Positions 1 through 64,000 of a DNA stretch of 64,000 nucleotides are shown here, piece after piece. A program made the position numbers and the translations under genes. The stretch is from contig CP006977.1 of assembly GCA_000508305.1 (NCBI GenBank), positions 900,621-964,620 of the forward strand, in the 5' to 3' direction. Origin of the DNA: Sulfolobus acidocaldarius SUSAZ. GTDB taxonomy: Archaea; Thermoproteota; Thermoprotei_A; Sulfolobales; Sulfolobaceae. The notes beneath the pieces are model-generated. The model made no database searches. It worked only from the letters and a program-made list of their open reading frames with translations, and was not told where the DNA came from. Position 1 is the stretch's first letter. Each line of letters starts with the position of its first letter.

Positions 1-254
1 CATTTCCCACTGCTTCTAGGTCAACAGGTTTTGCCATAACTGATGGAATAGGTCATCTAGGTGGTGTGTTCGGACCATTACTTCTATTCCCATTGATCTC
101 AATTGTAGGACCATTGTATGCTTGGGTCATATTGGCATTACCGGTTCCTTTTGCAGCTGCTCTACTATGGTTTACAGTCCCCAAGACAGTAGGAGTAAGA
201 TTAGAGGAAGTTAATGAAGCAATGAGGCAAAGAGGTGCGAAAACCGGTAGTTAA
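1..254 (+). CDS. MFS transporter, C-terminal fragment (gene starts before the window)
   Basis: The reading frame is open from base 3 and ends at TAA 252-254, so only the last ~83 residues of a larger protein are present. The fragment opens with residues FPTASRSTGFA and contains a GxxGHLGG glycine-rich stretch followed by two hydrophobic helices and a short charged tail. This is the usual end of a 12-helix major facilitator: the P-x-x-xR-x-TG motif before helix 11 is typical of MHS or sugar/organic acid porters. Substrate cannot be told. It lies on the same strand as the next enzyme, but about 210 bases and a repeat remnant separate them. Confidence 0.75.
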   Translation, partial: FPTASRSTGFAITDGIGHLGGVFGPLLLFPLISIVGPLYAWVILALPVPFAAALLWFTVPKTVGVRLEEVNEAMRQRGAKTGS

Positions 255-346
255 AACAAATTAGTTGAGTTTTTCAGGAGAAGACATAAAAAATCATTTT
301 ATTTTTTGTTTTAGTCCTCCAATAATTGGAAAAACTATTTTTATAT

Positions 347-389
347 AATGAGGAAAGCCTCGCCCTTTAGGGCGTAGAGGAAGTCAGAC
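347..389 (+). repeat. TnpB-element 3'-end-like repeat, copy 1
   Basis: The sequence carries the motif AAAGCCTCGCCCTTTAGGGC and a perfect palindrome CGCCCTTTAGGGCG at 361-374. Five other degenerate copies lie in this window (2269, 2652, 3301, 23861, 63247). From memory, this sequence type ends IS200/IS605-type orfB (tnpB) elements in Sulfolobales and corresponds to the 3' end of the guide (omega) RNA. No tnpB reading frame is next to it. Confidence 0.6.
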
Positions 390-466
390 TGATACAACGT
401 CATAGAAAAGGAAATTTTTTGTAAAAATTCTTTTTATCCTAAAACCGAATATAGGAAGGGGATTTG

Positions 467-2143
467 ATGAAAGCGTCCAAAGCTTTGCTCGAACTTCTAG
501 ATAAGTATAATGTTAAACACGTATTTGGTCTTGTAGGAGAGACCTCATTCCCTCTTTACGATGCGTTTAGTGATTATCTAAATATCACCCACGTGTTTGC
601 CAGAGATGAAAGAAATGCAGTAATAATGGCTGATGCGTATGCTAGATTCTCCTATAAACCTGGAATTGTCGAGGTTCCAAATGTAGGGGCACCATATACA
701 CTTCCGGGATTGGCTGAGGCTAACATTTCAGGAATCCCAATCATCATGTTTGTTAGTGATATTCCAACTTATGCCGAAAAAAGAAACATGTTAACTGAAC
801 ACGATAATTCTTACCTCAACAAGTTATCAAAGGAATTCATTACTGTAAACGATCCCTCCCAATTACCTAGAGTCATAAGAAGGGCATTTAGAATCGCCAC
901 AACCGGAAGGACAGGACCTGTGGTAGTTAAAATACCTATGAATATATATGATGGGGAAGTGAGTGATGAGGAAGTATATTCCAACCCTGAATTTTCGGTC
1001 TATCCCTCCCTCAGATTCATGCCTGACCCAGAAAGGATCACTGAGGCGTTAAAAATACTCTACTCCTCCAAAAATCCTGTAATAGTATGCGGTCAGGGAG
1101 TCCTATTATCGAATGCAAGTGAAGAAGTAGTCAAATTAGCAGAGGCCTTGTCAATACCAGTAGCGACGACCATAACCGGGAAAGGCTCTTTTCCTGAAAT
1201 ACATCCTCTCTCTATAGGCGTAATAGGAGCCAGAGGAGGTACTAGATTTTCTAATAAAATTCTAGCTGAAGCTGATGTAGTATTCCTGATAGGAACAAAT
1301 ACTGACTCAGCCAACACATGGGACTGGAGGTTACCTAATAGTAAATCAATAATTATACAACTGGATGTTAGTGAGAGAGAACTGGGTAATAATTACAAGG
1401 TTATCCCACTTTTAGGCGATGCGAAACTCACGTTGAAGGAAATGATTAGAATGATAAGGGAAGTTAAGAGAAATCAGTCCAGTAGTGAGATTGAAAAGGA
1501 GAAAAGAGGTTTTGAACAGTTTGTGGAGTCCCTTGCTAATGAAAAAACAGAGCTTACAAACCCTGTAAAATTCATGAAGATACTGTCAGAGTTCGTTGAT
1601 GAAAAAACATTTCTGGTAGTGGATCCAGGGACAGGAGCGATCTTTAGTTCAGCATACCTTAAGTTGAAGATGGCTGGAAGGAGAATAATGTATAATTACT
1701 CCATGGGCGGGTTAGGGTATGCATTGCCTGCTTCAATAGGTGCTTACTTTGCGACGGGTGGTAGGATACTCTCAATTACCACCGATGGAAACCTATTCTT
1801 CAATCTTGGAGAGCTTGAAACTGTTAAAAGGCTTAATGTTAACGTTAAGGTTTTCGTATTCAATAATAAGTCATTTGGATGGATAAGAGCTGCTATGCTA
1901 AGTAAATATGGAAGAGTACTTTCTGGGACTGAAATCAGTGAAATTGACTACTCAAAACTGGCGTCTTCATTTGGAATAGAGTACCTACGTATAGAGAAGA
2001 GTGAAGAAATAGAGAGCGTGACCAAAGAAGCATTAGTTGACGATTCTCCTAAGTTTATCGAGGTACTAGTAAAAAGTGAAGATAAGGTAATTCCTCCAGT
2101 ACCTGATTGGAGGGAAATTAAGGATGGTAAATTTATGGGTTAA
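467..2143 (+). CDS. Thiamine diphosphate-dependent enzyme of the acetolactate synthase/benzoylformate decarboxylase family
   Basis: A 558-residue protein with the three-domain layout of this family. The N-terminal Pyr domain has the activating Glu in DERNA near residue 49. The C-terminal PP domain has the ThDP/Mg motif from DGNLFFN (about 440) to the NN pair (about 466). Family members act on 2-oxo acids (acetolactate synthesis, benzoylformate, oxalyl- or phenylpyruvate decarboxylation). With no small regulatory subunit beside it and a nearby aromatic catabolic island, a catabolic decarboxylase or lyase is as likely as acetolactate synthase. I chose ATG 467 because a GGAAGGGG ribosome-binding site ends six bases before it; a TTG at 464 is in frame directly upstream. 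Confidence 0.85.
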   Translation: MKASKALLELLDKYNVKHVFGLVGETSFPLYDAFSDYLNITHVFARDERNAVIMADAYARFSYKPGIVEVPNVGAPYTLPGLAEANISGIPIIMFVSDIPTYAEKRNMLTEHDNSYLNKLSKEFITVNDPSQLPRVIRRAFRIATTGRTGPVVVKIPMNIYDGEVSDEEVYSNPEFSVYPSLRFMPDPERITEALKILYSSKNPVIVCGQGVLLSNASEEVVKLAEALSIPVATTITGKGSFPEIHPLSIGVIGARGGTRFSNKILAEADVVFLIGTNTDSANTWDWRLPNSKSIIIQLDVSERELGNNYKVIPLLGDAKLTLKEMIRMIREVKRNQSSSEIEKEKRGFEQFVESLANEKTELTNPVKFMKILSEFVDEKTFLVVDPGTGAIFSSAYLKLKMAGRRIMYNYSMGGLGYALPASIGAYFATGGRILSITTDGNLFFNLGELETVKRLNVNVKVFVFNNKSFGWIRAAMLSKYGRVLSGTEISEIDYSKLASSFGIEYLRIEKSEEIESVTKEALVDDSPKFIEVLVKSEDKVIPPVPDWREIKDGKFMG

Positions 2144-2268
2144 AAAGTTTTTAAATCCACACATTAAGTATTTTTATGAATTTACTTTTAGATCCTGAAA
2201 TAATTTTTATGTGGTTTAATATATAGCGTTATAAAACTAAATAGAATTAATGGAGTGCACATAATCAG

Positions 2269-2310
2269 TTACAAAAGAATGAGAGCCTCGCCATTTATGG
2301 CGGGGATATA
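2269..2310 (+). repeat. TnpB-element 3'-end-like repeat, copy 2
   Basis: It has TTACAAAAGAATGAGAGCC, then the palindrome CGCCATTTATGGCG (2289-2302) and a GGGG tail. Compared with copy 1, the inner stem pair C-G has become A-T on both sides. This compensatory change points to a conserved RNA or DNA hairpin. Confidence 0.6.
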
Positions 2311-2651
2311 TATTTAGAAGAACGAAAAACTAGTCATTTATGGTGTAGTAAAAGTTTTTAAAACTACTTAGGTATATCAAATTTAGTATGGATGCGGGTT
2401 TTGAGTCAACAGAAATAATTGATTGAGTTTTGTATATCTTAAATCAGTATAACCTATTTATTCAACATCTTTGTTAGCAATTAAGAGAATAACAGCTACA
2501 ACACACTCTGACTCCATTTAGCTTTATAAATTAACGTATAACCTCATTACCTATTGTGGTAATTTTATTCAAAAAAAGAAATTAAGAACATTTAACAGCA
2601 TAGTTTTTAGTTAAATATGATAAATAATTGTTTCTGAACATGCATTAAGCC

Positions 2652-2700
2652 ACTGACCTCCTCCCCGCCCTAAAGGTCGAGGCTTTCATCATTTTGTAAT
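2652..2700 (-). repeat. TnpB-element 3'-end-like repeat, copy 3
   Basis: Read on the minus strand it begins ATTACAAAATGATGAAAGCC, continues with a stem-loop (one mismatch) and ends GGGGAGGAGGTCAGT. It is the fullest copy here. It lies about 195 bases upstream of the VKOR gene and in the same orientation as copy 4 on the other side of that gene. Confidence 0.65.
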
Positions 2701-2863
2701 ACCAGTGTGCAATAAATAATCCTGAAGATAGTCCAACATCAGAAAGCCGTATATATTCTCATGATATGCAATATATAGAGTTAATTTGACTTATTACTGT
2801 AACTATTTGAAGATTTTTCAATGTAATTCTGCTACAACCAGTATTAATTTCATTTAACACATT

Positions 2864-2872
2864 CTTATATAA
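2864..2872 (+). promoter_or_regulatory. TATA box of the VKOR gene
   Basis: CTTATATAA is centred about 26 bases before ATG 2895, so transcription should begin at or next to the start codon (leaderless mRNA). Confidence 0.55.
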
Positions 2873-2894
2873 TTCCTTTTCCTAAGAATAATCT

Positions 2895-3296
2895 ATGTTA
2901 TCAAGGTCAATTAACATAGCTTTCGTCCTGTTATCCATAATAGGCATAATTTTATCCTCTTATTTGACTTATGAGACCTTGACTGCAACTTTCAATACAG
3001 GCTATTGCAATATAAATAGCTATGTAAACTGCGGAACTGTAGCCTCAAGTCCTTATTCTAGGTTCTTTGGAATTCCCGTGGCAATACTAGGACTAACCTG
3101 GTTCGCATTAATGCTAGGATTGTGGATGATAAAGAAAGAAGTTACCATTTACCCTTGGATAATAGGAGTTATGTTTGTGGGATATCTAGTTTACTCTGAA
3201 GTGGAATTAATTCATGCGATTTGCATATACTGTACTACCGCACATATAATAGCCTTAGTCATGGGATATTTTGTATTAAAAGTATCTAGACTTTAG
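2895..3296 (+). CDS. VKOR-family membrane thiol oxidoreductase
   Basis: A 133-residue protein with four membrane helices (about 8-24, 60-78, 86-101, 112-129). It has the full cysteine set of the vitamin K epoxide reductase family: a loop pair C38 and C46, the Ser-rich stretch after C46, and the redox pair C110-I-Y-C113. Family members pass electrons from a DsbA/thioredoxin-like partner to quinone and so drive disulfide formation outside the membrane; disulfides are common in Sulfolobales proteins. No thioredoxin-fold partner is adjacent. The gene stands alone between two same-orientation copies of the TnpB-end-like repeat. Confidence 0.88.
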   Translation: MLSRSINIAFVLLSIIGIILSSYLTYETLTATFNTGYCNINSYVNCGTVASSPYSRFFGIPVAILGLTWFALMLGLWMIKKEVTIYPWIIGVMFVGYLVYSEVELIHAICIYCTTAHIIALVMGYFVLKVSRL

Positions 3297-3300
3297 AAGA

Positions 3301-3348
3301 CTAACTCCCTCCCCACCATAAATGGCAAGGCTTTCATCATTTTGTAAA
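3301..3348 (-). repeat. TnpB-element 3'-end-like repeat, copy 4
   Basis: On the minus strand it reads ACAAAATGATGAAAGCC, then a stem CCATTTATGG and GGGGAGGGAG. It shares the A-T inner stem variant with copy 2, and the stretch GGCTTTCATCATTTTGTAA (plus strand) is identical to copy 3. Copies 3 and 4 are thus direct repeats bracketing the VKOR gene. Confidence 0.65.
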
Positions 3349-3475
3349 TCTCTCTCGTCTAAAGATACAAACTAACTCACACTTGTTAAAATGACGTAGA
3401 TACAAATAGAGTTAATATTATATGGCTCAAGTTTTAAGCTAAGAGGTTTTTCCTCTATTCCTCTACTAACCTACC

Positions 3476-4873
3476 TCATACGTATCCATTTACAGTTAAC
3501 TTTTCCACTACCTTGCTCCACACACCAGTTTTTACGTAAACCAGAATCACATATGTAATAACATTTACCAAGAAGAGCACTTCACTCCCTAGATAGAGAT
3601 TTAAAGAGCCTATTACAGCCTCCGTTGTACCTAAAACCGGTAGTATTAACATTATCAACATCCTAGAGACAGTGAGGAAGGCTTCCTGGTTCGCATAGTC
3701 TACACCAATATCCTTAGTTTGAGGAACACCTGAATAGGTAAATAAAAGCCAGGATAACGGGCATATTAGGAACGGATAGGAGACAGTTATAAAAAACAAT
3801 GATATATCGCGTAATAAGACTAAAGAGACTATAAAGGGTGATAGGGCTATAAATGACATAATTACTCTACTCAGCATTCTGTACCTTATGTAGCTCACGA
3901 AATCCAAATTAATGAAGTTTATCCAGAGCCTCTCAGATTCAATCGAAAACCCCACATATACAGAGTAATTTATGTATCCCATGATAGCCAATATTAGCAA
4001 CCATATAAAGTTATGACCAAAAAACCACGTCAACAAACCTAAAATGACAGATGGAGGTATAATTACATAGAGTATGTTCCTAAATCCTGCCCTTGCACCA
4101 ATAATTGAGTGAACGGAAGTATAAAACATAAGTTTTACTATATTTTTCGGTAATTCCTTATTCGACTTCACCTCTTCTTTTGACAACTCATACCTATCAC
4201 TTCCATACGCATTTTGATAAATTTCATTTGATGCATAGATAGAGAATATAATGCTAGTCAAAGACAGGAAAACTAAAACTATTGAACCCAACCCATTTCC
4301 TTGAATAACCCAAATGATCGGGTTAAAAGTAGGAAATAATAATGCAGTAATAATGATATACGCTGATATTGCTAAAACTATTACCAGTCTTCTAAGAGTT
4401 GTAAGGGACTTTAGAGATACAATAAGAATTGATAGTGAAGTGGTAAACATTACAAGGTTTATGATATTAATAACGTTAAGAGACGTGGAGTATGTAACAA
4501 CGAATGAGATTAGAAGAATTATCATGTATATTGAGTCTGCAATTCCAGCTAGAAGTAGAAGATATTGAGGTCTCTCCTGAGTAGTTAAAAGAAAATCTAT
4601 ATTACTTTTAATCTCCATTTGAAATAAACCTCTGATAATAGAGAATGTTAACACTAAAAAAGACGTTATGAGGAGAGTTATTTGCCCATAATCAATAGGA
4701 AACACCTGAAAAGAGTAGGGGTTGTCAATAATTACTCGAGATATTAAGGCTATCACGTTAACAAGAATCAGAAATATGAAAACACTTACATTATACCTCT
4801 CCTTGAGACTGTAGTAAAACATCTTCAAAAATCTGGCTCTCATTAACTTCCTCATTTTATAATAAGGAGTCAT
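3476..4873 (-). CDS. Polytopic membrane protein of unknown function
   Basis: A 465-residue, very hydrophobic protein with about 11-12 predicted membrane helices and a basic N-terminus (about 25 residues) before the first helix. A hydrophilic loop rich in Lys and Glu lies near residues 225-245. The overall look (long N-terminal cytosolic segment, paired helices) resembles ABC-2-type permeases, but I see no family motif and no ATPase gene beside it, so I do not assign one. Its 3' neighbour on the left is the VKOR gene (convergent); upstream on the same strand is the surface protein at 5010-6575, about 135 bases away. Confidence 0.7.
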   Translation of the reverse strand: MTPYYKMRKLMRARFLKMFYYSLKERYNVSVFIFLILVNVIALISRVIIDNPYSFQVFPIDYGQITLLITSFLVLTFSIIRGLFQMEIKSNIDFLLTTQERPQYLLLLAGIADSIYMIILLISFVVTYSTSLNVINIINLVMFTTSLSILIVSLKSLTTLRRLVIVLAISAYIIITALLFPTFNPIIWVIQGNGLGSIVLVFLSLTSIIFSIYASNEIYQNAYGSDRYELSKEEVKSNKELPKNIVKLMFYTSVHSIIGARAGFRNILYVIIPPSVILGLLTWFFGHNFIWLLILAIMGYINYSVYVGFSIESERLWINFINLDFVSYIRYRMLSRVIMSFIALSPFIVSLVLLRDISLFFITVSYPFLICPLSWLLFTYSGVPQTKDIGVDYANQEAFLTVSRMLIMLILPVLGTTEAVIGSLNLYLGSEVLFLVNVITYVILVYVKTGVWSKVVEKLTVNGYV

Positions 4874-5009
4874 AACCTATTAGTTTTTTATTCTTATCCT
4901 GACTGATGTTAGTGAAATTCTCCAGGAAGTAAAAAATAACATATGCGAAAATAAACATGTATAAAAAGCTTCAACATAACTTAATACAAAATTTTAGAAT
5001 TTGTTTATA

Positions 5010-6575
5010 TCATCTTCTCCTTATTAGTAGTACTACAACAACCACGATAATGATCACCACTACGACCACAGTAGATATGATTCCTAAAGGTAATCCTGAA
5101 CTGGAGGAAGCAGGGATTGATGGAGATGTGGTGGATGATAGTGATTGTGTGGTCGTTGTAGAACTTTGTGAACTCGTTAAGGTAGAGGGTGGAACACTTG
5201 ATGAAGAAGTGGTGGACGTCGAAGTTGTGGTTGTTGATGACGTGGATGTAGTCTGGCTAGTGGTCTGAGTAGTAGTTGAACTTGTGGTTGACGTGGTGGT
5301 GGAAGACGTAGTGGAAGTAGTAGTTGATGTAGATGATGTAGAGGTTGTGGTAGATGATGTGCTTGTTGTCGTAGTACTTGAAGAATATGAAAACGTTGGC
5401 GTAGACACATTAATAAGCGAGATATATACATTATTAGTTTTAGTCAGCTGAATCTGATATAGATACCCATTAGAGTAAAAAGCCTGTAGTGGGTATAGAT
5501 ATGAAGAGGTTGAATTATATATAATATTCCCGTTAGTGTAGTTCACTAATAGGTAATTGTAACTATCCCTATTCTCTATTACATTATTAATTACCATATA
5601 ACCGGGTGCAAACGTAACTTGAGTCGGTAAATTCACACCGGGAATGGGGGTGACATTATAATTGAGGTTTTCTAAATTTAATTTAATCAAATTAGTCCCT
5701 ACTACAAAGAATGCTGTATTATTTTCAACTAAGCTTCCTGATGGGATTGTCCCACTGCTGGGAATTTCTTCTAATATTTTACCATTGCTAGTATTAATTA
5801 TCATTGTTGTTGTTGAATTCGAGACTATTAAGTAATCCTTTATCAATTCAGCCCCAGATAAACCGCTTAAGCTTATATTCCATTTACCCAACAGAGTTAT
5901 CTCTGATTTGAAATGTAAAGCTGAAGGGGTTACAGGACCTAGAAACGAAGAAATTAGTTGGGATGGTGGCGCTAAATAAATTATTAGCATATTGCCATAA
6001 CTAGAATTAATGAAACTATATACGGTCTGATTATAAAATCTATATATTACTTGGTTCGGAATATATAATACACTTTGATTACCAAGTAAGGTTATGTAAA
6101 TTAAACCGTGTTGGGTAGGATAAGCCACGGTATAGTTCCTGAATAACTGGGAGCCCACCACTTTAAGCTTCGATATTGTAGAGACATTACTATAGAATAG
6201 GTTCTTAAAAGTGCCCGAGAATAAGCTACTTAAGGCTGACCCATTTACATATATTGAGTTAACGACTGAGTATGAACTATTGAGAGGTATGACGGTTGAC
6301 TCTACACTGAAATTTATTGGAGGACTCACTGTTAGTATCTTAACTAAATTAGATGAGTTAACATAATACACACTAGAGGTATACGATATTCCTTGAAATA
6401 CATTAGAATACTGGTTAACTGCTAAGAGTATCCCGCTATTATAACCTTGGACATTAGTTACAATACCTGTAACTGAATATGTAGCCTGTGTCTGTAGCTC
6501 AACTGAAGATATAGTTATTACCGATAGTAATGTTGCCACAATAATTATAGAGATTATATTAACGATTCTCCTCAT
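5010..6575 (-). CDS. Membrane-anchored surface protein with Ser/Thr-rich stalk
   Basis: A 521-residue protein with an N-terminal signal peptide (about residues 1-28), a beta-rich ectodomain with many NxS/T glycosylation sequons, a Ser/Thr linker of about 100 residues (roughly 395-490) and a C-terminal membrane helix ending in RRR. This signal/ectodomain/glycosylated stalk/anchor arrangement is common among Sulfolobus exoproteins. The ectodomain has no enzyme motif that I recognise; short repeated strands suggest a propeller-like fold. It lies upstream of the polytopic protein 3476-4873 on the same strand, and the two may work together at the surface. Confidence 0.7.
   Translation of the reverse strand: MRRIVNIISIIIVATLLSVITISSVELQTQATYSVTGIVTNVQGYNSGILLAVNQYSNVFQGISYTSSVYYVNSSNLVKILTVSPPINFSVESTVIPLNSSYSVVNSIYVNGSALSSLFSGTFKNLFYSNVSTISKLKVVGSQLFRNYTVAYPTQHGLIYITLLGNQSVLYIPNQVIYRFYNQTVYSFINSSYGNMLIIYLAPPSQLISSFLGPVTPSALHFKSEITLLGKWNISLSGLSGAELIKDYLIVSNSTTTMIINTSNGKILEEIPSSGTIPSGSLVENNTAFFVVGTNLIKLNLENLNYNVTPIPGVNLPTQVTFAPGYMVINNVIENRDSYNYLLVNYTNGNIIYNSTSSYLYPLQAFYSNGYLYQIQLTKTNNVYISLINVSTPTFSYSSSTTTTSTSSTTTSTSSTSTTTSTTSSTTTSTTSSTTTQTTSQTTSTSSTTTTSTSTTSSSSVPPSTLTSSQSSTTTTQSLSSTTSPSIPASSSSGLPLGIISTVVVVVIIIVVVVVLLIRRR
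5110..5400 (-). repeat. Low-complexity Thr/Ser codon tract
   Basis: Imperfect repeats of Thr and Ser codons encode the stalk of the surface protein. The tract gives long spurious open frames on the plus strand (4957-5268) and in another minus frame (5177-5431). Length variation between strains would be expected. Confidence 0.7.
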
Positions 6576-6707
6576 GATTGAACATAATTGAAACTAAATA
6601 TAAAAATTCAACATAAACTAAAGGATAAGTTCTAAGACGATATCATGTTAACTTGTTAAGTATCTTATTTACTCTATTAAAGCTTGTGATTTCTAAAAAT
6701 TTAATTA

Positions 6708-7481
6708 CTAAAATAGTGTCCTATATTTACGCTGACGCTCATAAATCCAGTCCTCTCTCTCAGAATGGCAATGAACTCCGTATTTTTTACATAAATCCTT
6801 TATTTCATTCTCCTTTTCTTCCCACCACGACTGAGTGTAATCGAAGTTAGGCAAACCCCTATAACTATTGTATCTATCATATACTATGAATGATGAAGTT
6901 TCGCTGGCTAACTTTATTATTTCCTCAAAACCGCTGTCATTAACCCCTTTTATAATAGGTCCTAGGAAAATCCAAGTTCTAACACTTCTAGACAACTTCT
7001 TAAGGGATTCTGCTCTGGCCCTAGGGGGAGGAGCTAGAGGCTCAATATATCTACTCACAACCTCATTAAACGTAGTAATAGTAAAACCTACATCCACCTT
7101 ATCACCATACCTTGACAACAAGTCCAGATCCCTGACAACCATAGGTGACTTAGTTTGGATAGAGACTCTAAAGCCATGGGATAGGAGAACCTCTAAGCTT
7201 TTCCTAGTCAGTCTATATAATCCCTCCACCGGTTGATAAGGGTCTACTATTGTTGATATCCCCACTACTCCTTTCCTATACTTGTAGACCTCCCTCCTCA
7301 GAACATCAACAATATTTCTCTTAACCGTTATAACTTCTCCCCATTCATCACTAACATACCTTTGGGCATAACAATAGATACAGGAAAATCTGCAGTTACT
7401 ATATGGGTTTAAGGAATAGTCAATTTCTTTCAGACCAGACTTACTAAGTGCACTTTTAACCTCAACTTCTCTAATTATCAT
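6708..7481 (-). CDS. Radical SAM protein, SplB/Rv2578c-like
   Basis: A 257-residue protein with the radical SAM cluster motif CRFSCIYC (CxxxCxxC, residues about 30-37) preceded by SLNPYSN, as in the Rv2578c/spore photoproduct lyase-like group. A conserved GTIVDPYQP-like segment (here STIVDPYQPVE) follows at about 80. Such proteins cleave S-adenosylmethionine to make a radical; the substrate of this group is not established. It is translationally coupled to the Nre gene upstream: the Nre stop and this start share a base (TAATG). The coupling suggests a role in DNA repair or its control. Confidence 0.85.
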   Translation of the reverse strand: MIIREVEVKSALSKSGLKEIDYSLNPYSNCRFSCIYCYAQRYVSDEWGEVITVKRNIVDVLRREVYKYRKGVVGISTIVDPYQPVEGLYRLTRKSLEVLLSHGFRVSIQTKSPMVVRDLDLLSRYGDKVDVGFTITTFNEVVSRYIEPLAPPPRARAESLKKLSRSVRTWIFLGPIIKGVNDSGFEEIIKLASETSSFIVYDRYNSYRGLPNFDYTQSWWEEKENEIKDLCKKYGVHCHSEREDWIYERQRKYRTLF

Positions 7482-8674
7482 TAAAATAACCTCGACCTAA
7501 AGAGCTTTACTACATATGATATATTTAACCACTCTTGAAGATCCACTTTCAACTCTCCTTTAACTCTTCTTAATGCTTGGTCAAGTGTATCGAACACTTC
7601 TGGTCTCTGCTTAAACATTTCCCTAATATTTTCCCTCACAAACCACACTCCTACAGGTAAATTAAATCCAGGATAAATCTCTCTCCATAATATCACCATA
7701 GCTTGCCTTTTCCTTAAGCGAAGACTTTCGGCTATCCCCAACCTCGAAGCATAATAACAGCCACCGATTTTAGGATATGTTCTCCTTCCCCTATACCCCT
7801 CATAATCTAACTCCAGTGCTACTTCCCCATGACCAAATTGGTTCCATGTGCTTCCAGGAAACCATGCTTCACCCCACTCAAAAGCCCAATTTCCCGGTAT
7901 CAGGATTCCTGCAAAGAGATTCTTCATATGCCTCCTTACGTAAACTTCGATCTTGTCAACAGTCTCAAAATGTTTTATTTCCTCTATTAAACTGTCTGAG
8001 ACCACTTTATCAACAGCTGTTATACTCCACCTTGTCGGAACCAATTTCCTCTTTACCCCTAGCACTCCCACACTTAAAAGACGCGATATTATGTTAACCT
8101 CGACCTTATTGTTGTAGAGAGTCATTACGGCGTCTCTAGACTTAAGGTCCTTGTCTTCATAAACCCTTTCCACTATCTTCTGAGGTGTTGATAATCTGCC
8201 CAATTTAAACCCCCTTATTGGTGCGGAAGGACCTATAGGTGGTAATGTTTCGTCTAAGACAATCTTTCTAGGTTCCTTGGTAAATTCCATTTCTATCTCA
8301 GATGGTCCTGACGAAATTGAGAGGGTTTGAACATCATGTAAAAACCTTGGGGGATTATTAGCATCGGTAACTTTGAAGGACTCCCCTCCCCTCACTAGAC
8401 TTAGCCTTAAAGATAAAAAGGTGTTAAGATCCATGTTAAGCCAAGTTTTAGGGTCCTCGTATACTGATGTATCATCTACCACTGGAGGAGCTGATGGATA
8501 AACACTCACTTTTGGGTATCCATATCTTCCCACAAAGATTGAGGGGGGAGATGAACCAATCATCTCTTTAGGTACCACTATCTTCTTAGTTATACTTTTA
8601 ACTACGATGGGGCAATAAGCCAGTCCGCATAAGTACTTTGAACTTCTGCATACTACACAGAGTCTAGGATCCAT
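7481..8674 (-). CDS. nre: Archaeal Nre DNA repair protein
   Basis: A 397-residue member of the archaeal Nre family (COG1602). It starts with a cysteine-rich segment (MDPRLCVVCRSSKYLCGLAYC, read with gaps as C-x2-C-x6-C-x4-C) that probably binds zinc. The conserved N-domain follows: SSPPSIFVGRYGYPKV and YPSAPPVVDD near residues 40-70. In Haloferax, NreA acts in repair of alkylation damage and binds PCNA through a C-terminal PIP box. Here the C-terminus ends RSRLF and has no clear PIP box, so a PCNA link is uncertain. It is the first gene of a two-gene unit with the radical SAM gene. Confidence 0.88.
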   Translation of the reverse strand: MDPRLCVVCRSSKYLCGLAYCPIVVKSITKKIVVPKEMIGSSPPSIFVGRYGYPKVSVYPSAPPVVDDTSVYEDPKTWLNMDLNTFLSLRLSLVRGGESFKVTDANNPPRFLHDVQTLSISSGPSEIEMEFTKEPRKIVLDETLPPIGPSAPIRGFKLGRLSTPQKIVERVYEDKDLKSRDAVMTLYNNKVEVNIISRLLSVGVLGVKRKLVPTRWSITAVDKVVSDSLIEEIKHFETVDKIEVYVRRHMKNLFAGILIPGNWAFEWGEAWFPGSTWNQFGHGEVALELDYEGYRGRRTYPKIGGCYYASRLGIAESLRLRKRQAMVILWREIYPGFNLPVGVWFVRENIREMFKQRPEVFDTLDQALRRVKGELKVDLQEWLNISYVVKLFRSRLF

Positions 8675-9160
8675 TAAAGATAAAATTCTCGGAATACCTT
8701 TTACATGTTATCTAATAAAAAGCGGTATTACAGTATTATACACGTAAATCGCGCTATGAGAGATACTGTAGTATTTGGAGAGAGGTTTTGATAATACATA
8801 CATAGTTTAGGGTTGAAACAATACATTTAGTCTCATTAGATTTGATTTAGGTTTAAAAACCTTTGACACTTTTTGGGTCATTTTACTTTTTATTACCGCT
8901 GTTCAAATAACCATTATATAAAACTCTTCATTTTAACGAAACAGTTCTATCTGAAAAGAAGTTTTATCTAAAATTATTAGAATTTTAAGTACCATTTTTA
9001 TGTTTCACTTGAGATTCACCGCCCGTAGTAAACTCGATAAAAAATGAAAATCGGAGCATTTATCAAATAAAAAAAGTATCTAAAATACGAATAAAAAGGT
9101 TTTAATTTAAGTATTTATCCCTTCTAATATCCGTAATTTTTACTCCTAATTTCAACTTTT
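8675..9160. other. Intergenic region, no gene seen
   Basis: These 485 AT-rich bases hold the promoter of the nre gene at the left and the 3' flank of the LigB-like gene at the right. Stops are frequent in all six frames. I see no repeat, RNA gene or protein remnant. Confidence 0.5.
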
Positions 9161-9970
9161 CTACAAAAGCAAATTAACAACAGCATAGTCAATATGGTAC
9201 GTTATCTGTCTTTCCAATATTTCGGCTGGCTTATTTCCGACTGCCCCTACAGGTACGATCCATGTTCTCAACTCGATATTTCCAGTCTCCTCAAGCTTAT
9301 CATCGCTTAACTTAGCTAACTCCTCTCCTTTTCCTTTCTTCAATGTCTCCAGGATAAAGTTATCAAAATCAATGTCAATTTTACCATAATAGGGCGTTCC
9401 TGGAAAATGGGACAAACCTCCTGTACCAATTATAGCAACCTTTTCGTTCTCTGGTCTTTTCTTAGCTACAATTCTGGCAATAGCCCTACCCAACTCGAAG
9501 CATCTTCTTACAGGCATTTTAGGTTCCACGTTAGCATTTAAGTGGATAGGTACGATTGGAATTGAGTAATCCCTGAATATGTCCAATAAGGGTATGAAGA
9601 AGGCATGTGAAAGGGGTTTGTGCTGGGAGAAAGATGGGTCAAATCCCTCCTCTACTAAACCGAATAAAATGGATTTTGCTAGCTCGTAGTGGATTTCATA
9701 TTTTACTACACCTTTTTTAGGAACCCTGGCTTCAGCCTCTCTATCAACTATTACGCTAAGCATGGGAAAATTATCTAGGAAATATGATTCAAGATGATCA
9801 GGTGCTATTATTATTAATGCGTCAGGTTCAGCCTTTCTTATCCTCTTCCCTAACTCATATATAGCGTCATGTATCTTTTTTGTCTGTTCAGCATAAACTT
9901 GGGAATATGTTACCTCCTTTCCCAGTTGTGGAGCATGTGAACTACATGCTGCAGAAACTACCCTCCCCAT
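9161..9970 (-). CDS. Class III extradiol dioxygenase, LigB-type catalytic subunit
   Basis: A 269-residue LigB-fold protein. Likely Fe(II) ligands are visible: H12 in SSHAP, H59 in APDHLE and E233 in GNIELRTW, matching the two His and one Glu of LigB. A conserved GTGGLSHFPG loop is near residue 182. Such enzymes open catecholic rings next to the two hydroxyls, using O2. It ends the Rieske operon (alpha, beta, small protein, LigB), about 150 bases after the small gene, so it probably acts on the diol made by that oxygenase. A LigA-like gene lies 4 kb away at 13965-14258. Substrate cannot be told from sequence. Confidence 0.85.
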   Translation of the reverse strand: MGRVVSAACSSHAPQLGKEVTYSQVYAEQTKKIHDAIYELGKRIRKAEPDALIIIAPDHLESYFLDNFPMLSVIVDREAEARVPKKGVVKYEIHYELAKSILFGLVEEGFDPSFSQHKPLSHAFFIPLLDIFRDYSIPIVPIHLNANVEPKMPVRRCFELGRAIARIVAKKRPENEKVAIIGTGGLSHFPGTPYYGKIDIDFDNFILETLKKGKGEELAKLSDDKLEETGNIELRTWIVPVGAVGNKPAEILERQITYHIDYAVVNLLL

Positions 9971-10123
9971 AACATAACCACTTTAATTATATTATAAAAA
10001 GACTGAATTTAAATTTTACCTTAATATTTGTTACCTCAATTTAATATAAAAAGCAAATTATGAATCTAGAGAAAGGTCTAAGACACCTGGAAAAAAGAAA
10101 GACTTTACTTCAAAATACCGAAA

Positions 10124-10357
10124 CTATAAGGGCTCTAATCTCTGATACTTTTCCTTTATAACTTTTTGAACTAATTCTAAGATCTCCTTATCATCCAAAA
10201 GCGTAAGGAAATCTAACTCTAGGGGATCCAAGTAGATCTCCCTGTCAAACTTTGTAGACGATATCTTCAATCTAGAACCGTTTGCGCTGTTATCTATACT
10301 GACCCTGACATAGGCGAATTCGTTCATTAATTCAATCTCTTGGGTCACATGGAACAC
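10124..10357 (-). CDS. Small Rieske-operon protein A (paralogue of 18099-18362)
   Basis: A 77-residue acidic protein that starts two bases after the beta-subunit stop. It aligns end to end with the small protein at 18099-18362: both have NE[FY]A[FY]V near residue 13-25, NG-x-RL, and a shared block IYLDPLxLxxLT followed by an Asp/Glu-Lys segment. No Cys or His cluster is present, so it is not a ferredoxin. I know no family for it. Its fixed place after alpha and beta in two divergent operons suggests a third component or assembly factor of these oxygenases. Confidence 0.75.
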   Translation of the reverse strand: MFHVTQEIELMNEFAYVRVSIDNSANGSRLKISSTKFDREIYLDPLELDFLTLLDDKEILELVQKVIKEKYQRLEPL

Positions 10358-10359
10358 CG

Positions 10360-10857
10360 CTATAGGATAAAGCTCAAGTTCCTAGCCTTTAAAATGGTAT
10401 CTTGTATGATTACTTCCCTATACCTTATCTTGAATCTTTCATTATCTTTCACAATCTCGTCCTTCCTTCTTGCAAATATCATCTCAGGGCTTAGGTCACC
10501 TCTATCTCGATAGAAAATCAGGTTGCTCTTAACTATGTACGACCTATCCTTTCTATCTATTATCATAATATTTGAGACCGTTCTCATTGTGTGAGATGGT
10601 GGGTTCTCAGCCCATGCAGTCTCAACAAATAACCTATTCACTCTTCTCTCTAAACTTACTTTATCCTCATCTAAAATAGGAATCAGCTCTGCATTAGAAG
10701 TAAAATCCACAAGATAAACCTTATAGTTTACATCGTCAGTTAGGAGGGAAAACCAGTCCTTGTATTTTCTTTCATCCAGCATCTCAGCCTCTTGATACAG
10801 AAAATTGACTATAGACAGATACTCGCCATAGTTATACTCAGTCATCTCACTCACCAC
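10360..10857 (-). CDS. Aromatic-ring-hydroxylating dioxygenase, beta subunit
   Basis: A 165-residue protein of the NTF2-like (SnoaL-type) fold used by small subunits of Rieske dioxygenases. Family signatures are the N-terminal FLYQEAEMLDERKYKDW block and the central RRVNRLFVETAWAENPPSH-like block before an RxxxSNI strand. It supports assembly of the alpha3beta3 enzyme and has no catalytic residues of its own. Its start lies inside the end of the alpha gene (7-base overlap), showing translational coupling. Confidence 0.88.
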   Translation of the reverse strand: MVSEMTEYNYGEYLSIVNFLYQEAEMLDERKYKDWFSLLTDDVNYKVYLVDFTSNAELIPILDEDKVSLERRVNRLFVETAWAENPPSHTMRTVSNIMIIDRKDRSYIVKSNLIFYRDRGDLSPEMIFARRKDEIVKDNERFKIRYREVIIQDTILKARNLSFIL

Positions 10858-12137
10858 TCATTAAGGTATTGATACCATGTGGAGTAGAATCCTCTAAGGG
10901 ATACTTCACCATAATACTCACCAACAACCCCCTTAGCTCCGCTTCCTAGAACCTGATCTGCTTCCTTATCCATGCCTAATCCCCTCTGATAATTTAGCCC
11001 GAAATTGAATCCGTTTCTAAATAGTTTATACTGATTTTCATTTAACCTTTGCCAGACCTCACCGTCATCTTGCTCCAATAACCCACCTGGACCGAACTCG
11101 TGCATAGCTCTTCTAAATATCTCCTTCTTCGTTTCCACGGGAAGATCTTTAAATAACAATACACCACCTGCTAACTCAGTCTTTGTTGGACCCCTTGGAT
11201 GCCAAACCCTGAAAACTATGTAATTCCACGTGAAGTGGAACGAAAGATTAGGGAATATATGGAAAGGACCAAAGGGAAACATATTTTTAACAAACTCACC
11301 ATATTTTTGCACGAGTTTTTGACCTGCGTTATATACTTTATCCCTAAAGGGCATTATCCTCTCTATGTCTACTGCTGACCTGGCTGTACCTCCAGGTATT
11401 GACACTATACCATGTCCATTCCCTGGGTATATTGCACGTACATTATTGGTATACGGTCGCCTTAATCCAATATTAACTACAGATGCATGGGTAGAGGACG
11501 CATGATAAGCGTCTCCTGCAAAGTTCTCGATAGTCAACTTCCAGTTGACTGGTATTAGCCACCTATGTATACCTCCATACACCTCAAGATTCTCTCCTCC
11601 GTCAAACATATCCAATATCAAATCCAGGTATAACTTCATGTTCCCCAAAAACTCTTCCAATGGAACCGGACTATTGGAAAATGTAGCCCATATTCCTCCT
11701 TTATAAAACGCGATATTTTTAATCTCTTTGAGTCCCCACTCTTCCTTATTCAATATGTCCGTGTATGCTGGCTCGTAATATGGTACACCTACTAATTTTC
11801 CCTCAGTTGAAAATGTCCATCCATGGTATGGACATCTGAAGAACATTGAATTGCCTGAGGTCGCTCTACATAGTTTCATACCTTTATGCGGACAATAATC
11901 AATAAATGCTCTTACCCTACTGTCCTGATCTCTCACTACAATAACTGGAACTTCCCCCATAGTTGTTGTAAAATAATCTCCCTTCTGTTTGATCATTGAC
12001 TCAAATCCCAGGAATAACCATGTTTTCCTAAAAACCGTCTCTAACTCCCTCTCGTAAATATCTTCATCCACAAAAATTGAGATAGGTATAATACCCTTTT
12101 CAGGTGAAAAATTAGCTAACTTACTTTTTATGTCCAT
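10851..12137 (-). CDS. Aromatic-ring-hydroxylating dioxygenase, alpha subunit (Rieske)
   Basis: A 428-residue alpha subunit. The Rieske [2Fe-2S] ligands are C82-x-H84 and C102-x2-H105. The mononuclear iron site is in NFAGDAYHASSTH (D209, H212, H217), with a late acidic DDGE stretch near 357 that may give the third ligand. The enzyme adds O2 to an aromatic ring or oxidises a side chain using electrons from a ferredoxin/reductase, neither of which is encoded in the window. It heads a four-gene minus-strand operon (alpha, beta, small protein, LigB). Sequence is clearly different from the second alpha subunit at 16161, so the two likely take different substrates. Confidence 0.92.
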   Translation of the reverse strand: MDIKSKLANFSPEKGIIPISIFVDEDIYERELETVFRKTWLFLGFESMIKQKGDYFTTTMGEVPVIVVRDQDSRVRAFIDYCPHKGMKLCRATSGNSMFFRCPYHGWTFSTEGKLVGVPYYEPAYTDILNKEEWGLKEIKNIAFYKGGIWATFSNSPVPLEEFLGNMKLYLDLILDMFDGGENLEVYGGIHRWLIPVNWKLTIENFAGDAYHASSTHASVVNIGLRRPYTNNVRAIYPGNGHGIVSIPGGTARSAVDIERIMPFRDKVYNAGQKLVQKYGEFVKNMFPFGPFHIFPNLSFHFTWNYIVFRVWHPRGPTKTELAGGVLLFKDLPVETKKEIFRRAMHEFGPGGLLEQDDGEVWQRLNENQYKLFRNGFNFGLNYQRGLGMDKEADQVLGSGAKGVVGEYYGEVSLRGFYSTWYQYLNEW

Positions 12138-12270
12138 AACCTTTACCTCGTTATTATTTTTTATTAATATTTCATGATTATAAAAATTTTGTGGTTAAAA
12201 ACTATAACGAATTGTAATCTATAACTATAAGAATAATATATGTTTAACTATTTATATTTTTTGATAAGTG

Positions 12271-13851
12271 TTAATCTCTCTCCTTTAAGGCTCTTCTCAT
12301 TATTTTCCCTGAAGCTGTCTTAGGTAGCTCATCCACAAATACCACTTCTCTTGGGACCTTGAAGTTAGCTAACCTCTGCTTAACAAACTCAATGATGTCG
12401 TTCTCAGACACCCTGCCTTTATAATCGTTTTTTAAAACTACATATGCCTTAGGTATCTCTCCCCTGTACGAATCACTTTTTCCTACCACAGCCACTTCCT
12501 TTACGGCTGGGTGTTGATAGATAATGTCCTCCACTTCTCTGGGCCACACCTTAAAGCCTGACACGATTATCAAATCCTTTACCCTATCCACATAATACAA
12601 CCAACCGTCTTTATCGACCTTGCCTAGATCTCCTGTATAAACCCATCCATCCCTTATGGTTTTAGCTGTCTCCTCAGGTTTCTTCCAGTAACCCTTCATG
12701 ACGTGCGGACCCCTAACAATTATTTCACCTACCTCACCAGGTTCCAACTCCTTACCTGTTGAGTCCACTATTTTAACTTCGGTAAATGGTACAGGTTTAC
12801 CTATCGACATTGCATTAGTCTCGGGATCATAGGGAGCCCTCTCCTCAACGGGTTCCACAGAAATAGTTCCCGTCGTCTCAGTCATACCATATCCATTTCT
12901 GATATGCACTCCCGTAAGTTTTTCCCATTCATCAACGACCCGTTTAGGTAAGGGAGCTCCTCCAGAATATAACTTTTTAAAGGAAGAAAGGTCTCGCTTC
13001 TTAAAATCTGGATGGTTCATCAGCGAGATGTAGCCTGTGGCAGGTAATAAAGTAAAGGATACTTTCCACTTCTCTATTAATCTCAAAGCCTCTCCAGGCT
13101 CAAACCTATACATTATCATAAATGGTAATTGAGAAATGAGACTAGTTGCAGTTAGCACGATGCCTATGTTGTGAGACATGGGGGAGAAAATAGCCATAGT
13201 GTCTTTTTCATCTAGTTTAAAAGACTGCTTTATTGTCATAGCGCCAAAGAAGAGGTTATAATGAGTGTACATAGCACCTTTAGGCTTACCTGTAGTCCCT
13301 GAGGTATAAAGTATAGTTGATAACTCTTCTTCTGTAGCGACATGAACATCTCTTAGTTCCCTGTTGTCTTTTATAATATACATATAATCATGGTCTGCTC
13401 CAAGAGGATATTGCCTAGAGATACTAGAGAGATATGGGGGTACTTGAGAAAGGTACTCTAAGCCAGTTGTGGTAATCACCATTTCAATCTTAGTCCTGTC
13501 AAGTATGGGTAGCAGGTTGCTCTTAACCTCTGTCTCTAGACCTATCAGAACCTTACACTCTGAGTCGTTTAAAAAATACTCTAGCTCATGGCTTTTGTAC
13601 ATGATATTCAATGGCACTATTATACCTCCTATAGCCCATGTAGCCAATTCAGTTATCAAAAACTGTGGTATATTCTGTAAGTATATGCACACTCTATCTC
13701 CCCTACTTATTCCCCTCTCCACCAGATAGTTTCCTAAAATTTTTGCATGTCTTGTAATTGAAAGGGTCTGTATTGCTTCATCAAAATAATAGATGATTAT
13801 ATTTCTCTTTGGTGCTTCAAAAATATCTTTATACACAGGACTGAATTCCAT
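12271..13851 (-). CDS. AMP-forming acyl-CoA ligase (fatty acid/aromatic acid type)
   Basis: A 526-residue member of the ANL superfamily. The ATP loop is YTSGTTGKPKGAM (near residue 185), the A5 motif is NGYGMTETTG, the hinge is in YYVDRVKDLIIVSGFKVWP, and the C-terminal catalytic Lys is in KTASGKIMRR. It activates a carboxylic acid with ATP and CoA. Placed between the Rieske/LigB operon and the LigA-like gene, it probably activates an aromatic acid or a ring-cleavage product. It is divergent from the LigA-like gene with a 113-base shared promoter region that has an inverted repeat. Confidence 0.9.
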   Translation of the reverse strand: MEFSPVYKDIFEAPKRNIIIYYFDEAIQTLSITRHAKILGNYLVERGISRGDRVCIYLQNIPQFLITELATWAIGGIIVPLNIMYKSHELEYFLNDSECKVLIGLETEVKSNLLPILDRTKIEMVITTTGLEYLSQVPPYLSSISRQYPLGADHDYMYIIKDNRELRDVHVATEEELSTILYTSGTTGKPKGAMYTHYNLFFGAMTIKQSFKLDEKDTMAIFSPMSHNIGIVLTATSLISQLPFMIMYRFEPGEALRLIEKWKVSFTLLPATGYISLMNHPDFKKRDLSSFKKLYSGGAPLPKRVVDEWEKLTGVHIRNGYGMTETTGTISVEPVEERAPYDPETNAMSIGKPVPFTEVKIVDSTGKELEPGEVGEIIVRGPHVMKGYWKKPEETAKTIRDGWVYTGDLGKVDKDGWLYYVDRVKDLIIVSGFKVWPREVEDIIYQHPAVKEVAVVGKSDSYRGEIPKAYVVLKNDYKGRVSENDIIEFVKQRLANFKVPREVVFVDELPKTASGKIMRRALKERD

Positions 13852-13886
13852 AGTTCATATAAAATTGATTAGTAATGAATAAAAAC

Positions 13887-13915
13887 TTTACTTTTTTGTG
13901 ATAGATAAAAGTAAA
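13887..13915. promoter_or_regulatory. Inverted repeat between the ligase and LigA-like genes
   Basis: TTTACTTTT (13887-13895) and AAAAGTAAA (13907-13915) form perfect 9-base arms around an 11-base spacer. The site sits in the 113-base divergent promoter region, about 35-65 bases upstream of the ligase start. It could be an operator serving both genes; no binding protein is known. Confidence 0.4.
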
Positions 13916-13930
13916 ACTACGTAAACAAAG

Positions 13931-13938
13931 CTTTTAAA
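13931..13938 (+). promoter_or_regulatory. TATA box of the LigA-like gene
   Basis: CTTTTAAA lies about 30 bases before ATG 13965, the spacing expected for a start site just upstream of the start codon. Confidence 0.5.
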
Positions 13939-13964
13939 CCATTAAATGATGTATTAAATTTGAA

Positions 13965-14258
13965 ATGCCAAATAAATTATATGATTTTTCAGACCCAAGA
14001 CTATATAATTTACACAAGTTACTAAGAGACGTAGTAGATAATATAGAAATAAGGGAGAGGTTTTTTAGATCGCCTAACGAAGTAGCTAAAATGTATAATG
14101 TGAGCGAAAATGAGAAGGAGATTATTTTAAGAGCAGATCCTAAAGAGATGTTTGATTACGGTATAAATCCCTATCTAATCCATGACTATCGGCTAGTCGC
14201 TCTAGGTATAGGAGATAGACCACCAGAAATACAGGTAGTATATAAGGAGAAAAAATAA
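13965..14258 (+). CDS. LigA-like extradiol dioxygenase small subunit
   Basis: A 97-residue, mostly helical protein resembling LigA, the small subunit or lid domain of class III extradiol dioxygenases. The family pattern is a helix ending in RERFFRSPNEVAKMYNVSE, then an LRADPKEMFDYGINPYL helix-turn, and a short tail. LigA caps the active site of LigB. The only LigB in the window is 4 kb away on the other strand (9161), behind the Rieske genes. The pair may still form one enzyme, or this protein may serve another LigB. The gene stands alone and has its own TATA box. Confidence 0.75.
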   Translation: MPNKLYDFSDPRLYNLHKLLRDVVDNIEIRERFFRSPNEVAKMYNVSENEKEIILRADPKEMFDYGINPYLIHDYRLVALGIGDRPPEIQVVYKEKK

Positions 14259-14406
14259 TCTTAGTCGAAGATCTTTTTCTTTTTTCTAGCATTTAATTTT
14301 AGTATTCTCGCATTGCAAAATTATCCCGATAAATAACAGGAAACTCAGGAATTTAAAGGATATTTTAGGACAATAAAAAATCCTGAACTTAATTTTTCTT
14401 CCTTTA

Positions 14407-15729
14407 TCAGAGTTCTAATTGCCTGTCTTTAGTCTCTATAATTAACGCTATTGTTGATATTATCGAAATTATTGCGAATATAACTATTATAGTGGATAGA
14501 TATGGCCATGCTTTACTGTATCCTCCTACAGCATCTATTATAGCTGGAGCACCGAAACCTGCTATAAATCCAATTATTAGACCAGTTAGTTGGTAACTTA
14601 GTCCTGACCCCGAGTATCTATATCTTGCAGGGAAATTTTCTGTTAGACTGGCTGAGTATGCACCTGCTACTGCTTGTATTGATCCCCAGTACAATACGAA
14701 ACCTAAAATAATCAGACCGAGACTTTTAGTACTTAAGAGGAGGAAGCAGGGAAAGGCAAATATTGCAATAAGTGCATTCCATATAATCATCATAATTTTT
14801 CTTCCGACCCGATCGGCTAAGTAACCTGTAAGTATAATCAATGGCGATATTACGACCGATGCAACTCCTAATGCCAGGTTTCCGGTTATAGGACTAAATC
14901 CGATACTTCCTAAATATTGAACTGCATAAGGTGCTATTGTTATTAATCCTCCTCCAAAAAATGGTAATCCTACTAATATCAAGCCTATTATTTGCCTAGT
15001 GTTCTTGCTAAATACAGTAACCGCAGGGGTCTTTTCAATCATCTTTTTGTTAACTAGTTCGGTGAAAACGGTACTTTCATATGTAATATATCTGATAATA
15101 ACACCAAAAATTACTAGGACTCCTCCAATAACAAAAGGAATCCTCCAACCTATGGTAACGAAGGAAGGTCCTGTGAGTACTGAGGCAGCATATACTGCTA
15201 ATGACGAGACCCCTAGACCTAGAGGTAAAGTCATAGGAACCAAAGAGGTCCAGAAGCCTCTATTCCCAGATTTAGCATACTCTGAGACCCATGTAAGTGC
15301 ACCACCGTATTCGCCACCTACTCCGATTCCGAATATTATTCTCCAAAGGAAGACTAGATATGCTGCTGCTATACCAATTGAAGCTGTTCCTGGAGTAGCT
15401 GAAAGTGCGAATTGTGACCCACCCATTAGAATCAGTGTTAATATAAGTGTATACTTCCTTCCACGTTTATCTCCTATGTGTCCGAAGATAAAAGCACCAA
15501 TTGGTCTTGTTAAGTAAGACACAAGGAATGATAAGGCAGTAACATATACAGCTATACTAGAAGGTAGACCTGAAAAATACACTGTAGGCCAGACTGTGGA
15601 TGCTGCGGCACTAGCTAAGAAGAAATCATACCAATCGACAAAAGTACCTATAGCAGATGCGGTTGCAACTCTTCTAAGGTGAGATTCTGGACTTATCTCC
15701 TTACCTATAGGCTTATCTGGCTTCGCCAT
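14407..15729 (-). CDS. MHS-family MFS transporter (organic/aromatic acid:H+ symporter type)
   Basis: A 440-residue, 12-helix transporter. It has the metabolite:H+ symporter signatures: ATASAIGTFVDWYDFFLA at helix 1, RPIGAFIFGHIGDKRGRKYTL-like loop 2-3 (here split by a conserved GDKRGRK), and GVGGEYGGA in helix 4-5. This family carries citrate, alpha-ketoglutarate, shikimate and benzoate-type acids with protons, suiting the acidic medium. Located between the two Rieske gene sets, it may import the aromatic acid. A paralogue at 18446-19766 is frameshifted, so this may be the only working copy here. Confidence 0.88.
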   Translation of the reverse strand: MAKPDKPIGKEISPESHLRRVATASAIGTFVDWYDFFLASAAASTVWPTVYFSGLPSSIAVYVTALSFLVSYLTRPIGAFIFGHIGDKRGRKYTLILTLILMGGSQFALSATPGTASIGIAAAYLVFLWRIIFGIGVGGEYGGALTWVSEYAKSGNRGFWTSLVPMTLPLGLGVSSLAVYAASVLTGPSFVTIGWRIPFVIGGVLVIFGVIIRYITYESTVFTELVNKKMIEKTPAVTVFSKNTRQIIGLILVGLPFFGGGLITIAPYAVQYLGSIGFSPITGNLALGVASVVISPLIILTGYLADRVGRKIMMIIWNALIAIFAFPCFLLLSTKSLGLIILGFVLYWGSIQAVAGAYSASLTENFPARYRYSGSGLSYQLTGLIIGFIAGFGAPAIIDAVGGYSKAWPYLSTIIVIFAIISIISTIALIIETKDRQLEL

Positions 15730-15840
15730 TTTTATCTACTTTTAGTGTATATTCAGTGCATATATAAGTCTTTTTTATAATAAAACATTATTTATATATC
15801 TTTTACTACATGATAAATATTGAAGTTTTTGCTAAACCGT

Positions 15841-15856
15841 TCTGTTGAGCAACAGA
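15841..15856. promoter_or_regulatory. Perfect 16-base palindrome, candidate operator
   Basis: TCTGTTGAGCAACAGA has 7-base perfect arms around AG. It lies between the divergent transporter and Rieske operon, about 112 bases from one start and 305 from the other. The symmetry fits a dimeric repressor or activator; which one is unknown. Confidence 0.45.
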
Positions 15857-16117
15857 GATTTTCATTATTGCTAAAATTAACTAAGGATTAATACTGATGA
15901 ACATTACACTATAGAAGGTGCCACCAACTAAGAACTAAATAATTATTTTCTGACTTCTTTCCTAAAGTTAAAATTTTCAATTTTTATCTGAAACGAATAT
16001 TAAGATTCTTTACTGACACTAAATGTTTAAACGATATCTAGGTATGAATCTACACAAAAATCAATTCCACATGTAATCCAAACATGCTTAACATATTAAT
16101 CAAAATAATAAGGAAGG

Positions 16118-16126
16118 TTTTTATAC
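16118..16126 (+). promoter_or_regulatory. TATA box of the second Rieske operon
   Basis: TTTTTATAC lies about 40 bases before TTG 16161, predicting a start site near 16148 and a short leader that contains the Shine-Dalgarno-like AGGTGGG (16148-16154). Confidence 0.5.
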
Positions 16127-16160
16127 TTAGTTTTTGACTCAATATTAAGGTGGGTAAGCA

Positions 16161-17564
16161 TTGGAAGATCTACAGGAGAAAGATAAATTTTCAGACACTC
16201 TGGAATTCTTAGATAGGGCTAGAGAGGATCTGGATGCAGGCGAACTACCTTTAGGGATATTTGCTAGACGAGACGTATTTGAACTTGAAAACATAAAATT
16301 TTGGCCAAGAGTTTGGCATTTTCTAGGACACGAGGGAGAGATTCCTAATCCAGGAGATTATATACTGAGAAATATTGGACCCAGAAATCAGGTAATAGTG
16401 GTTAGAGGAGAAGACGGAGAAATAAGGGGTTTTTTAAATGCCTGCAGACACAGGGGAAGAGCTTTCTGTAAGACGGAAAAGGGAAATGCGGCGTATTTCA
16501 GATGTCCTTATCATTTTTGGACATACTCTAATAAGGGAGAGCTTGTAGGGGTACCACAAGATAATACATTCAAGATCAATAGACGAGAATATAACTTGAT
16601 ACCTGTTAGAGTTGAGAGCTACAGGGGCTTTCTGTTTGGAAATATGGATCGTAAGGCTGAAAAATTAGAGGACTATTTAGGCGAATATAAGTGGTACATT
16701 GATATAGCTATTAGAGGGGGAGAGCTAGAAGTATATAAGAGCCCTATAAGGTGGATCGTAAACATGAATTGGAAAGCTCCTGTAGATAATTTTGGTAGTG
16801 ATTCATATCACATTGCATTTACCCATAGGTCTACCTATCAAATAAGCGCCAATCCTCTTAGGTTAGAGGATGTTGGTTTATCTCCTCCTGAGGGAGTCCA
16901 AAAAAATGTAGGATTTTCAGGTTACCAATTTGCCTCTGAGAAAGGACATGGTGGTGGAATTACCTCGTTTTACGATATAACTCCTGAAAATTTAGATAAG
17001 ATTGATAAGTTGGACGTGCCTGCTAAGATATATGAGATCTACCCTAAAAATACACTTGATGTATTATCGGAAAAATTGAGTAGTGAGCAACTTAGGGTAT
17101 TAAAACTAGAAATGCTTACCCTAGCATTGTTCAGAATTAGAGTGTTTCCAAATTTTGCCTTTATACTGCACTCCCTTAATGCTGGCGACTCTGAACAGAA
17201 GTATACACAGGATTACCTGGCTAGGTTATGGAGACCTGTAGACTATGATAAAACAGAGGTTTTCACACTATGCATGATACCATCATTTGCAGATGAGAAA
17301 TATAAGAGGGAAAGCTTTAGGCAGTGTGTATTTTTACAGGGACCTGCTGGAATACTAGATAACGATGACGTTATGAATTGGATGTCTCAGACCGAGAATT
17401 CCAAGAATTCTCTCGACTTAAATATGGCTTTAAAGCAGAGACAAAATGAAGGGACAGTCGATAACTTTCCATTGCCTCACAGTGAAATGAAAGTATATAG
17501 AGAGCCTTCCGACTGGTCATCAAAGGCGTTTTGGAGGAAGTACTTTGATCTCATGCTCAGGTGA
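16161..17564 (+). CDS. Second aromatic-ring-hydroxylating dioxygenase, alpha subunit (Rieske)
   Basis: A 467-residue alpha subunit. Rieske ligands are C95-x-H97 and C115-x2-H118; the mononuclear iron site is NFGSDSYHIAFTH (D214, H217, H222) with DNDD near 404 as a possible third-ligand region. It is about 40 residues longer than the first alpha subunit and only distantly similar outside the motifs. The start is TTG 16161, chosen because GGTGGG lies seven bases upstream and no earlier in-frame start fits. It heads the operon alpha, beta, small protein. Ferredoxin and reductase must come from elsewhere. Confidence 0.9.
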   Translation: MEDLQEKDKFSDTLEFLDRAREDLDAGELPLGIFARRDVFELENIKFWPRVWHFLGHEGEIPNPGDYILRNIGPRNQVIVVRGEDGEIRGFLNACRHRGRAFCKTEKGNAAYFRCPYHFWTYSNKGELVGVPQDNTFKINRREYNLIPVRVESYRGFLFGNMDRKAEKLEDYLGEYKWYIDIAIRGGELEVYKSPIRWIVNMNWKAPVDNFGSDSYHIAFTHRSTYQISANPLRLEDVGLSPPEGVQKNVGFSGYQFASEKGHGGGITSFYDITPENLDKIDKLDVPAKIYEIYPKNTLDVLSEKLSSEQLRVLKLEMLTLALFRIRVFPNFAFILHSLNAGDSEQKYTQDYLARLWRPVDYDKTEVFTLCMIPSFADEKYKRESFRQCVFLQGPAGILDNDDVMNWMSQTENSKNSLDLNMALKQRQNEGTVDNFPLPHSEMKVYREPSDWSSKAFWRKYFDLMLR

Positions 17565-17570
17565 TGAAAC

Positions 17571-18083
17571 ATGAATTCCATGAAGATTAACTGTGATGAT
17601 TATCTCGAAGTGCTTAATTTTTATTACAGGGAAGCTGAATTATTAGATTTTTGGAAGTACAGAGAGTGGCTCCAATTAGTAACCGACGACATAGAGTATA
17701 TCTTTTATTCCAGACTAAATATTGAGTCCGATTCTCCATCATCACAACTTGGAGCACCTATAATTATGGATAACAGAGTCTTGTTGGAGAAGAGAATAGA
17801 GAGACTTTATAGTGAATATGCATGGGCAGAAATTCCTAAGTCATTCATCAGGCACCACATATCTAACATAATGATAACTGAAGTAGAGAAGGAGAACCAA
17901 ATCAGAGTTTTAAGTAGTGTACTACTCTTTAGGCATAAACAGGATAATCCCTACTATGAACTCATGTCTTATGAAAGGCATGATGTTCTCAGAAGAATAG
18001 ACGGAAGATGGAAACTAGCTAAAAGAGAAATAATACCCGATTTTAGTTTATTCATCACAGATAACCTTTCTAACATATATTAG
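17571..18083 (+). CDS. Second ring-hydroxylating dioxygenase, beta subunit
   Basis: A 170-residue NTF2-like small subunit. The N-terminal FYYREAELLDFWKYREWL and central EKRIERLYSEYAWAEIPKS blocks match the beta subunit at 10360-10857 in place and kind. It starts six bases after the alpha stop. A second in-frame ATG at 17580 is an alternative start. Its role is structural in the alpha/beta oxygenase. Confidence 0.87.
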   Translation: MNSMKINCDDYLEVLNFYYREAELLDFWKYREWLQLVTDDIEYIFYSRLNIESDSPSSQLGAPIIMDNRVLLEKRIERLYSEYAWAEIPKSFIRHHISNIMITEVEKENQIRVLSSVLLFRHKQDNPYYELMSYERHDVLRRIDGRWKLAKREIIPDFSLFITDNLSNIY

Positions 18084-18098
18084 AGGAGAGAACGAGAA

Positions 18099-18362
18099 AT
18101 GAATATTACGAACAAATATGTACCTTTGACAGACTATATCGAGATAAAAAACGAATATGCATTTGTTTTAATTAGGTTGGTGTCTACGGGTAATGGTATT
18201 CGTCTTGAGATTTATTCACCTAACTTTGGCACAAAAATATACTTAGATCCATTACAACTAGAGTCCTTGACAATTGCAGATGAGAAGGATTTTGAAACCT
18301 TGATAAACGTACTGTACAATGGGAGGAAACACACTGATGGGGACAGAGACCAATATCCATAG
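18099..18362 (+). CDS. Small Rieske-operon protein B (paralogue of 10124-10357)
   Basis: An 87-residue protein, third in the second Rieske operon, 15 bases after the beta gene, with GAGGAGAG as ribosome-binding site. It aligns with the 77-residue protein of the first operon through NEYAFVLIRL, NG-x-RL and IYLDPLQLESLT. The tail (after about residue 75) is charged and not conserved. It has no metal-binding motif. No known family comes to mind. Repeated linkage suggests an oxygenase accessory subunit. Confidence 0.75.
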   Translation: MNITNKYVPLTDYIEIKNEYAFVLIRLVSTGNGIRLEIYSPNFGTKIYLDPLQLESLTIADEKDFETLINVLYNGRKHTDGDRDQYP

Positions 18363-18445
18363 TTTTTATTAATTTTAATTTATTTTTAAATACATTATCC
18401 ATTAAAGCTTATTAATCCCTAATTATAAAATATTTTTAATCAGGT

Positions 18446-19766
18446 ATGGTAGAGAAAGGTAAAGAAAAAGGGGAAGCTGTAACTAGGAGAGACCTGTTAA
18501 AAGTATCGAGTGCCGCATTAGTAGGGACAACTATAGAGTGGTATGACTTCGTTGTTGCTGCTTCAGCAGCTGCTGTAGTATGGCCATATGTATTCTTCCC
18601 CGAGGAAAACCCCGCTGCTGCATTGGTCTCTTCACTTATAACATATAGTATAGGCTTTTTCGTAAGACCTGTAGGTGCACTATTATTTGGACATTTTGCC
18701 GATAAATATGGAAGGAAAAGTGTTCTAATTTTAACACTCCTCACCATGGGTGCGGGAACATTAGGAATAGGTTTAACACCATCCTATGCGGCTATAGGAA
18801 TACTGGGAGCTGTACTGGTAGCTTTGTTTAGACTTTTACAGGGATTAGGATTAGGCGGAGAATGGGGCGCAGCCTCCACATTTGTGACAGAATTCGCAGC
18901 GAAAAATAGGTTTAGAGCTTTTTTTGGGCGAGTTGGGTACAACTAGGAGGACCTGTAGGTCAACTGGCAGGAAATGGTGCAGTTACGTTAGCTATTCTTC
19001 TAATGCCCAGAGCTCAGTTCTTAGACACTGGGTGGAGAATATTGTTCTATATAGGGGCAGCAATAATAGTTATAGGTGTGATATTGAGATACATGTTCTT
19101 GAGACACCGTTGTTTCAACAGATCCTGAAAAGTCAACAAGTATCGAGAGTACCTTTGGTAGAGTTGTTTAAGAAACAATGGCTAACGATCATAATCTTAG
19201 CTATAAGCTGGTGGTATATAAATACGTTAATATGGTCATTAACCAGTTTTGCTCAGGGATACATTACGTTGGTGAACCGTAGTATTCCCGCATATATAGG
19301 ACCATTTAGCGGAGTGATAGTAGGGGCTGTAGGAATTGTAGGTGTTATTATAGGAGCATATCTAGGCGACATTCTAGGTAGAAAGAAAGTACTGGTATCA
19401 TCTGCAGGTGCTGCGGCGTTATTTTCCTATCCATATATTTTTCTCCTATCTCAAGGTACAATAGTTTCATTATTCATTGGTCAAGCAATCATGGCATTTA
19501 TTATCCACTCAGGATATGCTGTCTTATCAGCATTCTTTGCTGAACAGTTTCCAACTAGATATAGAGCATCAGGGACAGGGTTTGTTTATCACATAGCAAA
19601 TCCCTTCTCAGGAGGAATAGCGCCGGCACTTTCTGCTGTATTTACCAGTATTTATGGTCCCTTGGGAGCAGTACCATATATTGGGGCTATAATGATAGCA
19701 TATTCTGTTACGTCAGTTATAGCAGGCTTATTTACCAAGGAGACATCAAAAGTGGAATTAAAGTGA
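18446..19766 (+). pseudogene. MHS-family transporter, broken by two frameshifts
   Basis: Homologous along its length to the intact transporter at 14407-15729: GTTIEWYDFVVAASAA at helix 1, GHFADKYGRKS in loop 2-3, GLGGEWGAA in helix 4-5, and FPTRYRASGTG near helix 11. The frame changes at a run of seven T (18919-18925), continues as FWASWVQLGGPVGQ in the next frame, and changes again near 19097 before LETPLFQQ. Both shifts equal one missing base, and all three segments together make a full ~440-residue transporter. Either the gene is dead or the sequence has two errors. It follows the second Rieske operon, so import of that substrate may be lost. Confidence 0.8.
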
Positions 19767-19917
19767 AAGAGCTTTTTTAATTGGTTTTTTACTCTCTAGT
19801 TATTTGTAGGAACAGGTGTGATATATTTTTTCCTAATACTCAATATCTGCTAGTGTAAAAGCAATAATGATAAGGTGTTAAAGATTTATTTATTTCTGTT
19901 CCTCTATATTAGAATGC

Positions 19918-21084
19918 ATGATATCGGGTTTTTCAAGTAAGCTCTTTAAAACCTATGAAGGTAGCGTATTTGACTTGATATCATTAGCTACGAGAGAGGC
20001 ATTAGATATGGCTAAATTAGAGATAGGAGACGTGGATGGGTTTGCAATGACATTTTTCCCGGGTCTCTTTGACGGTAAAGGCTACTTATTCTTCCCATTG
20101 CACCAAATAACACATTACTTAGGAATCAAGGCAAGATACATGGATCTTGTAGAATTTGGTGGTCCCTCGATCCTAGCCATGATATATAGGGCTGAAAAGG
20201 CAATAAGGGCAGGGGAAGCACAGAATGTATTATGTATAGCTGGAGGAATAGCCTCATTTATAAGAGAAAAAGGACCATACAATAACGTAATAAGCAAACT
20301 CTACCCATACATAACCTCCAACACATTTGAGGACTTTTATGAAGTGTACGATAAGATGGATCCAATAACCCATTACGCTTTAGTAGCAGATAGGCACAAG
20401 AGATTATTTGGGACTACAGACGAACAGAGGGCATTACTGGTAGTCAAACAAAGGAAAAACGGCTTAAATAATCCAAGAGCTCTATTTAAAAACCAGATAA
20501 CAGTAGATGATGTCATAAGCTCTCCAGTGGTAGCAGATCCACTTCACTTATTTGAGGTGGTTTATCCCATAGATGGATTCCATGCGTTTATTGTAAGTAG
20601 AAAAAACAAGGAGCTCAGACCAGTTGAGATTTTGAATTATGGCGAAATGCATTGGCCATCAGTTCCTGCAGAATGGGATATGGATATAACATATACACCC
20701 ACTATACAGAGCGTTAAGATTGCTAATGTAGATCTAAATAAGATTGATGCGTTCCAGCTGTATGATGCTACCAGCATCGGTGTTCTTACACAGATAGAGG
20801 ACTTGGGGCTTGTCGAGAAAGGGAAGGCTGGAAAATTTATTGAGGAAAATGACATATATTATCAGGGCAATATACCAATGAACACTGGAGGTGGGGCTTT
20901 ATCTCAAGGACAACCCGCATATATGAGCGGACCGCTAATGCTAGAAGAAGCATTACTTCAGTTAAATTACATGGCGCAAGGAAGACAGGTAAAGGACGTT
21001 TCAAAAGTCTTGATAAATGGTGTGGGAGGAGGTTTGGCAGGAAGAAATGATGCAATAACAATTGTTTTAGGTGAAAAGAAGTGA
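19918..21084 (+). CDS. Thiolase-fold protein lacking catalytic Cys and His (Ltp2-type retro-aldolase candidate)
   Basis: A 388-residue protein of the thiolase/SCP-x family, with KARYMDLVEFGGPSI where thiolases carry the nucleophilic Cys (here Gly81-Gly82) and NTGGGALSQGQP near residue 322 where thiolases have GHP (here GQP). The C-terminal GVGGGLAGRNDAI loop is kept. Without Cys and His it cannot be a classical thiolase. In actinobacterial steroid degradation, Ltp2 aldolases have the same fold and work with a DUF35 partner. The next gene here is a DUF35 protein with overlapping start, so a retro-aldolase acting on a beta-hydroxyacyl-CoA is my best reading. Confidence 0.8.
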   Translation: MISGFSSKLFKTYEGSVFDLISLATREALDMAKLEIGDVDGFAMTFFPGLFDGKGYLFFPLHQITHYLGIKARYMDLVEFGGPSILAMIYRAEKAIRAGEAQNVLCIAGGIASFIREKGPYNNVISKLYPYITSNTFEDFYEVYDKMDPITHYALVADRHKRLFGTTDEQRALLVVKQRKNGLNNPRALFKNQITVDDVISSPVVADPLHLFEVVYPIDGFHAFIVSRKNKELRPVEILNYGEMHWPSVPAEWDMDITYTPTIQSVKIANVDLNKIDAFQLYDATSIGVLTQIEDLGLVEKGKAGKFIEENDIYYQGNIPMNTGGGALSQGQPAYMSGPLMLEEALLQLNYMAQGRQVKDVSKVLINGVGGGLAGRNDAITIVLGEKK

Positions 21085-21443
21085 ACCTAAATAGCTACCT
21101 GGAGTTGAAATCTACATACTATAAGCACTTTGAAAGAGACGAGTTGCCTTACATGTACTGCAAAAAATGCCATACTAAATTCTATTACCCTAGGAGTGTA
21201 TGCCATAACTGCCTTTCTACCGATCTAGAAATACTGATTAGTAAAGGATTAGGCAGAATTTACGCTGTAACTAAGTTTCCTAAAATGGAGCAATCACCGG
21301 TTTTCGGAATAATTGAGATGGAGGAAGGATTTAAGTTCTACACTAATGTCATTGGAAAAGATCCTAAGTCAGGCAATAGAGTAAAAGTAGTTTTCATGGT
21401 TAAGGGAAACAGAAAATATCCTGTGGCTCAGATTATAGAGTGA
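21081..21443 (+). CDS. DUF35 (zinc ribbon plus OB-fold) partner of the thiolase-like protein
   Basis: A 120-residue protein. The zinc ribbon is YCKKCHTKFYYPRSVCHNC (C-x2-C-x11-C-x2-C, residues about 27-45), followed by an OB-fold domain that begins GLGRIYAVT. DUF35 proteins bind thiolase-like enzymes and acyl-CoA; with Ltp2-type partners they are needed for activity. The GTG start at 21081 overlaps the stop of the preceding gene, so the two are made together. Confidence 0.87.
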   Translation: MNLNSYLELKSTYYKHFERDELPYMYCKKCHTKFYYPRSVCHNCLSTDLEILISKGLGRIYAVTKFPKMEQSPVFGIIEMEEGFKFYTNVIGKDPKSGNRVKVVFMVKGNRKYPVAQIIE

Positions 21444-21546
21444 TTTTTAACGGTAAAGTTTCCGCTTGCAGTACTATATCTAAATTCGAAAATAAATAGA
21501 AATAATACGCAATTCCTTACTATTTTAAAGTTAATAACTGAGCCTA

Positions 21547-22653
21547 TTATGACTCTGAAATCAGCTTATTCGCTAGCGGTATCACGTCTCTCGAGAAAAT
21601 TCTCAACCCCTCCAGATAATCTTCATATGGCATATTACCAAAATGCAGATGTGCTATGAAAAAGTTTATATTCAGATACCTTACGACTTCTACTATCTTT
21701 TTAGCTATGTTTTCAGGATCACCAAATAATACAGATCCATGTTTTATAGCAGTTTCTGCATTCATTAAATCTGGAATTCCCCTAAATCCACTACCCGAGA
21801 AAGCCGGACCTGAGCTAAATAGGGACTCAATACTTATTGAATATTTCTTAACAGCAGCATACATTAAACGTTTAACGAATGTCTCCAACATTCTGGATAA
21901 TTTATCTTTATCTCCTAAACTTGAAATAAAAACATTTCTCGAAATACCCAGCTTTATACTATCAGGTAGTGTTGAAACATTCATAATATTATAGTATGTC
22001 TCTCGATATCTATCAAAAAGTGCTTTAGCCTCACTGTCTGTAAGAAAGACTGTAGCCATATTGAAGCCATTCTCAGCAACCCATGGTACAGTTGATGGAT
22101 TCGTGGTCGGAATCCAGATTGGTGGATATGGTTTTTGATAAGGTTTTATCAGGGGTTCAACTTTATCATATGTGAGGTATTTCCCGTTAAAGGAAAAGGG
22201 CTTCCCTTCGCTAGCTGATTTTAAAAAGGATATTAAGATCGATGTTATTTCTCTGCTATCTTCTCTTGCCTTCGAAGGATCTAAGCCGAGATTCATCAGT
22301 TCAGCGTTAGAAACACCACTTGTAAATCCAACCTCTAATCTACCCTTACTTAAGTTGTCCAGTAGACATATTTCATTTGCTAAAGCTATCGGGTTTCTAT
22401 GAGAAACAATATATGCTAGAGGACCAAATCTGATCCTATCAGTATATTTAGAGGCAAGAGCTAACATTAAACTTACAGGTTGATTTACCGTCAGTGGAGT
22501 GAGCCAATGCTCTGCCATAAAGTACACCTGAAAATTTCCCAGTTTCTCAGCATATTTGATCGCTTCCAGTTCGTTATCTACTATATCATAGATTTTCTGA
22601 TCATCCGTCATCTCCACATGGGTAAATATGCCAAATTCAATTTTCCTGTTCAT
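21547..22653 (-). CDS. Luciferase-like (LLM) flavin-dependent oxidoreductase
   Basis: A 368-residue TIM-barrel protein of the bacterial luciferase-like family. Signatures include FMAEHWLTPLT near residue 45, IRFGPLAYIVSHRNPIALA near 90 and LDNLSKGRLEVGFTSGV near 115. Members use reduced FMN or F420 in monooxygenase or dehydrogenase reactions. It is convergent with the DUF35 gene. A role in the aromatic island (side-chain or ring oxygenation) is possible from position only; no flavin reductase gene is nearby. Confidence 0.85.
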   Translation of the reverse strand: MNRKIEFGIFTHVEMTDDQKIYDIVDNELEAIKYAEKLGNFQVYFMAEHWLTPLTVNQPVSLMLALASKYTDRIRFGPLAYIVSHRNPIALANEICLLDNLSKGRLEVGFTSGVSNAELMNLGLDPSKAREDSREITSILISFLKSASEGKPFSFNGKYLTYDKVEPLIKPYQKPYPPIWIPTTNPSTVPWVAENGFNMATVFLTDSEAKALFDRYRETYYNIMNVSTLPDSIKLGISRNVFISSLGDKDKLSRMLETFVKRLMYAAVKKYSISIESLFSSGPAFSGSGFRGIPDLMNAETAIKHGSVLFGDPENIAKKIVEVVRYLNINFFIAHLHFGNMPYEDYLEGLRIFSRDVIPLANKLISES

Positions 22654-23094
22654 TTAATTTCACCTTTTCTGCGTTATCTGAGTAATATATTTTAAAATTT
22701 ACCAAGTTAATAAATATGTGTTGTTAATAATTTCATCCGCCTCTATAAAATTCAATTTTATTTTAACTTATACTTATAGATTTCGAGTAAATTGTGTTGT
22801 ATGAAGAATATTTTTCAACCATCTTATCATCATGTTCCTCGTTGAGTTTCATGGGGAGTCCATGCTTGCTTAAGCTTCTGAACACTAAGCTTATCTTAAA
22901 CGTTTTAACCTCCGTATCTTGCATTGAACCAAAAGAAGGCGTTGTACTCAGATGTTCTCATCCCAATAAAGAGCTTACCCTAAAAGATACTTTTTCAATA
23001 AAGAAAATTTAATTTATATCAAAACTACCAAATTATTGCCCACACACCTAGAGCTGAAGAAAAAGTTTAAGTATATTGACTCATATACTATTAT
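22654..23094. other. Intergenic region containing a divergent copy of the 70-bp repeat
   Basis: About 440 bases between the LLM oxidoreductase and a decayed antitoxin gene. Its right end (22979-23048) is a diverged copy of the 70-base repeat that flanks the kinase gene 37 kb away. A 72-codon open frame at 22794-23012 runs into the repeat and has no recognisable features; I do not call it a gene. Confidence 0.5.
22979..23048 (+). repeat. 70-bp repeat, copy C (divergent)
   Basis: It matches copies A (60063-60132) and B (62638-62707) along their whole length, for example AAAGAAAATTTAATTTATATC against AAGAAAATTCAATTTAAATC (gapless), and ends CCCACACACC. I judge about 80% identity by eye. It lies just upstream of the broken vapB. 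Confidence 0.6.
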
Positions 23095-23312
23095 ATGTCT
23101 ACGGTATTCAGTATACGGATATACCCAAAGAGTTGAAACAGCTTATGGAAAAAGTAAATGTAGACTGGCAGACTGAAATACGTGAGTGCATAAAGAGGAG
23201 ATTAAGGGAGGAACTAATGAAGTATTATCTTGAAACGTCTAAGCCTTACTTAGAGAAGATGAAGGTAATAGAAAATGCAGAGCTTATAAGAGAAGATAGA
23301 GAGGAGAGCTAA
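23095..23312 (+). pseudogene. vapB: vapB antitoxin, frameshifted near its start
   Basis: From ATG 23095 the frame reads MSTVFSIRI, the standard VapB opening, then runs into a stop. The continuation PKELKQLMEKVNVDWQTEI lies in another frame; removing two bases (a TA duplication in CGGATATACCC) would join them. The rest is a ribbon-helix-helix antitoxin with an acidic tail ending at TAA 23310-23312. An alternative TTG start at 23076 would bypass the shift but gives a nonstandard N-terminus. It overlaps the broken vapC. Confidence 0.7.
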
Positions 23313-23732
23313 TGATACTCGATTCCTCAACAATAGCCTCAGTGTTCTTTAAGGATAGCTTCAGTGAGAGGGTGAGGAATTTAATATCTAGTAAGATTCA
23401 TGAGGGTTGCAGGACATTAGACTCTGCTTATGCTGAAGTTGCTAATGTAGCTTGGAAGAGGTAGTCATTTTTGGCGAGAACTACGTGTTGAATAGCTTGA
23501 AATTGGCAATAGATTTCTTGGATAATCTATGTGAGGTCGTGAAATTGAGGGAAATTTTAGTGAAACTTTTGAATTGGCATTAAAAGAGAAGATCACTATC
23601 TACGATACAGCCTTCTTACAGTTAGCTGTAACGAGAAATGAGAAGCTTATAACTACAGATGTTAAGTTTTACAATAAGCTTGAGGAAGAGTACAAAGCAT
23701 ACGTCATATTACCTGAGGTTCACAAATACTAG
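23312..23732 (+). pseudogene. vapC: vapC PIN-domain toxin, frameshifted
   Basis: It starts at ATG 23312, sharing a base with the vapB stop. The first part MILDSSTIASVFFKD carries the first PIN Asp, and AYAEVANVAW the conserved Glu. A stop follows AWKR because one base is missing; the next frame gives VVIFGENYVLNSLKLAIDFL. A second shift near 23560 leads to FELALKEKITIYDTAFLQLA (third acidic residue) and TTDVKFY (fourth). All catalytic residues are still readable, so decay is recent, but no single frame makes the toxin. Confidence 0.8.
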
Positions 23733-23860
23733 ATACTCTCCTTGAATCTCCTCTCCGCCCCAACAGAGCGTGATTTACACAACCTCTTCTTGTTAGAGCG
23801 TGGTGATGTCGAACTTTTACTCGTTTAACTAACGAGAAAGGTCTTCCCAACATCAGCTTC

Positions 23861-23895
23861 TACAAATTGATGAAAACCTTGCCCTTTAGGGCTAG
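23861..23895 (+). repeat. TnpB-element 3'-end-like repeat, copy 5
   Basis: CTACAAATTGATGAAAACC is followed by TTGCCCTTTAGGGCTAGA; the GCCC/GGGC stem is kept but the G-rich tail is lost. It is about 130 bases downstream of the broken vapC. Confidence 0.55.
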
Positions 23896-24061
23896 ATGTG
23901 TGGATGTAGTGTAGTTATGAAGGTAAAGTTTGTTGACCCATTTTGCATCAGAGGAATATATGAGGTTACTATTGCCGGGTTATTATGGCGTTCATGGGAA
24001 TATAAACCAAATTGTATGGAAGAGTTTTTACTATGACATTTTTTATCCATACATAAAAAAA

Positions 24062-24070
24062 TTTTATATA
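24062..24070 (+). promoter_or_regulatory. TATA box of the E1 alpha gene
   Basis: TTTTATATA is centred 27 bases before GTG 24093, indicating a leaderless transcript and supporting that start. Confidence 0.6.
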
Positions 24071-24092
24071 CTAAAACAAGTGAATAAAATTT

Positions 24093-25142
24093 GTGGAGGG
24101 ATTCTCCTGGAAGAATAATGTAGATTATCCTTCAAGAGATGAGATGCTTAAAATGTATGAGTTGATGGTGAGGGCGAGAAAATTTGACGAATTTATAGTT
24201 AGGAGCTTTAAAGAATACCCAGGGCTGATTAGAGGGCATACACATCCTTCAATAGGACAAGAAGCCATAGCAGTAGGTTCTGTTATGGCAATGAGACCTG
24301 AGGACTACTTAGGGACTACTTATAGATGTCATGCTTATGCGATAGCAAAAGGCATACCTCTTAAGAATTTATTGGCTGAGATCTGGGGAAAGGCTACAGG
24401 TGTTTGTAAAGGTAAGGGTGGATCTATGCATATATGTGACATGAGCAGGAATTTCTTACCAGCAAATGGTATAGTGGCTCAAGGAATTCCACAGGCTACT
24501 GGTGTTGCACTTAAATGCCAAATCAACAAAGAAGATAAAGTTGTTGTGTCTGTTTTCGGTGACGGAGCCACAAAGCAAGGTGCTTTCTTCGAATCTTTAA
24601 ACATAGCTTCCATATGGAAATTACCAATTGTTTTCATATTGGAAAACAACCTTTATCAAGCATACACTAGGGTTGATATGGAGGATGCTAATGCCATGAA
24701 TGGTGAACCCCTCTCTATGAAGGCGAAGGCATTTTCGATGCGTGGAGTAACGATCGACGGAATGGATGTGCTGGAGGTTTATCAAACAGTAAAAAAAGCA
24801 ATAGAGAAGGCAAGGAGAGGAGAAGGACCCACTTTAATTGAGGCTATAACTTATCGTTATACTGCTCACGGAAATTCGATAGTACCACCGCCGATACAAC
24901 CTTGGTATCCTGAGCATGAGGCTATAGAAATATATAAAAGAGCTAGTGAATTAGAGGAGTGGAGGAAACGAGACCCAATAATCAGACTCAAGAAAATACT
25001 CTTGAATCTTGGAATTGCAGATAATTTAACGTTCGACAGTATAGAAAGAAAAATAAATGAGGAATTATCCGAAGCGATAAGATATGCATTACAGAGTCCT
25101 TATCCTCCGCCTGAAGAGGCTTTGAAAGACATATATGTTTAG
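24093..25142 (+). CDS. 2-oxoacid (pyruvate/acetoin-type) dehydrogenase E1, alpha subunit
   Basis: A 349-residue ThDP enzyme subunit. Motifs: RGHTHPSIGQEAIAVG near residue 50, the ThDP/Mg motif GDGATKQGAFFESLN at about 156 with ENN at about 184, and YRYTAHGNS near 250. With the beta subunit it decarboxylates a 2-oxo acid or cleaves acetoin and transfers the acyl group to lipoyl-E2. No E2, E3 or lipoate gene is near; a lipoamide dehydrogenase pseudogene lies at 62.3 kb. Sulfolobales mainly use ferredoxin oxidoreductases for this step, so the real partner is uncertain. Confidence 0.9.
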   Translation: MEGFSWKNNVDYPSRDEMLKMYELMVRARKFDEFIVRSFKEYPGLIRGHTHPSIGQEAIAVGSVMAMRPEDYLGTTYRCHAYAIAKGIPLKNLLAEIWGKATGVCKGKGGSMHICDMSRNFLPANGIVAQGIPQATGVALKCQINKEDKVVVSVFGDGATKQGAFFESLNIASIWKLPIVFILENNLYQAYTRVDMEDANAMNGEPLSMKAKAFSMRGVTIDGMDVLEVYQTVKKAIEKARRGEGPTLIEAITYRYTAHGNSIVPPPIQPWYPEHEAIEIYKRASELEEWRKRDPIIRLKKILLNLGIADNLTFDSIERKINEELSEAIRYALQSPYPPPEEALKDIYV

Positions 25143-25151
25143 GTGAGAAGA

Positions 25152-26120
25152 ATGGAAAATAAAAGGGTAAATTTCGTCCAGGCTATAAATGACGGTATTA
25201 TGGAGGAAATGGAGAAAGATTCTTCCATAATTTTATACGGCCAAAACATGGCTCTAACTGATGACGACCCATTTGTTAAAAAGTTTGGTAAAGACAGGGT
25301 AAGATTTACTCCAATATCTGAGACAGCTGAAGCAGGTATGGCGATAGGGGCATCAATGACAGGCTTAAAAGTAATTGTTGATCTAGTTATGACTGACTTC
25401 ATGCTAGTCGCAATGGAGCAGTTACTTAATCAAGCTCCAAGGATGAGATTTTCAACAGGTGGTCAGGTTAAGTTAAATGTAGTGTTTAAGGCTGGCTTCG
25501 GATTTATATATGGATGGAGTACTACACACTCGAATACATGGTACGAACTATTTATGAGAGCTTTTGGTAGTAAGTTAGTTATCCCTTCAACACCCTACGA
25601 CGCTAAAGGTTTAATAAAGTCAGCAATTCATGATGGAAATCCTGTCTTCTATTTAACACCATTTAATTTGTACGCTATGGAAGAAGATATTCCTGTTAAG
25701 GAGTATTATATACCATTAGGAAAAGCGGATATAAAAAGAGAGGGAAACGATGTTACTGTTATAGCTATTGGCTGGATGATCCAAAAAGCATTAGGTGTTG
25801 CGGACAAACTAGCTAAGGAGGGTATCAGTGTAGAGGTAATTGACCCAAGAACGTTAATCCCCTTAGATAAGAAGACAATTTTTAGCTCACTAGAGAAGAC
25901 AGGGAGGCTTGTAATAGTAGACCAAGCACCAAAAACTGGAAGTGCGGCAAGTGAGATTTCGGCAGTAGTAGCTGAAGAGGCTTTTCATTTACTTAAAGCA
26001 CCTATAAAGAGGGTCTGCTCTTTAGATACAAGCGTCGCATATAGTAAACCATTAGAAGAATATACTATTCCTGATGAAATGAAGATAATTAAGGCTATTC
26101 AGGAAGTGCTTCATGTGTAA
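25152..26120 (+). CDS. 2-oxoacid dehydrogenase E1, beta subunit
   Basis: A 322-residue transketolase-like beta subunit. Typical features: FVQAINDGIMEEMEKDSSII at the start, ISETAEAGMAIGASMTG near 60, and the C-terminal domain with VEVIDPRTLIPLDKKTI and RLVIVDQAPKTGS. ATG 25152 follows AGGTGAG, a good ribosome-binding site, ten bases after the alpha stop; a GTG at 25143 is possible but lies inside that site. It forms the alpha2beta2 E1 with the upstream gene. Confidence 0.9.
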   Translation: MENKRVNFVQAINDGIMEEMEKDSSIILYGQNMALTDDDPFVKKFGKDRVRFTPISETAEAGMAIGASMTGLKVIVDLVMTDFMLVAMEQLLNQAPRMRFSTGGQVKLNVVFKAGFGFIYGWSTTHSNTWYELFMRAFGSKLVIPSTPYDAKGLIKSAIHDGNPVFYLTPFNLYAMEEDIPVKEYYIPLGKADIKREGNDVTVIAIGWMIQKALGVADKLAKEGISVEVIDPRTLIPLDKKTIFSSLEKTGRLVIVDQAPKTGSAASEISAVVAEEAFHLLKAPIKRVCSLDTSVAYSKPLEEYTIPDEMKIIKAIQEVLHV

Positions 26121-26225
26121 AACCGTTTCTATGAAATGAGATAACTTTTACTCGACGTTAATTCTACAACTGTATCCTGAAAATATAGTTAGGTTAAAGA
26201 TAAATTTTATTAGTTTCAAAACGTA

Positions 26226-26234
26226 TTTTTATAT
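26226..26234 (+). promoter_or_regulatory. TATA box of the GntR gene
   Basis: TTTTTATAT lies directly before GTG 26235, too close to serve that codon, but 38 bases before ATG 26268. This supports the later start. Confidence 0.5.
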
Positions 26235-26267
26235 GTGACAGAAGAAGACCTACAGCTAAACGTAAAG

Positions 26268-26906
26268 ATGTATGAGGTTTACAGTAGATTGAAGAGGGAT
26301 ATTCTTAACGGGAAGTATAAGCCCGGAGAAACGATTGTAGCTAGTCAATTAGCAAAGGATTTAGGAGTAAGTAGAAATACCCTGAGAGTTGCACTGTCAT
26401 TCCTTGAGAAAGATGGACTAATAATTGTGGAGAACTCAAAGTTCAAGGTAAGAAAGCTAACTCTAGAGGAAACTGTGGAAATTTTAGATATAAGAGAACT
26501 ATTAGAGGGCTATACAGCCAGAATTGCTGCCCAGAGAATTACAGAGGAAGAATTGAAGAAATTGGAAGATATCCTAAATAAAATGCGAGAAAGCCTCGAA
26601 AAGAGGGATTATGATAGCTATACTAGGTTAAATGATGAGTTCCACATTACCATATATAATGCCTCCAGGACTAAGATAGCCTCACAACTACTTTCAGAGA
26701 TAAAAATGAGAATATTAAGGTACCAGTATAGAACCATACTCCTACCTGCTAGAGGCGATGAGTCTATAAAGGAACATGAAGCAATATACAATGCACTAAA
26801 GTCTCACTCGCCTGACCAGGCTGAAACGGAAGCAAAGAGACACGTAAGTAAAGTGAGAGAGGCCATAATTCTAAATAAGAGGTTTCTAGATCTAGATTTT
26901 TCATGA
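26268..26906 (+). CDS. GntR-family regulator, FadR/FCD subgroup
   Basis: A 212-residue regulator. The winged-helix domain has YSRLKRDILNGKYKPGETI then LAKDLGVSRNTLRVALSFL (recognition helix, about residues 32-50). The C-terminal FCD domain is helical, with possible metal ligands in NDEFHITIYN and in an EHEAIYNAL helix. FCD regulators bind small carboxylates. It sits between the E1 genes and the 2-hydroxyacid dehydrogenase operon and probably controls one or both. I chose ATG 26268 over GTG 26235 because of the TATA position and the usual family start. Confidence 0.88.
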   Translation: MYEVYSRLKRDILNGKYKPGETIVASQLAKDLGVSRNTLRVALSFLEKDGLIIVENSKFKVRKLTLEETVEILDIRELLEGYTARIAAQRITEEELKKLEDILNKMRESLEKRDYDSYTRLNDEFHITIYNASRTKIASQLLSEIKMRILRYQYRTILLPARGDESIKEHEAIYNALKSHSPDQAETEAKRHVSKVREAIILNKRFLDLDFS

Positions 26907-26976
26907 AAATAATCTGTTTCTCATAATGCTGAATAGGTTCTCAAAGTTTAAATTCATGAATATCTTTCCTTAATTT

Positions 26977-27942
26977 ATGAGGACAAAGATTATAGTGGAG
27001 ACCGGGATATTAAACGTCAATAGCCCTAAAGTTAAAGAATTAGAGAGTGAGATAAGAAAGTTAGCAGATATAATAATTTTAGACCCATATGACAATGAGG
27101 AGAAATGGGCAGAGTCATGCGAAGGAGTAATAGCTATAGTGGACAGAAAAGCCAGAATAACAAAGAAAATTATGTCGTCGTGCAGTGATCTAAAGTTAAT
27201 AGCTAGGACAGGAGTAGGTGTAGACGAGACTAGGGTAGATCTAGCAGAGGCAAAAAGGAGAGGAATCGCAATTACCTATAACCCTGGAGTGAACTCACCT
27301 TCAGTTGCAGAGTTCACCTTTACATTAATTCTCTCCTTGTACAAGAGGATATTTAAAATAACTAACCTAGTTAAGGAGGGAGAGTGGGCTAAGGGACAAA
27401 ACATATTCACCTATGAACTTTTCAATAAAACGCTAGGAATAATAGGTTTAGGTAATATCGGAAGAAGAGTTGCTAGAATAGGAAAGGCTTTTGAGATGGA
27501 AGTCCTAGGATACGACCTCTATATCAAGAAATCTGATGAAGGGATAAGATTAACGGATTTATCAACTCTATTAAAAGAATCAGATATAGTAACAATTCAT
27601 GTACCGTTAACACAGGAAACAAAGAACCTTATAGGAGAAGAGCAGATAAGGTTGATGAAACCCAATGCTATTATAATTAACACCAGCAGGGGAGGAATTA
27701 TTGATGAAGAAGCGCTCTTAAAGGCGCTGAAAGAGAAGAGGATTGCAGGGGCTGGGTTAGATGTCCTTGCACTGGAACCGCCAAACCCTAACAACCCATT
27801 ATTTAGCCTAGACAACGTTATAATAACGCCGCATGTTGCAGGAGTAACCCATGAGGCTGCCGAGAGAGGATTTATAGGAGCCTTAACTCAAGTTCTTAAC
27901 CTACTACAGGGCAAGCCCCTCACTAACGTATTTCCCCTTTGA
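26977..27942 (+). CDS. D-2-hydroxyacid dehydrogenase (phosphoglycerate/glyoxylate reductase-like)
   Basis: A 321-residue NAD-dependent dehydrogenase. The nucleotide-binding loop GLGNIG is near residue 157, with an Asp (GYDLY) following the second strand, favouring NAD. Catalytic Arg is in NTSRGGIID, Glu in the LALEPPNPNNP region and His in ITPHVAG. No C-terminal ACT domain is present, so it is the short type. Operon context (LmbE-like, RraA-like aldolase, molybdopterin hydroxylase) points to catabolism of a hydroxy acid rather than serine synthesis. Confidence 0.87.
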   Translation: MRTKIIVETGILNVNSPKVKELESEIRKLADIIILDPYDNEEKWAESCEGVIAIVDRKARITKKIMSSCSDLKLIARTGVGVDETRVDLAEAKRRGIAITYNPGVNSPSVAEFTFTLILSLYKRIFKITNLVKEGEWAKGQNIFTYELFNKTLGIIGLGNIGRRVARIGKAFEMEVLGYDLYIKKSDEGIRLTDLSTLLKESDIVTIHVPLTQETKNLIGEEQIRLMKPNAIIINTSRGGIIDEEALLKALKEKRIAGAGLDVLALEPPNPNNPLFSLDNVIITPHVAGVTHEAAERGFIGALTQVLNLLQGKPLTNVFPL

Positions 27943-28022
27943 GAGAATACAACACTGCTACACATTACTGTATAGCAATATTTATTAACAATTTAAATAT
28001 AATATTTATCGGGAGGAGATCA

Positions 28023-28742
28023 TTGAACGTAAAACTCCTAGTTATAAGTGCCCATATAGGAGATTTTGTTTGGAGAACTTCTGGTGTTTTAGCGAAATAT
28101 ATTAAGAGTGGTAAACCTGTCCAAGTTGTCTCATTGACATTTGGAGAGAGAGGAGAGTCTCCAGGGGCGTGGAGAAGAGGAGCTAAGAGTGTTGAGGAGG
28201 TGAAGAAGATTAGGAAAGAAGAAGCTGAATGTGCTTCTAAAGCATTAGGAGGGGTTCCATTGGAAGTTTTGGATTGGGGAGACCATCCCTTAATTATAAA
28301 TGACGAGAGATTGTTAAAATTGGCTGAAGTTATTCGAAAATATAGACCTGAAATAATCGTTACCCATGGACCTGATGACAAGATAAGACCAGACCATGTT
28401 GTAACTGCCGATGCCGTTTTAGCTGCTGTCAGATTAGCAGCCTCTGATGGAGTACCTATAGACATTCCAACAATTGCTGAACCAAAAATATTCGGGTTTG
28501 ACCCACATGTGGGAGAACAGGCAGGATTTTATCCTCACATTTACATAAACATAACAGATGTGTATGATTCAAAGGTCAAAGCCATGAACTGCCTTGAATC
28601 GCAAAAGGGAGAGGTTGACTACTACTCAACCAGAGATGCACTAAGAGGTCTTCAAACAAGAAGATTTGGCTGGAAGAATTATTACAAATATGCAGAGGCA
28701 TTTTACATGTATTATCCAATTATAGGTGAGGACTTCCCATGA
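28023..28742 (+). CDS. LmbE/PIG-L-family deacetylase-like protein with altered active site
   Basis: A 239-residue protein of the LmbE/PIG-L fold. The usual AHPDDE signature reads AHIGDF (residues about 10-15): the zinc-binding His and second Asp stay, but the general-base Asp is Gly. The second metal region reads THGPDDKIRPDHVVTADAV, with its His kept. I chose TTG 28023 because GGGAGGAG ends four bases upstream; a longer frame from 27939 starts inside the previous gene. Members remove acetyl groups from amino sugars and related compounds; whether this one is active is open. The next gene overlaps its stop. Confidence 0.82.
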   Translation: MNVKLLVISAHIGDFVWRTSGVLAKYIKSGKPVQVVSLTFGERGESPGAWRRGAKSVEEVKKIRKEEAECASKALGGVPLEVLDWGDHPLIINDERLLKLAEVIRKYRPEIIVTHGPDDKIRPDHVVTADAVLAAVRLAASDGVPIDIPTIAEPKIFGFDPHVGEQAGFYPHIYINITDVYDSKVKAMNCLESQKGEVDYYSTRDALRGLQTRRFGWKNYYKYAEAFYMYYPIIGEDFP

Positions 28743-29440
28743 AGCCTGTAATTGTAAGAAACATACCTAGATCCCCAGAGGACTCAAAAATAACCGAAGT
28801 GCTAAAAGAGCTAGGCGTAGCAACAATCGCTGAGTCACAAGAGAAGACCGGTCTATTAGATCCATCAATAAAACCTATACAAAGTGGAGCTAAAATAGCT
28901 GGAACTGCTGTTACAGTGAAGTGTTTTGACGGGGATAATTTGATGTTACATGCAGCATTAGAACTGGTTAGACCGGGGGACATAATAGTCCTAACTACCT
29001 ATTCTGGAAACTCTATGCATGGAATGTTTGGTGAGTTGCTTGCGACTGCATGTAAAGTAAGGGGAGTAGTTGGTCTAATTACTGATGCAGGAGTCAGAGA
29101 TGTAAATGTAATTAGAGAAATGAAGTTTCCCATCTGGTCTAGATACATTACCGCGCTAGGAACTTCTAAGAATAGACCAGGATGGGTTAACGTACCGATT
29201 GTAATAGGAGGAATTCACGTTAAGCCTGGAGACTATGTGGTTGCAGATGATGACGGCGTAGTAATCGTTCCTAGAGAGAACGTAACAAAGGTGATAGAGA
29301 ATGCCAGGAAAAGAGTTGAGAGTGAAGACAATGTAAGGAAAAGACTATTAGAAGGGGAATTATCACTGGACATTTATAACTTCAGACAAGTGATAAAATC
29401 TTTAGGAATAGAGTATGTGGAGAAGTTAGAGGGGGATTAA
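28739..29440 (+). CDS. RraA-like/4-hydroxy-4-methyl-2-oxoglutarate aldolase family protein
   Basis: A 233-residue member of the RraA/HMG aldolase fold. GELLATACKVRGVVGLITD is followed by AGVRD; Arg and Asp of GVRD are the residues that bind substrate and metal in class II HMG/CHA aldolases, and VVADDDGVVIVP closes the domain. An aldolase that yields pyruvate or oxaloacetate fits a catabolic operon. About 70 extra C-terminal residues form helices. The ATG overlaps the LmbE stop (ATGA). Its own stop at 29438-29440 lies inside the N-terminal coding frame of the next gene. Confidence 0.83.
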   Translation: MKPVIVRNIPRSPEDSKITEVLKELGVATIAESQEKTGLLDPSIKPIQSGAKIAGTAVTVKCFDGDNLMLHAALELVRPGDIIVLTTYSGNSMHGMFGELLATACKVRGVVGLITDAGVRDVNVIREMKFPIWSRYITALGTSKNRPGWVNVPIVIGGIHVKPGDYVVADDDGVVIVPRENVTKVIENARKRVESEDNVRKRLLEGELSLDIYNFRQVIKSLGIEYVEKLEGD

Positions 29441-29442
29441 AG

Positions 29443-31518
29443 ATAAGCCTTAAGGAGCACCTCCCTGTTGTCTCAGGAAAATCGAAATATATAGACGACA
29501 TTGACTTACCTAATACAGTATACTTAGGCATAGTGAGGTCCACATATGCCAGGGCTAAAATAAGGGGCATAAGCCAACCTTCAAACGCCTTACTTTTCGT
29601 CACAGGAAAGGAATTAAAATCGTACTTGCCGGCTAACCCAGTACCTAAGGCAAATATAGTGAAAATGCCTTTATTGGCAGACGAAAGAGTGAATTTTGTT
29701 GGTCAGGCTATTGCTGCAGTAGTGGCAGAAGACAGATATGACGTAATAGATCTTGTGGACGAGGTTGAGGTAGACTATGAACCATTGAAGCCAGTTACTA
29801 CTATAGAAGAGGCTTTGAGAGGAGATGTAATTATTCATGGTGATAACAGTAATATTGCTGTTCAGCAGGAGCTTAAAGGTGGAGAGGTGGTAAAGGATTA
29901 TGATGTTGTAGTTGAAAGGAAAATCTATCAAGAGAGAATAATAGGTAACCCTATGGAGACTAGAGGGTGTCTTGTGACCTATGACGGCAATAAGATGGTC
30001 GTATTCGCATCTACACAGTCAGCCTTTAGAATAAGAGCAAACATACAAGAGGCTTTGGGATTACCTGTCGAGAACATCACAGTTTACGCTCCGCCTAATG
30101 TGGGAGGAGGCTTTGGAAGTAAACTAAACGCACCAGCTGAGTACGTTATAGCGGCTTATGTTGCAATGAAACTGAAGCGACCTGTAAAATGGATAGAGAC
30201 TAGAAGAGAACATCTGATAGGTTTATCCCAAGGTAGAGGTGTATATGGAGACGTTAAACTGTATGGTAAAAAAGATGGCACTATGCTTGGAATAGAAGGA
30301 GAAATAGTGATAAATATTGGTGCATATGTTTATGCTATATCAGCAACAACTCCCTCGTTTATAGCAAGCAACCTCACAGGTCCTTATAGGATGAAGTTTG
30401 CAAAAGTCAATGCAACAGGTGTTTACACTAATTTACCTCCTTACGTAATATATAGAGGAGCAGGAAGACCTGAGGCTAGCCTATTCCATGAAACACTAGT
30501 TGAGGACTTCGCTGAAGAAATAGGCATGGATCCTTTAGAGGTAAGGAAAATAAATATGGTAACAGGAGCATATGAGACTCCTTTAGGTTTAAAATTTGAC
30601 GATGCAGGCTATAAGGACGTTTTCGAGAAAGGAGTAAGATACTACAGGGAATTAAAAGAGAAGTATAAGGACAAAAGCGTTGGTATTGCTTTCTTCAATG
30701 AGCTAATTAGAACTTCACCAGGAGAGGGAGCAAAGGTCAGAATCGGAAAGGGTAAGGTGGAAGTTATTACTGGTTCAGGGCATCACGGTCAGGCTTACCA
30801 ATCTTCCTTCTCTAAACTTGTAATCGAGGAGCTTGGAGTCCCAGAAAATGTTATTGAGGTTCGCACAGGTACTACAGAGGGTTTAAAAGAAGGTGTAGGT
30901 AGCTACGGGAGTAGAGCGTTAGCAGTAGGAGGATCTGCAGTAGTTGAAGCATGTAGAAATTTGAAGAAAAAATTATCGGAACAAGGAATTGACGTAAATA
31001 AAGCCCTTCATGGAGAACAAATCTATGAGTCAGAAGTATACGTTAAGGCTAGTGATGTGTTCGCACCAGGATTTCACATATCCGTAGTGGACATTGATTT
31101 AGAAACTTTGACACCGAGAGTGAGGGAATATGTTGCAGTTGATGATGTGGGAAGAGTTGTTGTTAAAGAAGAGGTTGAAGGGCAAGTCATAGGCGGAGTG
31201 ATGCAGGGTATAGCCCAAGTGCTCTATGAGTGGGCAACTTATGATGAGGAGGGAAATCCAACATTCTCTTCTATAGCTGATGCCGGAGTGCCTTCTCCAG
31301 AGGAGTTTACTTGGAGAGTTATTGTTGACGAGGTTGAGTTTAAGTCTGGACTACTCAGTGGTGCAAGAGGTGTAGGAGAAGCTGGCAGTATTGGAGGACT
31401 AGTTGCAACCTTTATTGGTCTTGAAAAAGCCATAAAGGATAAAGTTGGTAAGAAGGTAAAGCTACAGAGAACACCAGTTACACCAACGTATTTAATGGAA
31501 CTTTTAAGTAAAAGTTAA
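29443..31518 (+). CDS. Molybdopterin hydroxylase large subunit (xanthine dehydrogenase/CO dehydrogenase CutL family)
   Basis: A ~690-residue molybdenum subunit. Visible motifs: GGGFGSKLNAPAE, YRGAGRPEAS, SGHHGQAYQSSF and GARGVGEAG close to the C-terminus (the Glu acts as base). The first standard start is GTG 29533, but homology begins upstream: the same frame reads GKSKYIDDIDLPNTVYLGI from about 29476, the normal N-terminal block. No ATG, GTG or TTG exists in that frame between the stop at 29377 and 29533. ATA 29443, eight bases after GAGGGGG, or a -1 shift from the RraA gene could start it. FAD and [2Fe-2S] subunits are not adjacent. Confidence 0.85.
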   Translation: MSLKEHLPVVSGKSKYIDDIDLPNTVYLGIVRSTYARAKIRGISQPSNALLFVTGKELKSYLPANPVPKANIVKMPLLADERVNFVGQAIAAVVAEDRYDVIDLVDEVEVDYEPLKPVTTIEEALRGDVIIHGDNSNIAVQQELKGGEVVKDYDVVVERKIYQERIIGNPMETRGCLVTYDGNKMVVFASTQSAFRIRANIQEALGLPVENITVYAPPNVGGGFGSKLNAPAEYVIAAYVAMKLKRPVKWIETRREHLIGLSQGRGVYGDVKLYGKKDGTMLGIEGEIVINIGAYVYAISATTPSFIASNLTGPYRMKFAKVNATGVYTNLPPYVIYRGAGRPEASLFHETLVEDFAEEIGMDPLEVRKINMVTGAYETPLGLKFDDAGYKDVFEKGVRYYRELKEKYKDKSVGIAFFNELIRTSPGEGAKVRIGKGKVEVITGSGHHGQAYQSSFSKLVIEELGVPENVIEVRTGTTEGLKEGVGSYGSRALAVGGSAVVEACRNLKKKLSEQGIDVNKALHGEQIYESEVYVKASDVFAPGFHISVVDIDLETLTPRVREYVAVDDVGRVVVKEEVEGQVIGGVMQGIAQVLYEWATYDEEGNPTFSSIADAGVPSPEEFTWRVIVDEVEFKSGLLSGARGVGEAGSIGGLVATFIGLEKAIKDKVGKKVKLQRTPVTPTYLMELLSKS

Positions 31519-32384
31519 ATTTATTTTCAAAACCCTTAACTTCTATTTTAGAACCTCCATTTATTTAAATTTAAGTTCTCTTTAAGCAAGTTTATGACTG
31601 ATTAGTAATAAGGATTAATAGTCATGTGAAGTAATGATGATCCACGATATAACTGGATGCTCATGTCACAATTAGGGGGAAAAAGTTAAGTAATCTTTCC
31701 TATTATTTTAGGGTAGTTCGGAATATTAATATGAAAATACGAATATTTAATTCTTATATTTAACTTTTCATGATGTTATAGTTTTAAACTAGTCCAGGTC
31801 TAACATTATTAAAAATTTGACAAATTCATTGCTAAATTTAAAATGCTTAGAGATTGAAAAACATGTAAAATTGATTTTAACTGGTCTGGAACTTTTACAT
31901 TTAACTCAGTATTAGAGGAGAAAAATACCTTATATCTGGATCTTGGGAAATAAGTATAATTCCCTAAGTATCAAATCCTTCATCATCGAGAAACGCATAA
32001 AAGGACAGATCTAATTAATGGAATATCAGTGACTTTATGCGTGGACATAATATCGCATCTAGTATATAACTCCAAACCCTTACTTATGATCTCAGGCATT
32101 ACACCTAAACGTATTTCCATTAACTAGATAAAGTTAATAGCATCGGATATGTAGGTCTAAACCTAAAATATTAACGTCTTGTAGTATATCTTAAATTCGG
32201 TTCTTAGCCTCCTTAATTACGATAAAGAAGTTTCTGCTAATATTAATAAATTGTCTAAATCCTGGTTTGAATAATGTATTCTTTTATCACACCTTCAAGA
32301 AGGGTCTTAAACTATTAGTAATCTTTATTAATGTATTCAGCAGATAGTGTTAGTGGATGGGTCATTCTTTCTTTATAAAAACCT
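31519..32384. other. Long intergenic region, no confident gene
   Basis: Over 860 bases with frequent stops in all frames. A minus-strand stretch around 31960-32110 reads as short peptide blocks in two frames and could be the remains of a gene, but I cannot identify it. No repeat from this window and no tRNA-like structure is visible. Confidence 0.4.
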
Positions 32385-32600
32385 ATGTTAAGTTGTTGTT
32401 TCCACGATTCATGTTCAGTATTAGTGAAGGATCTAAGGAGTTTGAAGATCCATCTTGAGAAAAGTCCTGCTGATAAATGCCCAGTTTGCAAGAAGGAGAT
32501 AAGATCTAAGTGCTTCAGTGATTTGAAGAAACATGTGAAGATGAGTAAGGACAGTGCCCATGCAGAGCATTTAAAGATATACAGTGGGTTATACAGATAA
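32385..32600 (+). CDS. Small C2H2 zinc-finger protein
   Basis: A protein of up to 71 residues. A classical finger is visible in CPVCKKEIRSKCFSDLKKHV followed by KMSKDSAH: C-x2-C, then two His. The start is uncertain: a TATA-like TTTATAAAAACC lies only 10 bases before ATG 32385, so GTG 32424 (VKDLRSLKIHL) may be the real start, leaving 58 residues. Small C2H2 proteins of this kind occur in Sulfolobales and their viruses and probably bind DNA. It stands alone. Confidence 0.7.
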   Translation: MLSCCFHDSCSVLVKDLRSLKIHLEKSPADKCPVCKKEIRSKCFSDLKKHVKMSKDSAHAEHLKIYSGLYR

Positions 32601-32763
32601 ACGTAACGAGGAGTATTATAGCAACGTTTTGTCTATCTCGTCATAAAGAATAGTAAAATCTTTTTTCCTATCTCTAATCTGAAAGTTAAAAAGAATTTAG
32701 AAAGGAATAAAAAAATTGATGACATATTAAAAAACTTATTAATATGATTTATAAGAATATTTT

Positions 32764-35700
32764 ATGCAAGTCAAATTCTTAATACCCATAGCTATACTCT
32801 TAATCTCCATAAGTGGAATATTAAGTCTAGGGATCTCAAGCCCCTCTAATCAAAACACATTTTTTAATTCAGATACTAATGTAAAACTCCTACCCTCTAA
32901 TACCTTACTGACACTAACATTCTTCATCCCGCCTAAGAACCTAAACATGCTATATTATACCGCAGAAAAAGTTGCAAACCATCAAATAACTCCCTTAACT
33001 ACACAACAGATTATTAAGGAATTTTCTCAACCAAATAGAGTAACTTCTCTAATTAATTTCCTAGAAAGCAATGGATTTACAATATATTATTCTAGCCCAT
33101 TTGCAGTTGTTGCCACTGCCACTGCAGGAGAAATAGATAATGTGTTTAATACCGAGTTAGGTTTATTCAGTTATAATGGACATGTATACTATAAGCCTCT
33201 TACATCTCCTTCATTTAGTCTAACAGGAATTATAGTAGGTGGACTTGACAACGAAACTGCCTTCCAGCCTTATCTTATGTTATTGAACAAGACGACCTAT
33301 CCAGCTTTTCAGTTTTCTTACCTAGGGTATGGTCCAAATGCGTTAAGGACTGCATATAATGTTACAGGGACAGGCAAGAATGTGACAATTGCAATAATAG
33401 ATGCTTTTGGAGACCCCCTAATATATCAAGATGTAAAGAGTTTCGATCAGAGGTACGGCTTACCACCGGCAAACTTAAGTGTTTACGCTGTAGGTCCTTA
33501 CATCCCTGAGGAGGGAATAGCAACGTCTTGGGATATAGAGACGGCTTTAGATGTAGAAGCGGCTCATTCAATGGCTCCCTATGCTAAAATCAATTTAGTG
33601 GTCTCCTCCGATAATGGTCCAACACTTTATGCAGCTGTTGATTACGTTGTTACGCAAAAACTAGGAGATGTTGTATCGATGAGCTGGGGTTTATCTGAAA
33701 ACTTATTTGCTGCTTCAGGCTTTTACTACTTTATAAACGGTCAGCCTTTCCCCAACTATCCATATCTAGACTATTATTTCGCACTAGGAACTGCTGAGGG
33801 AATAACTTTCTTTGCGTCATCAGGTGATACTGGTGCTTATGGCAATTCACTGACCACATATGGTGGTGCATCATTCCCTGCTACTTCTCCATTTGTTACA
33901 GCCGTTGGCGGTACAACTTTGTATTTAAGCTCTGGAAAAGCCTATGAGACAGCCTGGAGTGTATTACCACAATATTTTGAGTTTGCTGGAACAGTTTCCT
34001 CTGGGGGTGGATATAGTACATTTTTCCCGAGACCATGGTACCAAGATGGAGTTGTAAACTCTTCATTTAGAGCTATCCCTGATGTAGCAGCAGATGCCAA
34101 TCCATATACTGGATATAATATTACAGTTTTGGGCTCTGAAGAAATAATTGGAGGAACTAGTTTAGCCTCACCACTCTGGGCTGGTATGTTAGCTGACATT
34201 ATTTCTCAGTTAGGTAAACCAATAGGTTTACTTAATCCAATACTCTACTGGATATACAAGAATCCTGTGCTTTACCAAGAGTCATTCCATCAAATAACCC
34301 TTGGTTATAACGGAGAATTTTACGCTAAACCAGGATATAATTTAGTTACCGGCTTAGGAACTCCTAATGTCGGAGAACTATTAAATGCTATTCAGCAATA
34401 CTTAAAGACAAATAATTTAGAAATTTCAGTCACCACAAATGGGACAATCCCATGGTATAACTATAATAGTACTGTAAGTGTAATAGCATACATAACCTAT
34501 CCAAACGGCACCATAGCGAGTCAAGGAACATTTAGTGCATATATTCAGACTACCAGTGGGACAGTAACAACTATACCCTTATCATTTAATGGTACTGATT
34601 GGGTTGGAAGTTTTAATGTACAAGTTGGAATGACACCAAACATATGGTCTATAATTGTCAATGGTTCATCAGTAGGCTTTTCGGGAACTTCGAGTTACGA
34701 TATAGATGTTGGACAGTCAATAAACATCTTATCTCCAATTCCATTCCCGTATGCTTCTCCTTTGTCACTTAACACACCATTTAGCGTAGTAGCTCAAATA
34801 TATAATCCAGATGGAACTCCGGCTGTTAACCAATCAGTTAATGTCTACCTACTAAAGAATGGAAAGGTTGTGGAGAGTGCTGTATTAGCTCCAACATCTA
34901 CACCTGGTGAATATGTTGGTCAATTAGCCCTTATTACTCCTGCTGAACAGGGCACTTATATACTAGTTGTTAACACGTCTTACGGTAGTGCATATACTTA
35001 TGTTTACTTTGGAAACATCATAGAAGGTGCAGTACTTACCCCAATAAATACTGGATTTCCTGGAGTATCTCCTGGACAGAACATAACACTATTGGCTTTT
35101 ACCCTCACTCCAGAAGGGACAGGTCAGTTGTCCTCAAATGTGTCAGCATTTATATACAACCAAAATGGGCAACTAGTATCAACAGTTAATTTAACTCAAG
35201 CTCCTGAGATAACTCTATTCGGAGTATTCAACTTATTTGGGTTATATTACGCCAACTTCACGATACCTGCAAACTTTACTCCAGGATTTTATAGTGTAAT
35301 CATTAAATCACAGGCGAGAACAGGAATCGGGGTCAGCACAGGCAAGTTCTTCACTTCTTTTTATGTCTCTCCAGCATCACTCAGTTACAATATAAAAGTG
35401 AAAGGAATAGCTTATGAAGGGCAATACATCAAAATATATGCCAACATAACGTATACTAACGGTACTGAGGTGGAATATGGGATATTTAACGCAATTCCGT
35501 TGCCTTCATCTATAGCATTTGAGTCTTATTCGGTAGCTACGATTTATTCAGTACCGCTCCAATTCAACTCCACTCTGGGACTCTGGGAGGGAACTTTCCA
35601 GATACCTTCAGTCCTTGGGGCAAATTCGTTCTATCAAGGATCTCCGCCCTATACTTTATCTGGACCTTGGACAGTATACGTATCGGGAGTTTCTGCTAAT

Positions 35701-36591
35701 GGTAACCCAATATCTTCAGGCCCAGCTTACTTCAACGTTCTTCCATATACCTACTTAGGTAGTAAAGTGATAATTACTAGTCAAAACTACACAAGTGTGC
35801 CGTTACTCTCATCCAATTCTCTGAGTAATGTATATGTAGGTAGTCTAGAACTAATGAATGTTAATATCTCCCTGAATAATGTTGTAGTAGGTAACTTGAC
35901 AGTGGTTAACTCACAGGTCGGAGTAAGCAGTTCTACATTAAATTCACTTACCGCGATGAACTCTAAATTATCGATAGCCCAATCCACTATTGGTGGTGAT
36001 CCTAATACTGTAGCGATACAATTATACAACTCCAACCTTACACTAACTTCTGTCAGTATAGAAAACTCAACCTATGCATTTAATCAGGTCAATAGCGATG
36101 TGGAATTAAATGGAGTAATCCTGTCAAATGTACAACACATATCTACAATATCGCCTCCCACAATATCTCCTCAATTCGTAAATATAACACAGAAAATAAG
36201 TGCACTAAACCTAACTATCTCAGGCTATAACATTAGGATATTACACGTGTTGATAAACGGAATAACTACTACATACTCAGTCATAAGCTCATCTCAAAAT
36301 TCTACAACCATCTCTATACCCTTCTCCTCATCCACTTTACCATCTGGGCAATATACTATAGTAGTTATGACATATAACGGATTACCATATAATGTCAGCA
36401 CAACAATATATAACGCCTATCCACAAATATCGCTATCAAGTTCCTTATCCAACGCAACAAGCTCACTATCAAGTAAAATATCAAGCAACGCATCTAGTGT
36501 AGCGCTTTATACAAACGTCACAATAGCGTCTCTGGTAATTGCTATAGTATCACTGCTCCTCGTCATATACTTGTTATTAAGAAGGAGGTGA
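32764..36591 (+). CDS. Secreted sedolisin (S53) acid protease with pro-domain and C-terminal membrane anchor
   Basis: A 1275-residue exoprotein. Order: signal peptide (1-25), pro-kumamolisin activation domain (about 40-165), S53 catalytic domain (about 195-555), several beta-sandwich domains (560-1230) and a membrane helix ending LLLRRR. The catalytic Glu/Asp pair is in ETALDVEAAH (about E259, D263), the oxyanion Asp in SSGDTGAYG (about 356) and the nucleophile Ser in GGTSLASP (about 467). Sedolisins work at low pH, as outside Sulfolobus cells. Many NxS/T sequons suggest heavy glycosylation. It is coupled to the PNGase-A-like gene, whose ribosome-binding site lies over this gene's stop. Confidence 0.92.
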   Translation: MQVKFLIPIAILLISISGILSLGISSPSNQNTFFNSDTNVKLLPSNTLLTLTFFIPPKNLNMLYYTAEKVANHQITPLTTQQIIKEFSQPNRVTSLINFLESNGFTIYYSSPFAVVATATAGEIDNVFNTELGLFSYNGHVYYKPLTSPSFSLTGIIVGGLDNETAFQPYLMLLNKTTYPAFQFSYLGYGPNALRTAYNVTGTGKNVTIAIIDAFGDPLIYQDVKSFDQRYGLPPANLSVYAVGPYIPEEGIATSWDIETALDVEAAHSMAPYAKINLVVSSDNGPTLYAAVDYVVTQKLGDVVSMSWGLSENLFAASGFYYFINGQPFPNYPYLDYYFALGTAEGITFFASSGDTGAYGNSLTTYGGASFPATSPFVTAVGGTTLYLSSGKAYETAWSVLPQYFEFAGTVSSGGGYSTFFPRPWYQDGVVNSSFRAIPDVAADANPYTGYNITVLGSEEIIGGTSLASPLWAGMLADIISQLGKPIGLLNPILYWIYKNPVLYQESFHQITLGYNGEFYAKPGYNLVTGLGTPNVGELLNAIQQYLKTNNLEISVTTNGTIPWYNYNSTVSVIAYITYPNGTIASQGTFSAYIQTTSGTVTTIPLSFNGTDWVGSFNVQVGMTPNIWSIIVNGSSVGFSGTSSYDIDVGQSINILSPIPFPYASPLSLNTPFSVVAQIYNPDGTPAVNQSVNVYLLKNGKVVESAVLAPTSTPGEYVGQLALITPAEQGTYILVVNTSYGSAYTYVYFGNIIEGAVLTPINTGFPGVSPGQNITLLAFTLTPEGTGQLSSNVSAFIYNQNGQLVSTVNLTQAPEITLFGVFNLFGLYYANFTIPANFTPGFYSVIIKSQARTGIGVSTGKFFTSFYVSPASLSYNIKVKGIAYEGQYIKIYANITYTNGTEVEYGIFNAIPLPSSIAFESYSVATIYSVPLQFNSTLGLWEGTFQIPSVLGANSFYQGSPPYTLSGPWTVYVSGVSANGNPISSGPAYFNVLPYTYLGSKVIITSQNYTSVPLLSSNSLSNVYVGSLELMNVNISLNNVVVGNLTVVNSQVGVSSSTLNSLTAMNSKLSIAQSTIGGDPNTVAIQLYNSNLTLTSVSIENSTYAFNQVNSDVELNGVILSNVQHISTISPPTISPQFVNITQKISALNLTISGYNIRILHVLINGITTTYSVISSSQNSTTISIPFSSSTLPSGQYTIVVMTYNGLPYNVSTTIYNAYPQISLSSSLSNATSSLSSKISSNASSVALYTNVTIASLVIAIVSLLLVIYLLLRRR

Positions 36592-36598
36592 GAAATAA

Positions 36599-38353
36599 AT
36601 GAAAGCACTGCTACTCATATTGGTTGTTGCTCTCGGTATAAGCACCACTACTCTTGTGGGGTCAAGTACTTCACAATCCTCCTCTCCGCACTACGGGTTC
36701 TATAATGTGGCGATCTACAACATAACTGGATTTCCACAAGGAGTTGATCCTGCATACTATTCCGAAGAGCCCTTCTTCATAAAGAGTAATGTTACACCTA
36801 TAATAGTCAACGTAGCTCAAAATGTAGTGTTCAATAACACGGGAATCATTCCAAAAGTTGTAACATCATATATTCCTCCAGGTAACTACAGTATGATACT
36901 CCTTAACGTATCTATCAGAGAGTACGGAGGAGCTCAGTTTGACAGACCTGTTTACATATTTGCCAATGGTGTACCAATATTCTGGGGATCAACTCAGGAG
37001 ATTAGAAATAGTACTGCTCAAACTGACGTTACTATGTTTGAAAACTTGCTACAGGGTAATGTGACTTTCCAACTTGTACTAGCGACTTATTACGCAAAAA
37101 GTGTTGGTATAGTTGGCCTCTACTCAATGAATGTAACATTATTACTTTACCCAGGTAGTAAGCCTGCCGGGATACCGAATTACTTTATACCTCTGTTTAT
37201 GAACAGTTTTAACTACTCAAGGGTAGTCCTAAATCCATTAAACGATCAGGTGACCCAAAGTGTAGTAATGCCTAATGGAACATTTAGGTCAGTTCTATTA
37301 CTCTATTATGAAGGTGGTGGTCTTGATGAGTTCTGGTATACTAACATACCAGCCCCTAGAAATATACTAGTATATTATGACAGCCTTTTGGCAGGAGTAG
37401 TGAATCCATATCCTATAATATATACGGGTGGAATAAACTTGTTCTGGTGGAGACCGGTAACCTCTATAAACACATTAGCTTTTGAGACACCACAATATAT
37501 AGAGCTGACACCCCTTCTAGCAACTTCGACTAAGCCCAATATAACAGTAACAGTTAGTAATCTATTGGCTTCTGCACAAGAGTTGGGTTCTACCGATCTG
37601 TCATGGACAATTTCGGGTGTCCTGATGCTTTGGGTAAATAGCTCTAACCCATTAATAAGTTCGAAGCTTATATCTGCCAATGCAAAGTATGTTGACTCTC
37701 AGCCTATATTTACGGGTTTACCTGGTTCCATATATTATCAACAGGGAGAATATTATTCAATAAACTATACATCTATCCTGAAATTCGAGAATGGGCAAGA
37801 GTTTGCTACAGCGTATGAAGAAGGAAAAGTAACAGCTTACCAATCTTTCAATCCTAGTTTTATTTATCAGCAGGCTATACTTGATCAACAATTTAAAGAA
37901 ATTAGTTTAATTAAGGGATTGCACAATGCAGAGCTAATTTTGGAGGGAACATTCCCAATAAATCTCCAGTTTACCTCCTTCGTTGTCCCCATAACTAATC
38001 CAAATGTAATTCCATACAATGCTAGCTATTTACAAAATGGAACCCTGAGCTTAGGATTATTTTATAAATTCAGCTACGTATACGATAACTATAACCTGAC
38101 CATCCAGATCAGTGAGAATAGTAATGCGATAGGTGGGTTTTCAGGCATCTTAGAGATAATAAACAAGTATGGGGGAGCAGTTTTAGTGTCTATTACAAGT
38201 AACTATGCCCAAACCCAAAAGTCGCTAAACGCTATTTACCTAGTGAATGGTAAGGGTTTTGAAGAGAACTTCTATGCATTAGGTGTGCAGAACTCTACTA
38301 ACAACACTGCGGGATATCTGGTGAAATACGAGATAAATTATGAGTATATTTGA
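36599..38353 (+). CDS. Secreted peptide-N-glycosidase A-like protein
   Basis: A 584-residue protein with a signal peptide (about 1-20). The N-terminal region matches the PNGase A family of plants and fungi: IPPGNYSMILLNVSIREYGG, then FDRPVYIFANGVPIFWGSTQE, read in that order with short gaps, followed by a VTMFENLL segment. PNGase A removes N-glycans from Asn at acid pH. The start ATG 36599 follows GGAGGTG, and the gap to the protease stop is seven bases, so both are made together. A joint role in stripping and digesting glycoproteins outside the cell is likely. Confidence 0.78.
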   Translation: MKALLLILVVALGISTTTLVGSSTSQSSSPHYGFYNVAIYNITGFPQGVDPAYYSEEPFFIKSNVTPIIVNVAQNVVFNNTGIIPKVVTSYIPPGNYSMILLNVSIREYGGAQFDRPVYIFANGVPIFWGSTQEIRNSTAQTDVTMFENLLQGNVTFQLVLATYYAKSVGIVGLYSMNVTLLLYPGSKPAGIPNYFIPLFMNSFNYSRVVLNPLNDQVTQSVVMPNGTFRSVLLLYYEGGGLDEFWYTNIPAPRNILVYYDSLLAGVVNPYPIIYTGGINLFWWRPVTSINTLAFETPQYIELTPLLATSTKPNITVTVSNLLASAQELGSTDLSWTISGVLMLWVNSSNPLISSKLISANAKYVDSQPIFTGLPGSIYYQQGEYYSINYTSILKFENGQEFATAYEEGKVTAYQSFNPSFIYQQAILDQQFKEISLIKGLHNAELILEGTFPINLQFTSFVVPITNPNVIPYNASYLQNGTLSLGLFYKFSYVYDNYNLTIQISENSNAIGGFSGILEIINKYGGAVLVSITSNYAQTQKSLNAIYLVNGKGFEENFYALGVQNSTNNTAGYLVKYEINYEYI

Positions 38354-38369
38354 TAAAAGTAAAGATAAA

Positions 38370-38392
38370 CACTTCTTTTTTATTTTTTAAAA
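38370..38392 (+). terminator. T-rich terminator after the protease/glycosidase operon
   Basis: Runs of T (CTTCTTTTTTATTTTTT) begin 17 bases after the stop codon and just before the end of the convergent ligase gene. Such tracts end transcripts in Sulfolobales. Confidence 0.45.
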
Positions 38393-38429
38393 AATGTGAT
38401 AGTAAAGCTCGATTGGATTTTTGTTACGC

Positions 38430-40154
38430 TTAAAAAGTGTACTCGTTTTCGTTTTTCTCACCCTTCCTATATCTATCCTCTTCTAACTTCCTTAATTCAT
38501 TCCTCCTTATTTTACCGCTAATAGTCTTTGGTAATTCATTTACAAACTCTATTTTCCTTGGTACCTTATATGGAGATAAACTCTTACTAACATGATTGAC
38601 CAGTTCTTTGGCTAATTCATAAGAGGGTGAGTATCCTGGTTTAAGTACTACAAAGGCTTTAACGAGTTGCCACCTAACAGGATCTGGTGAACCAACTACT
38701 GCAGCCTCAGCTACTGCAGGGTGTTCAATTAACGCGCTCTCCACTTCAAAGGGTCCCACCCTGTAGTCGGAGGTTTTTATCACGTCATCAGCCCTACCAA
38801 CAAAGTACCAGTTACCCTTGTCGTCGAAATATCCCTTATCTCCAGTGAAGTAATAACCGTTTCTAAATGCCTCTTTGTTTTTCTCTTCATTAGAATATCC
38901 TTTAAACAATGGAATAGGACGCCATTTAGTTAATCTAATAGCTATATGTCCAACCTCAAAAGGTCTAGTTATCTCTTTACCTTCATCATCAAGTAGAACA
39001 ACGTCGTATAGAGGCGACGGTATTCCAAATGACCCTGGCGTTATATCTCTCCATGGTGGATTGCCTATAATTGCAGTTGTTTCGGTCTGACCATAGAAGT
39101 CTCTTATCATTAAATCAAACCTATCCTTCCATACCTTTATTATCTCAGGGTTCAGAGGTTCGCCAGCGGAAACAACATTCGTCAGCTTATGGAATTTAAA
39201 CTTCCACAGATCCACTAAATTAAATAGCCTCCAGGCTGTAGGGGGCGCACAAAATGACGTTACATTGAAATAATCTACAACACTCAAGTATTCCTGGGCA
39301 TTAAGTCTACCCTCGTAGTTGACAGCCATTACTGTTGCTCCTACTATCAAAGGAGAAAAGAATGAACTCCAGGCAAACTTAGCCCAACCTGGTGCACTTA
39401 AATTCAGATGAATGTCCTCAGTTGACACCCCTATTATAGAGGCAGTGGATAAGTGCCCCAATGGATATGAAGTAGCAGTGTGAATAACCCTTTTAGGCAA
39501 TCCTGTAGTACCTGACGTAAAGTAGTTTAAAATATCGTCGTCTGATGAGGTAGGGTATGCCTCAGCGCTTTTACTTTCACTTTGAGTAAGCTCAATGTCT
39601 GTCCAGCCATTAACTCTTCCTCTTACAACTATTTTTAAGGGTTTCAGATCCCCTAGAGCTTGATCTATTCTTTCTGCACTTTTTGGATCAGCTATTACAA
39701 CTTTTGGCTTAAGATCAGCAAATCTATAGCCTAATTCATATGCTGTAAGATTATTTGCTGTAGGGACTAGCACAAAACCAGCCTTTATAGTAGCTAAGAA
39801 TGTAACCCACTGTTCAGGAAACACGGGTGTCATTAAGTAAATTGGATCTCCCTTACCTATATTATTAGATTTAAGAAAGTTGATCAATTTATTAGCTCTG
39901 ATCAGAAGATCTTGGTAAGTGTAAATCTCCTCAACTTTGGTATCTAAATCGTACCACATGAGGGCTGTCTTCCCACCTCTATCCTTCACATGAATTTCCT
40001 CATAAATATCCCTTACCCAGTTAAAATCTTCTATCTTTCCAAGAAAATTTAATCTAGTAAACAAATCACTAATTCTTTCTGGTCTATCTAAAGGATTGAG
40101 TTTTTGTATATCTATGAAGTCTCTTACTAGACTTTTAATTAATTCGTTCACCAT
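38430..40154 (-). CDS. AMP-forming acyl-CoA synthetase (acetyl/medium-chain type)
   Basis: A 574-residue ANL-family enzyme. The ATP loop is NYFTSGTTGLPKRVIHT (about 212-228), followed by FYGQTETTAIIG (A5), YYFTGDKGYFDDKGNWYF and KTISGKIRRNELR with the catalytic Lys. An N-terminal extension of about 60 residues resembles the acetyl-CoA synthetase cap. The pocket sequence does not tell chain length. It is monocistronic with its own promoter upstream of 40154 and not clearly linked to its neighbours. Confidence 0.88.
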   Translation of the reverse strand: MVNELIKSLVRDFIDIQKLNPLDRPERISDLFTRLNFLGKIEDFNWVRDIYEEIHVKDRGGKTALMWYDLDTKVEEIYTYQDLLIRANKLINFLKSNNIGKGDPIYLMTPVFPEQWVTFLATIKAGFVLVPTANNLTAYELGYRFADLKPKVVIADPKSAERIDQALGDLKPLKIVVRGRVNGWTDIELTQSESKSAEAYPTSSDDDILNYFTSGTTGLPKRVIHTATSYPLGHLSTASIIGVSTEDIHLNLSAPGWAKFAWSSFFSPLIVGATVMAVNYEGRLNAQEYLSVVDYFNVTSFCAPPTAWRLFNLVDLWKFKFHKLTNVVSAGEPLNPEIIKVWKDRFDLMIRDFYGQTETTAIIGNPPWRDITPGSFGIPSPLYDVVLLDDEGKEITRPFEVGHIAIRLTKWRPIPLFKGYSNEEKNKEAFRNGYYFTGDKGYFDDKGNWYFVGRADDVIKTSDYRVGPFEVESALIEHPAVAEAAVVGSPDPVRWQLVKAFVVLKPGYSPSYELAKELVNHVSKSLSPYKVPRKIEFVNELPKTISGKIRRNELRKLEEDRYRKGEKNENEYTF

Positions 40155-40430
40155 ATCTAATATTGAGCTTAATAATTTATTTAAAGATTTTGTTTACTAA
40201 TAATAGGAAATAAATACAAAATGTGTAAGATAATTTTCAGCAATAGAGAATATTAATAAGACAACACGTGAAAATTCCCTCAGTAAAAGTTTGATAGTTT
40301 GTCATTTGTGTATAAGAATGGTACAACTTTGGGTATCTCTCCCAATATTCTCTAGAACTCAAGATCGTCACGGCTTTCTAGCTTCTATCCTTAAAACAAA
40401 TTTAAATACATACTCATTCTAAATTAAACA

Positions 40431-40880
40431 ATGAACGACCTGGAGGATATCCTTAAAAAATTGGCTCTATCTTATAAATTCATATCTGTTCCTAACGCAC
40501 GAACAGTAAAAGATGCCTCGCTATCTTTAGGAGTCTCAGAACATAGAATAGCTAAAACAATTTTGGTTATTGCAGATAACAAACCATATGCAGTGTTCCT
40601 GAGAGGTAATAAAAGGGTCGACTTAGATAAATTAAAACTATATCTTAACGTAAGAGAAATTAGAGTAGCTAAAGCTAGTGAAGTCAAGAGGATAACTGGA
40701 TATGAAGTTGGTGGTTTACCACCGTTAATAAATGGAGTTGAGACCATAGTGGATGAAGAACTTGCAAATGATGATAAAGAGGTATTTTGTGGGGGAGGTA
40801 ACGAGAGGACACTCCTTTCTATAATACCTAAAGAGCTGGCTGAAAAGTCAATGTTGAGGATATTTTTCGTAAGAACTTAA
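40431..40880 (+). CDS. YbaK/ProX-type aminoacyl-tRNA deacylase
   Basis: A 149-residue YbaK/EbsC-fold protein. Conserved features: KTILVIADNKPYAVFLRGN with the central Lys, then GYEVGGLPPL (family motif GxxxGGxxPxG), and CGGGNERTLLSI near the C-terminus. Such proteins hydrolyse mischarged tRNA, most often Cys-tRNA(Pro) or Ala-tRNA(Pro). It is transcribed away from the synthetase gene and followed by a tiny coiled-coil gene. Confidence 0.87.
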   Translation: MNDLEDILKKLALSYKFISVPNARTVKDASLSLGVSEHRIAKTILVIADNKPYAVFLRGNKRVDLDKLKLYLNVREIRVAKASEVKRITGYEVGGLPPLINGVETIVDEELANDDKEVFCGGGNERTLLSIIPKELAEKSMLRIFFVRT

Positions 40881-40933
40881 GATCCAGCACGAACTAATTA
40901 GATTTTTTAATTGACATACTTAATATTTTACAT

Positions 40934-41119
40934 ATGAGAGAAGAGACAAAAGAAGAATTGGAAGACATAAGAGATAAATTAGAAAGGATCTTAGACAAAA
41001 TAAATGACATGATAGATGAATTAGATAGCGGTAAGGACATAGATTATGATGAATTAGATCGTATTATAGACGAAGTTGGGATTCTGAGAGACGACTTAAA
41101 GAATTTGAAAAGAGATTGA
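40934..41119 (+). CDS. Small acidic coiled-coil protein
   Basis: A 61-residue protein made almost wholly of charged heptads (opens MREETKEELEDIRDKLERI, then continues with I/L every 3-4 residues), predicted as two helices forming a hairpin coiled coil. It has no known motif. A TATA-like stretch (TTAATATTTTA) lies just before ATG 40934. Small proteins like this are common and conserved in Sulfolobales; function unknown. Confidence 0.65.
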   Translation: MREETKEELEDIRDKLERILDKINDMIDELDSGKDIDYDELDRIIDEVGILRDDLKNLKRD

Positions 41120-41373
41120 AGAGTTTTGACAAAATGTATTTTCTTCAGGTTTTACAGTCTATGTAGATTTTTTCATAATTTATATGTCTGAAATGTCAGC
41201 GAGTTTTTCAGATGGTAGTTAATAAACACTAAGTTACAGTTTAGTGCCTAATGGAGTTGGTATTGTAGCTTATGACGCATGTACACACTAAGTATATAGT
41301 TTACACCTATATCCCACCCTTAGAGTCACTTACATCCATAAGACTTATTATGACGACAGCAGTTTATAATTGC

Positions 41374-42003
41374 ATGAACGCTTTAGCCATATATAACCAT
41401 CCTGTGGAAAGGCTGGGTATGCTCAGTAGGTTTCTGAGAAATGTAACCGAAATATATGCTGAGGAGATAACAGGCGAAGAGAGATTTGATAATCTGATCA
41501 TTATGGGAGGACCCATGGGAGTATATGAGAGAGAAAAATACCGTTTTTTAGATCTAGAAATGAAGTTAATTATGAGAGCTTACTTAGAAAAGAAAAGAGT
41601 TTTAGGTATTTGTCTTGGATCGCAGTTAATTGCGGAAGCTTTAGGAGGAAAAGTAGTAAAGGGACAATTCGGAGCTGAAATAGGTGTTTCAAGAATAAAA
41701 CTAGTGAATGATTTTAAGGATTATTTTGGATCAGATGAGTTAGCTGTATTTCAATGGCACGGTGATACTTTTTCCCTACCCCATGGTGCTACACTACTGG
41801 CTTACAGTGAAAAATATTATCAGGCATTCAATATCGGAAGAGCCCTAGGAATACAATTCCATATAGAAGTGGATTCGGAGATGCTGAGAGATTGGTTAAG
41901 GGTTTATGGAGGAGATAGTAAGATGATAGAGGAAGTAAGGGAACAGGAAAACAATTTTGAAAATATAGCGGATAAATTGGTGAGATATTGGTTAAGTTTG
42001 TAG
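41374..42003 (+). CDS. Class I glutamine amidotransferase-like protein
   Basis: A GATase1 domain with all triad residues: Cys in GICLGSQLIAEALGG, His in IQFHIEVD and the following Glu. The N-terminal strand MNALAIYNHPVE matches the usual start of GMP-synthase-like GATase proteins, so I prefer ATG 41374 (209 residues). Frames from ATG 41350 and ATG 41272 are longer but add a nonconserved tail. Stand-alone members hydrolyse gamma-glutamyl compounds or serve an unidentified synthetase. No synthetase gene is adjacent. Confidence 0.82.
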   Translation: MNALAIYNHPVERLGMLSRFLRNVTEIYAEEITGEERFDNLIIMGGPMGVYEREKYRFLDLEMKLIMRAYLEKKRVLGICLGSQLIAEALGGKVVKGQFGAEIGVSRIKLVNDFKDYFGSDELAVFQWHGDTFSLPHGATLLAYSEKYYQAFNIGRALGIQFHIEVDSEMLRDWLRVYGGDSKMIEEVREQENNFENIADKLVRYWLSL

Positions 42004-42166
42004 AGTTGACTCCGAAGGACATCCTAGTGTATGAACTGAACCTAAAATAACATTGACTCATGTTCTTAGGAAAGAGATTCTCTCTCCTCTTTATTCTCCA
42101 TATACTACCAACAGTCTATAACTAGTAAGATTAAAGCTTTATATATTGTATTAATTAGTTGAATTT

Positions 42167-42964
42167 ATGAATGATAATCTGCTCACATATCCTTTCACGA
42201 GAAGTGGTAAATCAGCTATTGTTCCTCCACCACCATGGTACTATGGCGTGACATATATCTCAGCTTATGTAAAATTTCAAAAAGACACTTTGTACCAGTT
42301 TTTACCAAACTTTCTCGATAGTGAGGGAGAAGGCTGGATATACGTAGCTGAATTTATCTCCCCGTCTGAGGAGACTTGGGATCTTATGTATCAGGACCCA
42401 GATTTAACCCAGTATCTAGAGGGAGCCATAGGTTTACGAGTATATTATGAAGGAAAAAGCTACTTGTACTTCCCATTCATGTGGGTGGACAAGGACTGGG
42501 CTCTTGTAAGAGGATGGTTAGATGGTTATCCTAAAAAGATAGCCAAAATCTCCATGACCAAACTACATCCTCTTCTCCCTAAGTACAGTAAACCAGAAAA
42601 GGGACTAAGGCTTGGGGGATATGTTGTTAGGGGAGGAAATTTCCTGTTTAGACTACAGGTTGAGCTGAGGGAAAAGGTGGACGACGTACCTCTGAGGAAC
42701 TTTGGCGCTCCTTTAAACATCAGGATATATCCTGCAAGGGGGGAATCAGAAACCAATGTCTTTGAACTGGTTAGCAGAGTTAGGGATGAGAATGTCCTTG
42801 GTGAGATATGGAAAGGGGATGCGAAGATAGAGCTTGGGGGATACGTTAATGATGAGCTGGATAAGTTGAAGATAGAAGACGTAATAGCAGGTTATTACTA
42901 CACGACATACTTTAAGGTAAGAACTACAAGACTGCTTGCTAAACTAGAGAGAAATATTGTCTAA
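42167..42964 (+). CDS. Acetoacetate decarboxylase-family protein
   Basis: A 265-residue protein resembling acetoacetate decarboxylase: [18 protein letters not shown] at the start, [13 protein letters not shown] near 55 and a [19 protein letters not shown] segment near 110-128, where the family carries its Schiff-base Lys (KK pair here). Family members decarboxylate acetoacetate or do other Schiff-base chemistry. With no CoA-transferase or thiolase beside it, the substrate is open. Confidence 0.8.
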
Positions 42965-43334
42965 GTAATTTTAAACAAAAACAGATTTTTTATATTAAGA
43001 TTTTTTATAAACTCATTGTCTTAAACAGTTTGTTAATACTCCCTGTGAAGTAAAGGGACTAAAACTAAATAATTCCTCTTTTACCAAGGTGAAAAATAAT
43101 AACTTAGCGTAATTAAGTTGCTTTATTTGAACATCTTTTAAGATATAAAAATAGTTTATCTTTATACGAACAGGATTAAAATAATTTCAACTATCAATGA
43201 AAACAATTTCATACTTTACATTAAGTCAACTTCCTCAGGAGGAGTGGGAAAAAAGACTCACAGATTCATATTTAGACTATTTTACTTTAACTTCCTGTAT
43301 GTATATATAAACTAGCATGATAAAATATCATTAT
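42965..43334. other. Intergenic region, no gene seen
   Basis: About 350 AT-rich bases with no coding signal. The right end has the TATA box GTATATATAA (43301-43310) of the methyltransferase gene. Confidence 0.5.
43301..43310 (+). promoter_or_regulatory. TATA box of the methyltransferase gene
   Basis: GTATATATAA is centred about 29 bases before ATG 43335 but only 11 before ATG 43317. It therefore supports 43335 as the start. Confidence 0.5.
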
Positions 43335-43922
43335 ATGGATTTACTAAAGATAAAAACTGACACTTATATCAAGGAATATTCGGAAATTGAAAAATATATT
43401 GAGCAATCGTTAGGTGGGAAATTTCCTTATGCGTTAAGCAAAACCAAGAGAATTATATTATATGCGATAATAAAGGAGACTAAACCAAAGATTGCTATAG
43501 AGACAGGAGTAGGTCCTGGAGTATCATCAACCATAATCCTCTCAGCCTTACCTGAAGACTCTGTTCTTTACTCTATTGACGTCAGAAATAGGTTAGAAGA
43601 TGAGAATGAAGTTGGATACATAATTCCACAAAAACTGAGGAAAAAGTGGAAATTTTTCCTGGGCGAGTCACGTCGTTTTTTACCTAAAATTCTCCAGGAA
43701 GTCAATGAGGTGAACTTCTTCCTCCATGATAGTGATCATACTTATGAAAATATGATGTTTGAACTCTCAACCGTATGGAATAAGTTGAGTGAAGGTGGAG
43801 TAATATTGGTGGATAACTATAGGTTTAGTAATGCGACGATAGATTTTGTGAATAACAGAAAGGCAATATATTCTGAGTTAAGTGATGAAGCTGGAGGACT
43901 ATTATTGATTTTAAAACCATAA
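43335..43922 (+). CDS. SAM-dependent methyltransferase, class I
   Basis: A ~195-residue Rossmann-fold methyltransferase. Motif I is AIETGVGPGVSS, acidic motif II is LYSIDVRN, and FFLHDSDHTYENMMFEL with GGVILVDNYRF match the Methyltransf_24-type group, where the paired Asp/His may bind metal. The substrate is unknown. ATG 43335 (MDLLKIK) is preferred from the TATA position; ATG 43317 is also in frame. The next gene starts 17 bases after its stop. Confidence 0.82.
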   Translation: MDLLKIKTDTYIKEYSEIEKYIEQSLGGKFPYALSKTKRIILYAIIKETKPKIAIETGVGPGVSSTIILSALPEDSVLYSIDVRNRLEDENEVGYIIPQKLRKKWKFFLGESRRFLPKILQEVNEVNFFLHDSDHTYENMMFELSTVWNKLSEGGVILVDNYRFSNATIDFVNNRKAIYSELSDEAGGLLLILKP

Positions 43923-43939
43923 ACCAAGATATTTAAACC

Positions 43940-44635
43940 ATGAAACTAGTTGTAGGAAAATATGTCATAACCACCGACACACAAAATATTGGACAGCTGT
44001 TAGACATACTGAACAGGTATAATGTAAAAGCTTTCAATTATAAAGTCAGGTTTATAGGTGGAAAACTAACTGTAAACGTTGTAAAAGGAGCTGTTGTACT
44101 CTCTATAGAAAACTTAAGTCTCACCGAAGCGGAATCCTTGCTCAAAGAGTCAACTGATGTAAATTTAAAGGATAATGATAACAGGTTTTCAATATTCTTC
44201 CACAATATGCCTACTAATGACAATATCATAAATAAACTTCAAAGTATTAAGCTACCCTCATGTGTAGTACATTTTTATCGGGATAAAGTAAAGGTGAGAA
44301 CACTAGACGGAATCTCGTTCGAAGACTCTTTGGACATGGAAGCAACTGAGGCGTTGAGCCTGATCATGGACAGGATCAAGACTCCCGTAGCTTTAGGTAA
44401 AATAAAGAAATATGAAGATATGTACTTATACTCTTTGCTGAAGTCGTTTGACATAAGAGATCCTGAACTAATAGACAAGATAATGAAACAAAAATATGAA
44501 ATAAAAGAAGAGAGGGATAACAATGAAGTTGTAATTGTGATTGGTGACTTCAAGATCAAAAAGGAAGGAGTTTACTTTAAAGACAAAGTAGTTAAAAAGA
44601 CAGACCTGTATAAGTACTTTACGTCTAATTCTTAG
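43940..44635 (+). CDS. Hypothetical protein downstream of the methyltransferase
   Basis: A 231-residue soluble protein, rich in Lys, Asp and Glu, mixed alpha/beta, without signal peptide, membrane helix or cysteine cluster. I recognise no family. A repeated hydrophobic pattern (LDGISFEDSLDMEATEALSL, around residues 115-135) is the most regular part. It is probably cotranscribed with the methyltransferase. Confidence 0.65.
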   Translation: MKLVVGKYVITTDTQNIGQLLDILNRYNVKAFNYKVRFIGGKLTVNVVKGAVVLSIENLSLTEAESLLKESTDVNLKDNDNRFSIFFHNMPTNDNIINKLQSIKLPSCVVHFYRDKVKVRTLDGISFEDSLDMEATEALSLIMDRIKTPVALGKIKKYEDMYLYSLLKSFDIRDPELIDKIMKQKYEIKEERDNNEVVIVIGDFKIKKEGVYFKDKVVKKTDLYKYFTSNS

Positions 44636-44752
44636 CTATTTGAATATTCAGATTTAATACAAGGAATGAAAAATAGGAGTTATCCTGTTCAAATTGTAAT
44701 AACCGCTTAATGCATATTTTTACTCAAATGTTGAAATAAATTGTTAAACTCA

Positions 44753-46636
44753 TTATCCCTTATTCGGTCTCCTTATTACCTCAAATTTACTTTTATTTAC
44801 TCCTGATGAAATCTTCAGATTACCATTTTCATGGAGAATTTGAGTACCGTCACCTAATTCTATCTTTCCGTTATTCCCATAGACATTTAGTGTAATTAAA
44901 CCATTTCCATAGGGTACAACTGAGTTGTACCTCAAAAATAATGGAAAATCATGGTCACTCTCTATCCAGTTCTTCCCCTCATATTCTTCATCAGTCCACC
45001 AGTTTAACCACTTCCCTTCAGGTAGATAGATCAGCCTTTTGCCTTCCTTGGTTATTTGCGGAGCATAAAGCAAATATTCTCCTACCATATACTGGTCATT
45101 TATCTTAAAGGCATTTTCGTCCCTGAAGTAATGATAAGCCAAAGGTCTTATAATCGGATGACCTGTTTTGGAGGACTCTCTGGCTAATGCATTCAGGTAT
45201 GGTAGGAACTGATATCTCATCTTAATTACTCTCTTAATTTTTTCCTTCCAGTAATCTGGTATTGAGTAAATTTCTTGATCACTCCCCCCTTTATCCTTAT
45301 GATTTCTGAAAATGGGGAAGAACAGTGCAATCTGGAAATACCTGTATAACAAGAGGTAATCAGTTGTCCTACCTATGAATCCTCCTAGATCACAACCCAC
45401 ATATGGCACACCTGAAATTGACAGACCGAGAGTTAATGCGAGTTGAAGAGTTAAATCACTCCAACTTGTAGTGTTATCACCTGTCCATATAGCAGCATAC
45501 CTCTGTATTCCTGAGTAGCCAGCTCTACTCAGAACAAAATCTACGGATGGCTTAGTAGCCATTGCTTGAAAGAGAGAATATAGATTATGAACACTCTCAT
45601 GGTACACCTGTGAATTATCATCTAGTCTATGAATAGCTCTAGGATTGAAGGGCTTTTTATTAAGAGGAGAAGGTTCATTCATGTCCAACCAAATTCCATC
45701 TATGTTGTTCTCTTTGACCCATCTCTCAACCAGGTTTCTCCACCACTCTCTCGTCTCAGAATTCAGAAAGTCAGGAAATACAGACAAGCCTGGCCATAGT
45801 ATATCTGCGTATATAGTTCCGTCCTCATTCTCCACATAGTTACCTAACCCATCCTTAAATACATAATAGTTCTGATCTAACCTCACACAAGGGTCAACTA
45901 TAGTTACAACCTTAACTCCTAAGGAGTGAAGTTTTTCAATCAATTCCTTAGGAGATGGAAATTTTGCTTTATCCCATGTAAACAGTCTGTACTTTTCCAT
46001 ATAATCTATGTCGAGATAGATTGCAGACAAGGGTATATCCTCTTCAAGGTGTCTCCTTACCACTTCCTCTACTGTCTCTTGCGGATAATAGGAGTATCTA
46101 CTTATCTGGTAACCTAAAGCCCATTCAGGAAGTTCAAATGGTTTTCCCGTTAATTCGACATACTGCTCAATTACCTCTTGTATGGAATCTCCCTCAAAGA
46201 CAAAAAATTCAACACTCTCCTCAGGAATTTTTACTATAATTTTGTCGTATCTCTCTAACCCTATGTCGAAAACTAGTTTTGAGGGACTATTAAAGAAATA
46301 TCCTCGTATTGAACTATCCACAAGGATAAAAAACGGTATGCTAACGTACAGTGGGTCAGAATACCAAGTATAACCATAAGAGTCTGTATTCCACATGGTA
46401 ACTCTAATTCTTCTTCTGTCAAGCTCAAACGCTTTTTCACCGAGTCCAAGAACGTGGGTCTTTGTATTCAACGGCAGAAGGACGCTTATGGAATGACTTG
46501 TAGTATCTTTTGCTATTTCAATGTCTGATGGTATCATTTCTGATTGATCTGCCTTAAAATTAAACTTCATAACTGGATTAGGGTTGTTTATGAGTACCCT
46601 TACTACCTTTCCTTTTCTCTCTACTTTAATCTCCAC
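44753..46636 (-). CDS. malA: Alpha-glucosidase MalA (GH31)
   Basis: A 627-residue intracellular GH31 enzyme with no signal peptide. The nucleophile Asp is in GIWLDMNEP (about residue 316) and the acid/base Asp in WTGDNTTSW (about 384). The barrel starts near LPEWALGYQISRYSYYP. It releases glucose from maltose and maltodextrins brought in by the MalEFGK transporter. GTG 46636 is the start; AATTTAAATAG lies 26 bases upstream, so the transcript is leaderless. Divergent from malR with 127 bases between. Matches S. solfataricus/S. acidocaldarius MalA in length and motifs. Confidence 0.95.
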   Translation of the reverse strand: MEIKVERKGKVVRVLINNPNPVMKFNFKADQSEMIPSDIEIAKDTTSHSISVLLPLNTKTHVLGLGEKAFELDRRRIRVTMWNTDSYGYTWYSDPLYVSIPFFILVDSSIRGYFFNSPSKLVFDIGLERYDKIIVKIPEESVEFFVFEGDSIQEVIEQYVELTGKPFELPEWALGYQISRYSYYPQETVEEVVRRHLEEDIPLSAIYLDIDYMEKYRLFTWDKAKFPSPKELIEKLHSLGVKVVTIVDPCVRLDQNYYVFKDGLGNYVENEDGTIYADILWPGLSVFPDFLNSETREWWRNLVERWVKENNIDGIWLDMNEPSPLNKKPFNPRAIHRLDDNSQVYHESVHNLYSLFQAMATKPSVDFVLSRAGYSGIQRYAAIWTGDNTTSWSDLTLQLALTLGLSISGVPYVGCDLGGFIGRTTDYLLLYRYFQIALFFPIFRNHKDKGGSDQEIYSIPDYWKEKIKRVIKMRYQFLPYLNALARESSKTGHPIIRPLAYHYFRDENAFKINDQYMVGEYLLYAPQITKEGKRLIYLPEGKWLNWWTDEEYEGKNWIESDHDFPLFLRYNSVVPYGNGLITLNVYGNNGKIELGDGTQILHENGNLKISSGVNKSKFEVIRRPNKG

Positions 46637-46656
46637 ATTATGCTAATTGATTCTCT

Positions 46657-46667
46657 AATTTAAATAG
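46657..46667 (-). promoter_or_regulatory. TATA box of malA
   Basis: On the minus strand CTATTTAAATT is centred 26 bases before GTG 46636, predicting a leaderless malA mRNA. Confidence 0.55.
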
Positions 46668-46730
46668 TTATCACTATATCAAAATTTTTACTACAATTCA
46701 TTATTAATTAAGATTTGGAGAGAAAAAAAG

Positions 46731-46740
46731 ATTTAAAAAT
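46731..46740 (+). promoter_or_regulatory. TATA box of malR
   Basis: ATTTAAAAAT is centred 28 bases before ATG 46764. A second AT-run (CTTTTATATATA, 46751-46762) abuts the start codon and is too close to act as TATA for it. Confidence 0.5.
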
Positions 46741-46763
46741 TCTAACAGAGCTTTTATATATAG

Positions 46764-47813
46764 ATGTTTGAAGTCAATGATGAGTTTATAGATGCCCTTA
46801 CAGTATTGGGAATCTCGAAGAAAGAAGCTTTAGTTTTTGCCTATCTAACTTATAAAGGAGGAGCTACTGCTAAAGAGATGATATCTGATCTTTACATACA
46901 TCAGCCTCAGCTTTACAATATACTTTTGTCCCTAGAGAGGAAAGGTCTAATATATGTTCAGAACAGTAAGCCGAAATTCTATATCCCAGCAAGGTTAAAC
47001 ATAGTATTGGAAAAGATAGATCAAGAGCAGACAAAGAGAAAACATGTTATTCTGGAACAAATGAAAAAGCTTGAAACTAATCACAGGAAATCACAGGGAA
47101 TGATGTGGATGACAAAGAGCACCGAAAACGTATTAAACAACTGTATCTCTGTGATTACCGGCACTAAAAATGAGTTATACGTCGAAATTCCTAATAACTA
47201 CCTTCAGAAGTTAATCAGCTACATTATTAAGGTTGCAGAATCAGGAGTGAAAACTTATCTAAATATTTATCCTAATGTGGATGAGTTTCTAGTAAACAAG
47301 TTATTGGAAAGTAAAGTGATGGAAGTGAAGGTACATTCATTGGGACACTTTTTCTTGGTATCTGCTGATGCTGAGGAAAGTGTGTTTATGCCGAGAGTCA
47401 TGAGCCTCTCAACGAATCCTAACATTTACAGTTATGTCTTTAGAGACTCGACAATGAGTCTTTTCTTCATTCATTACTACTTTGAAGGATGGAGGACATC
47501 TAGGACTGTTTACAGGAAAGCTGTGACACAAAGTGATTTCCCTATGATATTTAGTGCCCATAGATTTGCCACATGGGAGATTATGAAGGCTAAGGAGCAG
47601 GGATTAAGATTGAAGGTAAAGGTGGATGGTGTAATAACAAGGACAGGAGAAAATGTCGAGTTATTTGGTTATCCCAATAACGTAAATATCAGCAGTGAAG
47701 TGATTAATTTCGAATTAGTAGAGGAAAGGAGTGGTAGAAGCTACCTCATAGGAGGAGATAATGCACTCGTGGAAGACGTCTCAGCCGAAAAAATAGAAGT
47801 TTATATTCAATAA
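46764..47813 (+). CDS. malR: MalR, TrmB-type regulator of the maltodextrin genes
   Basis: A 349-residue TrmB-family protein. The N-terminal winged helix has LGISKKEALVFAYLTYKGG, then a SDLYIHQPQLYNILLSLERKG-like recognition region (read with its Q-P-Q-L-Y-N core), followed by a coiled-coil linker (about 90-112) and a C-terminal sugar-binding domain. TrmB proteins sense maltose or maltodextrin. Its place between malA and the amyA-malGFE genes supports control of both; in S. acidocaldarius I recall it as an activator of this cluster. Confidence 0.92.
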   Translation: MFEVNDEFIDALTVLGISKKEALVFAYLTYKGGATAKEMISDLYIHQPQLYNILLSLERKGLIYVQNSKPKFYIPARLNIVLEKIDQEQTKRKHVILEQMKKLETNHRKSQGMMWMTKSTENVLNNCISVITGTKNELYVEIPNNYLQKLISYIIKVAESGVKTYLNIYPNVDEFLVNKLLESKVMEVKVHSLGHFFLVSADAEESVFMPRVMSLSTNPNIYSYVFRDSTMSLFFIHYYFEGWRTSRTVYRKAVTQSDFPMIFSAHRFATWEIMKAKEQGLRLKVKVDGVITRTGENVELFGYPNNVNISSEVINFELVEERSGRSYLIGGDNALVEDVSAEKIEVYIQ

Positions 47814-47840
47814 AAAAGGTTTTTTACCTTATATTTTTAG
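47811..47840. terminator. Shared terminator between convergent malR and amyA
   Basis: AAAAAAGGTTTTTTACC lies between the two stops (39 bases apart). It gives a T-tract on the malR strand and a matching T-tract on the other strand, so it may end both transcripts. Confidence 0.4.
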
Positions 47841-47852
47841 AAATGTATTATA

Positions 47853-50507
47853 CTATTTCAGGAACCTTCTTACAGTAAGACCTAATACTGGAACTATTAG
47901 AGCTCCTGCTATTACAATCAACGTTAACATGGAGGGGTTACTGCCATCGCTATCCACACTATAACTATGTATAAGGAAGCCATAACTAGATAATGGTATA
48001 GGTGAAGCCCCTACATCTTGTGGTGTTACAGGAGAGTATAGGTAAATGTTCACATTATTTGTAGATTTGGGCAAATTAACACTTATATCATTTCTCCCTG
48101 GACTTAGTACTATATTATAACTTGTGTTATAATTCCCTGAGGATACTACTAACACTAGGTTTAGGGTGTAGTTGAGCCCGTTCATGAATTTTAATTTAAG
48201 CTTATGACCGTCTATATTTCCATTCATTAAGGTCACTTTGGAAAACATTTGGTTCACTGTATTAATTATGGCGTTAGTGTAGTTTAGTGCTTGATACATA
48301 AACCACGAAGGACCATTTGATGGAGGACCTGTTTGCCATGTCCAATCACTACCTTCAGCTACATACAGGTAGTTCCATAAGGTTGCTATTGGATTTGTAG
48401 AGTTTGGAGATATTGATGGTGGTAGATTAACTACTGGAGACAAATTCAAGCCTATTGCTTTAGTTAACGCAACTAGATATTCTCTTGCAGTTGCGACACT
48501 CTTCCAGATCTCTATTTTACCTAGATTTCCGTTATTCCAATAGTTCAGATTCAGATTCCATGAGGTTTCGGGCAAATTAGTTATTACACTGTATGGCTTA
48601 TGGGTCGCTATAGCTTGACTTGCTGTTTGTGTAATTAACCAACTTCCCTGATACTGAGAGAGTGCTTGATAGATTGCATTCAAATCCTGAGGTCCTGTAG
48701 ATGGATTAAATATGAGTGGGTTCTCGCCATCAAAAGCCACAGTAACCACACCTCCTGGGTTATTCATGTATATCATGGCTAATTCTTGGATTAGTTGTTG
48801 TGCAGTAAGCTGAGGAGGCTGACTAAAGAACTGAAAACTAAACTGATTAGACAATGCAGTGTCCCTAAATAGAACTATTGCACTTTGTCCTAAGCTATTC
48901 AATACTTCAAATGGTTGATATGGACTTGTATTTCCACTTACTACTGTAACATAAGGAAGATAAGCATCTTGATCCAGTATGGTATATTTAATACCAGTCT
49001 GATTATATAACGTTATTAAGCCCATGTTGAAAGCCTGTTCAGGTGTCCATGTTCCTGAGGGGCTCACATTAAATACTTGTTTAGTCATTTGGATACCCAT
49101 AAGTATTTGAGCCAAATCATCACTCCACCAACCATTATCAAGTATTATTGGCTGTAATGGGTGATAGAAGGGTACAGTTAACACTTCTACTTTACCCTCA
49201 TGTGCTAAACTCCTGTAAAGATTTAGAGTATAGTTTACAGCCTGTATATCATGTGTAACATTTACATTAATTCCACTTGCGAATTTTGGATTGCTCTGGG
49301 ATAGAATAGTCAACCATTGATATAACAGGACTGGAGTAAAATCTATTGTGACGCTTACATTATACTTATTAATTAATAACGCTTGTAATTCATAAGCTCC
49401 TACTAGGCTGGAATTCCAATAAAAGTCTTGACCAGTGTGAATCCATACCCAGGGCTGTTCCCAGACTCCTTGAGGGGACAGATATAACGGCTGATGCATG
49501 TTCCATACTATTACTAGACTAATGGGTCTTTTACCAGTAGTGTTAAGAACAATTAGTTGTGGCAAATTGAAAGTTCCCTGTAGTGAGTTGGAATAGTATA
49601 GATTAACAACAGGATTATAGACACCTTGACTGAAAGAGGCGGTAAATGGAAGAGTTATGTTATTCTGTCCCGGATTCAGGGTTATTCCGTTATACGATAG
49701 TTGATCGTTCTGAATATTCACTACAATATTTACATTTACAGGACTGTTAAGCTTGTTGTCTACAGTCAAGAATATTTTACCATTCTGGTTAACCGTATAT
49801 ACATACTTATCGTAGTTCCCACCAGTAATCGTTAAAAAGGTATAAATAACCTGAATAGCAAAGTTCTGCCCATTATTACTATAGTATTTGTTCTCAGTGA
49901 GATCATGATACACCCACTGAACCCATGTCCCGTTAGGGAATGGGCCTATGACTGCAGTATAATTGCCCCACAGAGGATTATATACCATACTAACATCAGT
50001 AATATTGCTCCAAGGCAACCCTGTTTGTGGTCCTGATGCAATTCCATAGTGAACCACAATATTATCTGGTGCTCTTCCTATAGTCGTAATTAATATTGAA
50101 CCATTACCAAGAACAGTAGCATAAGTAATCCCCACCACTGGTGGATTTACCTCTAAATTCCAGTTCCAGAACGGATGATTATCATAGTTTATCCATGTAT
50201 TTGTAGTGTTATCGTGGAAAACCCATCCAATCCAAGTCCCATTCTGAAAAGGACCTATTGTTGCAGAGAAGTTATTCCCGTTCCAAGTCATTGGTGTATC
50301 ATACACTTGAGTCCACGATGACTGGGGTCCAGGTTGTATTCCCCAGTGTAATATAACATCGTCACTGCTGGGTAGTCCAGATAGATATATTGTGACATAT
50401 CCATTTGATGTGACATTAAAGTTAACACTGACATTTCCAGTTTGCGCTAGAGCTAGTACAGACAAGATGGATATTACGAATATACTTAGCACTAGGACTA
50501 CTTTCAT
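47853..50507 (-). CDS. amyA: Secreted GH57 alpha-amylase with N-terminal starch-binding-like repeats
   Basis: An 884-residue exoenzyme. Order: signal peptide (1-21), two similar beta modules (about 30-128 and 130-220, each with GPQ, IGPFxNGTW and W[VI]xHD motifs, like starch-binding CBM25-type modules), a linker beta domain, GH57 domain from WNMHQPLYL (about 338), and a C-terminal membrane helix. The probable nucleophile is in GTWTPEQAF and the acid/base Asp in VAFDGENP. It digests starch at the cell surface for the Mal transporter. It follows malG by 86 bases. Confidence 0.92.
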   Translation of the reverse strand: MKVVLVLSIFVISILSVLALAQTGNVSVNFNVTSNGYVTIYLSGLPSSDDVILHWGIQPGPQSSWTQVYDTPMTWNGNNFSATIGPFQNGTWIGWVFHDNTTNTWINYDNHPFWNWNLEVNPPVVGITYATVLGNGSILITTIGRAPDNIVVHYGIASGPQTGLPWSNITDVSMVYNPLWGNYTAVIGPFPNGTWVQWVYHDLTENKYYSNNGQNFAIQVIYTFLTITGGNYDKYVYTVNQNGKIFLTVDNKLNSPVNVNIVVNIQNDQLSYNGITLNPGQNNITLPFTASFSQGVYNPVVNLYYSNSLQGTFNLPQLIVLNTTGKRPISLVIVWNMHQPLYLSPQGVWEQPWVWIHTGQDFYWNSSLVGAYELQALLINKYNVSVTIDFTPVLLYQWLTILSQSNPKFASGINVNVTHDIQAVNYTLNLYRSLAHEGKVEVLTVPFYHPLQPIILDNGWWSDDLAQILMGIQMTKQVFNVSPSGTWTPEQAFNMGLITLYNQTGIKYTILDQDAYLPYVTVVSGNTSPYQPFEVLNSLGQSAIVLFRDTALSNQFSFQFFSQPPQLTAQQLIQELAMIYMNNPGGVVTVAFDGENPLIFNPSTGPQDLNAIYQALSQYQGSWLITQTASQAIATHKPYSVITNLPETSWNLNLNYWNNGNLGKIEIWKSVATAREYLVALTKAIGLNLSPVVNLPPSISPNSTNPIATLWNYLYVAEGSDWTWQTGPPSNGPSWFMYQALNYTNAIINTVNQMFSKVTLMNGNIDGHKLKLKFMNGLNYTLNLVLVVSSGNYNTSYNIVLSPGRNDISVNLPKSTNNVNIYLYSPVTPQDVGASPIPLSSYGFLIHSYSVDSDGSNPSMLTLIVIAGALIVPVLGLTVRRFLK

Positions 50508-50593
50508 AAATAAAAATAGATATTCAAGTTTATAAATTTTTCGGCGTAATTATTTTAATCATATAAAAAATATTACAAAACAAAAATAAAGCC

Positions 50594-51451
50594 TTACTTA
50601 CCTCCTGACAGGGAATATACGTTCCTAATGTACTTTTGAAAGGCTATGAATATAGCCATAATTGGTACACCCATAATTACAGAGAACGCCGCAAAAACAT
50701 TGTACAAGGTTGAGTGATTTGTTATTGCCAAATAGTACATCCCTAATGTTAAGGTCCACATATTCCCTGAGGTTATGAAAGCATTTGCCAGTGCATAATC
50801 AGTGTAGGCACCTAAAAAGGCAAGTAACATTATGAAGGCAACTATTGGTTTTGTCATTGGTAAAAGTACTCTTATATATGCTCTAAATCTTGAAAGACCG
50901 TCAACCATTGCAGCCTCCTCATACTCAGGAGGTATAGTATCTATGAATATTTTAACTAGATAAGCACCGAAAATAGATGTACCAGATGAATAAGCAAGGA
51001 TCAGACCATAATACGTGTTTATCAAATGCAAAGAAGCAAACATTACATATAACGGTATCACAGTAGCCACAGACGGTAAGAAAGTTAGTATGTAGAGGAA
51101 AACGATTAGAGCCTTCTTTCCTGGAACGTTCAATCTAGATAAAGCAGCCCCAGTCAAAAAGGCTACTAATACAGATATAATTATTGTACCTAAAGCCATG
51201 ATGAGACTATTTCTTAACCAGACAAAGAAGGGCTCCTGGAACAAAATACCATAATAAGCATTCAAACTTATTTTGCTAGGCAGGAGAGAGCCTAGACTTA
51301 CAGAAGCCAATGAGGGGATATCGTTTAATGAAGTGATTACTATATAGTAAATTGGAAATATTGAAATTATTGCCATTACAGTTAAAACTAAATACGATAT
51401 TGCCAATCTAATTATCTTACCTAATGTCCTCTTGTTACCGACCCTCTGCAC
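50594..51451 (-). CDS. malG: Maltodextrin ABC transporter permease MalG
   Basis: A 285-residue permease with six membrane helices. The EAA loop that contacts MalK is EYEEAAMVDGLSRFRAYIRVL (split E-A-A-MVDG, near residue 188-200). The N-terminal KRTLGKIIRLAISYLVL helix and P-loop spacing fit the MalG/LacG type. Its start overlaps the stop of malF. Confidence 0.92.
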   Translation of the reverse strand: MQRVGNKRTLGKIIRLAISYLVLTVMAIISIFPIYYIVITSLNDIPSLASVSLGSLLPSKISLNAYYGILFQEPFFVWLRNSLIMALGTIIISVLVAFLTGAALSRLNVPGKKALIVFLYILTFLPSVATVIPLYVMFASLHLINTYYGLILAYSSGTSIFGAYLVKIFIDTIPPEYEEAAMVDGLSRFRAYIRVLLPMTKPIVAFIMLLAFLGAYTDYALANAFITSGNMWTLTLGMYYLAITNHSTLYNVFAAFSVIMGVPIMAIFIAFQKYIRNVYSLSGGK

Positions 51452-52335
51452 TATCCCCTCCCCTCCAATATTCTCGAATACCTGAACATAATAACGGCCA
51501 TAATTGCAAGTATGATCGTACTTATTATGGAGTATGCTGAAGCAAGCGCGTACTGGTTATAGTCAAACGCCTCCTGGTAAGAATAAACGATCAGTATATC
51601 CGTAGACGTTCCAGGACCTCCTCCTGTGAGTATAAATACGGGATAAAAGTTATTCCAGGTGAATATGAAACCACTTACCCCAACAAATACTAATGTACTC
51701 TTCATCATTGGTAATGTTATTTTACCGAACCTTGTCAACATACCTGCTCCGTCAACCTCAGCTATTTCATACAGCTCTCTGGGGATGCTCTGCAATGCTG
51801 ACAGAAAAATAGAGGTATAATAAGGAAAAGATAACCATACATTAGTCAGAATGAGTGCCACCCAAGCATATGTGGTATTGTTAAGCCAATTTACTGGAGC
51901 TATTCCTATTAAACCTATTATCTTATTTATTATACCGTAAGAGTAGTCCCACATCCCTGACCAAATAAGCAAGGATATATATGCTGGAAATGCCCATGGT
52001 ATTAGAAAAGTCGAGAAGAAAACATTCTTAAATTTCAGGTCACTTTGATTTAGTATTAATGCTAGGAAGAAACCTAATATCATCATTGGTATTAGGCTCC
52101 CTATGGTCCAAATTGCCGTATTTTTGAGTAGTTCAACAAAATAAAAGTTAGGATTAGTTAAGATATTAATATAATTTTTAAAACCAATATAGGAATACTG
52201 GAAGAAATGAAATAGGCTGAAATTCGTGAACGAAATATATACAGCGTAAGCAACTGGATACAAGAATAGGAACAGAACTATTGCGATTATGGGAAGAAGG
52301 TAAAAATAGTTAAAAATTCCTTGTCTTTTACCCAC
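51451..52335 (-). CDS. malF: Maltodextrin ABC transporter permease MalF
   Basis: A 294-residue permease with six helices. The EAA loop reads LYEIAEVDGAGMLTRFGKI near residue 190. It lacks the large periplasmic insertion of E. coli MalF, as usual in archaea. It lies ten bases after malE and overlaps malG by one base (shared stop/start), giving coupled translation. Confidence 0.92.
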   Translation of the reverse strand: MGKRQGIFNYFYLLPIIAIVLFLFLYPVAYAVYISFTNFSLFHFFQYSYIGFKNYINILTNPNFYFVELLKNTAIWTIGSLIPMMILGFFLALILNQSDLKFKNVFFSTFLIPWAFPAYISLLIWSGMWDYSYGIINKIIGLIGIAPVNWLNNTTYAWVALILTNVWLSFPYYTSIFLSALQSIPRELYEIAEVDGAGMLTRFGKITLPMMKSTLVFVGVSGFIFTWNNFYPVFILTGGGPGTSTDILIVYSYQEAFDYNQYALASAYSIISTIILAIMAVIMFRYSRILEGRG

Positions 52336-52345
52336 TTATTATCAC

Positions 52346-53812
52346 CTAGTACAAGACATCTGGTATAGCTAAAATAAAGTCTGGGTAGTATCCATTAGTC
52401 TGCATCTGCTGTATCATGGTTGATTCCATTTCTTGTGCAGCCTGCTGAGCCGTTATTTGACCTGCATAGTACTCAGTGACGTATTCATGGAAGGTGTTCC
52501 AATAGAAACTCATTTGTGGAATATTGGGGAACTTCTGTCCATAGTTAGCCTGTTCAAATATCCCTGCCATTATACTGCCGAGATAAGAGGGTGTTATGTT
52601 TCCTGCTTTCAATTGAGCAAGAGCTTGATTATAACTAGCGAGATATGCAGGTATATCCCCTGCTATGTTCCATAAGTTCATTTCTGCCTTATAGCCAGTG
52701 ACGAACTGGATGAACAGAAGTGCAGCTTGTATTTGCTGTGGAGTGGCACCGCTAGCTTGTGGACTAGATATGACCCAACCCGTAGATCCTATAAATGGTG
52801 CTGCTCTTAACCCTGTTTGGCTTACAATTGGTAATGGTGCTGCTCCTAAATTAGAGCCTAGTGCACTAACGTACTTCTGTAGATCCCATGGTCCATCAAA
52901 TATTATGGCAGCCTTACCGCTGGTAAATAACTGTTGTTCTAATGTCGTTGAAATGCCTTGCGGATTAACTCCCATCACATAAGTTAAGTTGTACCAGAAC
53001 TGTAGAGCATTAACCATCGCAGTGGAGTTCAATTCAGGAATGCCTTGACTATTAAATATCTGACCGCCAAAACCAGCAAACCATGCAGCAAATCTATAAC
53101 CATATTCTTGACCCATACCATAGGCTATCCCCCACACGTTGTAAGTCTTATTCACGTTTAACGCAATATTCATTAACTGTGCAGTTGTATTTGGAGGATA
53201 TGGTACATATTTCTTGTTGTAGAACATGACAATATAGTTGACGTTGTCAGGAAGCCCATAGATTTTGCCACTTAGGTTGAAGTTATTGATCGCTATAGGT
53301 AGATATTCACTGAATACGCTGGAATTGAGATACTGAGAGAGATTTAGTAACAATCCGGCAGCAAATAATTTACCAGCATCATCACTGGAATCCCTATATA
53401 CTATTGGGGCTTGACCTGCTTTTGCTGCGGAGGCGAAGTTAGAGGTGGCGATTCCTACACCATAAGTGACTTGAACGTGAATCCACGGATACTGTTGCTC
53501 AAAAGCAGCTAAAGTCTGATTGAATGCTCCATCCTCTGATGGGCTATATGTATCCCACACAGTTATAGTTACTGGCGTTTGCGACGAAGTGGAAGATACA
53601 CTACTACTCGAAGAACTTGAGGATGCGCTAGAAGTTGAAGAAATACTACTGGATGATGCGCTAGAAGTTGAAGAAATACTACTGGATGATGATCTACCCA
53701 TCAGCAGATATACGCCGACTCCTATTACGATTATTAAAACCACTACAACAACTATTATTATTTGGGTATTAGATACTCCTCCTTTTTTCCTTCTCTTGTA
53801 ATTTTTGTTCAT
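52346..53812 (-). CDS. malE: Maltodextrin-binding protein MalE with class III signal peptide
   Basis: A 488-residue extracellular binding protein. The N-terminus KNYKRRKKGG-VSN followed by a long hydrophobic helix is a class III (prepilin-type) signal, cut by PibD after GG; such sugar-binding proteins assemble in the bindosome. A Ser/Thr linker (about 40-75) follows, then a solute-binding fold (VTITVWDTYSPSEDGAFN at its start). A 33-base unit is duplicated in the linker. TATA and start spacing show a leaderless mRNA. It heads malE-malF-malG-amyA. Confidence 0.94.
   Translation of the reverse strand: MNKNYKRRKKGGVSNTQIIIVVVVVLIIVIGVGVYLLMGRSSSSSISSTSSASSSSISSTSSASSSSSSSSVSSTSSQTPVTITVWDTYSPSEDGAFNQTLAAFEQQYPWIHVQVTYGVGIATSNFASAAKAGQAPIVYRDSSDDAGKLFAAGLLLNLSQYLNSSVFSEYLPIAINNFNLSGKIYGLPDNVNYIVMFYNKKYVPYPPNTTAQLMNIALNVNKTYNVWGIAYGMGQEYGYRFAAWFAGFGGQIFNSQGIPELNSTAMVNALQFWYNLTYVMGVNPQGISTTLEQQLFTSGKAAIIFDGPWDLQKYVSALGSNLGAAPLPIVSQTGLRAAPFIGSTGWVISSPQASGATPQQIQAALLFIQFVTGYKAEMNLWNIAGDIPAYLASYNQALAQLKAGNITPSYLGSIMAGIFEQANYGQKFPNIPQMSFYWNTFHEYVTEYYAGQITAQQAAQEMESTMIQQMQTNGYYPDFILAIPDVLY
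53622..53684 (-). repeat. Tandem 33-base repeat in the MalE linker
   Basis: A 30-base segment (53622-53651) recurs exactly at 53655-53684, period 33 bases. It encodes two copies of SSSSISSTSSA. The frame is kept, so changes in copy number would lengthen or shorten the glycosylated stalk without breaking MalE. Confidence 0.8.
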
Positions 53813-53835
53813 CGGATTAACTTAAACACGTAATT

Positions 53836-53846
53836 ATTTATAAACT
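53836..53846 (-). promoter_or_regulatory. TATA box of malE
   Basis: On the minus strand GTTTATAAATA is centred about 28 bases before ATG 53812, predicting a leaderless mal mRNA. A longer TA run (53849-53863) lies just upstream. Confidence 0.55.
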
Positions 53847-54015
53847 TAATATATATATAAAATATTTAGGGTCTAAACTTAAGGACGCCTCCGTTGAACA
53901 TGTCAACTTAAGTATTATAAGATGTAGATTACGAAATGATATTAGTATTATTAATTAGCCTTTATTTAATTTACTTAAATTTATTTCTAGTTTCCAGTAA
54001 AATTTTTAAACCACA

Positions 54016-55116
54016 ATGAGTAGGGTAAAAAAGATAAGCGTGCAATCATCGGCATTTCTCCAACTATCAGATATATGGAAATCATTTAGAATCAAAAAAC
54101 AGGTTATTGAAGTTCTCAAAGGGGTCTCCTTAGATGTGAATAAAGGGGAATTTGTGGTAATATTAGGTCCGTCAGGAGAAGGCAAAACCACACTTCTCAG
54201 AATAATATCAGGGCTTGAGGTACAGGATAAAGGTGAGGTTTACATTGACGGAGAAAGGGTCGATAATATTCCACCTAAAGACAGAAACGTAGCTATGGTA
54301 TTCCAAAACTACGCCATATACCCATTTATGTCAGTCTTTGATAATATAGCCTTTCCTCTAAAACTCAAAAAACTACCCAAGCAAGAGATAACAAAAAAGG
54401 TCAGGGAGGTAGCCGAATTATTGCAGATAGAAAAGCTCCTTGATAGAAAACCTTACCAGTTGTCGGGTGGACAAAAGCAAAGAGTAGCTATTGCACGTGC
54501 GCTAGTCAAAGGTGCGCAACTACTATTGATGGATGAACCTTTAGCTAATCTTGATGCACAGATAAGGATGATAGCAAGAGAGGAATTAAAAGAACTTCAG
54601 AGAAAATTAGGATTCACTGTAGTATATGTGACACACGATCAGACTGAAGCCCTTGCCCTAGCCGACAGAGTAGCATTACTTAGAAAGGGTGTACTTCAGG
54701 CATATGATAAACCCATGAAGTTGTTTAAGAGACCTAATAATATATGGGTAGCATCATTTCTAGGCAATCCACCTATGAATTTACTTAAAGTAAAGGTTGA
54801 TGAAGGTGCAGTCTTATTAGATGAGTATAAGATTGAAGTTCCCTCGGAAATTTCGGAGAAACTGAAGGGTAGAAGTGAAGTTATCATGGGTATAAGACCA
54901 GAAGATATAGATATAGGAGGGAAAATTAAAGGAAGCGTGGAATTAACTGAGCCTCTAGGTCTTTTCTCTGTGATACATGTAAAAATACGTGAGGATGAAA
55001 TAAGGGTAGTCACAAATTCATCAAGCTCTTACGTTAAAGGCGACACTATACAGTTAGCCATTTCAGGGAATAAAGCTCTATTTTTCGATGAAAGTACAGG
55101 GGAGTTAATAACATAG
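54016..55116 (+). CDS. malK: MalK, ATPase of the maltodextrin transporter
   Basis: A 366-residue ABC ATPase. Walker A GPSGEGKTT (51-59), Q-loop VFQNYAIYP, signature LSGGQKQR (about 149), Walker B LLLMDEPLA (about 170) and switch VTHDQTE are all intact. The C-terminal OB (TOBE) domain has GIRPEDID near 293. The Walker A Glu in place of the usual Ser/Cys-Gly is a mild variant. It is divergent from malE across 200 bases and supplies energy to MalFG. Confidence 0.93.
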   Translation: MSRVKKISVQSSAFLQLSDIWKSFRIKKQVIEVLKGVSLDVNKGEFVVILGPSGEGKTTLLRIISGLEVQDKGEVYIDGERVDNIPPKDRNVAMVFQNYAIYPFMSVFDNIAFPLKLKKLPKQEITKKVREVAELLQIEKLLDRKPYQLSGGQKQRVAIARALVKGAQLLLMDEPLANLDAQIRMIAREELKELQRKLGFTVVYVTHDQTEALALADRVALLRKGVLQAYDKPMKLFKRPNNIWVASFLGNPPMNLLKVKVDEGAVLLDEYKIEVPSEISEKLKGRSEVIMGIRPEDIDIGGKIKGSVELTEPLGLFSVIHVKIREDEIRVVTNSSSSYVKGDTIQLAISGNKALFFDESTGELIT

Positions 55117-55451
55117 TGAATCTTGTGATGATTAGCCATGGTAAGGTATTAAACTAAAAATGCTTAGTAAAAAAATAACCTTTAACCTTCCATAAAATTG
55201 TTTTGCACTTATTCAAAGCAAATTTTACTGCTAAACAGTAAATATTACGTTAAATGTGAATAAGACTTAGATTGTCATAAGATCTATTAATTTCTTAGCT
55301 AAAGCAAATTATTCTCAGTTATTAAGTCTTCTTGTAATTCATCATGATGAATCGGACGAAACTGTACCTAATGCATAATATACGACGACATTTAAGAAGA
55401 GAAATCAAAAAATGTTTAAAAAAGGCTAACTTATTTACTAAAATTGATTCC
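55117..55451. other. Intergenic region with a small stem-loop
   Basis: Between malK and the convergent CBS gene. TTTACTG (55224-55230) and CAGTAAA (55236-55242) form a 7-base perfect stem around CTAAA. No gene is visible; short open frames here lack coding character. Confidence 0.45.
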
Positions 55452-55934
55452 TTAGTCAGATCCTGTTCCACAACCACAGTACCCAAACTCGTCAATCTCC
55501 AGACCACATACAGGACATGAGTTTAAATCACTTGCTTCTATCCTCATGTTCGAGAGATTATCCAAATCCACTAACGCTTTCACTAAATCCCTTATTGAAA
55601 CAATACCGTGAACCTTATCGCCCTCAACTACCGGTAGGTGTCTAAATCCGTTGTCCACCATTGTTTTCAAAGCAGTATAAATATCAGTGCCTATTTTTAC
55701 TCCTTTGACCTCTCTGCTCATATAATCTCCTACTGTTGCATCAAAATTACCATCTGCAAATGCTTTAACTACATCTCTTTCTGTTATTATTCCAACTACT
55801 TCCTCATTGGCATTTACCACTACTAATGCTCCTATATTATGGTTTCTCATTTCTCTAGTTGCCCTCAAAAGACTATCATTTTCTCTTACCACAAGGACGG
55901 GCTTACTTATATACGTTTTTAATTCTGATAGCAT
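55452..55934 (-). CDS. CBS-domain pair protein with C-terminal zinc ribbon
   Basis: A 160-residue protein. Two CBS motifs (about 8-60 with GIITERDVVKA, and 70-125 with LPVVEGDKVHGIVSIRDL) are followed by a small cysteine knot, CPVCG...CGCG (about 140-156). CBS pairs bind adenosyl ligands such as AMP, ATP or SAM and act as energy sensors. The zinc ribbon suggests binding to nucleic acid or a partner protein. Confidence 0.88.
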   Translation of the reverse strand: MLSELKTYISKPVLVVRENDSLLRATREMRNHNIGALVVVNANEEVVGIITERDVVKAFADGNFDATVGDYMSREVKGVKIGTDIYTALKTMVDNGFRHLPVVEGDKVHGIVSIRDLVKALVDLDNLSNMRIEASDLNSCPVCGLEIDEFGYCGCGTGSD

Positions 55935-56166
55935 AAGTATATACTTGCTTAAATCATTTAAAAATATAAATAAGTAATCTCTGAATAAAGATACCTTAAA
56001 CTACATTTTAACTTTTTAAAAATATGTTGAAACATAATAAAATAACCATAATTATAATTTTACATTCCCCTTAAACAGTTCCTCGTGTAACGCCTGGTTT
56101 ACATGTTAACTTCCTATATATTATGCATACTAAATTAGAAAATTTTAAAATCATAACGAGCAAATG

Positions 56167-56610
56167 TTATTTAACGTTAAACACAATCTCTAATAATTGC
56201 TTGGAATTCCTATAACGCCAATAATCTCGTATTATCTGACCTACTTCTCCAGTAGTGTTTGTGTGAGATTTATTACATGCATTTATGTTCCAATCATCTA
56301 TAATGACAATGTTTAATTGTGAAACCTCAGAAGGTACAGGAAAGAGATCATATATCTGGTCACCATATTTCCTTTCTGCCTGAACCCTATCAAGAACTTC
56401 AGTCCTTATTAATACATTTTCCTGGACTTTCTTATTAGCCAAGTTGAATATTTCAGTGATCTCCTCATCGGAAGGTTTTCTCTCAAACTTAACAGTTAGC
56501 CTACCGTGATCATCTTGGGTGTAAACACTAGCTGTCCACTTTGCTCCTAGAACCTTGACTACAGCTCCTTTAAGGACATGAAGGGCAGTGTGCGTCCTTA
56601 CCTCTATCAC
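56167..56610 (-). CDS. alaX: AlaX-type alanyl-tRNA editing protein
   Basis: A 147-residue stand-alone editing domain. The zinc site has HTALHVLKG (H-x3-H) near residue 7-11 and CNKSH (C-x3-H) near 112-116. It removes Ser or Gly from mischarged tRNA(Ala). It is of the short class with no synthetase or C-terminal extension. It starts about 70 bases after the thioredoxin reductase gene ends, on the same strand. Confidence 0.88.
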
Positions 56611-56681
56611 AGAATCTATTAGTAAATTTAATGATAATAAGTTTTCATGAATACTATTATGGACAACAAAACCTTTCAGAC

Positions 56682-57665
56682 CTAACTTAGCTTTAGGCTA
56701 ATCTTTTTCTTCTCAGCCTTCCAGTCAACTGTTATAGGTCCTAAACCACGTTTACTTCTTAAATAGTTATAAGCTGACAATGCAGCCTTAACACCCTCAG
56801 CAGCTGCTATAACTGCCTGCTTGTAAGGAGTTTGTGTGACATCTCCAGCCGCAAAAACTCCTTCCCTACTTGTCCTGCCAAATTCGTCTACAATCACCTC
56901 TCCCTTATCATTTAATTCTAGAAATCCTTTCAGAAAATCAGTATTTAAAACATACCCCATTTCAATTATAACTCCTTCTACCCTCAGCTTTGTTGTTTCT
57001 CCCCCTTTATTGATAACCACTTCTTCCACTTTTCCGTTACCGTTTATCTGAAGAACTTTAGATGATGTGAAGATCTTGATGTTTGAGTTAGATATAATTT
57101 TCTTTATCAATTCCCCGTCTCCTGATAATTGTCCTGAAGAGGTAACGTAATATGCCGGAATAGCATGTTTGGAAAGTATCTCAATCGCCTCTAATCCTGG
57201 CTCTCCTTCACCGATTACCATAGCAGGTTTTCCCTTAAAAAAAGCAGCGTCGCAAATAGCACAGTAGGAGACTCCCTTACCTTTGAACTCTTGTTCTCCT
57301 GGGACATTTAACTCCCTCGGAGTCTTACCAAATGCTAAGATTATGGTCTTAGACTGATAAACATCATGAATCCCATTGACTATGAAAATTTCACCTTCTT
57401 GACTTATCTTTTTAACCTCCTCTCCTAAGACAAACTCAGTGTTAAATCTCCTGGCTTGCGTATATATCTTCTGAGATAAACCTAAACCACTTATACTTTC
57501 GATTCCAGGATAATTTTCAATAAGGTCTGTTAGGGTGAGTTGACCTCCTAGATCTTTAGACAACACTAAGGTAGATAATTTTTGTCTAGCTGAGTATAAA
57601 GCTGCACTTAAACCAGCTATACCACCGCCAATTATTATTGTATCATACACTTTGTTGGTGTTCAT
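56682..57665 (-). CDS. trxB: Thioredoxin reductase-like flavoprotein lacking the NADPH-binding motif
   Basis: A 327-residue flavoprotein. FAD motif [10 protein letters not shown] (about 13-22), redox-active CAIC (about 137-140), [13 protein letters not shown] where GxGxxA is usual, and [18 protein letters not shown] near 285. The HRRxxxRA segment that binds the NADPH phosphate is absent; the equivalent reads [14 protein letters not shown]. Thermoplasma TrxR also lacks this motif and does not use NADPH well. So this enzyme may reduce thioredoxin-type partners with another donor, or use NADH. Confidence 0.88.
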
Positions 57666-57812
57666 ATATTTCTTTTTAACTAAATATAATAAAAAGTTAA
57701 CTTATACTAAAGCAAGGTTGTACAAAAATTTTGCCGACCGCCTCTCAATTTTTCTGGTGATTAGAGAAAATTAAACATGTCTTTTTATTACCTCAAACAC
57801 ATATCACATAGT

Positions 57813-58346
57813 ATGGAAGTAGCAACTTTAGGTGGAGGCTGTTTCTGGTGTACCGAAGCGGTCTTTAAGAGAGTCAAGGGAGTGATAAGTGTAAAACCAG
57901 GTTATTCCGGTGGAAAAGTTCCAAATCCAACTTATGAGGAAGTATGCACAGATGAGACTGGACACGCTGAGGTAATCCAGATAACCTTCGATCCCTCAAT
58001 TATCACATATAGGGAATTACTTGAGATATTTTTTGAAATTCATGATCCAACTACGCCCAATAGACAAGGTAATGATGTAGGCTCTCAGTACAGATCAATA
58101 ATACTCTATCATAGTGAAGAGCAGAAGAAGACTGCTGAAGAGATGATAAGGATCTATGAGAAAAAGTTAGGCAAAAAGATCGTTACTGAGTTAGTACCTT
58201 TTGAAGCATTTTATGAGGCTGAGGATTATCATCATGACTTTTACGACAAGCACAGGAATTATCCTTACTGCAAATTAGTTATTGACCCTAAAGTGAAGAA
58301 ATTTATGAAAAACTTCCCAGATAAGGCTTCAATAAGAATTCAATGA
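57813..58346 (+). CDS. msrA: Peptide methionine sulfoxide reductase MsrA
   Basis: A 177-residue MsrA with the active site [12 protein letters not shown] (Cys near residue 10). Family motifs [29 protein letters not shown] and [20 protein letters not shown] (with gaps) are all present. ATG 57813 (MEVATLGGG) is the family-like start; an in-frame ATG at 57777 would add 12 residues. It repairs oxidised methionine. It is divergent from the thioredoxin reductase, a plausible electron source through a thioredoxin. Confidence 0.92.
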
Positions 58347-59165
58347 AAGGATTATTACAAATGCGATATTTATAAATAGATTCCTTAATAGACTATAACT
58401 ACATCTCGATAAAAATTTTAATCTTTTGATCTTACACTCCTCTCATTTACCATATTTATTAATTTATCGACACTGAACTATTAAAATATTCTGGGTATAA
58501 GCTTTTATATACATAAGAGTAGTGGATAGCAATTCAAAAATATTCATTGATTGAAAATTGTACTAAAACCGCCGGTTTAAGGAGATCTAGATGTTGAAAA
58601 AACTACAAAATGATAGTCTAGTAGGTTCAGGTCTTAGCAGTTTTTTAATTAATTGTAACAAATTATATAATATTATAATAGAGTAGGTAAGTAGACCTGG
58701 ATTACTAATAGATTAGGGGTTGACTATTAAAAGCCTCAATTTTCTACCAACTATTTTCATGTAATAATATTTAAATACATGCAAATTGAAAAACTCTATA
58801 CTTAAACTTTTAAAAAATACTCCTGGAAGGAATGGGACTGACAAGAGCAAATAGTTTTTATCTATATATTCTAAAAATTAAAGTAAAAATGATTTTTATA
58901 GTTGGAAATTTTCTAGTTTCTTGCAATTGTGTACTATTATATAAGTATTGGTGAAGATTTAGCGTTTTGTAAAATTACGGGAAGAAGATTTTGTACGCTT
59001 TTCAAACGTTAAAACTATTCTACAGTATAAATAGCAGGAAGGAAATAACACAGGAGACGTAGCTATCAGTCAACATCCTGTATAGTTAGTGTATTTTTAT
59101 ATCAATTTAGTTTAAAAAAGACTATTATTTTCACGTATTTAAAAACCTCTGTTTTATCATTAAGA
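58347..59165. other. Long intergenic region before the ArnR-type regulator
   Basis: About 820 bases with no gene. It holds an odd palindrome AAACCGCCGGTTT (arms AAACCG and CGGTTT around one base, about 58565-58577), a spaced inverted pair CAGGTCT...AGACCTG (about 58628-58698), and the regulator promoter at the right end. The length suggests lost genes or a complex control region. Confidence 0.5.
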
Positions 59166-59984
59166 ATGTCTTCCATGAACAAGAGAGTCTTTGACATACT
59201 AAGAGAATTAGACTCTGTCGTTGACTTCTCCAGGGCAAAACTACAGTGGGATATATTAATTATATTAGCAACCAAAGGACCCTCATCAACAACAGAAATC
59301 TCACAAACAATAAACACAAGCAGAAAATCCATAATAGACGCAATAAGAAAACTAATTGACAAAGAACTAGTGGCAAGAGTAAAACATGATATTTATGAGC
59401 TAACGGATAAGGGCAAGGAACTTCTAAACAAAGTCGATTCGATATTAGGTCTAGAAATAAAGAATAATAACACTCATGATGGTCAAAATATGAATGATAA
59501 TAGTTTAGTTTCAGAGAACTTCTCTCAGTATTTCTACCTAATTACATTATTCAAGATGATTATAACTAATCATGATGGGTTAAACCTAGATAAAGTAGCT
59601 CAAGAACTAGGAGTTTCGAGGCAAACACTTAAGTATTATCTTGAACTTTTTGAGGAGAAGAAGCTACTGAAAGTTATAAGCAAAAAGAATTACTTTAAGA
59701 AGACTATCTATAAGTGTATGTTGATGAGTGAAGGAAGGAGAATATTATTTAAGCTACCTGAATTTATGAAGATGAAAACCAATCTTCCACTTAAAATCAT
59801 TTTAAGACTAACAAATAGCTACACTCTTGAAGCAGCTAACCTTAAGGTTATGGGATTTATAGTAATCTCAGTACCATTACTTATGTACTTTAGGAATGAG
59901 TTAGATCTATTTGAACTGCCTTGGTTATGTATAGTAATATTCTTAGCACTTCTAAGTATATTTTCCCAGATCCTTAACAGATGA
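59166..59984 (+). CDS. arnR1: Membrane-anchored winged-helix regulator, ArnR/ArnR1 type
   Basis: A 272-residue one-component regulator. The first winged helix (about 20-95) has STTEISQTINTSRKSIIDAI; a second (about 125-185) has LDKVAQELGVSRQTLKYYL; two C-terminal membrane helices (about 225-243 and 250-270) anchor it. This matches my memory of ArnR and ArnR1, the membrane regulators beside the archaellum operon of S. acidocaldarius. Its left neighbour (msrA) fits ArnR1; its right neighbour (a kinase) fits what I recall beside ArnR. It could be a recombinant of the two. Confidence 0.7.
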   Translation: MSSMNKRVFDILRELDSVVDFSRAKLQWDILIILATKGPSSTTEISQTINTSRKSIIDAIRKLIDKELVARVKHDIYELTDKGKELLNKVDSILGLEIKNNNTHDGQNMNDNSLVSENFSQYFYLITLFKMIITNHDGLNLDKVAQELGVSRQTLKYYLELFEEKKLLKVISKKNYFKKTIYKCMLMSEGRRILFKLPEFMKMKTNLPLKIILRLTNSYTLEAANLKVMGFIVISVPLLMYFRNELDLFELPWLCIVIFLALLSIFSQILNR

Positions 59985-60062
59985 CTCCTTTTAATAATCT
60001 CATTTTGTGGAAGACAATTTCACTCACCTTAGTAAAATTCAATCTCATTCCAATGAACTTGC

Positions 60063-60132
60063 CTTAAAAATACTTTTCCACATAGAGAAAATTCAATTTA
60101 AATCAAAATAACAAAATTGTTGTCCACACATG
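60063..60132 (+). repeat. 70-bp repeat, copy A
   Basis: It begins CTTAAAAATACTTTTCCACA, includes AAAATTCAATTTAAATC and ends TTGTCCACACATG. It differs from the reverse complement of copy B at only about three positions. It sits about 105 bases upstream of the kinase start. Confidence 0.75.
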
Positions 60133-60236
60133 TTAACCTAATATAAAAGATAGAATAGTTTAAAAGCTAGTAATTTCATATAATTACTTGCATAAATTAC
60201 ACCAGATGAAATTAAAATGGTACGAGGTGTTAACTA

Positions 60237-62162
60237 GTGGAAATTAGGACTCTTCACAGGAGAATTTTTTCATTACTAGTAGTAAAAGCTATGTTAATGT
60301 CGTTTATATTATTGATATCATCGGCAATAATTCTCACATCCTTTTTTAACTATATACAGATAGCCCTAATAGTTTTGGGAGTAGTTTTAGTTTTACTCTC
60401 GTTATTCTCTCCGAAAGTATCTTATATATCTTCGACCTACTTAATAGGTGTAACAGCTTATTTTAACATGGGATTTTCACTCGTTCAGTCCCTAATAAAT
60501 ATAGTACCTATTATAGGAGAAATAAACCTGTTAAATCAACTACTAAAGACGCCAACAACCACAATAATATCTAGCCTTTTCTCACTAGCATTGTTAAATT
60601 TAGGCATAAAAGGTTATGAAATGTATTTGAATAAACATGCTGATATTGTGAAGTTAGATTCCATAATTTTCTCCCAACACGGTCTTCCTAAACAGGCTAG
60701 CTGGAATATTGTTGTTAATTCTGAGGTGAAGTTCATTAAGTCAAACGAAAAGCTCATATTAAACAATACACCAGAAGCGAAATATGAACTTTGCCCAGTA
60801 TTGGTAGACAATGAATATTACGTGCCTAACAAAGTGACAGGTTTAGCCTTTGAGGGAGAGGTTATAAGGATTAATTACTCTCCAGTTGATGGTATACCAT
60901 ATGAGAAATTCAGAAACTGCTTTACGGTTTTTGAGGTTGAAGGACTACCTCCAGATACCAGCTTTGTAATTGAAATTAATGGTACGTCATTGAAGGTCAA
61001 GGATAGAAGGTTTGCCAAACTATCATTGGAGCCTTTATATTGGAAGGTAAATGAGATAAGGATATCCAGAGACGATGAAGAAGAAATTTATGAACCTGAC
61101 ATAAAAGAGGGTTTAACTTTTAGAGGTGGGACAGTTAAAATAAACTTCAGGAGGAAAGTGATTAGATATAAAACAGCTAAAATACCGTCTATAGAAAATT
61201 GGGACCCCGGAATTTGGGTGGGTCAAGAGGTTTATGGTTACAGGGTAATTGAAGTGATAGGATTAGGTGGAAATGGATATGTTATGAAAGTGGAAAAGAA
61301 CGGTTCATTATACGCTATGAAAGTTCTCTCAGTAAATAAGTTCACCAATTCGCTAGAGTACCTTGATAATCTGCTAAAGGAATCTGAAAATTTGGAAAAA
61401 CTATCGAAGGATCCAAGGTTCGTTAGTATATATGGATCATTCATAGACAAAAACAACATTCAATCAGCGTTAGCTGGGGATTATACAAGCTACTATAAGT
61501 ACCCACCAGCAATTGTGATGGAGTTTATGGATGGTGGCACATTATTGGATTTAATTAGTAGAGTTGATATTGTACAGTCTAAATATTGGCAGTACATAGT
61601 CAAACTCATCATAAAAGAAATAGGCACAGCACTGATGTTTTTGCATAAAAGAGGGTATGTTCATCTGGACGTAAAGCCACAAAATATATTTCTTAAACAG
61701 AAGATCAACGGTGAGCCAGAAGTGGTTTATAAAATCCTCTTCTCCTCGTCGGGAATGATTAAGTTGGGAGACCTAGGTAGTTCAGTGAGGGTAGGAGAGA
61801 AGATCTCACAAGCAACACCAGCCTATTCACCCCCAGAGCAAATAGAGGCAGTAATAACAGGAAAAGGAGCACAACCCTCCATGGACAATTACGCATTGGG
61901 TGCTACACTATATAGGTTACTTACCATGAAGAACCTAGATTACGTTAGTTATTTGGATAAAGCTTTCGATGAATATATTGACGGGGATCCTAAGATCGCG
62001 ATGAAGTATGTAAATATGGCTAAAATGAGTATGGTGAATTTTAGACCTAAACTGCCTCCTAATACCCTGCCGGAGTTGGCTAACATATTGCAAGGAACAT
62101 TAGTGGTAGATCCAAGGAGGAGACTGACCAGCTACGACATAGTAAACATATTAGAAAGGTAG
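60237..62162 (+). CDS. arnS: Membrane Ser/Thr protein kinase, probable ArnS
   Basis: A 641-residue kinase with 3-4 N-terminal membrane helices (about 12-60 and 68-125), a middle beta-rich region (about 145-325) and a C-terminal kinase domain. G-loop GLGGNGYV (about 341), Lys in YAMKVL, catalytic loop HLDVKPQN (about 475), metal Asp in GDLGSS (DLG instead of DFG, about 512) and SPPEQ as the APE region are intact, so it should be active. S. acidocaldarius ArnS, a kinase needed for starvation-induced archaellum expression, lies beside ArnR; this gene may be ArnS. It starts at GTG 60237. Confidence 0.8.
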   Translation: MEIRTLHRRIFSLLVVKAMLMSFILLISSAIILTSFFNYIQIALIVLGVVLVLLSLFSPKVSYISSTYLIGVTAYFNMGFSLVQSLINIVPIIGEINLLNQLLKTPTTTIISSLFSLALLNLGIKGYEMYLNKHADIVKLDSIIFSQHGLPKQASWNIVVNSEVKFIKSNEKLILNNTPEAKYELCPVLVDNEYYVPNKVTGLAFEGEVIRINYSPVDGIPYEKFRNCFTVFEVEGLPPDTSFVIEINGTSLKVKDRRFAKLSLEPLYWKVNEIRISRDDEEEIYEPDIKEGLTFRGGTVKINFRRKVIRYKTAKIPSIENWDPGIWVGQEVYGYRVIEVIGLGGNGYVMKVEKNGSLYAMKVLSVNKFTNSLEYLDNLLKESENLEKLSKDPRFVSIYGSFIDKNNIQSALAGDYTSYYKYPPAIVMEFMDGGTLLDLISRVDIVQSKYWQYIVKLIIKEIGTALMFLHKRGYVHLDVKPQNIFLKQKINGEPEVVYKILFSSSGMIKLGDLGSSVRVGEKISQATPAYSPPEQIEAVITGKGAQPSMDNYALGATLYRLLTMKNLDYVSYLDKAFDEYIDGDPKIAMKYVNMAKMSMVNFRPKLPPNTLPELANILQGTLVVDPRRRLTSYDIVNILER

Positions 62163-62255
62163 TAAGGTTTCATTTGACATTTCTATGATGATACGTTTTA
62201 CTAGTAAAAAATTAAATCTTAATTTTTCTCCTTCAATCGAGAAGTCTGTTTTATA

Positions 62256-62632
62256 TTAGAAACTACAGCTGATTTCAGCATCTGGTCTTCCACCTTCTAC
62301 AATGTTTTTGTGCAGTTATCCAACCCTCTAGCGATGCAATGTGGAACAATGTATGCCTACCGTTCGCGTCTCCTGGGGCATAAATGTTATCTAGCTTAGA
62401 AGCCATACTATAATCAACCTCTATCTCACGTTTCTTACCTTAAGGTACTATAACCCGCTATACCACTGGTTTCTTGAATTCTGCCAGTAGATACTAAAAC
62501 TTCATCAAGGTACCTCTCAGCTTTCTCACTTATCACCTTCTTTTCCCTCCATTCTCTGCCTTTACTCCCTTAAATCTCTCCTTAATTATTTCATCACTCA
62601 ACTCTCTAAGTCTGTTTTCTAACACCTACTGA
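62256..62632 (-). pseudogene. lpd: Dihydrolipoamide dehydrogenase remnant
   Basis: Read on the minus strand, pieces in changing frames match flavoprotein disulfide reductases: ENRLRELSDEIIKERFKG, then REKKVISEKAERYLDEVLV and STGRIQETSGIAG, then VDYSMASKLDNIYAPGDANG with RHTLFHIASLEGWITAQ, the FAD-binding GD motif. At least three frameshifts and internal stops kill it. The whole N-terminal half (first FAD motif and the redox Cys pair) and the dimer domain are missing. Its upstream end abuts the 70-bp repeat copy B, which may mark the break. Confidence 0.75.
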
Positions 62633-62637
62633 ATAAG

Positions 62638-62707
62638 CATGTGTGGACAACAATTTTGTCATTTTGATTTAAATTGAATTTTCTTTATGTGGAAAAGTAT
62701 TTTTAGG
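62638..62707 (-). repeat. 70-bp repeat, copy B (inverted relative to copy A)
   Basis: Its reverse complement begins CTAAAAATACTTTTCCACAT, matches copy A at about 67 of 70 positions and ends TTGTCCACACATG. Copies A and B are inverted and lie 2.5 kb apart around the kinase gene. Confidence 0.75.
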
Positions 62708-62734
62708 GTGAGTTTATTTTATGATGGCGAGAAT

Positions 62735-63160
62735 GTGAACAAGTTTGATTTCCTCATCCTTACCCAAATAATTTCTACCTAAGGAATATGTTAAAAACAT
62801 TTTTAAGGCACTAGGTAGTGTTTATTGAGTTACAGAGGATATGTTAGACTCTTGGACCGCTTTAGTGGGAAGCGGCCCCCGCTTTTATCTCAGAAATTAT
62901 TGATGCCTTTGCCTTAGGTGCAGTTGCTTGTGGAATGCCTAGGGGTGTGACTTATTATGCCATACTTGACATGATTGAAGGGACTATAAAGATACTGAAA
63001 AATAATTTGAATCACTCCCATGATGCTCAGGGATCAGGTTATTACTCCTGCAGCTACTATAATTAGAGGTTTGATGGTAATGGAGAGTGAGGGCGTTAAG
63101 CCGGCATTAACTAACACTATTGAGTCAGCATATCAGAGGAGATATGCAATAGGAGAGTAG
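62735..63160 (+). pseudogene. proC: Pyrroline-5-carboxylate reductase remnant (C-terminal half)
   Basis: Matches the ProC dimer domain: KEYVKNIFKALGSVY, an in-frame TGA, VTEDMLDSWTALVGSGP, then after an extra C in a C-run AFISEIIDAFALGAVACGMP, and after another shift MMLRDQVITPAATIIRGL and GVKPALTNTIESAYQRR, ending at TAG 63158-63160. The pattern ALVGSGPAF is diagnostic. The N-terminal NADPH domain is not recognisable. Two frameshifts and a stop make it dead; an intact proC must be elsewhere for proline synthesis. Confidence 0.8.
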
Positions 63161-63246
63161 ATTGATGGGAAGTTGAGAGAAAATAGTGATGGTCAGAAGA
63201 GGAGGATTTCTACTACTTTTTCTAGACCTTGTCTACCGCTCCATAA

Positions 63247-63295
63247 ACTGACTTTCTTCCTGCCCTAAAGGGTGAAGTTTTCCTGATTTTGTAAT
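63247..63295 (-). repeat. TnpB-element 3'-end-like repeat, copy 6
   Basis: On the minus strand: ATTACAAAATCAGGAAAAC, stem ACCCTTTAGGGC, then AGGAAGAAAGTCAGT. The full length is kept, from the ACAAAAT start to the GTCAGT end seen in copy 3. Confidence 0.6.
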
Positions 63296-63350
63296 TTGAA
63301 CAAAGTTTAAGTTAAGATAGGGCACTATAAGAAACCTAAAACTTGAACTA

Positions 63351-64000
63351 TTAGAAATCACCTTCAATGTTCTTCATGATTATCTCATCGAACTCCTTAG
63401 GTCTAGGAAGTTTTATTGAATTTAGCGAATTGATAAATTCCTCTTTATTGTTTATATTAAATAACTTGTTGTACTTTTTCTCAAAACCTATTGTGGACGA
63501 AGGTTTTCCACTTATCCCAAATCCACAAGCAGAACCAGAAGTGTGAGCTGGGAAAACTTCAACGTAATCCGGTAATACCTTAATTTTTTGTAAACTATAA
63601 AAGAGTTGTTCAGCGGAGTTCTCACCTACTATATCTATTCTACCAATTCCACCTACAAATAACGTGTCTCCAGTTAATACCGCCCAAGGTTCTTCTCCTC
63701 TCCTTAAGTCAGTTATAATTATAGAAACGCTGTCCGGAGTATGCCCCGGGGTATAAAGAAACTTTATTTTAACGTTACCCACTTTAATTTCTTCATTATC
63801 CTTAACTTTTTGCGCAAATTTAACCTTCGTGCTCTCATGCATATAAACGTTAGCTCTAGTCATTTCACTTAACTTCTTAGCTCCAGATAAATGATCAGCG
63901 TGAGTATGAGTGTCTATAATATAAGATATCTTCATGTCGTATAACTCTGATAAGTTCATTAATTCTTCTATCAAATCTATTTTTGGGTCAATAATTATTA
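63351..64000 (-). CDS. Metallo-beta-lactamase-fold hydrolase, persulfide dioxygenase-like (5' end beyond window)
   Basis: The frame is open to the window edge and reads ...IDPKIDLIEELMN upstream of the first internal start, so the N-terminus is missing here. Metal ligands: HTHADH (H-x-H-x-D-H), then His in YTPGHTPDS, Asp in TGDTLFVGGIGR and His in FPAHTSGSACG. The order and the FxxH-x5-G pattern resemble ETHE1/GloB-type enzymes, which oxidise glutathione persulfide or hydrolyse thioesters. In Sulfolobus a sulfur-related role is plausible; no rhodanese is visible beside it. Confidence 0.82.
   Translation of the reverse strand, partial: IIIDPKIDLIEELMNLSELYDMKISYIIDTHTHADHLSGAKKLSEMTRANVYMHESTKVKFAQKVKDNEEIKVGNVKIKFLYTPGHTPDSVSIIITDLRRGEEPWAVLTGDTLFVGGIGRIDIVGENSAEQLFYSLQKIKVLPDYVEVFPAHTSGSACGFGISGKPSSTIGFEKKYNKLFNINNKEEFINSLNSIKLPRPKEFDEIIMKNIEGDF

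Follow-up and report, generated by a model that had tools for sequence, protein, structure and literature searches.

A PhtU-like small protein encoded beside the alpha and beta subunits of Rieske oxygenases in Archaea and Bacteria

Two small genes and their operons

The window analyzed here is a stretch of 64,000 nucleotides of the Sulfolobus acidocaldarius SUSAZ genome (contig CP006977.1). As listed below, it has two Rieske oxygenase (RHO) operons, called A and B here, each with a gene for a small protein in the third position, and several other enzyme genes around them.

9161..9970, minus strand: LigB-type class III extradiol dioxygenase, downstream of small protein A
10124..10357, minus strand: small protein A, 77 amino acids, GTG start; PhtU-like third gene of RHO operon A
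10360..10857, minus strand: RHO beta subunit A (PF00866, E 3.6e-27)
10851..12137, minus strand: RHO alpha subunit A, with Rieske and Ring_hydroxyl_A domains; CxH..CxxH at residue 82, DxYH..TH at 209
12271..13851, minus strand: AMP-binding (CoA ligase-type) enzyme (PF00501, E 2.5e-85), upstream of operon A
13965..14258, plus strand: LigA-type subunit (PF07746, E 4.2e-6)
16161..17564, plus strand: RHO alpha subunit B, with Rieske and Ring_hydroxyl_A domains; CxH..CxxH at residue 95, DxYH..TH at 214
17571..18083, plus strand: RHO beta subunit B (PF00866, E 4.9e-29)
18099..18362, plus strand: small protein B, 87 amino acids; PhtU-like third gene of RHO operon B
19918..21084, plus strand: thiolase-like protein, downstream of operon B
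21081..21443, plus strand: ChsH2-type zinc ribbon protein (PF12172, E 6.1e-7)

The original prediction, made from the letters of this DNA, was that the two small proteins are paralogues encoded directly behind alpha and beta, although the alpha subunits have diverged. Each part of it was borne out: both ORFs are present in that order, the small proteins share 26 of 61 aligned residues (43%, E 2e-16, far above chance), and the two alphas are 30% identical. The common motifs are NEFA in small protein A and NEYA in B, NGSRL and NGIRL, and IYLDPLELDFLT and IYLDPLQLESLT (IYLDPLxLxxLT), respectively. In operon A (minus strand), the alpha and beta ORFs overlap by 7 nucleotides and 2 nucleotides separate beta from the small gene; the corresponding gaps in operon B (plus strand) are 6 and 15 nucleotides. 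It had also been predicted that the proteins lack iron-sulfur ligands, and indeed each has no Cys and a single His. Since it has no metal ligands, the small protein cannot carry electrons, and a ferredoxin or another electron carrier was ruled out as its identity by the lack of cluster ligands.

Genome searches, including one with a profile, found exactly two copies of the small gene in the whole genome (2.06 Mb, one contig). The claim that both Rieske operons have it is thus true of the window but not of the genome, because a third alpha/beta pair, which lies outside the window, has no small gene.

Among the other genes, the ChsH2-type zinc ribbon protein is likely to be the OB-fold partner of the thiolase. 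PIG-L and RraA-like proteins are also encoded in the window, and its gene kit is partly common to the gene runs that contain a small gene in Rhodococcus and Streptomyces. In the ibuprofen ipfABDEF pathway, as in the window, a CoA ligase, a Rieske oxygenase, a thiolase with its partner, and an extradiol dioxygenase occur together, a likeness drawn from the pathway description in the accessible part of one report (PMC9195938). Neither a ferredoxin gene nor one for a GR-type reductase was seen by eye beside operon A or operon B.

Distribution of the small protein family

Is the small gene a regular companion of these oxygenases? A profile (A1) built from ten Sulfolobaceae members was searched against 31 Sulfolobaceae genomes, and the small protein was found in six of them (10 matches, E 1.6e-24 or better). 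The beta subunit (PF00866) is present in 13 of the 31 genomes with 25 matches, and all six carriers of the small gene are among these 13 (Fisher p 0.0023). Nine of the ten small genes adjoin a beta gene, and the tenth, in genome G011, is on its own, with a transposase-like fragment upstream of it. For 15 of the 25 betas, a search performed partly with relaxed thresholds detected no small gene directly after them. Three lineages are visible in Sulfolobaceae: A, B, and a third (C) with the alpha gene on the opposite strand. In a set of 398 genomes of the phylum, believable matches were found in G000 and G011 only. Four matches were rejected as chance: one inside a 469-amino-acid frame of what would have been a seventh Sulfolobaceae genome (G020, E 0.09), one within a 796-amino-acid frame (G028, locus L017), and those in G050 (E 0.004) and G281 (E 0.001).

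A family search of genome contigs with the small-protein query P0001 gave no match, and an alignment of archaeal members by themselves contained no sufficiently conserved stretch. A tblastn search of 72,556 plasmids with P0001 gave three weak Rhodococcus matches (E 0.004, 0.9, and 0.9), all of which fall inside Rieske oxygenase clusters. Second-round searches with the Rhodococcus relatives gave 37 and 52 plasmid records. Twenty plasmid regions were opened, and in all of them alpha and beta lie in the same gene cluster as the small gene. They include the phthalate cluster of Arthrobacter keyseri pRE1, the pad cluster of R. jostii RHA1, the biphenyl plasmid of Geobacillus JF8, a naphthalene-type cluster of R. 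opacus B4, and regions of Thermus oshimai and the haloarchaeon Salinigranum. The small gene directly follows beta in 15 regions. In four others it is the first gene, followed by a thiolase gene, an OB-fold or second thiolase-type gene, alpha, and beta. In the remaining one, R. pyridinivorans YF3, it lies further along a run holding alpha and beta; this strain had been considered as a case of a family member without a Rieske oxygenase, which was rejected since alpha and beta are further up the same run. The pht-type operons have the order alpha, beta, small gene, ferredoxin, reductase, and the WAY2 operon combines the small protein with a Rieske ferredoxin. The small gene is annotated as a hypothetical protein in 19 of the 20 regions and as a dihydrodiol dehydrogenase in one. 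Betas are widespread on plasmids, Proteobacteria included (243 records with a match over all groups), but tblastn gave no convincing small-protein match on proteobacterial plasmid records; there was one chance match only, and a Rhizobium LysR match (E 0.7) was rejected. Judging from tblastn, plasmid-borne proteobacterial oxygenases seem to lack the small protein.

A second alignment (A4), which holds the pht-type members of loci L073, L074, L084, and L085, was scanned against 84,980 species and found 204 relatives. The 79 loci kept are the most query-like ones and not an even sample; they derive from Actinobacteria, Thermus/Meiothermus, Hydrogenibacillus, Thermogemmatispora, Acidobacteria, Armatimonadota, Thermoplasmata, and a Thaumarchaeota bin. 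Alpha and beta are present in all 79. In 74 of the 77 loci where the distance was measured, the start of the small gene is no more than 150 bp downstream of beta (the exceptions are L094, L097, and L115), and in 20 of these 74 the two genes overlap by 4 nucleotides. Two loci with long frames, L151 and L164, stand outside this count of 77, and their small genes are within 13 bp of beta. The long frame of L151 was rejected as a fusion: the frame is open because of GC-rich sequence, and the real following gene overlaps with it. A [3Fe-4S] ferredoxin homologue is present in at least 40 of the 79 loci, a lower bound since many loci end early, while a single Rieske ferredoxin query found no homologue in any of the 79. 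Only two of 78 relatives have two or more Cys residues. The archaeal A1 and bacterial A4 profiles align over 70 columns (hhalign probability 99.1, E 7.6e-19), and the small proteins of the window are about 25-40% identical to bacterial members.

For an even sample, 198 Actinomycetota genomes were drawn evenly; they include the centre of the sample, G410, which was known beforehand to carry the small gene and beta. The small gene is present in 18 of the 198 genomes and beta in 28, and all 18 are within the 28 (p 8.5e-19). Where the beta match is strong (E 1e-10 or better), 18 of 22 genomes have the small gene. The 25 small-protein matches correspond to 22 genes, since G549, G484, and G451 have tandem two-copy genes; a haloarchaeal protein (L079) also consists of two tandem copies by eye. 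Beta lies within about 1.5 kb of 20 of the 22 genes, and about 2.3 kb (G465) and 3.5 kb (G581) away from the other two. In G554, the small gene and beta are on opposite strands.

In a tree of alpha sequences, the presence of the small gene requires eight changes at best fit, with four forced; having long branches and a midpoint root, the tree supports only the patchiness of this trait. Because the small gene is missing directly behind 15 of the 25 betas in Sulfolobaceae and the alpha tree requires these eight changes, the small protein is dispensable in some lineages.

These results show that the small family is real, conserved, and specific to Rieske oxygenases, in Bacteria and Archaea. The profile search of the family and its neighbours found the relatives together with Rieske alpha and beta, and members spread widely without Rieske genes were not encountered: beta accompanies the small gene in 18 of 18 actinobacterial and 6 of 6 Sulfolobaceae carriers. 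Kinship, adjacency, co-occurrence, and the lack of ligands thus support the prediction that operons for Rieske oxygenases have a conserved third component, one without a redox function. The component had been called archaeal, which does not hold, since most members found are bacterial.

PhtU, type V oxygenases, and the predicted fold

The family had also been called undescribed, and this is partly correct. No Pfam or NCBIfam model scores above its curated cut-off, and in the open-licence literature searched the family is nowhere treated as general or given a role. On the other hand, the family member from actinobacterial phthalate operons has been published under the name phtU, as an ORF whose function is unknown, according to the accessible parts of three reports (PMC10434107, PMC10134610, PMC4964388). 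In strain MBM, phtU lies downstream of phtAb in the order phtBAaAbUAcAdCR, and the sections at hand describe the phthalate cluster as upregulated and the role of phtU as undefined (PMC10134610). Locus L105 of the scan (Mycobacterium sp. MBM) is probably this strain. The same sections say that the MBM cluster resembles that of A. keyseri except for phtU (PMC10134610); in the A. keyseri record (NZ_AF331043), a member of the small family is present behind beta. For R. opacus R7, a hypothetical protein is listed as padAc in the available part of the report (PMC7434839). PhtU of the phthalate 3,4-dioxygenase operons and the small proteins of the window belong to the same family by profile and occupy the same place behind beta. 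They differ in that the phthalate-group PhtU has an N-terminal extension which the window proteins lack, and in that the pht-type operons include a ferredoxin gene in the run whereas none was seen next door in the window.

The company of the family consists mostly of type V oxygenases using [3Fe-4S] ferredoxins. As given in the accessible part of the classification, type V is defined by a [3Fe-4S] ferredoxin and a GR-type reductase, and its standards include the A. keyseri, RHA1, and PYR-1 phthalate dioxygenases (PMC2358900). Like PhtAaAb, PhdAB, and NidAB, the window enzymes have alpha and beta subunits with the Rieske CxH..CxxH and 2-His-carboxylate motifs. The bacterial relatives of the window loci travel with a [3Fe-4S] ferredoxin.

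An AlphaFold2 model of the small protein (alignment A5, 60 sequences; mean pLDDT 86.8, pTM 0.68) has four strands followed by two helices. A Foldseek search of the PDB gave no significant match (best E 0.33); that proteins of known Rieske complexes are not among the fold matches counts neither for nor against a place in the complex. The best aligned chains were PUR repeats (3n8b, Z 5.7) and PC4 (Z 5.1), with Z values under 8 and below the level which the aligner rates as meaningful. The predicted fold is thus weakly PUR/PC4-like. It has the bbbb-a arrangement of the PUR repeat and PC4, and tandem copies occur in the family; on the other side stand the weak scores, the acidity of the family, and the lack of any demonstrated sequence relation. 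PUR proteins use their repeats in pairs. Because of this pairing and the tandem copies, a dimer of the small protein is plausible by analogy.

The alpha, beta, and small genes of operon B share one reading frame, and they were folded as one read-through chain of 733 residues with alignment A7, the misaligned A6 and A9 and also A8 being left out. The resulting model (mean pLDDT 65.2, pTM 0.57) is too poor to support any interface. Oxygenases of small-gene loci have close relatives in the PDB: the alpha and beta of the R. opacus B4 locus match the Rhodococcus naphthalene dioxygenase 2B1X over their full lengths (1042 and 331 bits), and the phthalate-type alpha of L105 matches phthalate 3,4-dioxygenase 9JP5 (808 bits). 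Both entries show alpha and beta chains, and they are presumably alpha-beta hexamers without other chains. The small family itself matched no PDB chain.

Possible roles of the small protein

The best explanation, to which I assign a probability of about 0.5, is that the small proteins constitute the PhtU family, a dedicated accessory component that helps the Rieske oxygenase assemble or stay stable. The small protein, probably in the form of a PUR-like dimer or tandem pair, would bind the oxygenase of alpha and beta and would promote its assembly or keep it assembled, and the chemistry in vitro would proceed without it. NarAaAb of Hydrogenibacillus N12, once purified, was active with PhtAcAd and worked best at 30 C despite its thermophilic host, and the sections at hand name no third protein (PMC11176777). 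Since 2B1X and 9JP5 have alpha and beta chains, the family has no match in the PDB, and purified NarAaAb is active, the small protein is seemingly unneeded for turnover in vitro; thus, a role in assembly, stability, or coupling fits better than that of a tight subunit.

The small protein might instead be a loosely bound docking adaptor, through which the oxygenase is matched to a [3Fe-4S] or archaeal ferredoxin where other oxygenases use a Rieske or plant-type one. The ferredoxin counts in the 79 loci, the pht-type gene order, the [3Fe-4S] ferredoxin in the definition of type V (PMC2358900, as far as accessible), and the betas of proteobacterial plasmids, which gave no convincing small match, agree with it. 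However, NarAaAb works with PhtAcAd and no small protein is mentioned in the available sections (PMC11176777), the WAY2 operon joins the small protein with a Rieske ferredoxin, and by eye neither operon of the window has a ferredoxin gene beside it; I consider such an adaptor rather unlikely, yet the next choice after an accessory factor for assembly or stability. It is improbable that the small protein belongs to the pathway without being related to the oxygenase itself, for instance as a partner of a nearby dihydrodiol dehydrogenase, hydrolase, or thiolase. That would suit the four regions where the small gene leads the run beside a thiolase gene and alpha comes later, and the one record that names it a dihydrodiol dehydrogenase, but its constant neighbours are alpha and beta, whereas ferredoxin, dehydrogenase, hydrolase, and thiolase vary. 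The PUR-alpha repeats and PC4 as top fold matches (Z 5.7 and 5.1) would suggest an autoregulator of the operon that acts through DNA or RNA binding. The fold matches are weak (Foldseek E 0.33, Z under 8), and all 60 members are acidic (pI 4.2-6.6), which speaks against nucleic-acid binding; moreover, the family keeps to one kind of enzyme beside differing regulators (IclR, GntR). This role is very improbable.

The reading as an accessory component for assembly or stability can be extended, tentatively, to type V oxygenases in general. They might be four-protein systems of alpha/beta, ferredoxin, reductase, and a conserved gamma component (the PhtU family), which disappears during purification and is omitted from reconstitutions, and which keeps the oxygenase in one piece or links it to [3Fe-4S] ferredoxins. 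I regard this as possible but doubtful.

The phthalate, naphthalene, and biphenyl oxygenases of Gram-positives and thermophiles are relevant to bioremediation and biocatalysis and have been expressed as alpha-beta alone. One such expression, of the JF8 NahAcAd in E. coli, gave no activity according to the accessible part of the report, where missing electron donors could be the reason (PMC7023095). Should yield, stability, or electron coupling improve with the small partner, poor reconstitutions would become explainable, and phtU of the phthalate operons would gain a testable role. The phtU branch of the family was already named, with no function assigned to it. The family merits a Pfam entry.

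Small-family proteins outside the window

In the phthalate record of Arthrobacter keyseri, a phtU-like ORF is present (L073:5896-6234), whereas a 2023 paper (PMC10134610) implies that this phthalate cluster lacks phtU. Some small-family proteins carry two domain copies in tandem, as was judged by eye for a haloarchaeal protein (L079:4800-5264) and by profile for three actinobacterial ones (L201, L202, and L208). In the Sulfolobaceae genome G011 (L014:6809-7801), the small gene is solitary, and a transposase-like fragment, part of which reads as N, lies upstream of it.

Other genes in the window

Downstream of small B, the MFS transporter gene (18446-19766) looks as though a frameshift had split it: one frame spans 18446-18946 and a second, overlapping the first, spans 18924-19766. 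A 521-aa protein (5010-6575) contains a long repeat region rich in Ser and Thr, and its C-terminal end is hydrophobic.

Possible lower-pathway genes

The window also has the following genes:

9161-9970, LigB
13965-14258, LigA
26977-29440, 2-hydroxyacid dehydrogenase, PIG-L protein, and RraA-like aldolase

In Thermus oshimai (L078), genes for a 4-carboxy-4-hydroxy-2-oxoadipate aldolase and for another PIG-L protein are likewise found near the oxygenase. The presence of the five listed genes in the window suggests that this archaeon has a lower pathway of the 4,5-cleavage type (protocatechuate/gallate-like).

Follow-up and report, generated by a model that had tools for sequence, protein, structure and literature searches.

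A hybrid arnR1/arnR regulator gene and the probable loss of the archaellum operon by crossover between its flanking paralogues in Sulfolobus acidocaldarius SUSAZ

Introduction

The closest described systems to the locus reported here are ArnR and ArnR1 of Sulfolobus acidocaldarius DSM 639 (Saci), two membrane-anchored winged-helix one-component regulators encoded beside the archaellum (arl) operon and the kinase gene arnS; the locus tags of ArnR, ArnR1 and ArnS are presumably Saci_1180, Saci_1171 and Saci_1181, respectively. Saci ArnR, unlike ArnR1, binds the promoters of aapF and upsX, whose induction by starvation depends on it; starvation itself induces arnR and not arnR1 (PMC6396743).

The SUSAZ strain of S. 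acidocaldarius originates from Los Azufres, Mexico, and is listed with a genome of 2.06 Mb and a GC content of 36.3% (PMC5127849). We analysed a stretch of 64,000 nucleotides of this genome (the window), which corresponds to positions 900621-964620 of a single contig of 2,061,920 bp; the GC content of the window is 36.6%. The window encodes a regulator that shares with Saci ArnR and ArnR1 its domain order and a nearly identical first winged helix, but that, unlike them, joins an arnR1 promoter and N-terminus to an ArnR body and has no archaellum operon beside it. The gene that follows (60237-62162, plus strand) encodes the ArnS orthologue, an intact membrane Ser/Thr kinase of 641 aa with a C-terminal Pkinase domain (PF00069), which is 88% identical in amino acids to the kinase beside Saci arnR and lies in the same place, directly after arnR; the archaellum genes that ArnS helps control in Saci are, however, missing. 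In the literature searched, no paper reported this hybrid or the loss of the archaellum.

Results and Discussion

The only genome of the same genus that was compared, each species being represented by one genome, is G023 (2,225,959 bp), which we take to be that of DSM 639. Gene names at the corresponding Saci locus (L061) were assigned by order and homology, from what we take to be the Saci_1171-1181 locus: msrA is followed by arnR1 (L061 9088-9897), arlJ-I-H-F-G-X-B (9942-16285, minus strand), a 125-aa ORF between arlB and arnR, arnR (16944-17753) and arnS. By blastn against L061, window positions 50054-59413 aligned with 1-9335 at 90.5% identity and positions 59175-62251 with 16944-19986 at 82.0% identity. 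The two blocks overlap inside the regulator gene (59166-59984), and the 7.6 kb of L061 between them is missing from the window. The left block is colinear with Saci through msrA (57777-58346, plus strand; PF01625; 93% amino acid identity to the gene adjoining Saci arnR1), a 0.8-kb gap and the 5' end of arnR1, while the right block, from 59175, is colinear with arnR and arnS. This alignment, with msrA-gap-arnR1 to the left of the missing operon and arnR-arnS to the right, bears out the preliminary description of the locus, in which the regulator was followed directly by an ArnS-like kinase; the ORFs lie as it had placed them. The ORFs found in the 0.8-kb gap were rejected as genes, being short (at most 45 aa inside the gap), and in an Rfam scan of 58200-60300 every match was below the gathering score.

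The regulator gene (59166-59984, plus strand) encodes a protein of 272 aa with two winged-helix Pfam matches, at about residues 25-95 and 127-175, and with C-terminal hydrophobic segments that are conserved in an alignment. A three-way codon alignment with Saci arnR1 and arnR divided it into three parts, all on the plus strand. Sites are arnR1-like up to 59203, the first 38 nt (59166-59203) matching arnR1 at 9 of 11 informative sites and carrying 9 bases absent from arnR. The candidate crossover interval (59204-59384), which encodes most of the first winged helix, corresponds to a tract where Saci arnR1 and arnR are identical at 181 of 181 positions. From 59385 to 59984 the sites are arnR-like, and this part encodes the end of the first winged helix, the second HTH, a putative sensor region and the hydrophobic segments. 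The switch of informative sites from arnR1 to arnR gave a maximal chi-square of 17.9, a value reached in 22 of 20000 permutations. At the protein level, residues 1-17 match ArnR1 at 17/17 positions compared to 9/14 for ArnR, and from residue 74 onward the identity is 142/199 (71%) to ArnR versus 86/195 (44%) to ArnR1, in agreement with the hybrid regulator that had been suspected. Over its full length the hybrid is 75% identical to Saci ArnR and 58% to ArnR1.

The 819 bp preceding the hybrid (58347-59165, plus strand), its arnR1-type promoter-side region, align over their full length and colinearly with the Saci msrA-arnR1 gap; the Saci arlB-arnR gap gave no comparable match to the DNA upstream of the hybrid start. 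Together with the site switch, these colinear 819 bp indicate that the promoter and the N-terminus derive from arnR1 and the remainder from arnR. In a tree of the post-junction part, the hybrid grouped with Saci ArnR (support 99/98) and Saci ArnR1 was their sister (100/99); the duplication therefore predates the split of the two lineages. The window differs from both Saci copies at 15 sites within the 181-bp tract. The two Saci tracts (L061:9126-9306 in arnR1 and L061:16973-17153 in arnR) are identical including synonymous sites, while the genes are strongly diverged elsewhere, a pattern suggesting that the segment encoding the DNA-binding part underwent gene conversion in the lineage of Saci.

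Genome-wide presence and absence of archaellum genes were assessed by targeted searches. No archaellum gene lies between msrA, the hybrid and the kinase gene. The archaellin family PF01917 had no match in the SUSAZ genome, nor did ArlJ or ArlX, Saci being matched in each search; queries with ArlI and ArlH recovered in SUSAZ only distant pilus or KaiC-like paralogues, which are also found in Saci. Likewise, the missing 7.6 kb used as a DNA query had no match anywhere in the SUSAZ genome, so that arlB, arlX and arlJ, which it had been proposed to look for outside the locus, were found nowhere. The ArnR box (TCGAC-N5-GTCGA, with at most one mismatch) is present at the Saci arlB promoter (G023:994368) and had no match near the SUSAZ locus; matches elsewhere were no commoner than those of a reversed control pattern. 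The cells would be non-swimming, since the genome is without the swimming apparatus, but the non-motility suggested in the preliminary description is less certain, as Aap pili can give twitching (PMC11178785).

Colinearity with Saci breaks exactly inside the homology shared by the two paralogues, which argues for a deletion by crossover between them, and we consider it very probable that the archaellum operon was lost in this way, leaving the hybrid behind. The ancestral layout would have been msrA - arnR1 - arlJIHFGXB (on the opposite strand) - small ORF - arnR - arnS, in which arnR1 and arnR, as parallel paralogues, would have kept their first winged-helix segments nearly identical. One reciprocal crossover within 59204-59384 would then have excised about 7.85 kb, with the whole arl operon and its ArnR boxes, and in the same step placed the promoter and N-terminus of arnR1 in front of the arnR body, next to arnS. 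The two Saci tracts lie 7,847 bp apart, which is the deletion size deduced here, and the absent stretch of about 7.85 kb comprises in Saci the 3' part of arnR1, arlJIHFGXB, the 125-aa ORF and the 5' end of arnR. That all this took place in a single crossover event is our inference.

The same junction might be produced by an assembler that collapsed two direct copies and dropped the loop between them, the living strain still carrying arnR1-arl-arnR. In Saci the junction tract is repeated exactly over 181 bp, and at such places short-read assemblies fail; however, the genome forms a single closed contig with a high completeness estimate, nothing of the arl genes in the missing segment is left in it, and the same window shows other large differences from Saci. 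We regard such an artefact as improbable.

The direction of the change was considered among 31 genomes of the family Sulfolobaceae, 16 of which have archaellin. A strong ArnR match was found in 14 of these 16 genomes versus 1 of the 15 without archaellin (Fisher p = 7e-6), and the one archaellin-less genome that keeps ArnR is SUSAZ. The 14 other archaellin-less Sulfolobaceae resemble SUSAZ in giving no PF01917 match, but they are also without ArnR; SUSAZ alone keeps ArnR and a junction that reveals how the operon went. In the outgroup loci the arl operon occurs with arnR nearby, mostly with arnR divergent from arlB and a homologue of the 125-aa ORF between them, so the gene order now seen in SUSAZ, whose possible ancestral status had been raised as an objection, is very probably not the older layout. 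The family distribution, the outgroup layout and a duplication that predates the split make a loss in the SUSAZ lineage the simplest reading of the older state. Two genomes deviate from the general pattern: close to the arl operon of one archaellin genome (G003:C15:7856-8365), the ArnR-like matches are weak, fall into short pieces and contain a stop codon, and the arnR of this genome is possibly decayed; another (G013) has arl genes and no strong ArnR match.

Integration and excision leave identical local joints, and a genus ancestor with msrA-arnR-arnS and no archaellum at this site could thus have been the starting point, the S. acidocaldarius lineage acquiring arl together with a further arnR copy when a circle integrated at arnR through a single crossover. 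This is very unlikely, as arl lies beside or near arnR throughout the family, mostly with the same 125-aa ORF homologue between arlB and arnR, ArnR is otherwise never found without arl among the family genomes compared, so that an earlier loss and a later regain would be required, and both Saci paralogues fall within the genus in the tree, leaving a donor from outside it unsupported. It is most unlikely that arnR1 converted the N-terminus of arnR and that arl was deleted in an unrelated event: gene conversion does happen in Saci, as the 181/181 identity amid proteins otherwise about 47% identical illustrates, but the endpoints of the two events would have to coincide, whereas a single crossover accounts for the junction as well as for the 0.8 kb of colinear DNA before it.

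The reading frame of the hybrid is open, with a dN/dS of 0.22 against Saci arnR for the whole gene and of about 0.27 past the junction. Decay of the hybrid was rejected, the frame being open and relative-rate tests non-significant both against ArnR1 (17 versus 11, p = 0.26) and against outgroups (9 versus 8, p = 0.81). A dN/dS of about 0.2-0.3 with no significant rate excess appears in line with a working protein, although these values do not separate constraint that acted before the fusion from constraint that acted later. The dS against Saci is 0.65 and 0.42 in the arnR-arnS stretch, and 0.10-0.31 in many neighbours; this higher divergence weighs against the main reading, as part of this stretch may have come by exchange with another lineage. 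Wholesale import of the arnR-arnS segment was rejected as the main account, because the identity per kb along the region varies widely (0.78-0.97).

The remaining Arn network is intact in SUSAZ: ArnA (FHA, zinc ribbon), ArnB (ArnB_C, VWA), an ArnC-type kinase and ArnS are present with 88-99% amino acid identity to Saci. Both the Aap genes and the Ups region are also present. The preliminary description had held that the known target of the regulator and kinase was gone, which is too strong: the arl genes are absent, but the pilus loci whose aapF and upsX promoters ArnR binds in Saci (PMC6396743) are intact, and the regulator is therefore not clearly devoid of targets. Upstream of aapF, the last approximately 75 bp are identical to Saci, and the sequence farther upstream, where the published ArnR fragment lies, has diverged. 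The aapA-like pilin (L103:13839-14360) is 81% identical to Saci over the aligned part and carries an insertion, its neighbouring Aap genes being 95-97% identical; this may reflect diversification of an exposed pilin.

Saci ArnR and ArnR1 are identical over residues 18-73 of the first winged helix, and therefore their difference in binding to aapF and upsX must come from other parts of the proteins. As these parts are ArnR-like in the hybrid, apart from the extreme N-terminus, the hybrid is expected, judging from its sequence, to regulate pili in the manner of ArnR while being expressed like arnR1. It would still act as ArnR does at the promoters of the Aap and Ups pili, now under the arnR1 promoter, which is not known to respond to starvation in Saci. 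More tentatively, the hybrid might be more than a scar: by bringing the ArnR body under the arnR1 promoter once the archaellum was gone, the recombination might have turned the Arn network into a circuit dedicated to Aap/Ups pilus control, and owing to the 181-bp direct repeat the archaellum could be lost repeatedly, and in one step, in S. acidocaldarius, an extension that we hold to be possible and rather doubtful.

The locus provides a case, at base resolution, of a whole motility operon lost, as we read it, in one step through duplicated flanking regulators. From the identical tract in S. acidocaldarius one would predict that this laboratory model, too, can undergo such a loss. Additionally, a natural strain that keeps ArnR, ArnS, ArnA, ArnB and ArnC and has no archaellum makes the roles of this network outside swimming testable. 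As one genome per species was compared, the deletion may be common to all strains of this lineage or confined to some of them.

Two further segments of the region are absent from Saci. About 21 kb at 9614-30704 of the window has no counterpart in the colinear Saci region, which joins at about 954,994; its genes encode two Rieske ring-hydroxylating oxygenase alpha subunits, an AMP-binding ligase, an MFS transporter, a thiolase-like protein, an E1 dehydrogenase and a 2-hydroxyacid dehydrogenase, and it has the look of an island for aromatic or organic acid degradation. A stretch of about 4.4 kb (62252-64000 and its continuation for about 2.6 kb past the end of the window, L107:1-2635) separates arnS from the next gene shared with Saci; it encodes a protein with a metallo-beta-lactamase fold, a short TrmB-like fragment and an MFS protein, the last of which is possibly truncated, its best Pfam match starting mid-protein.
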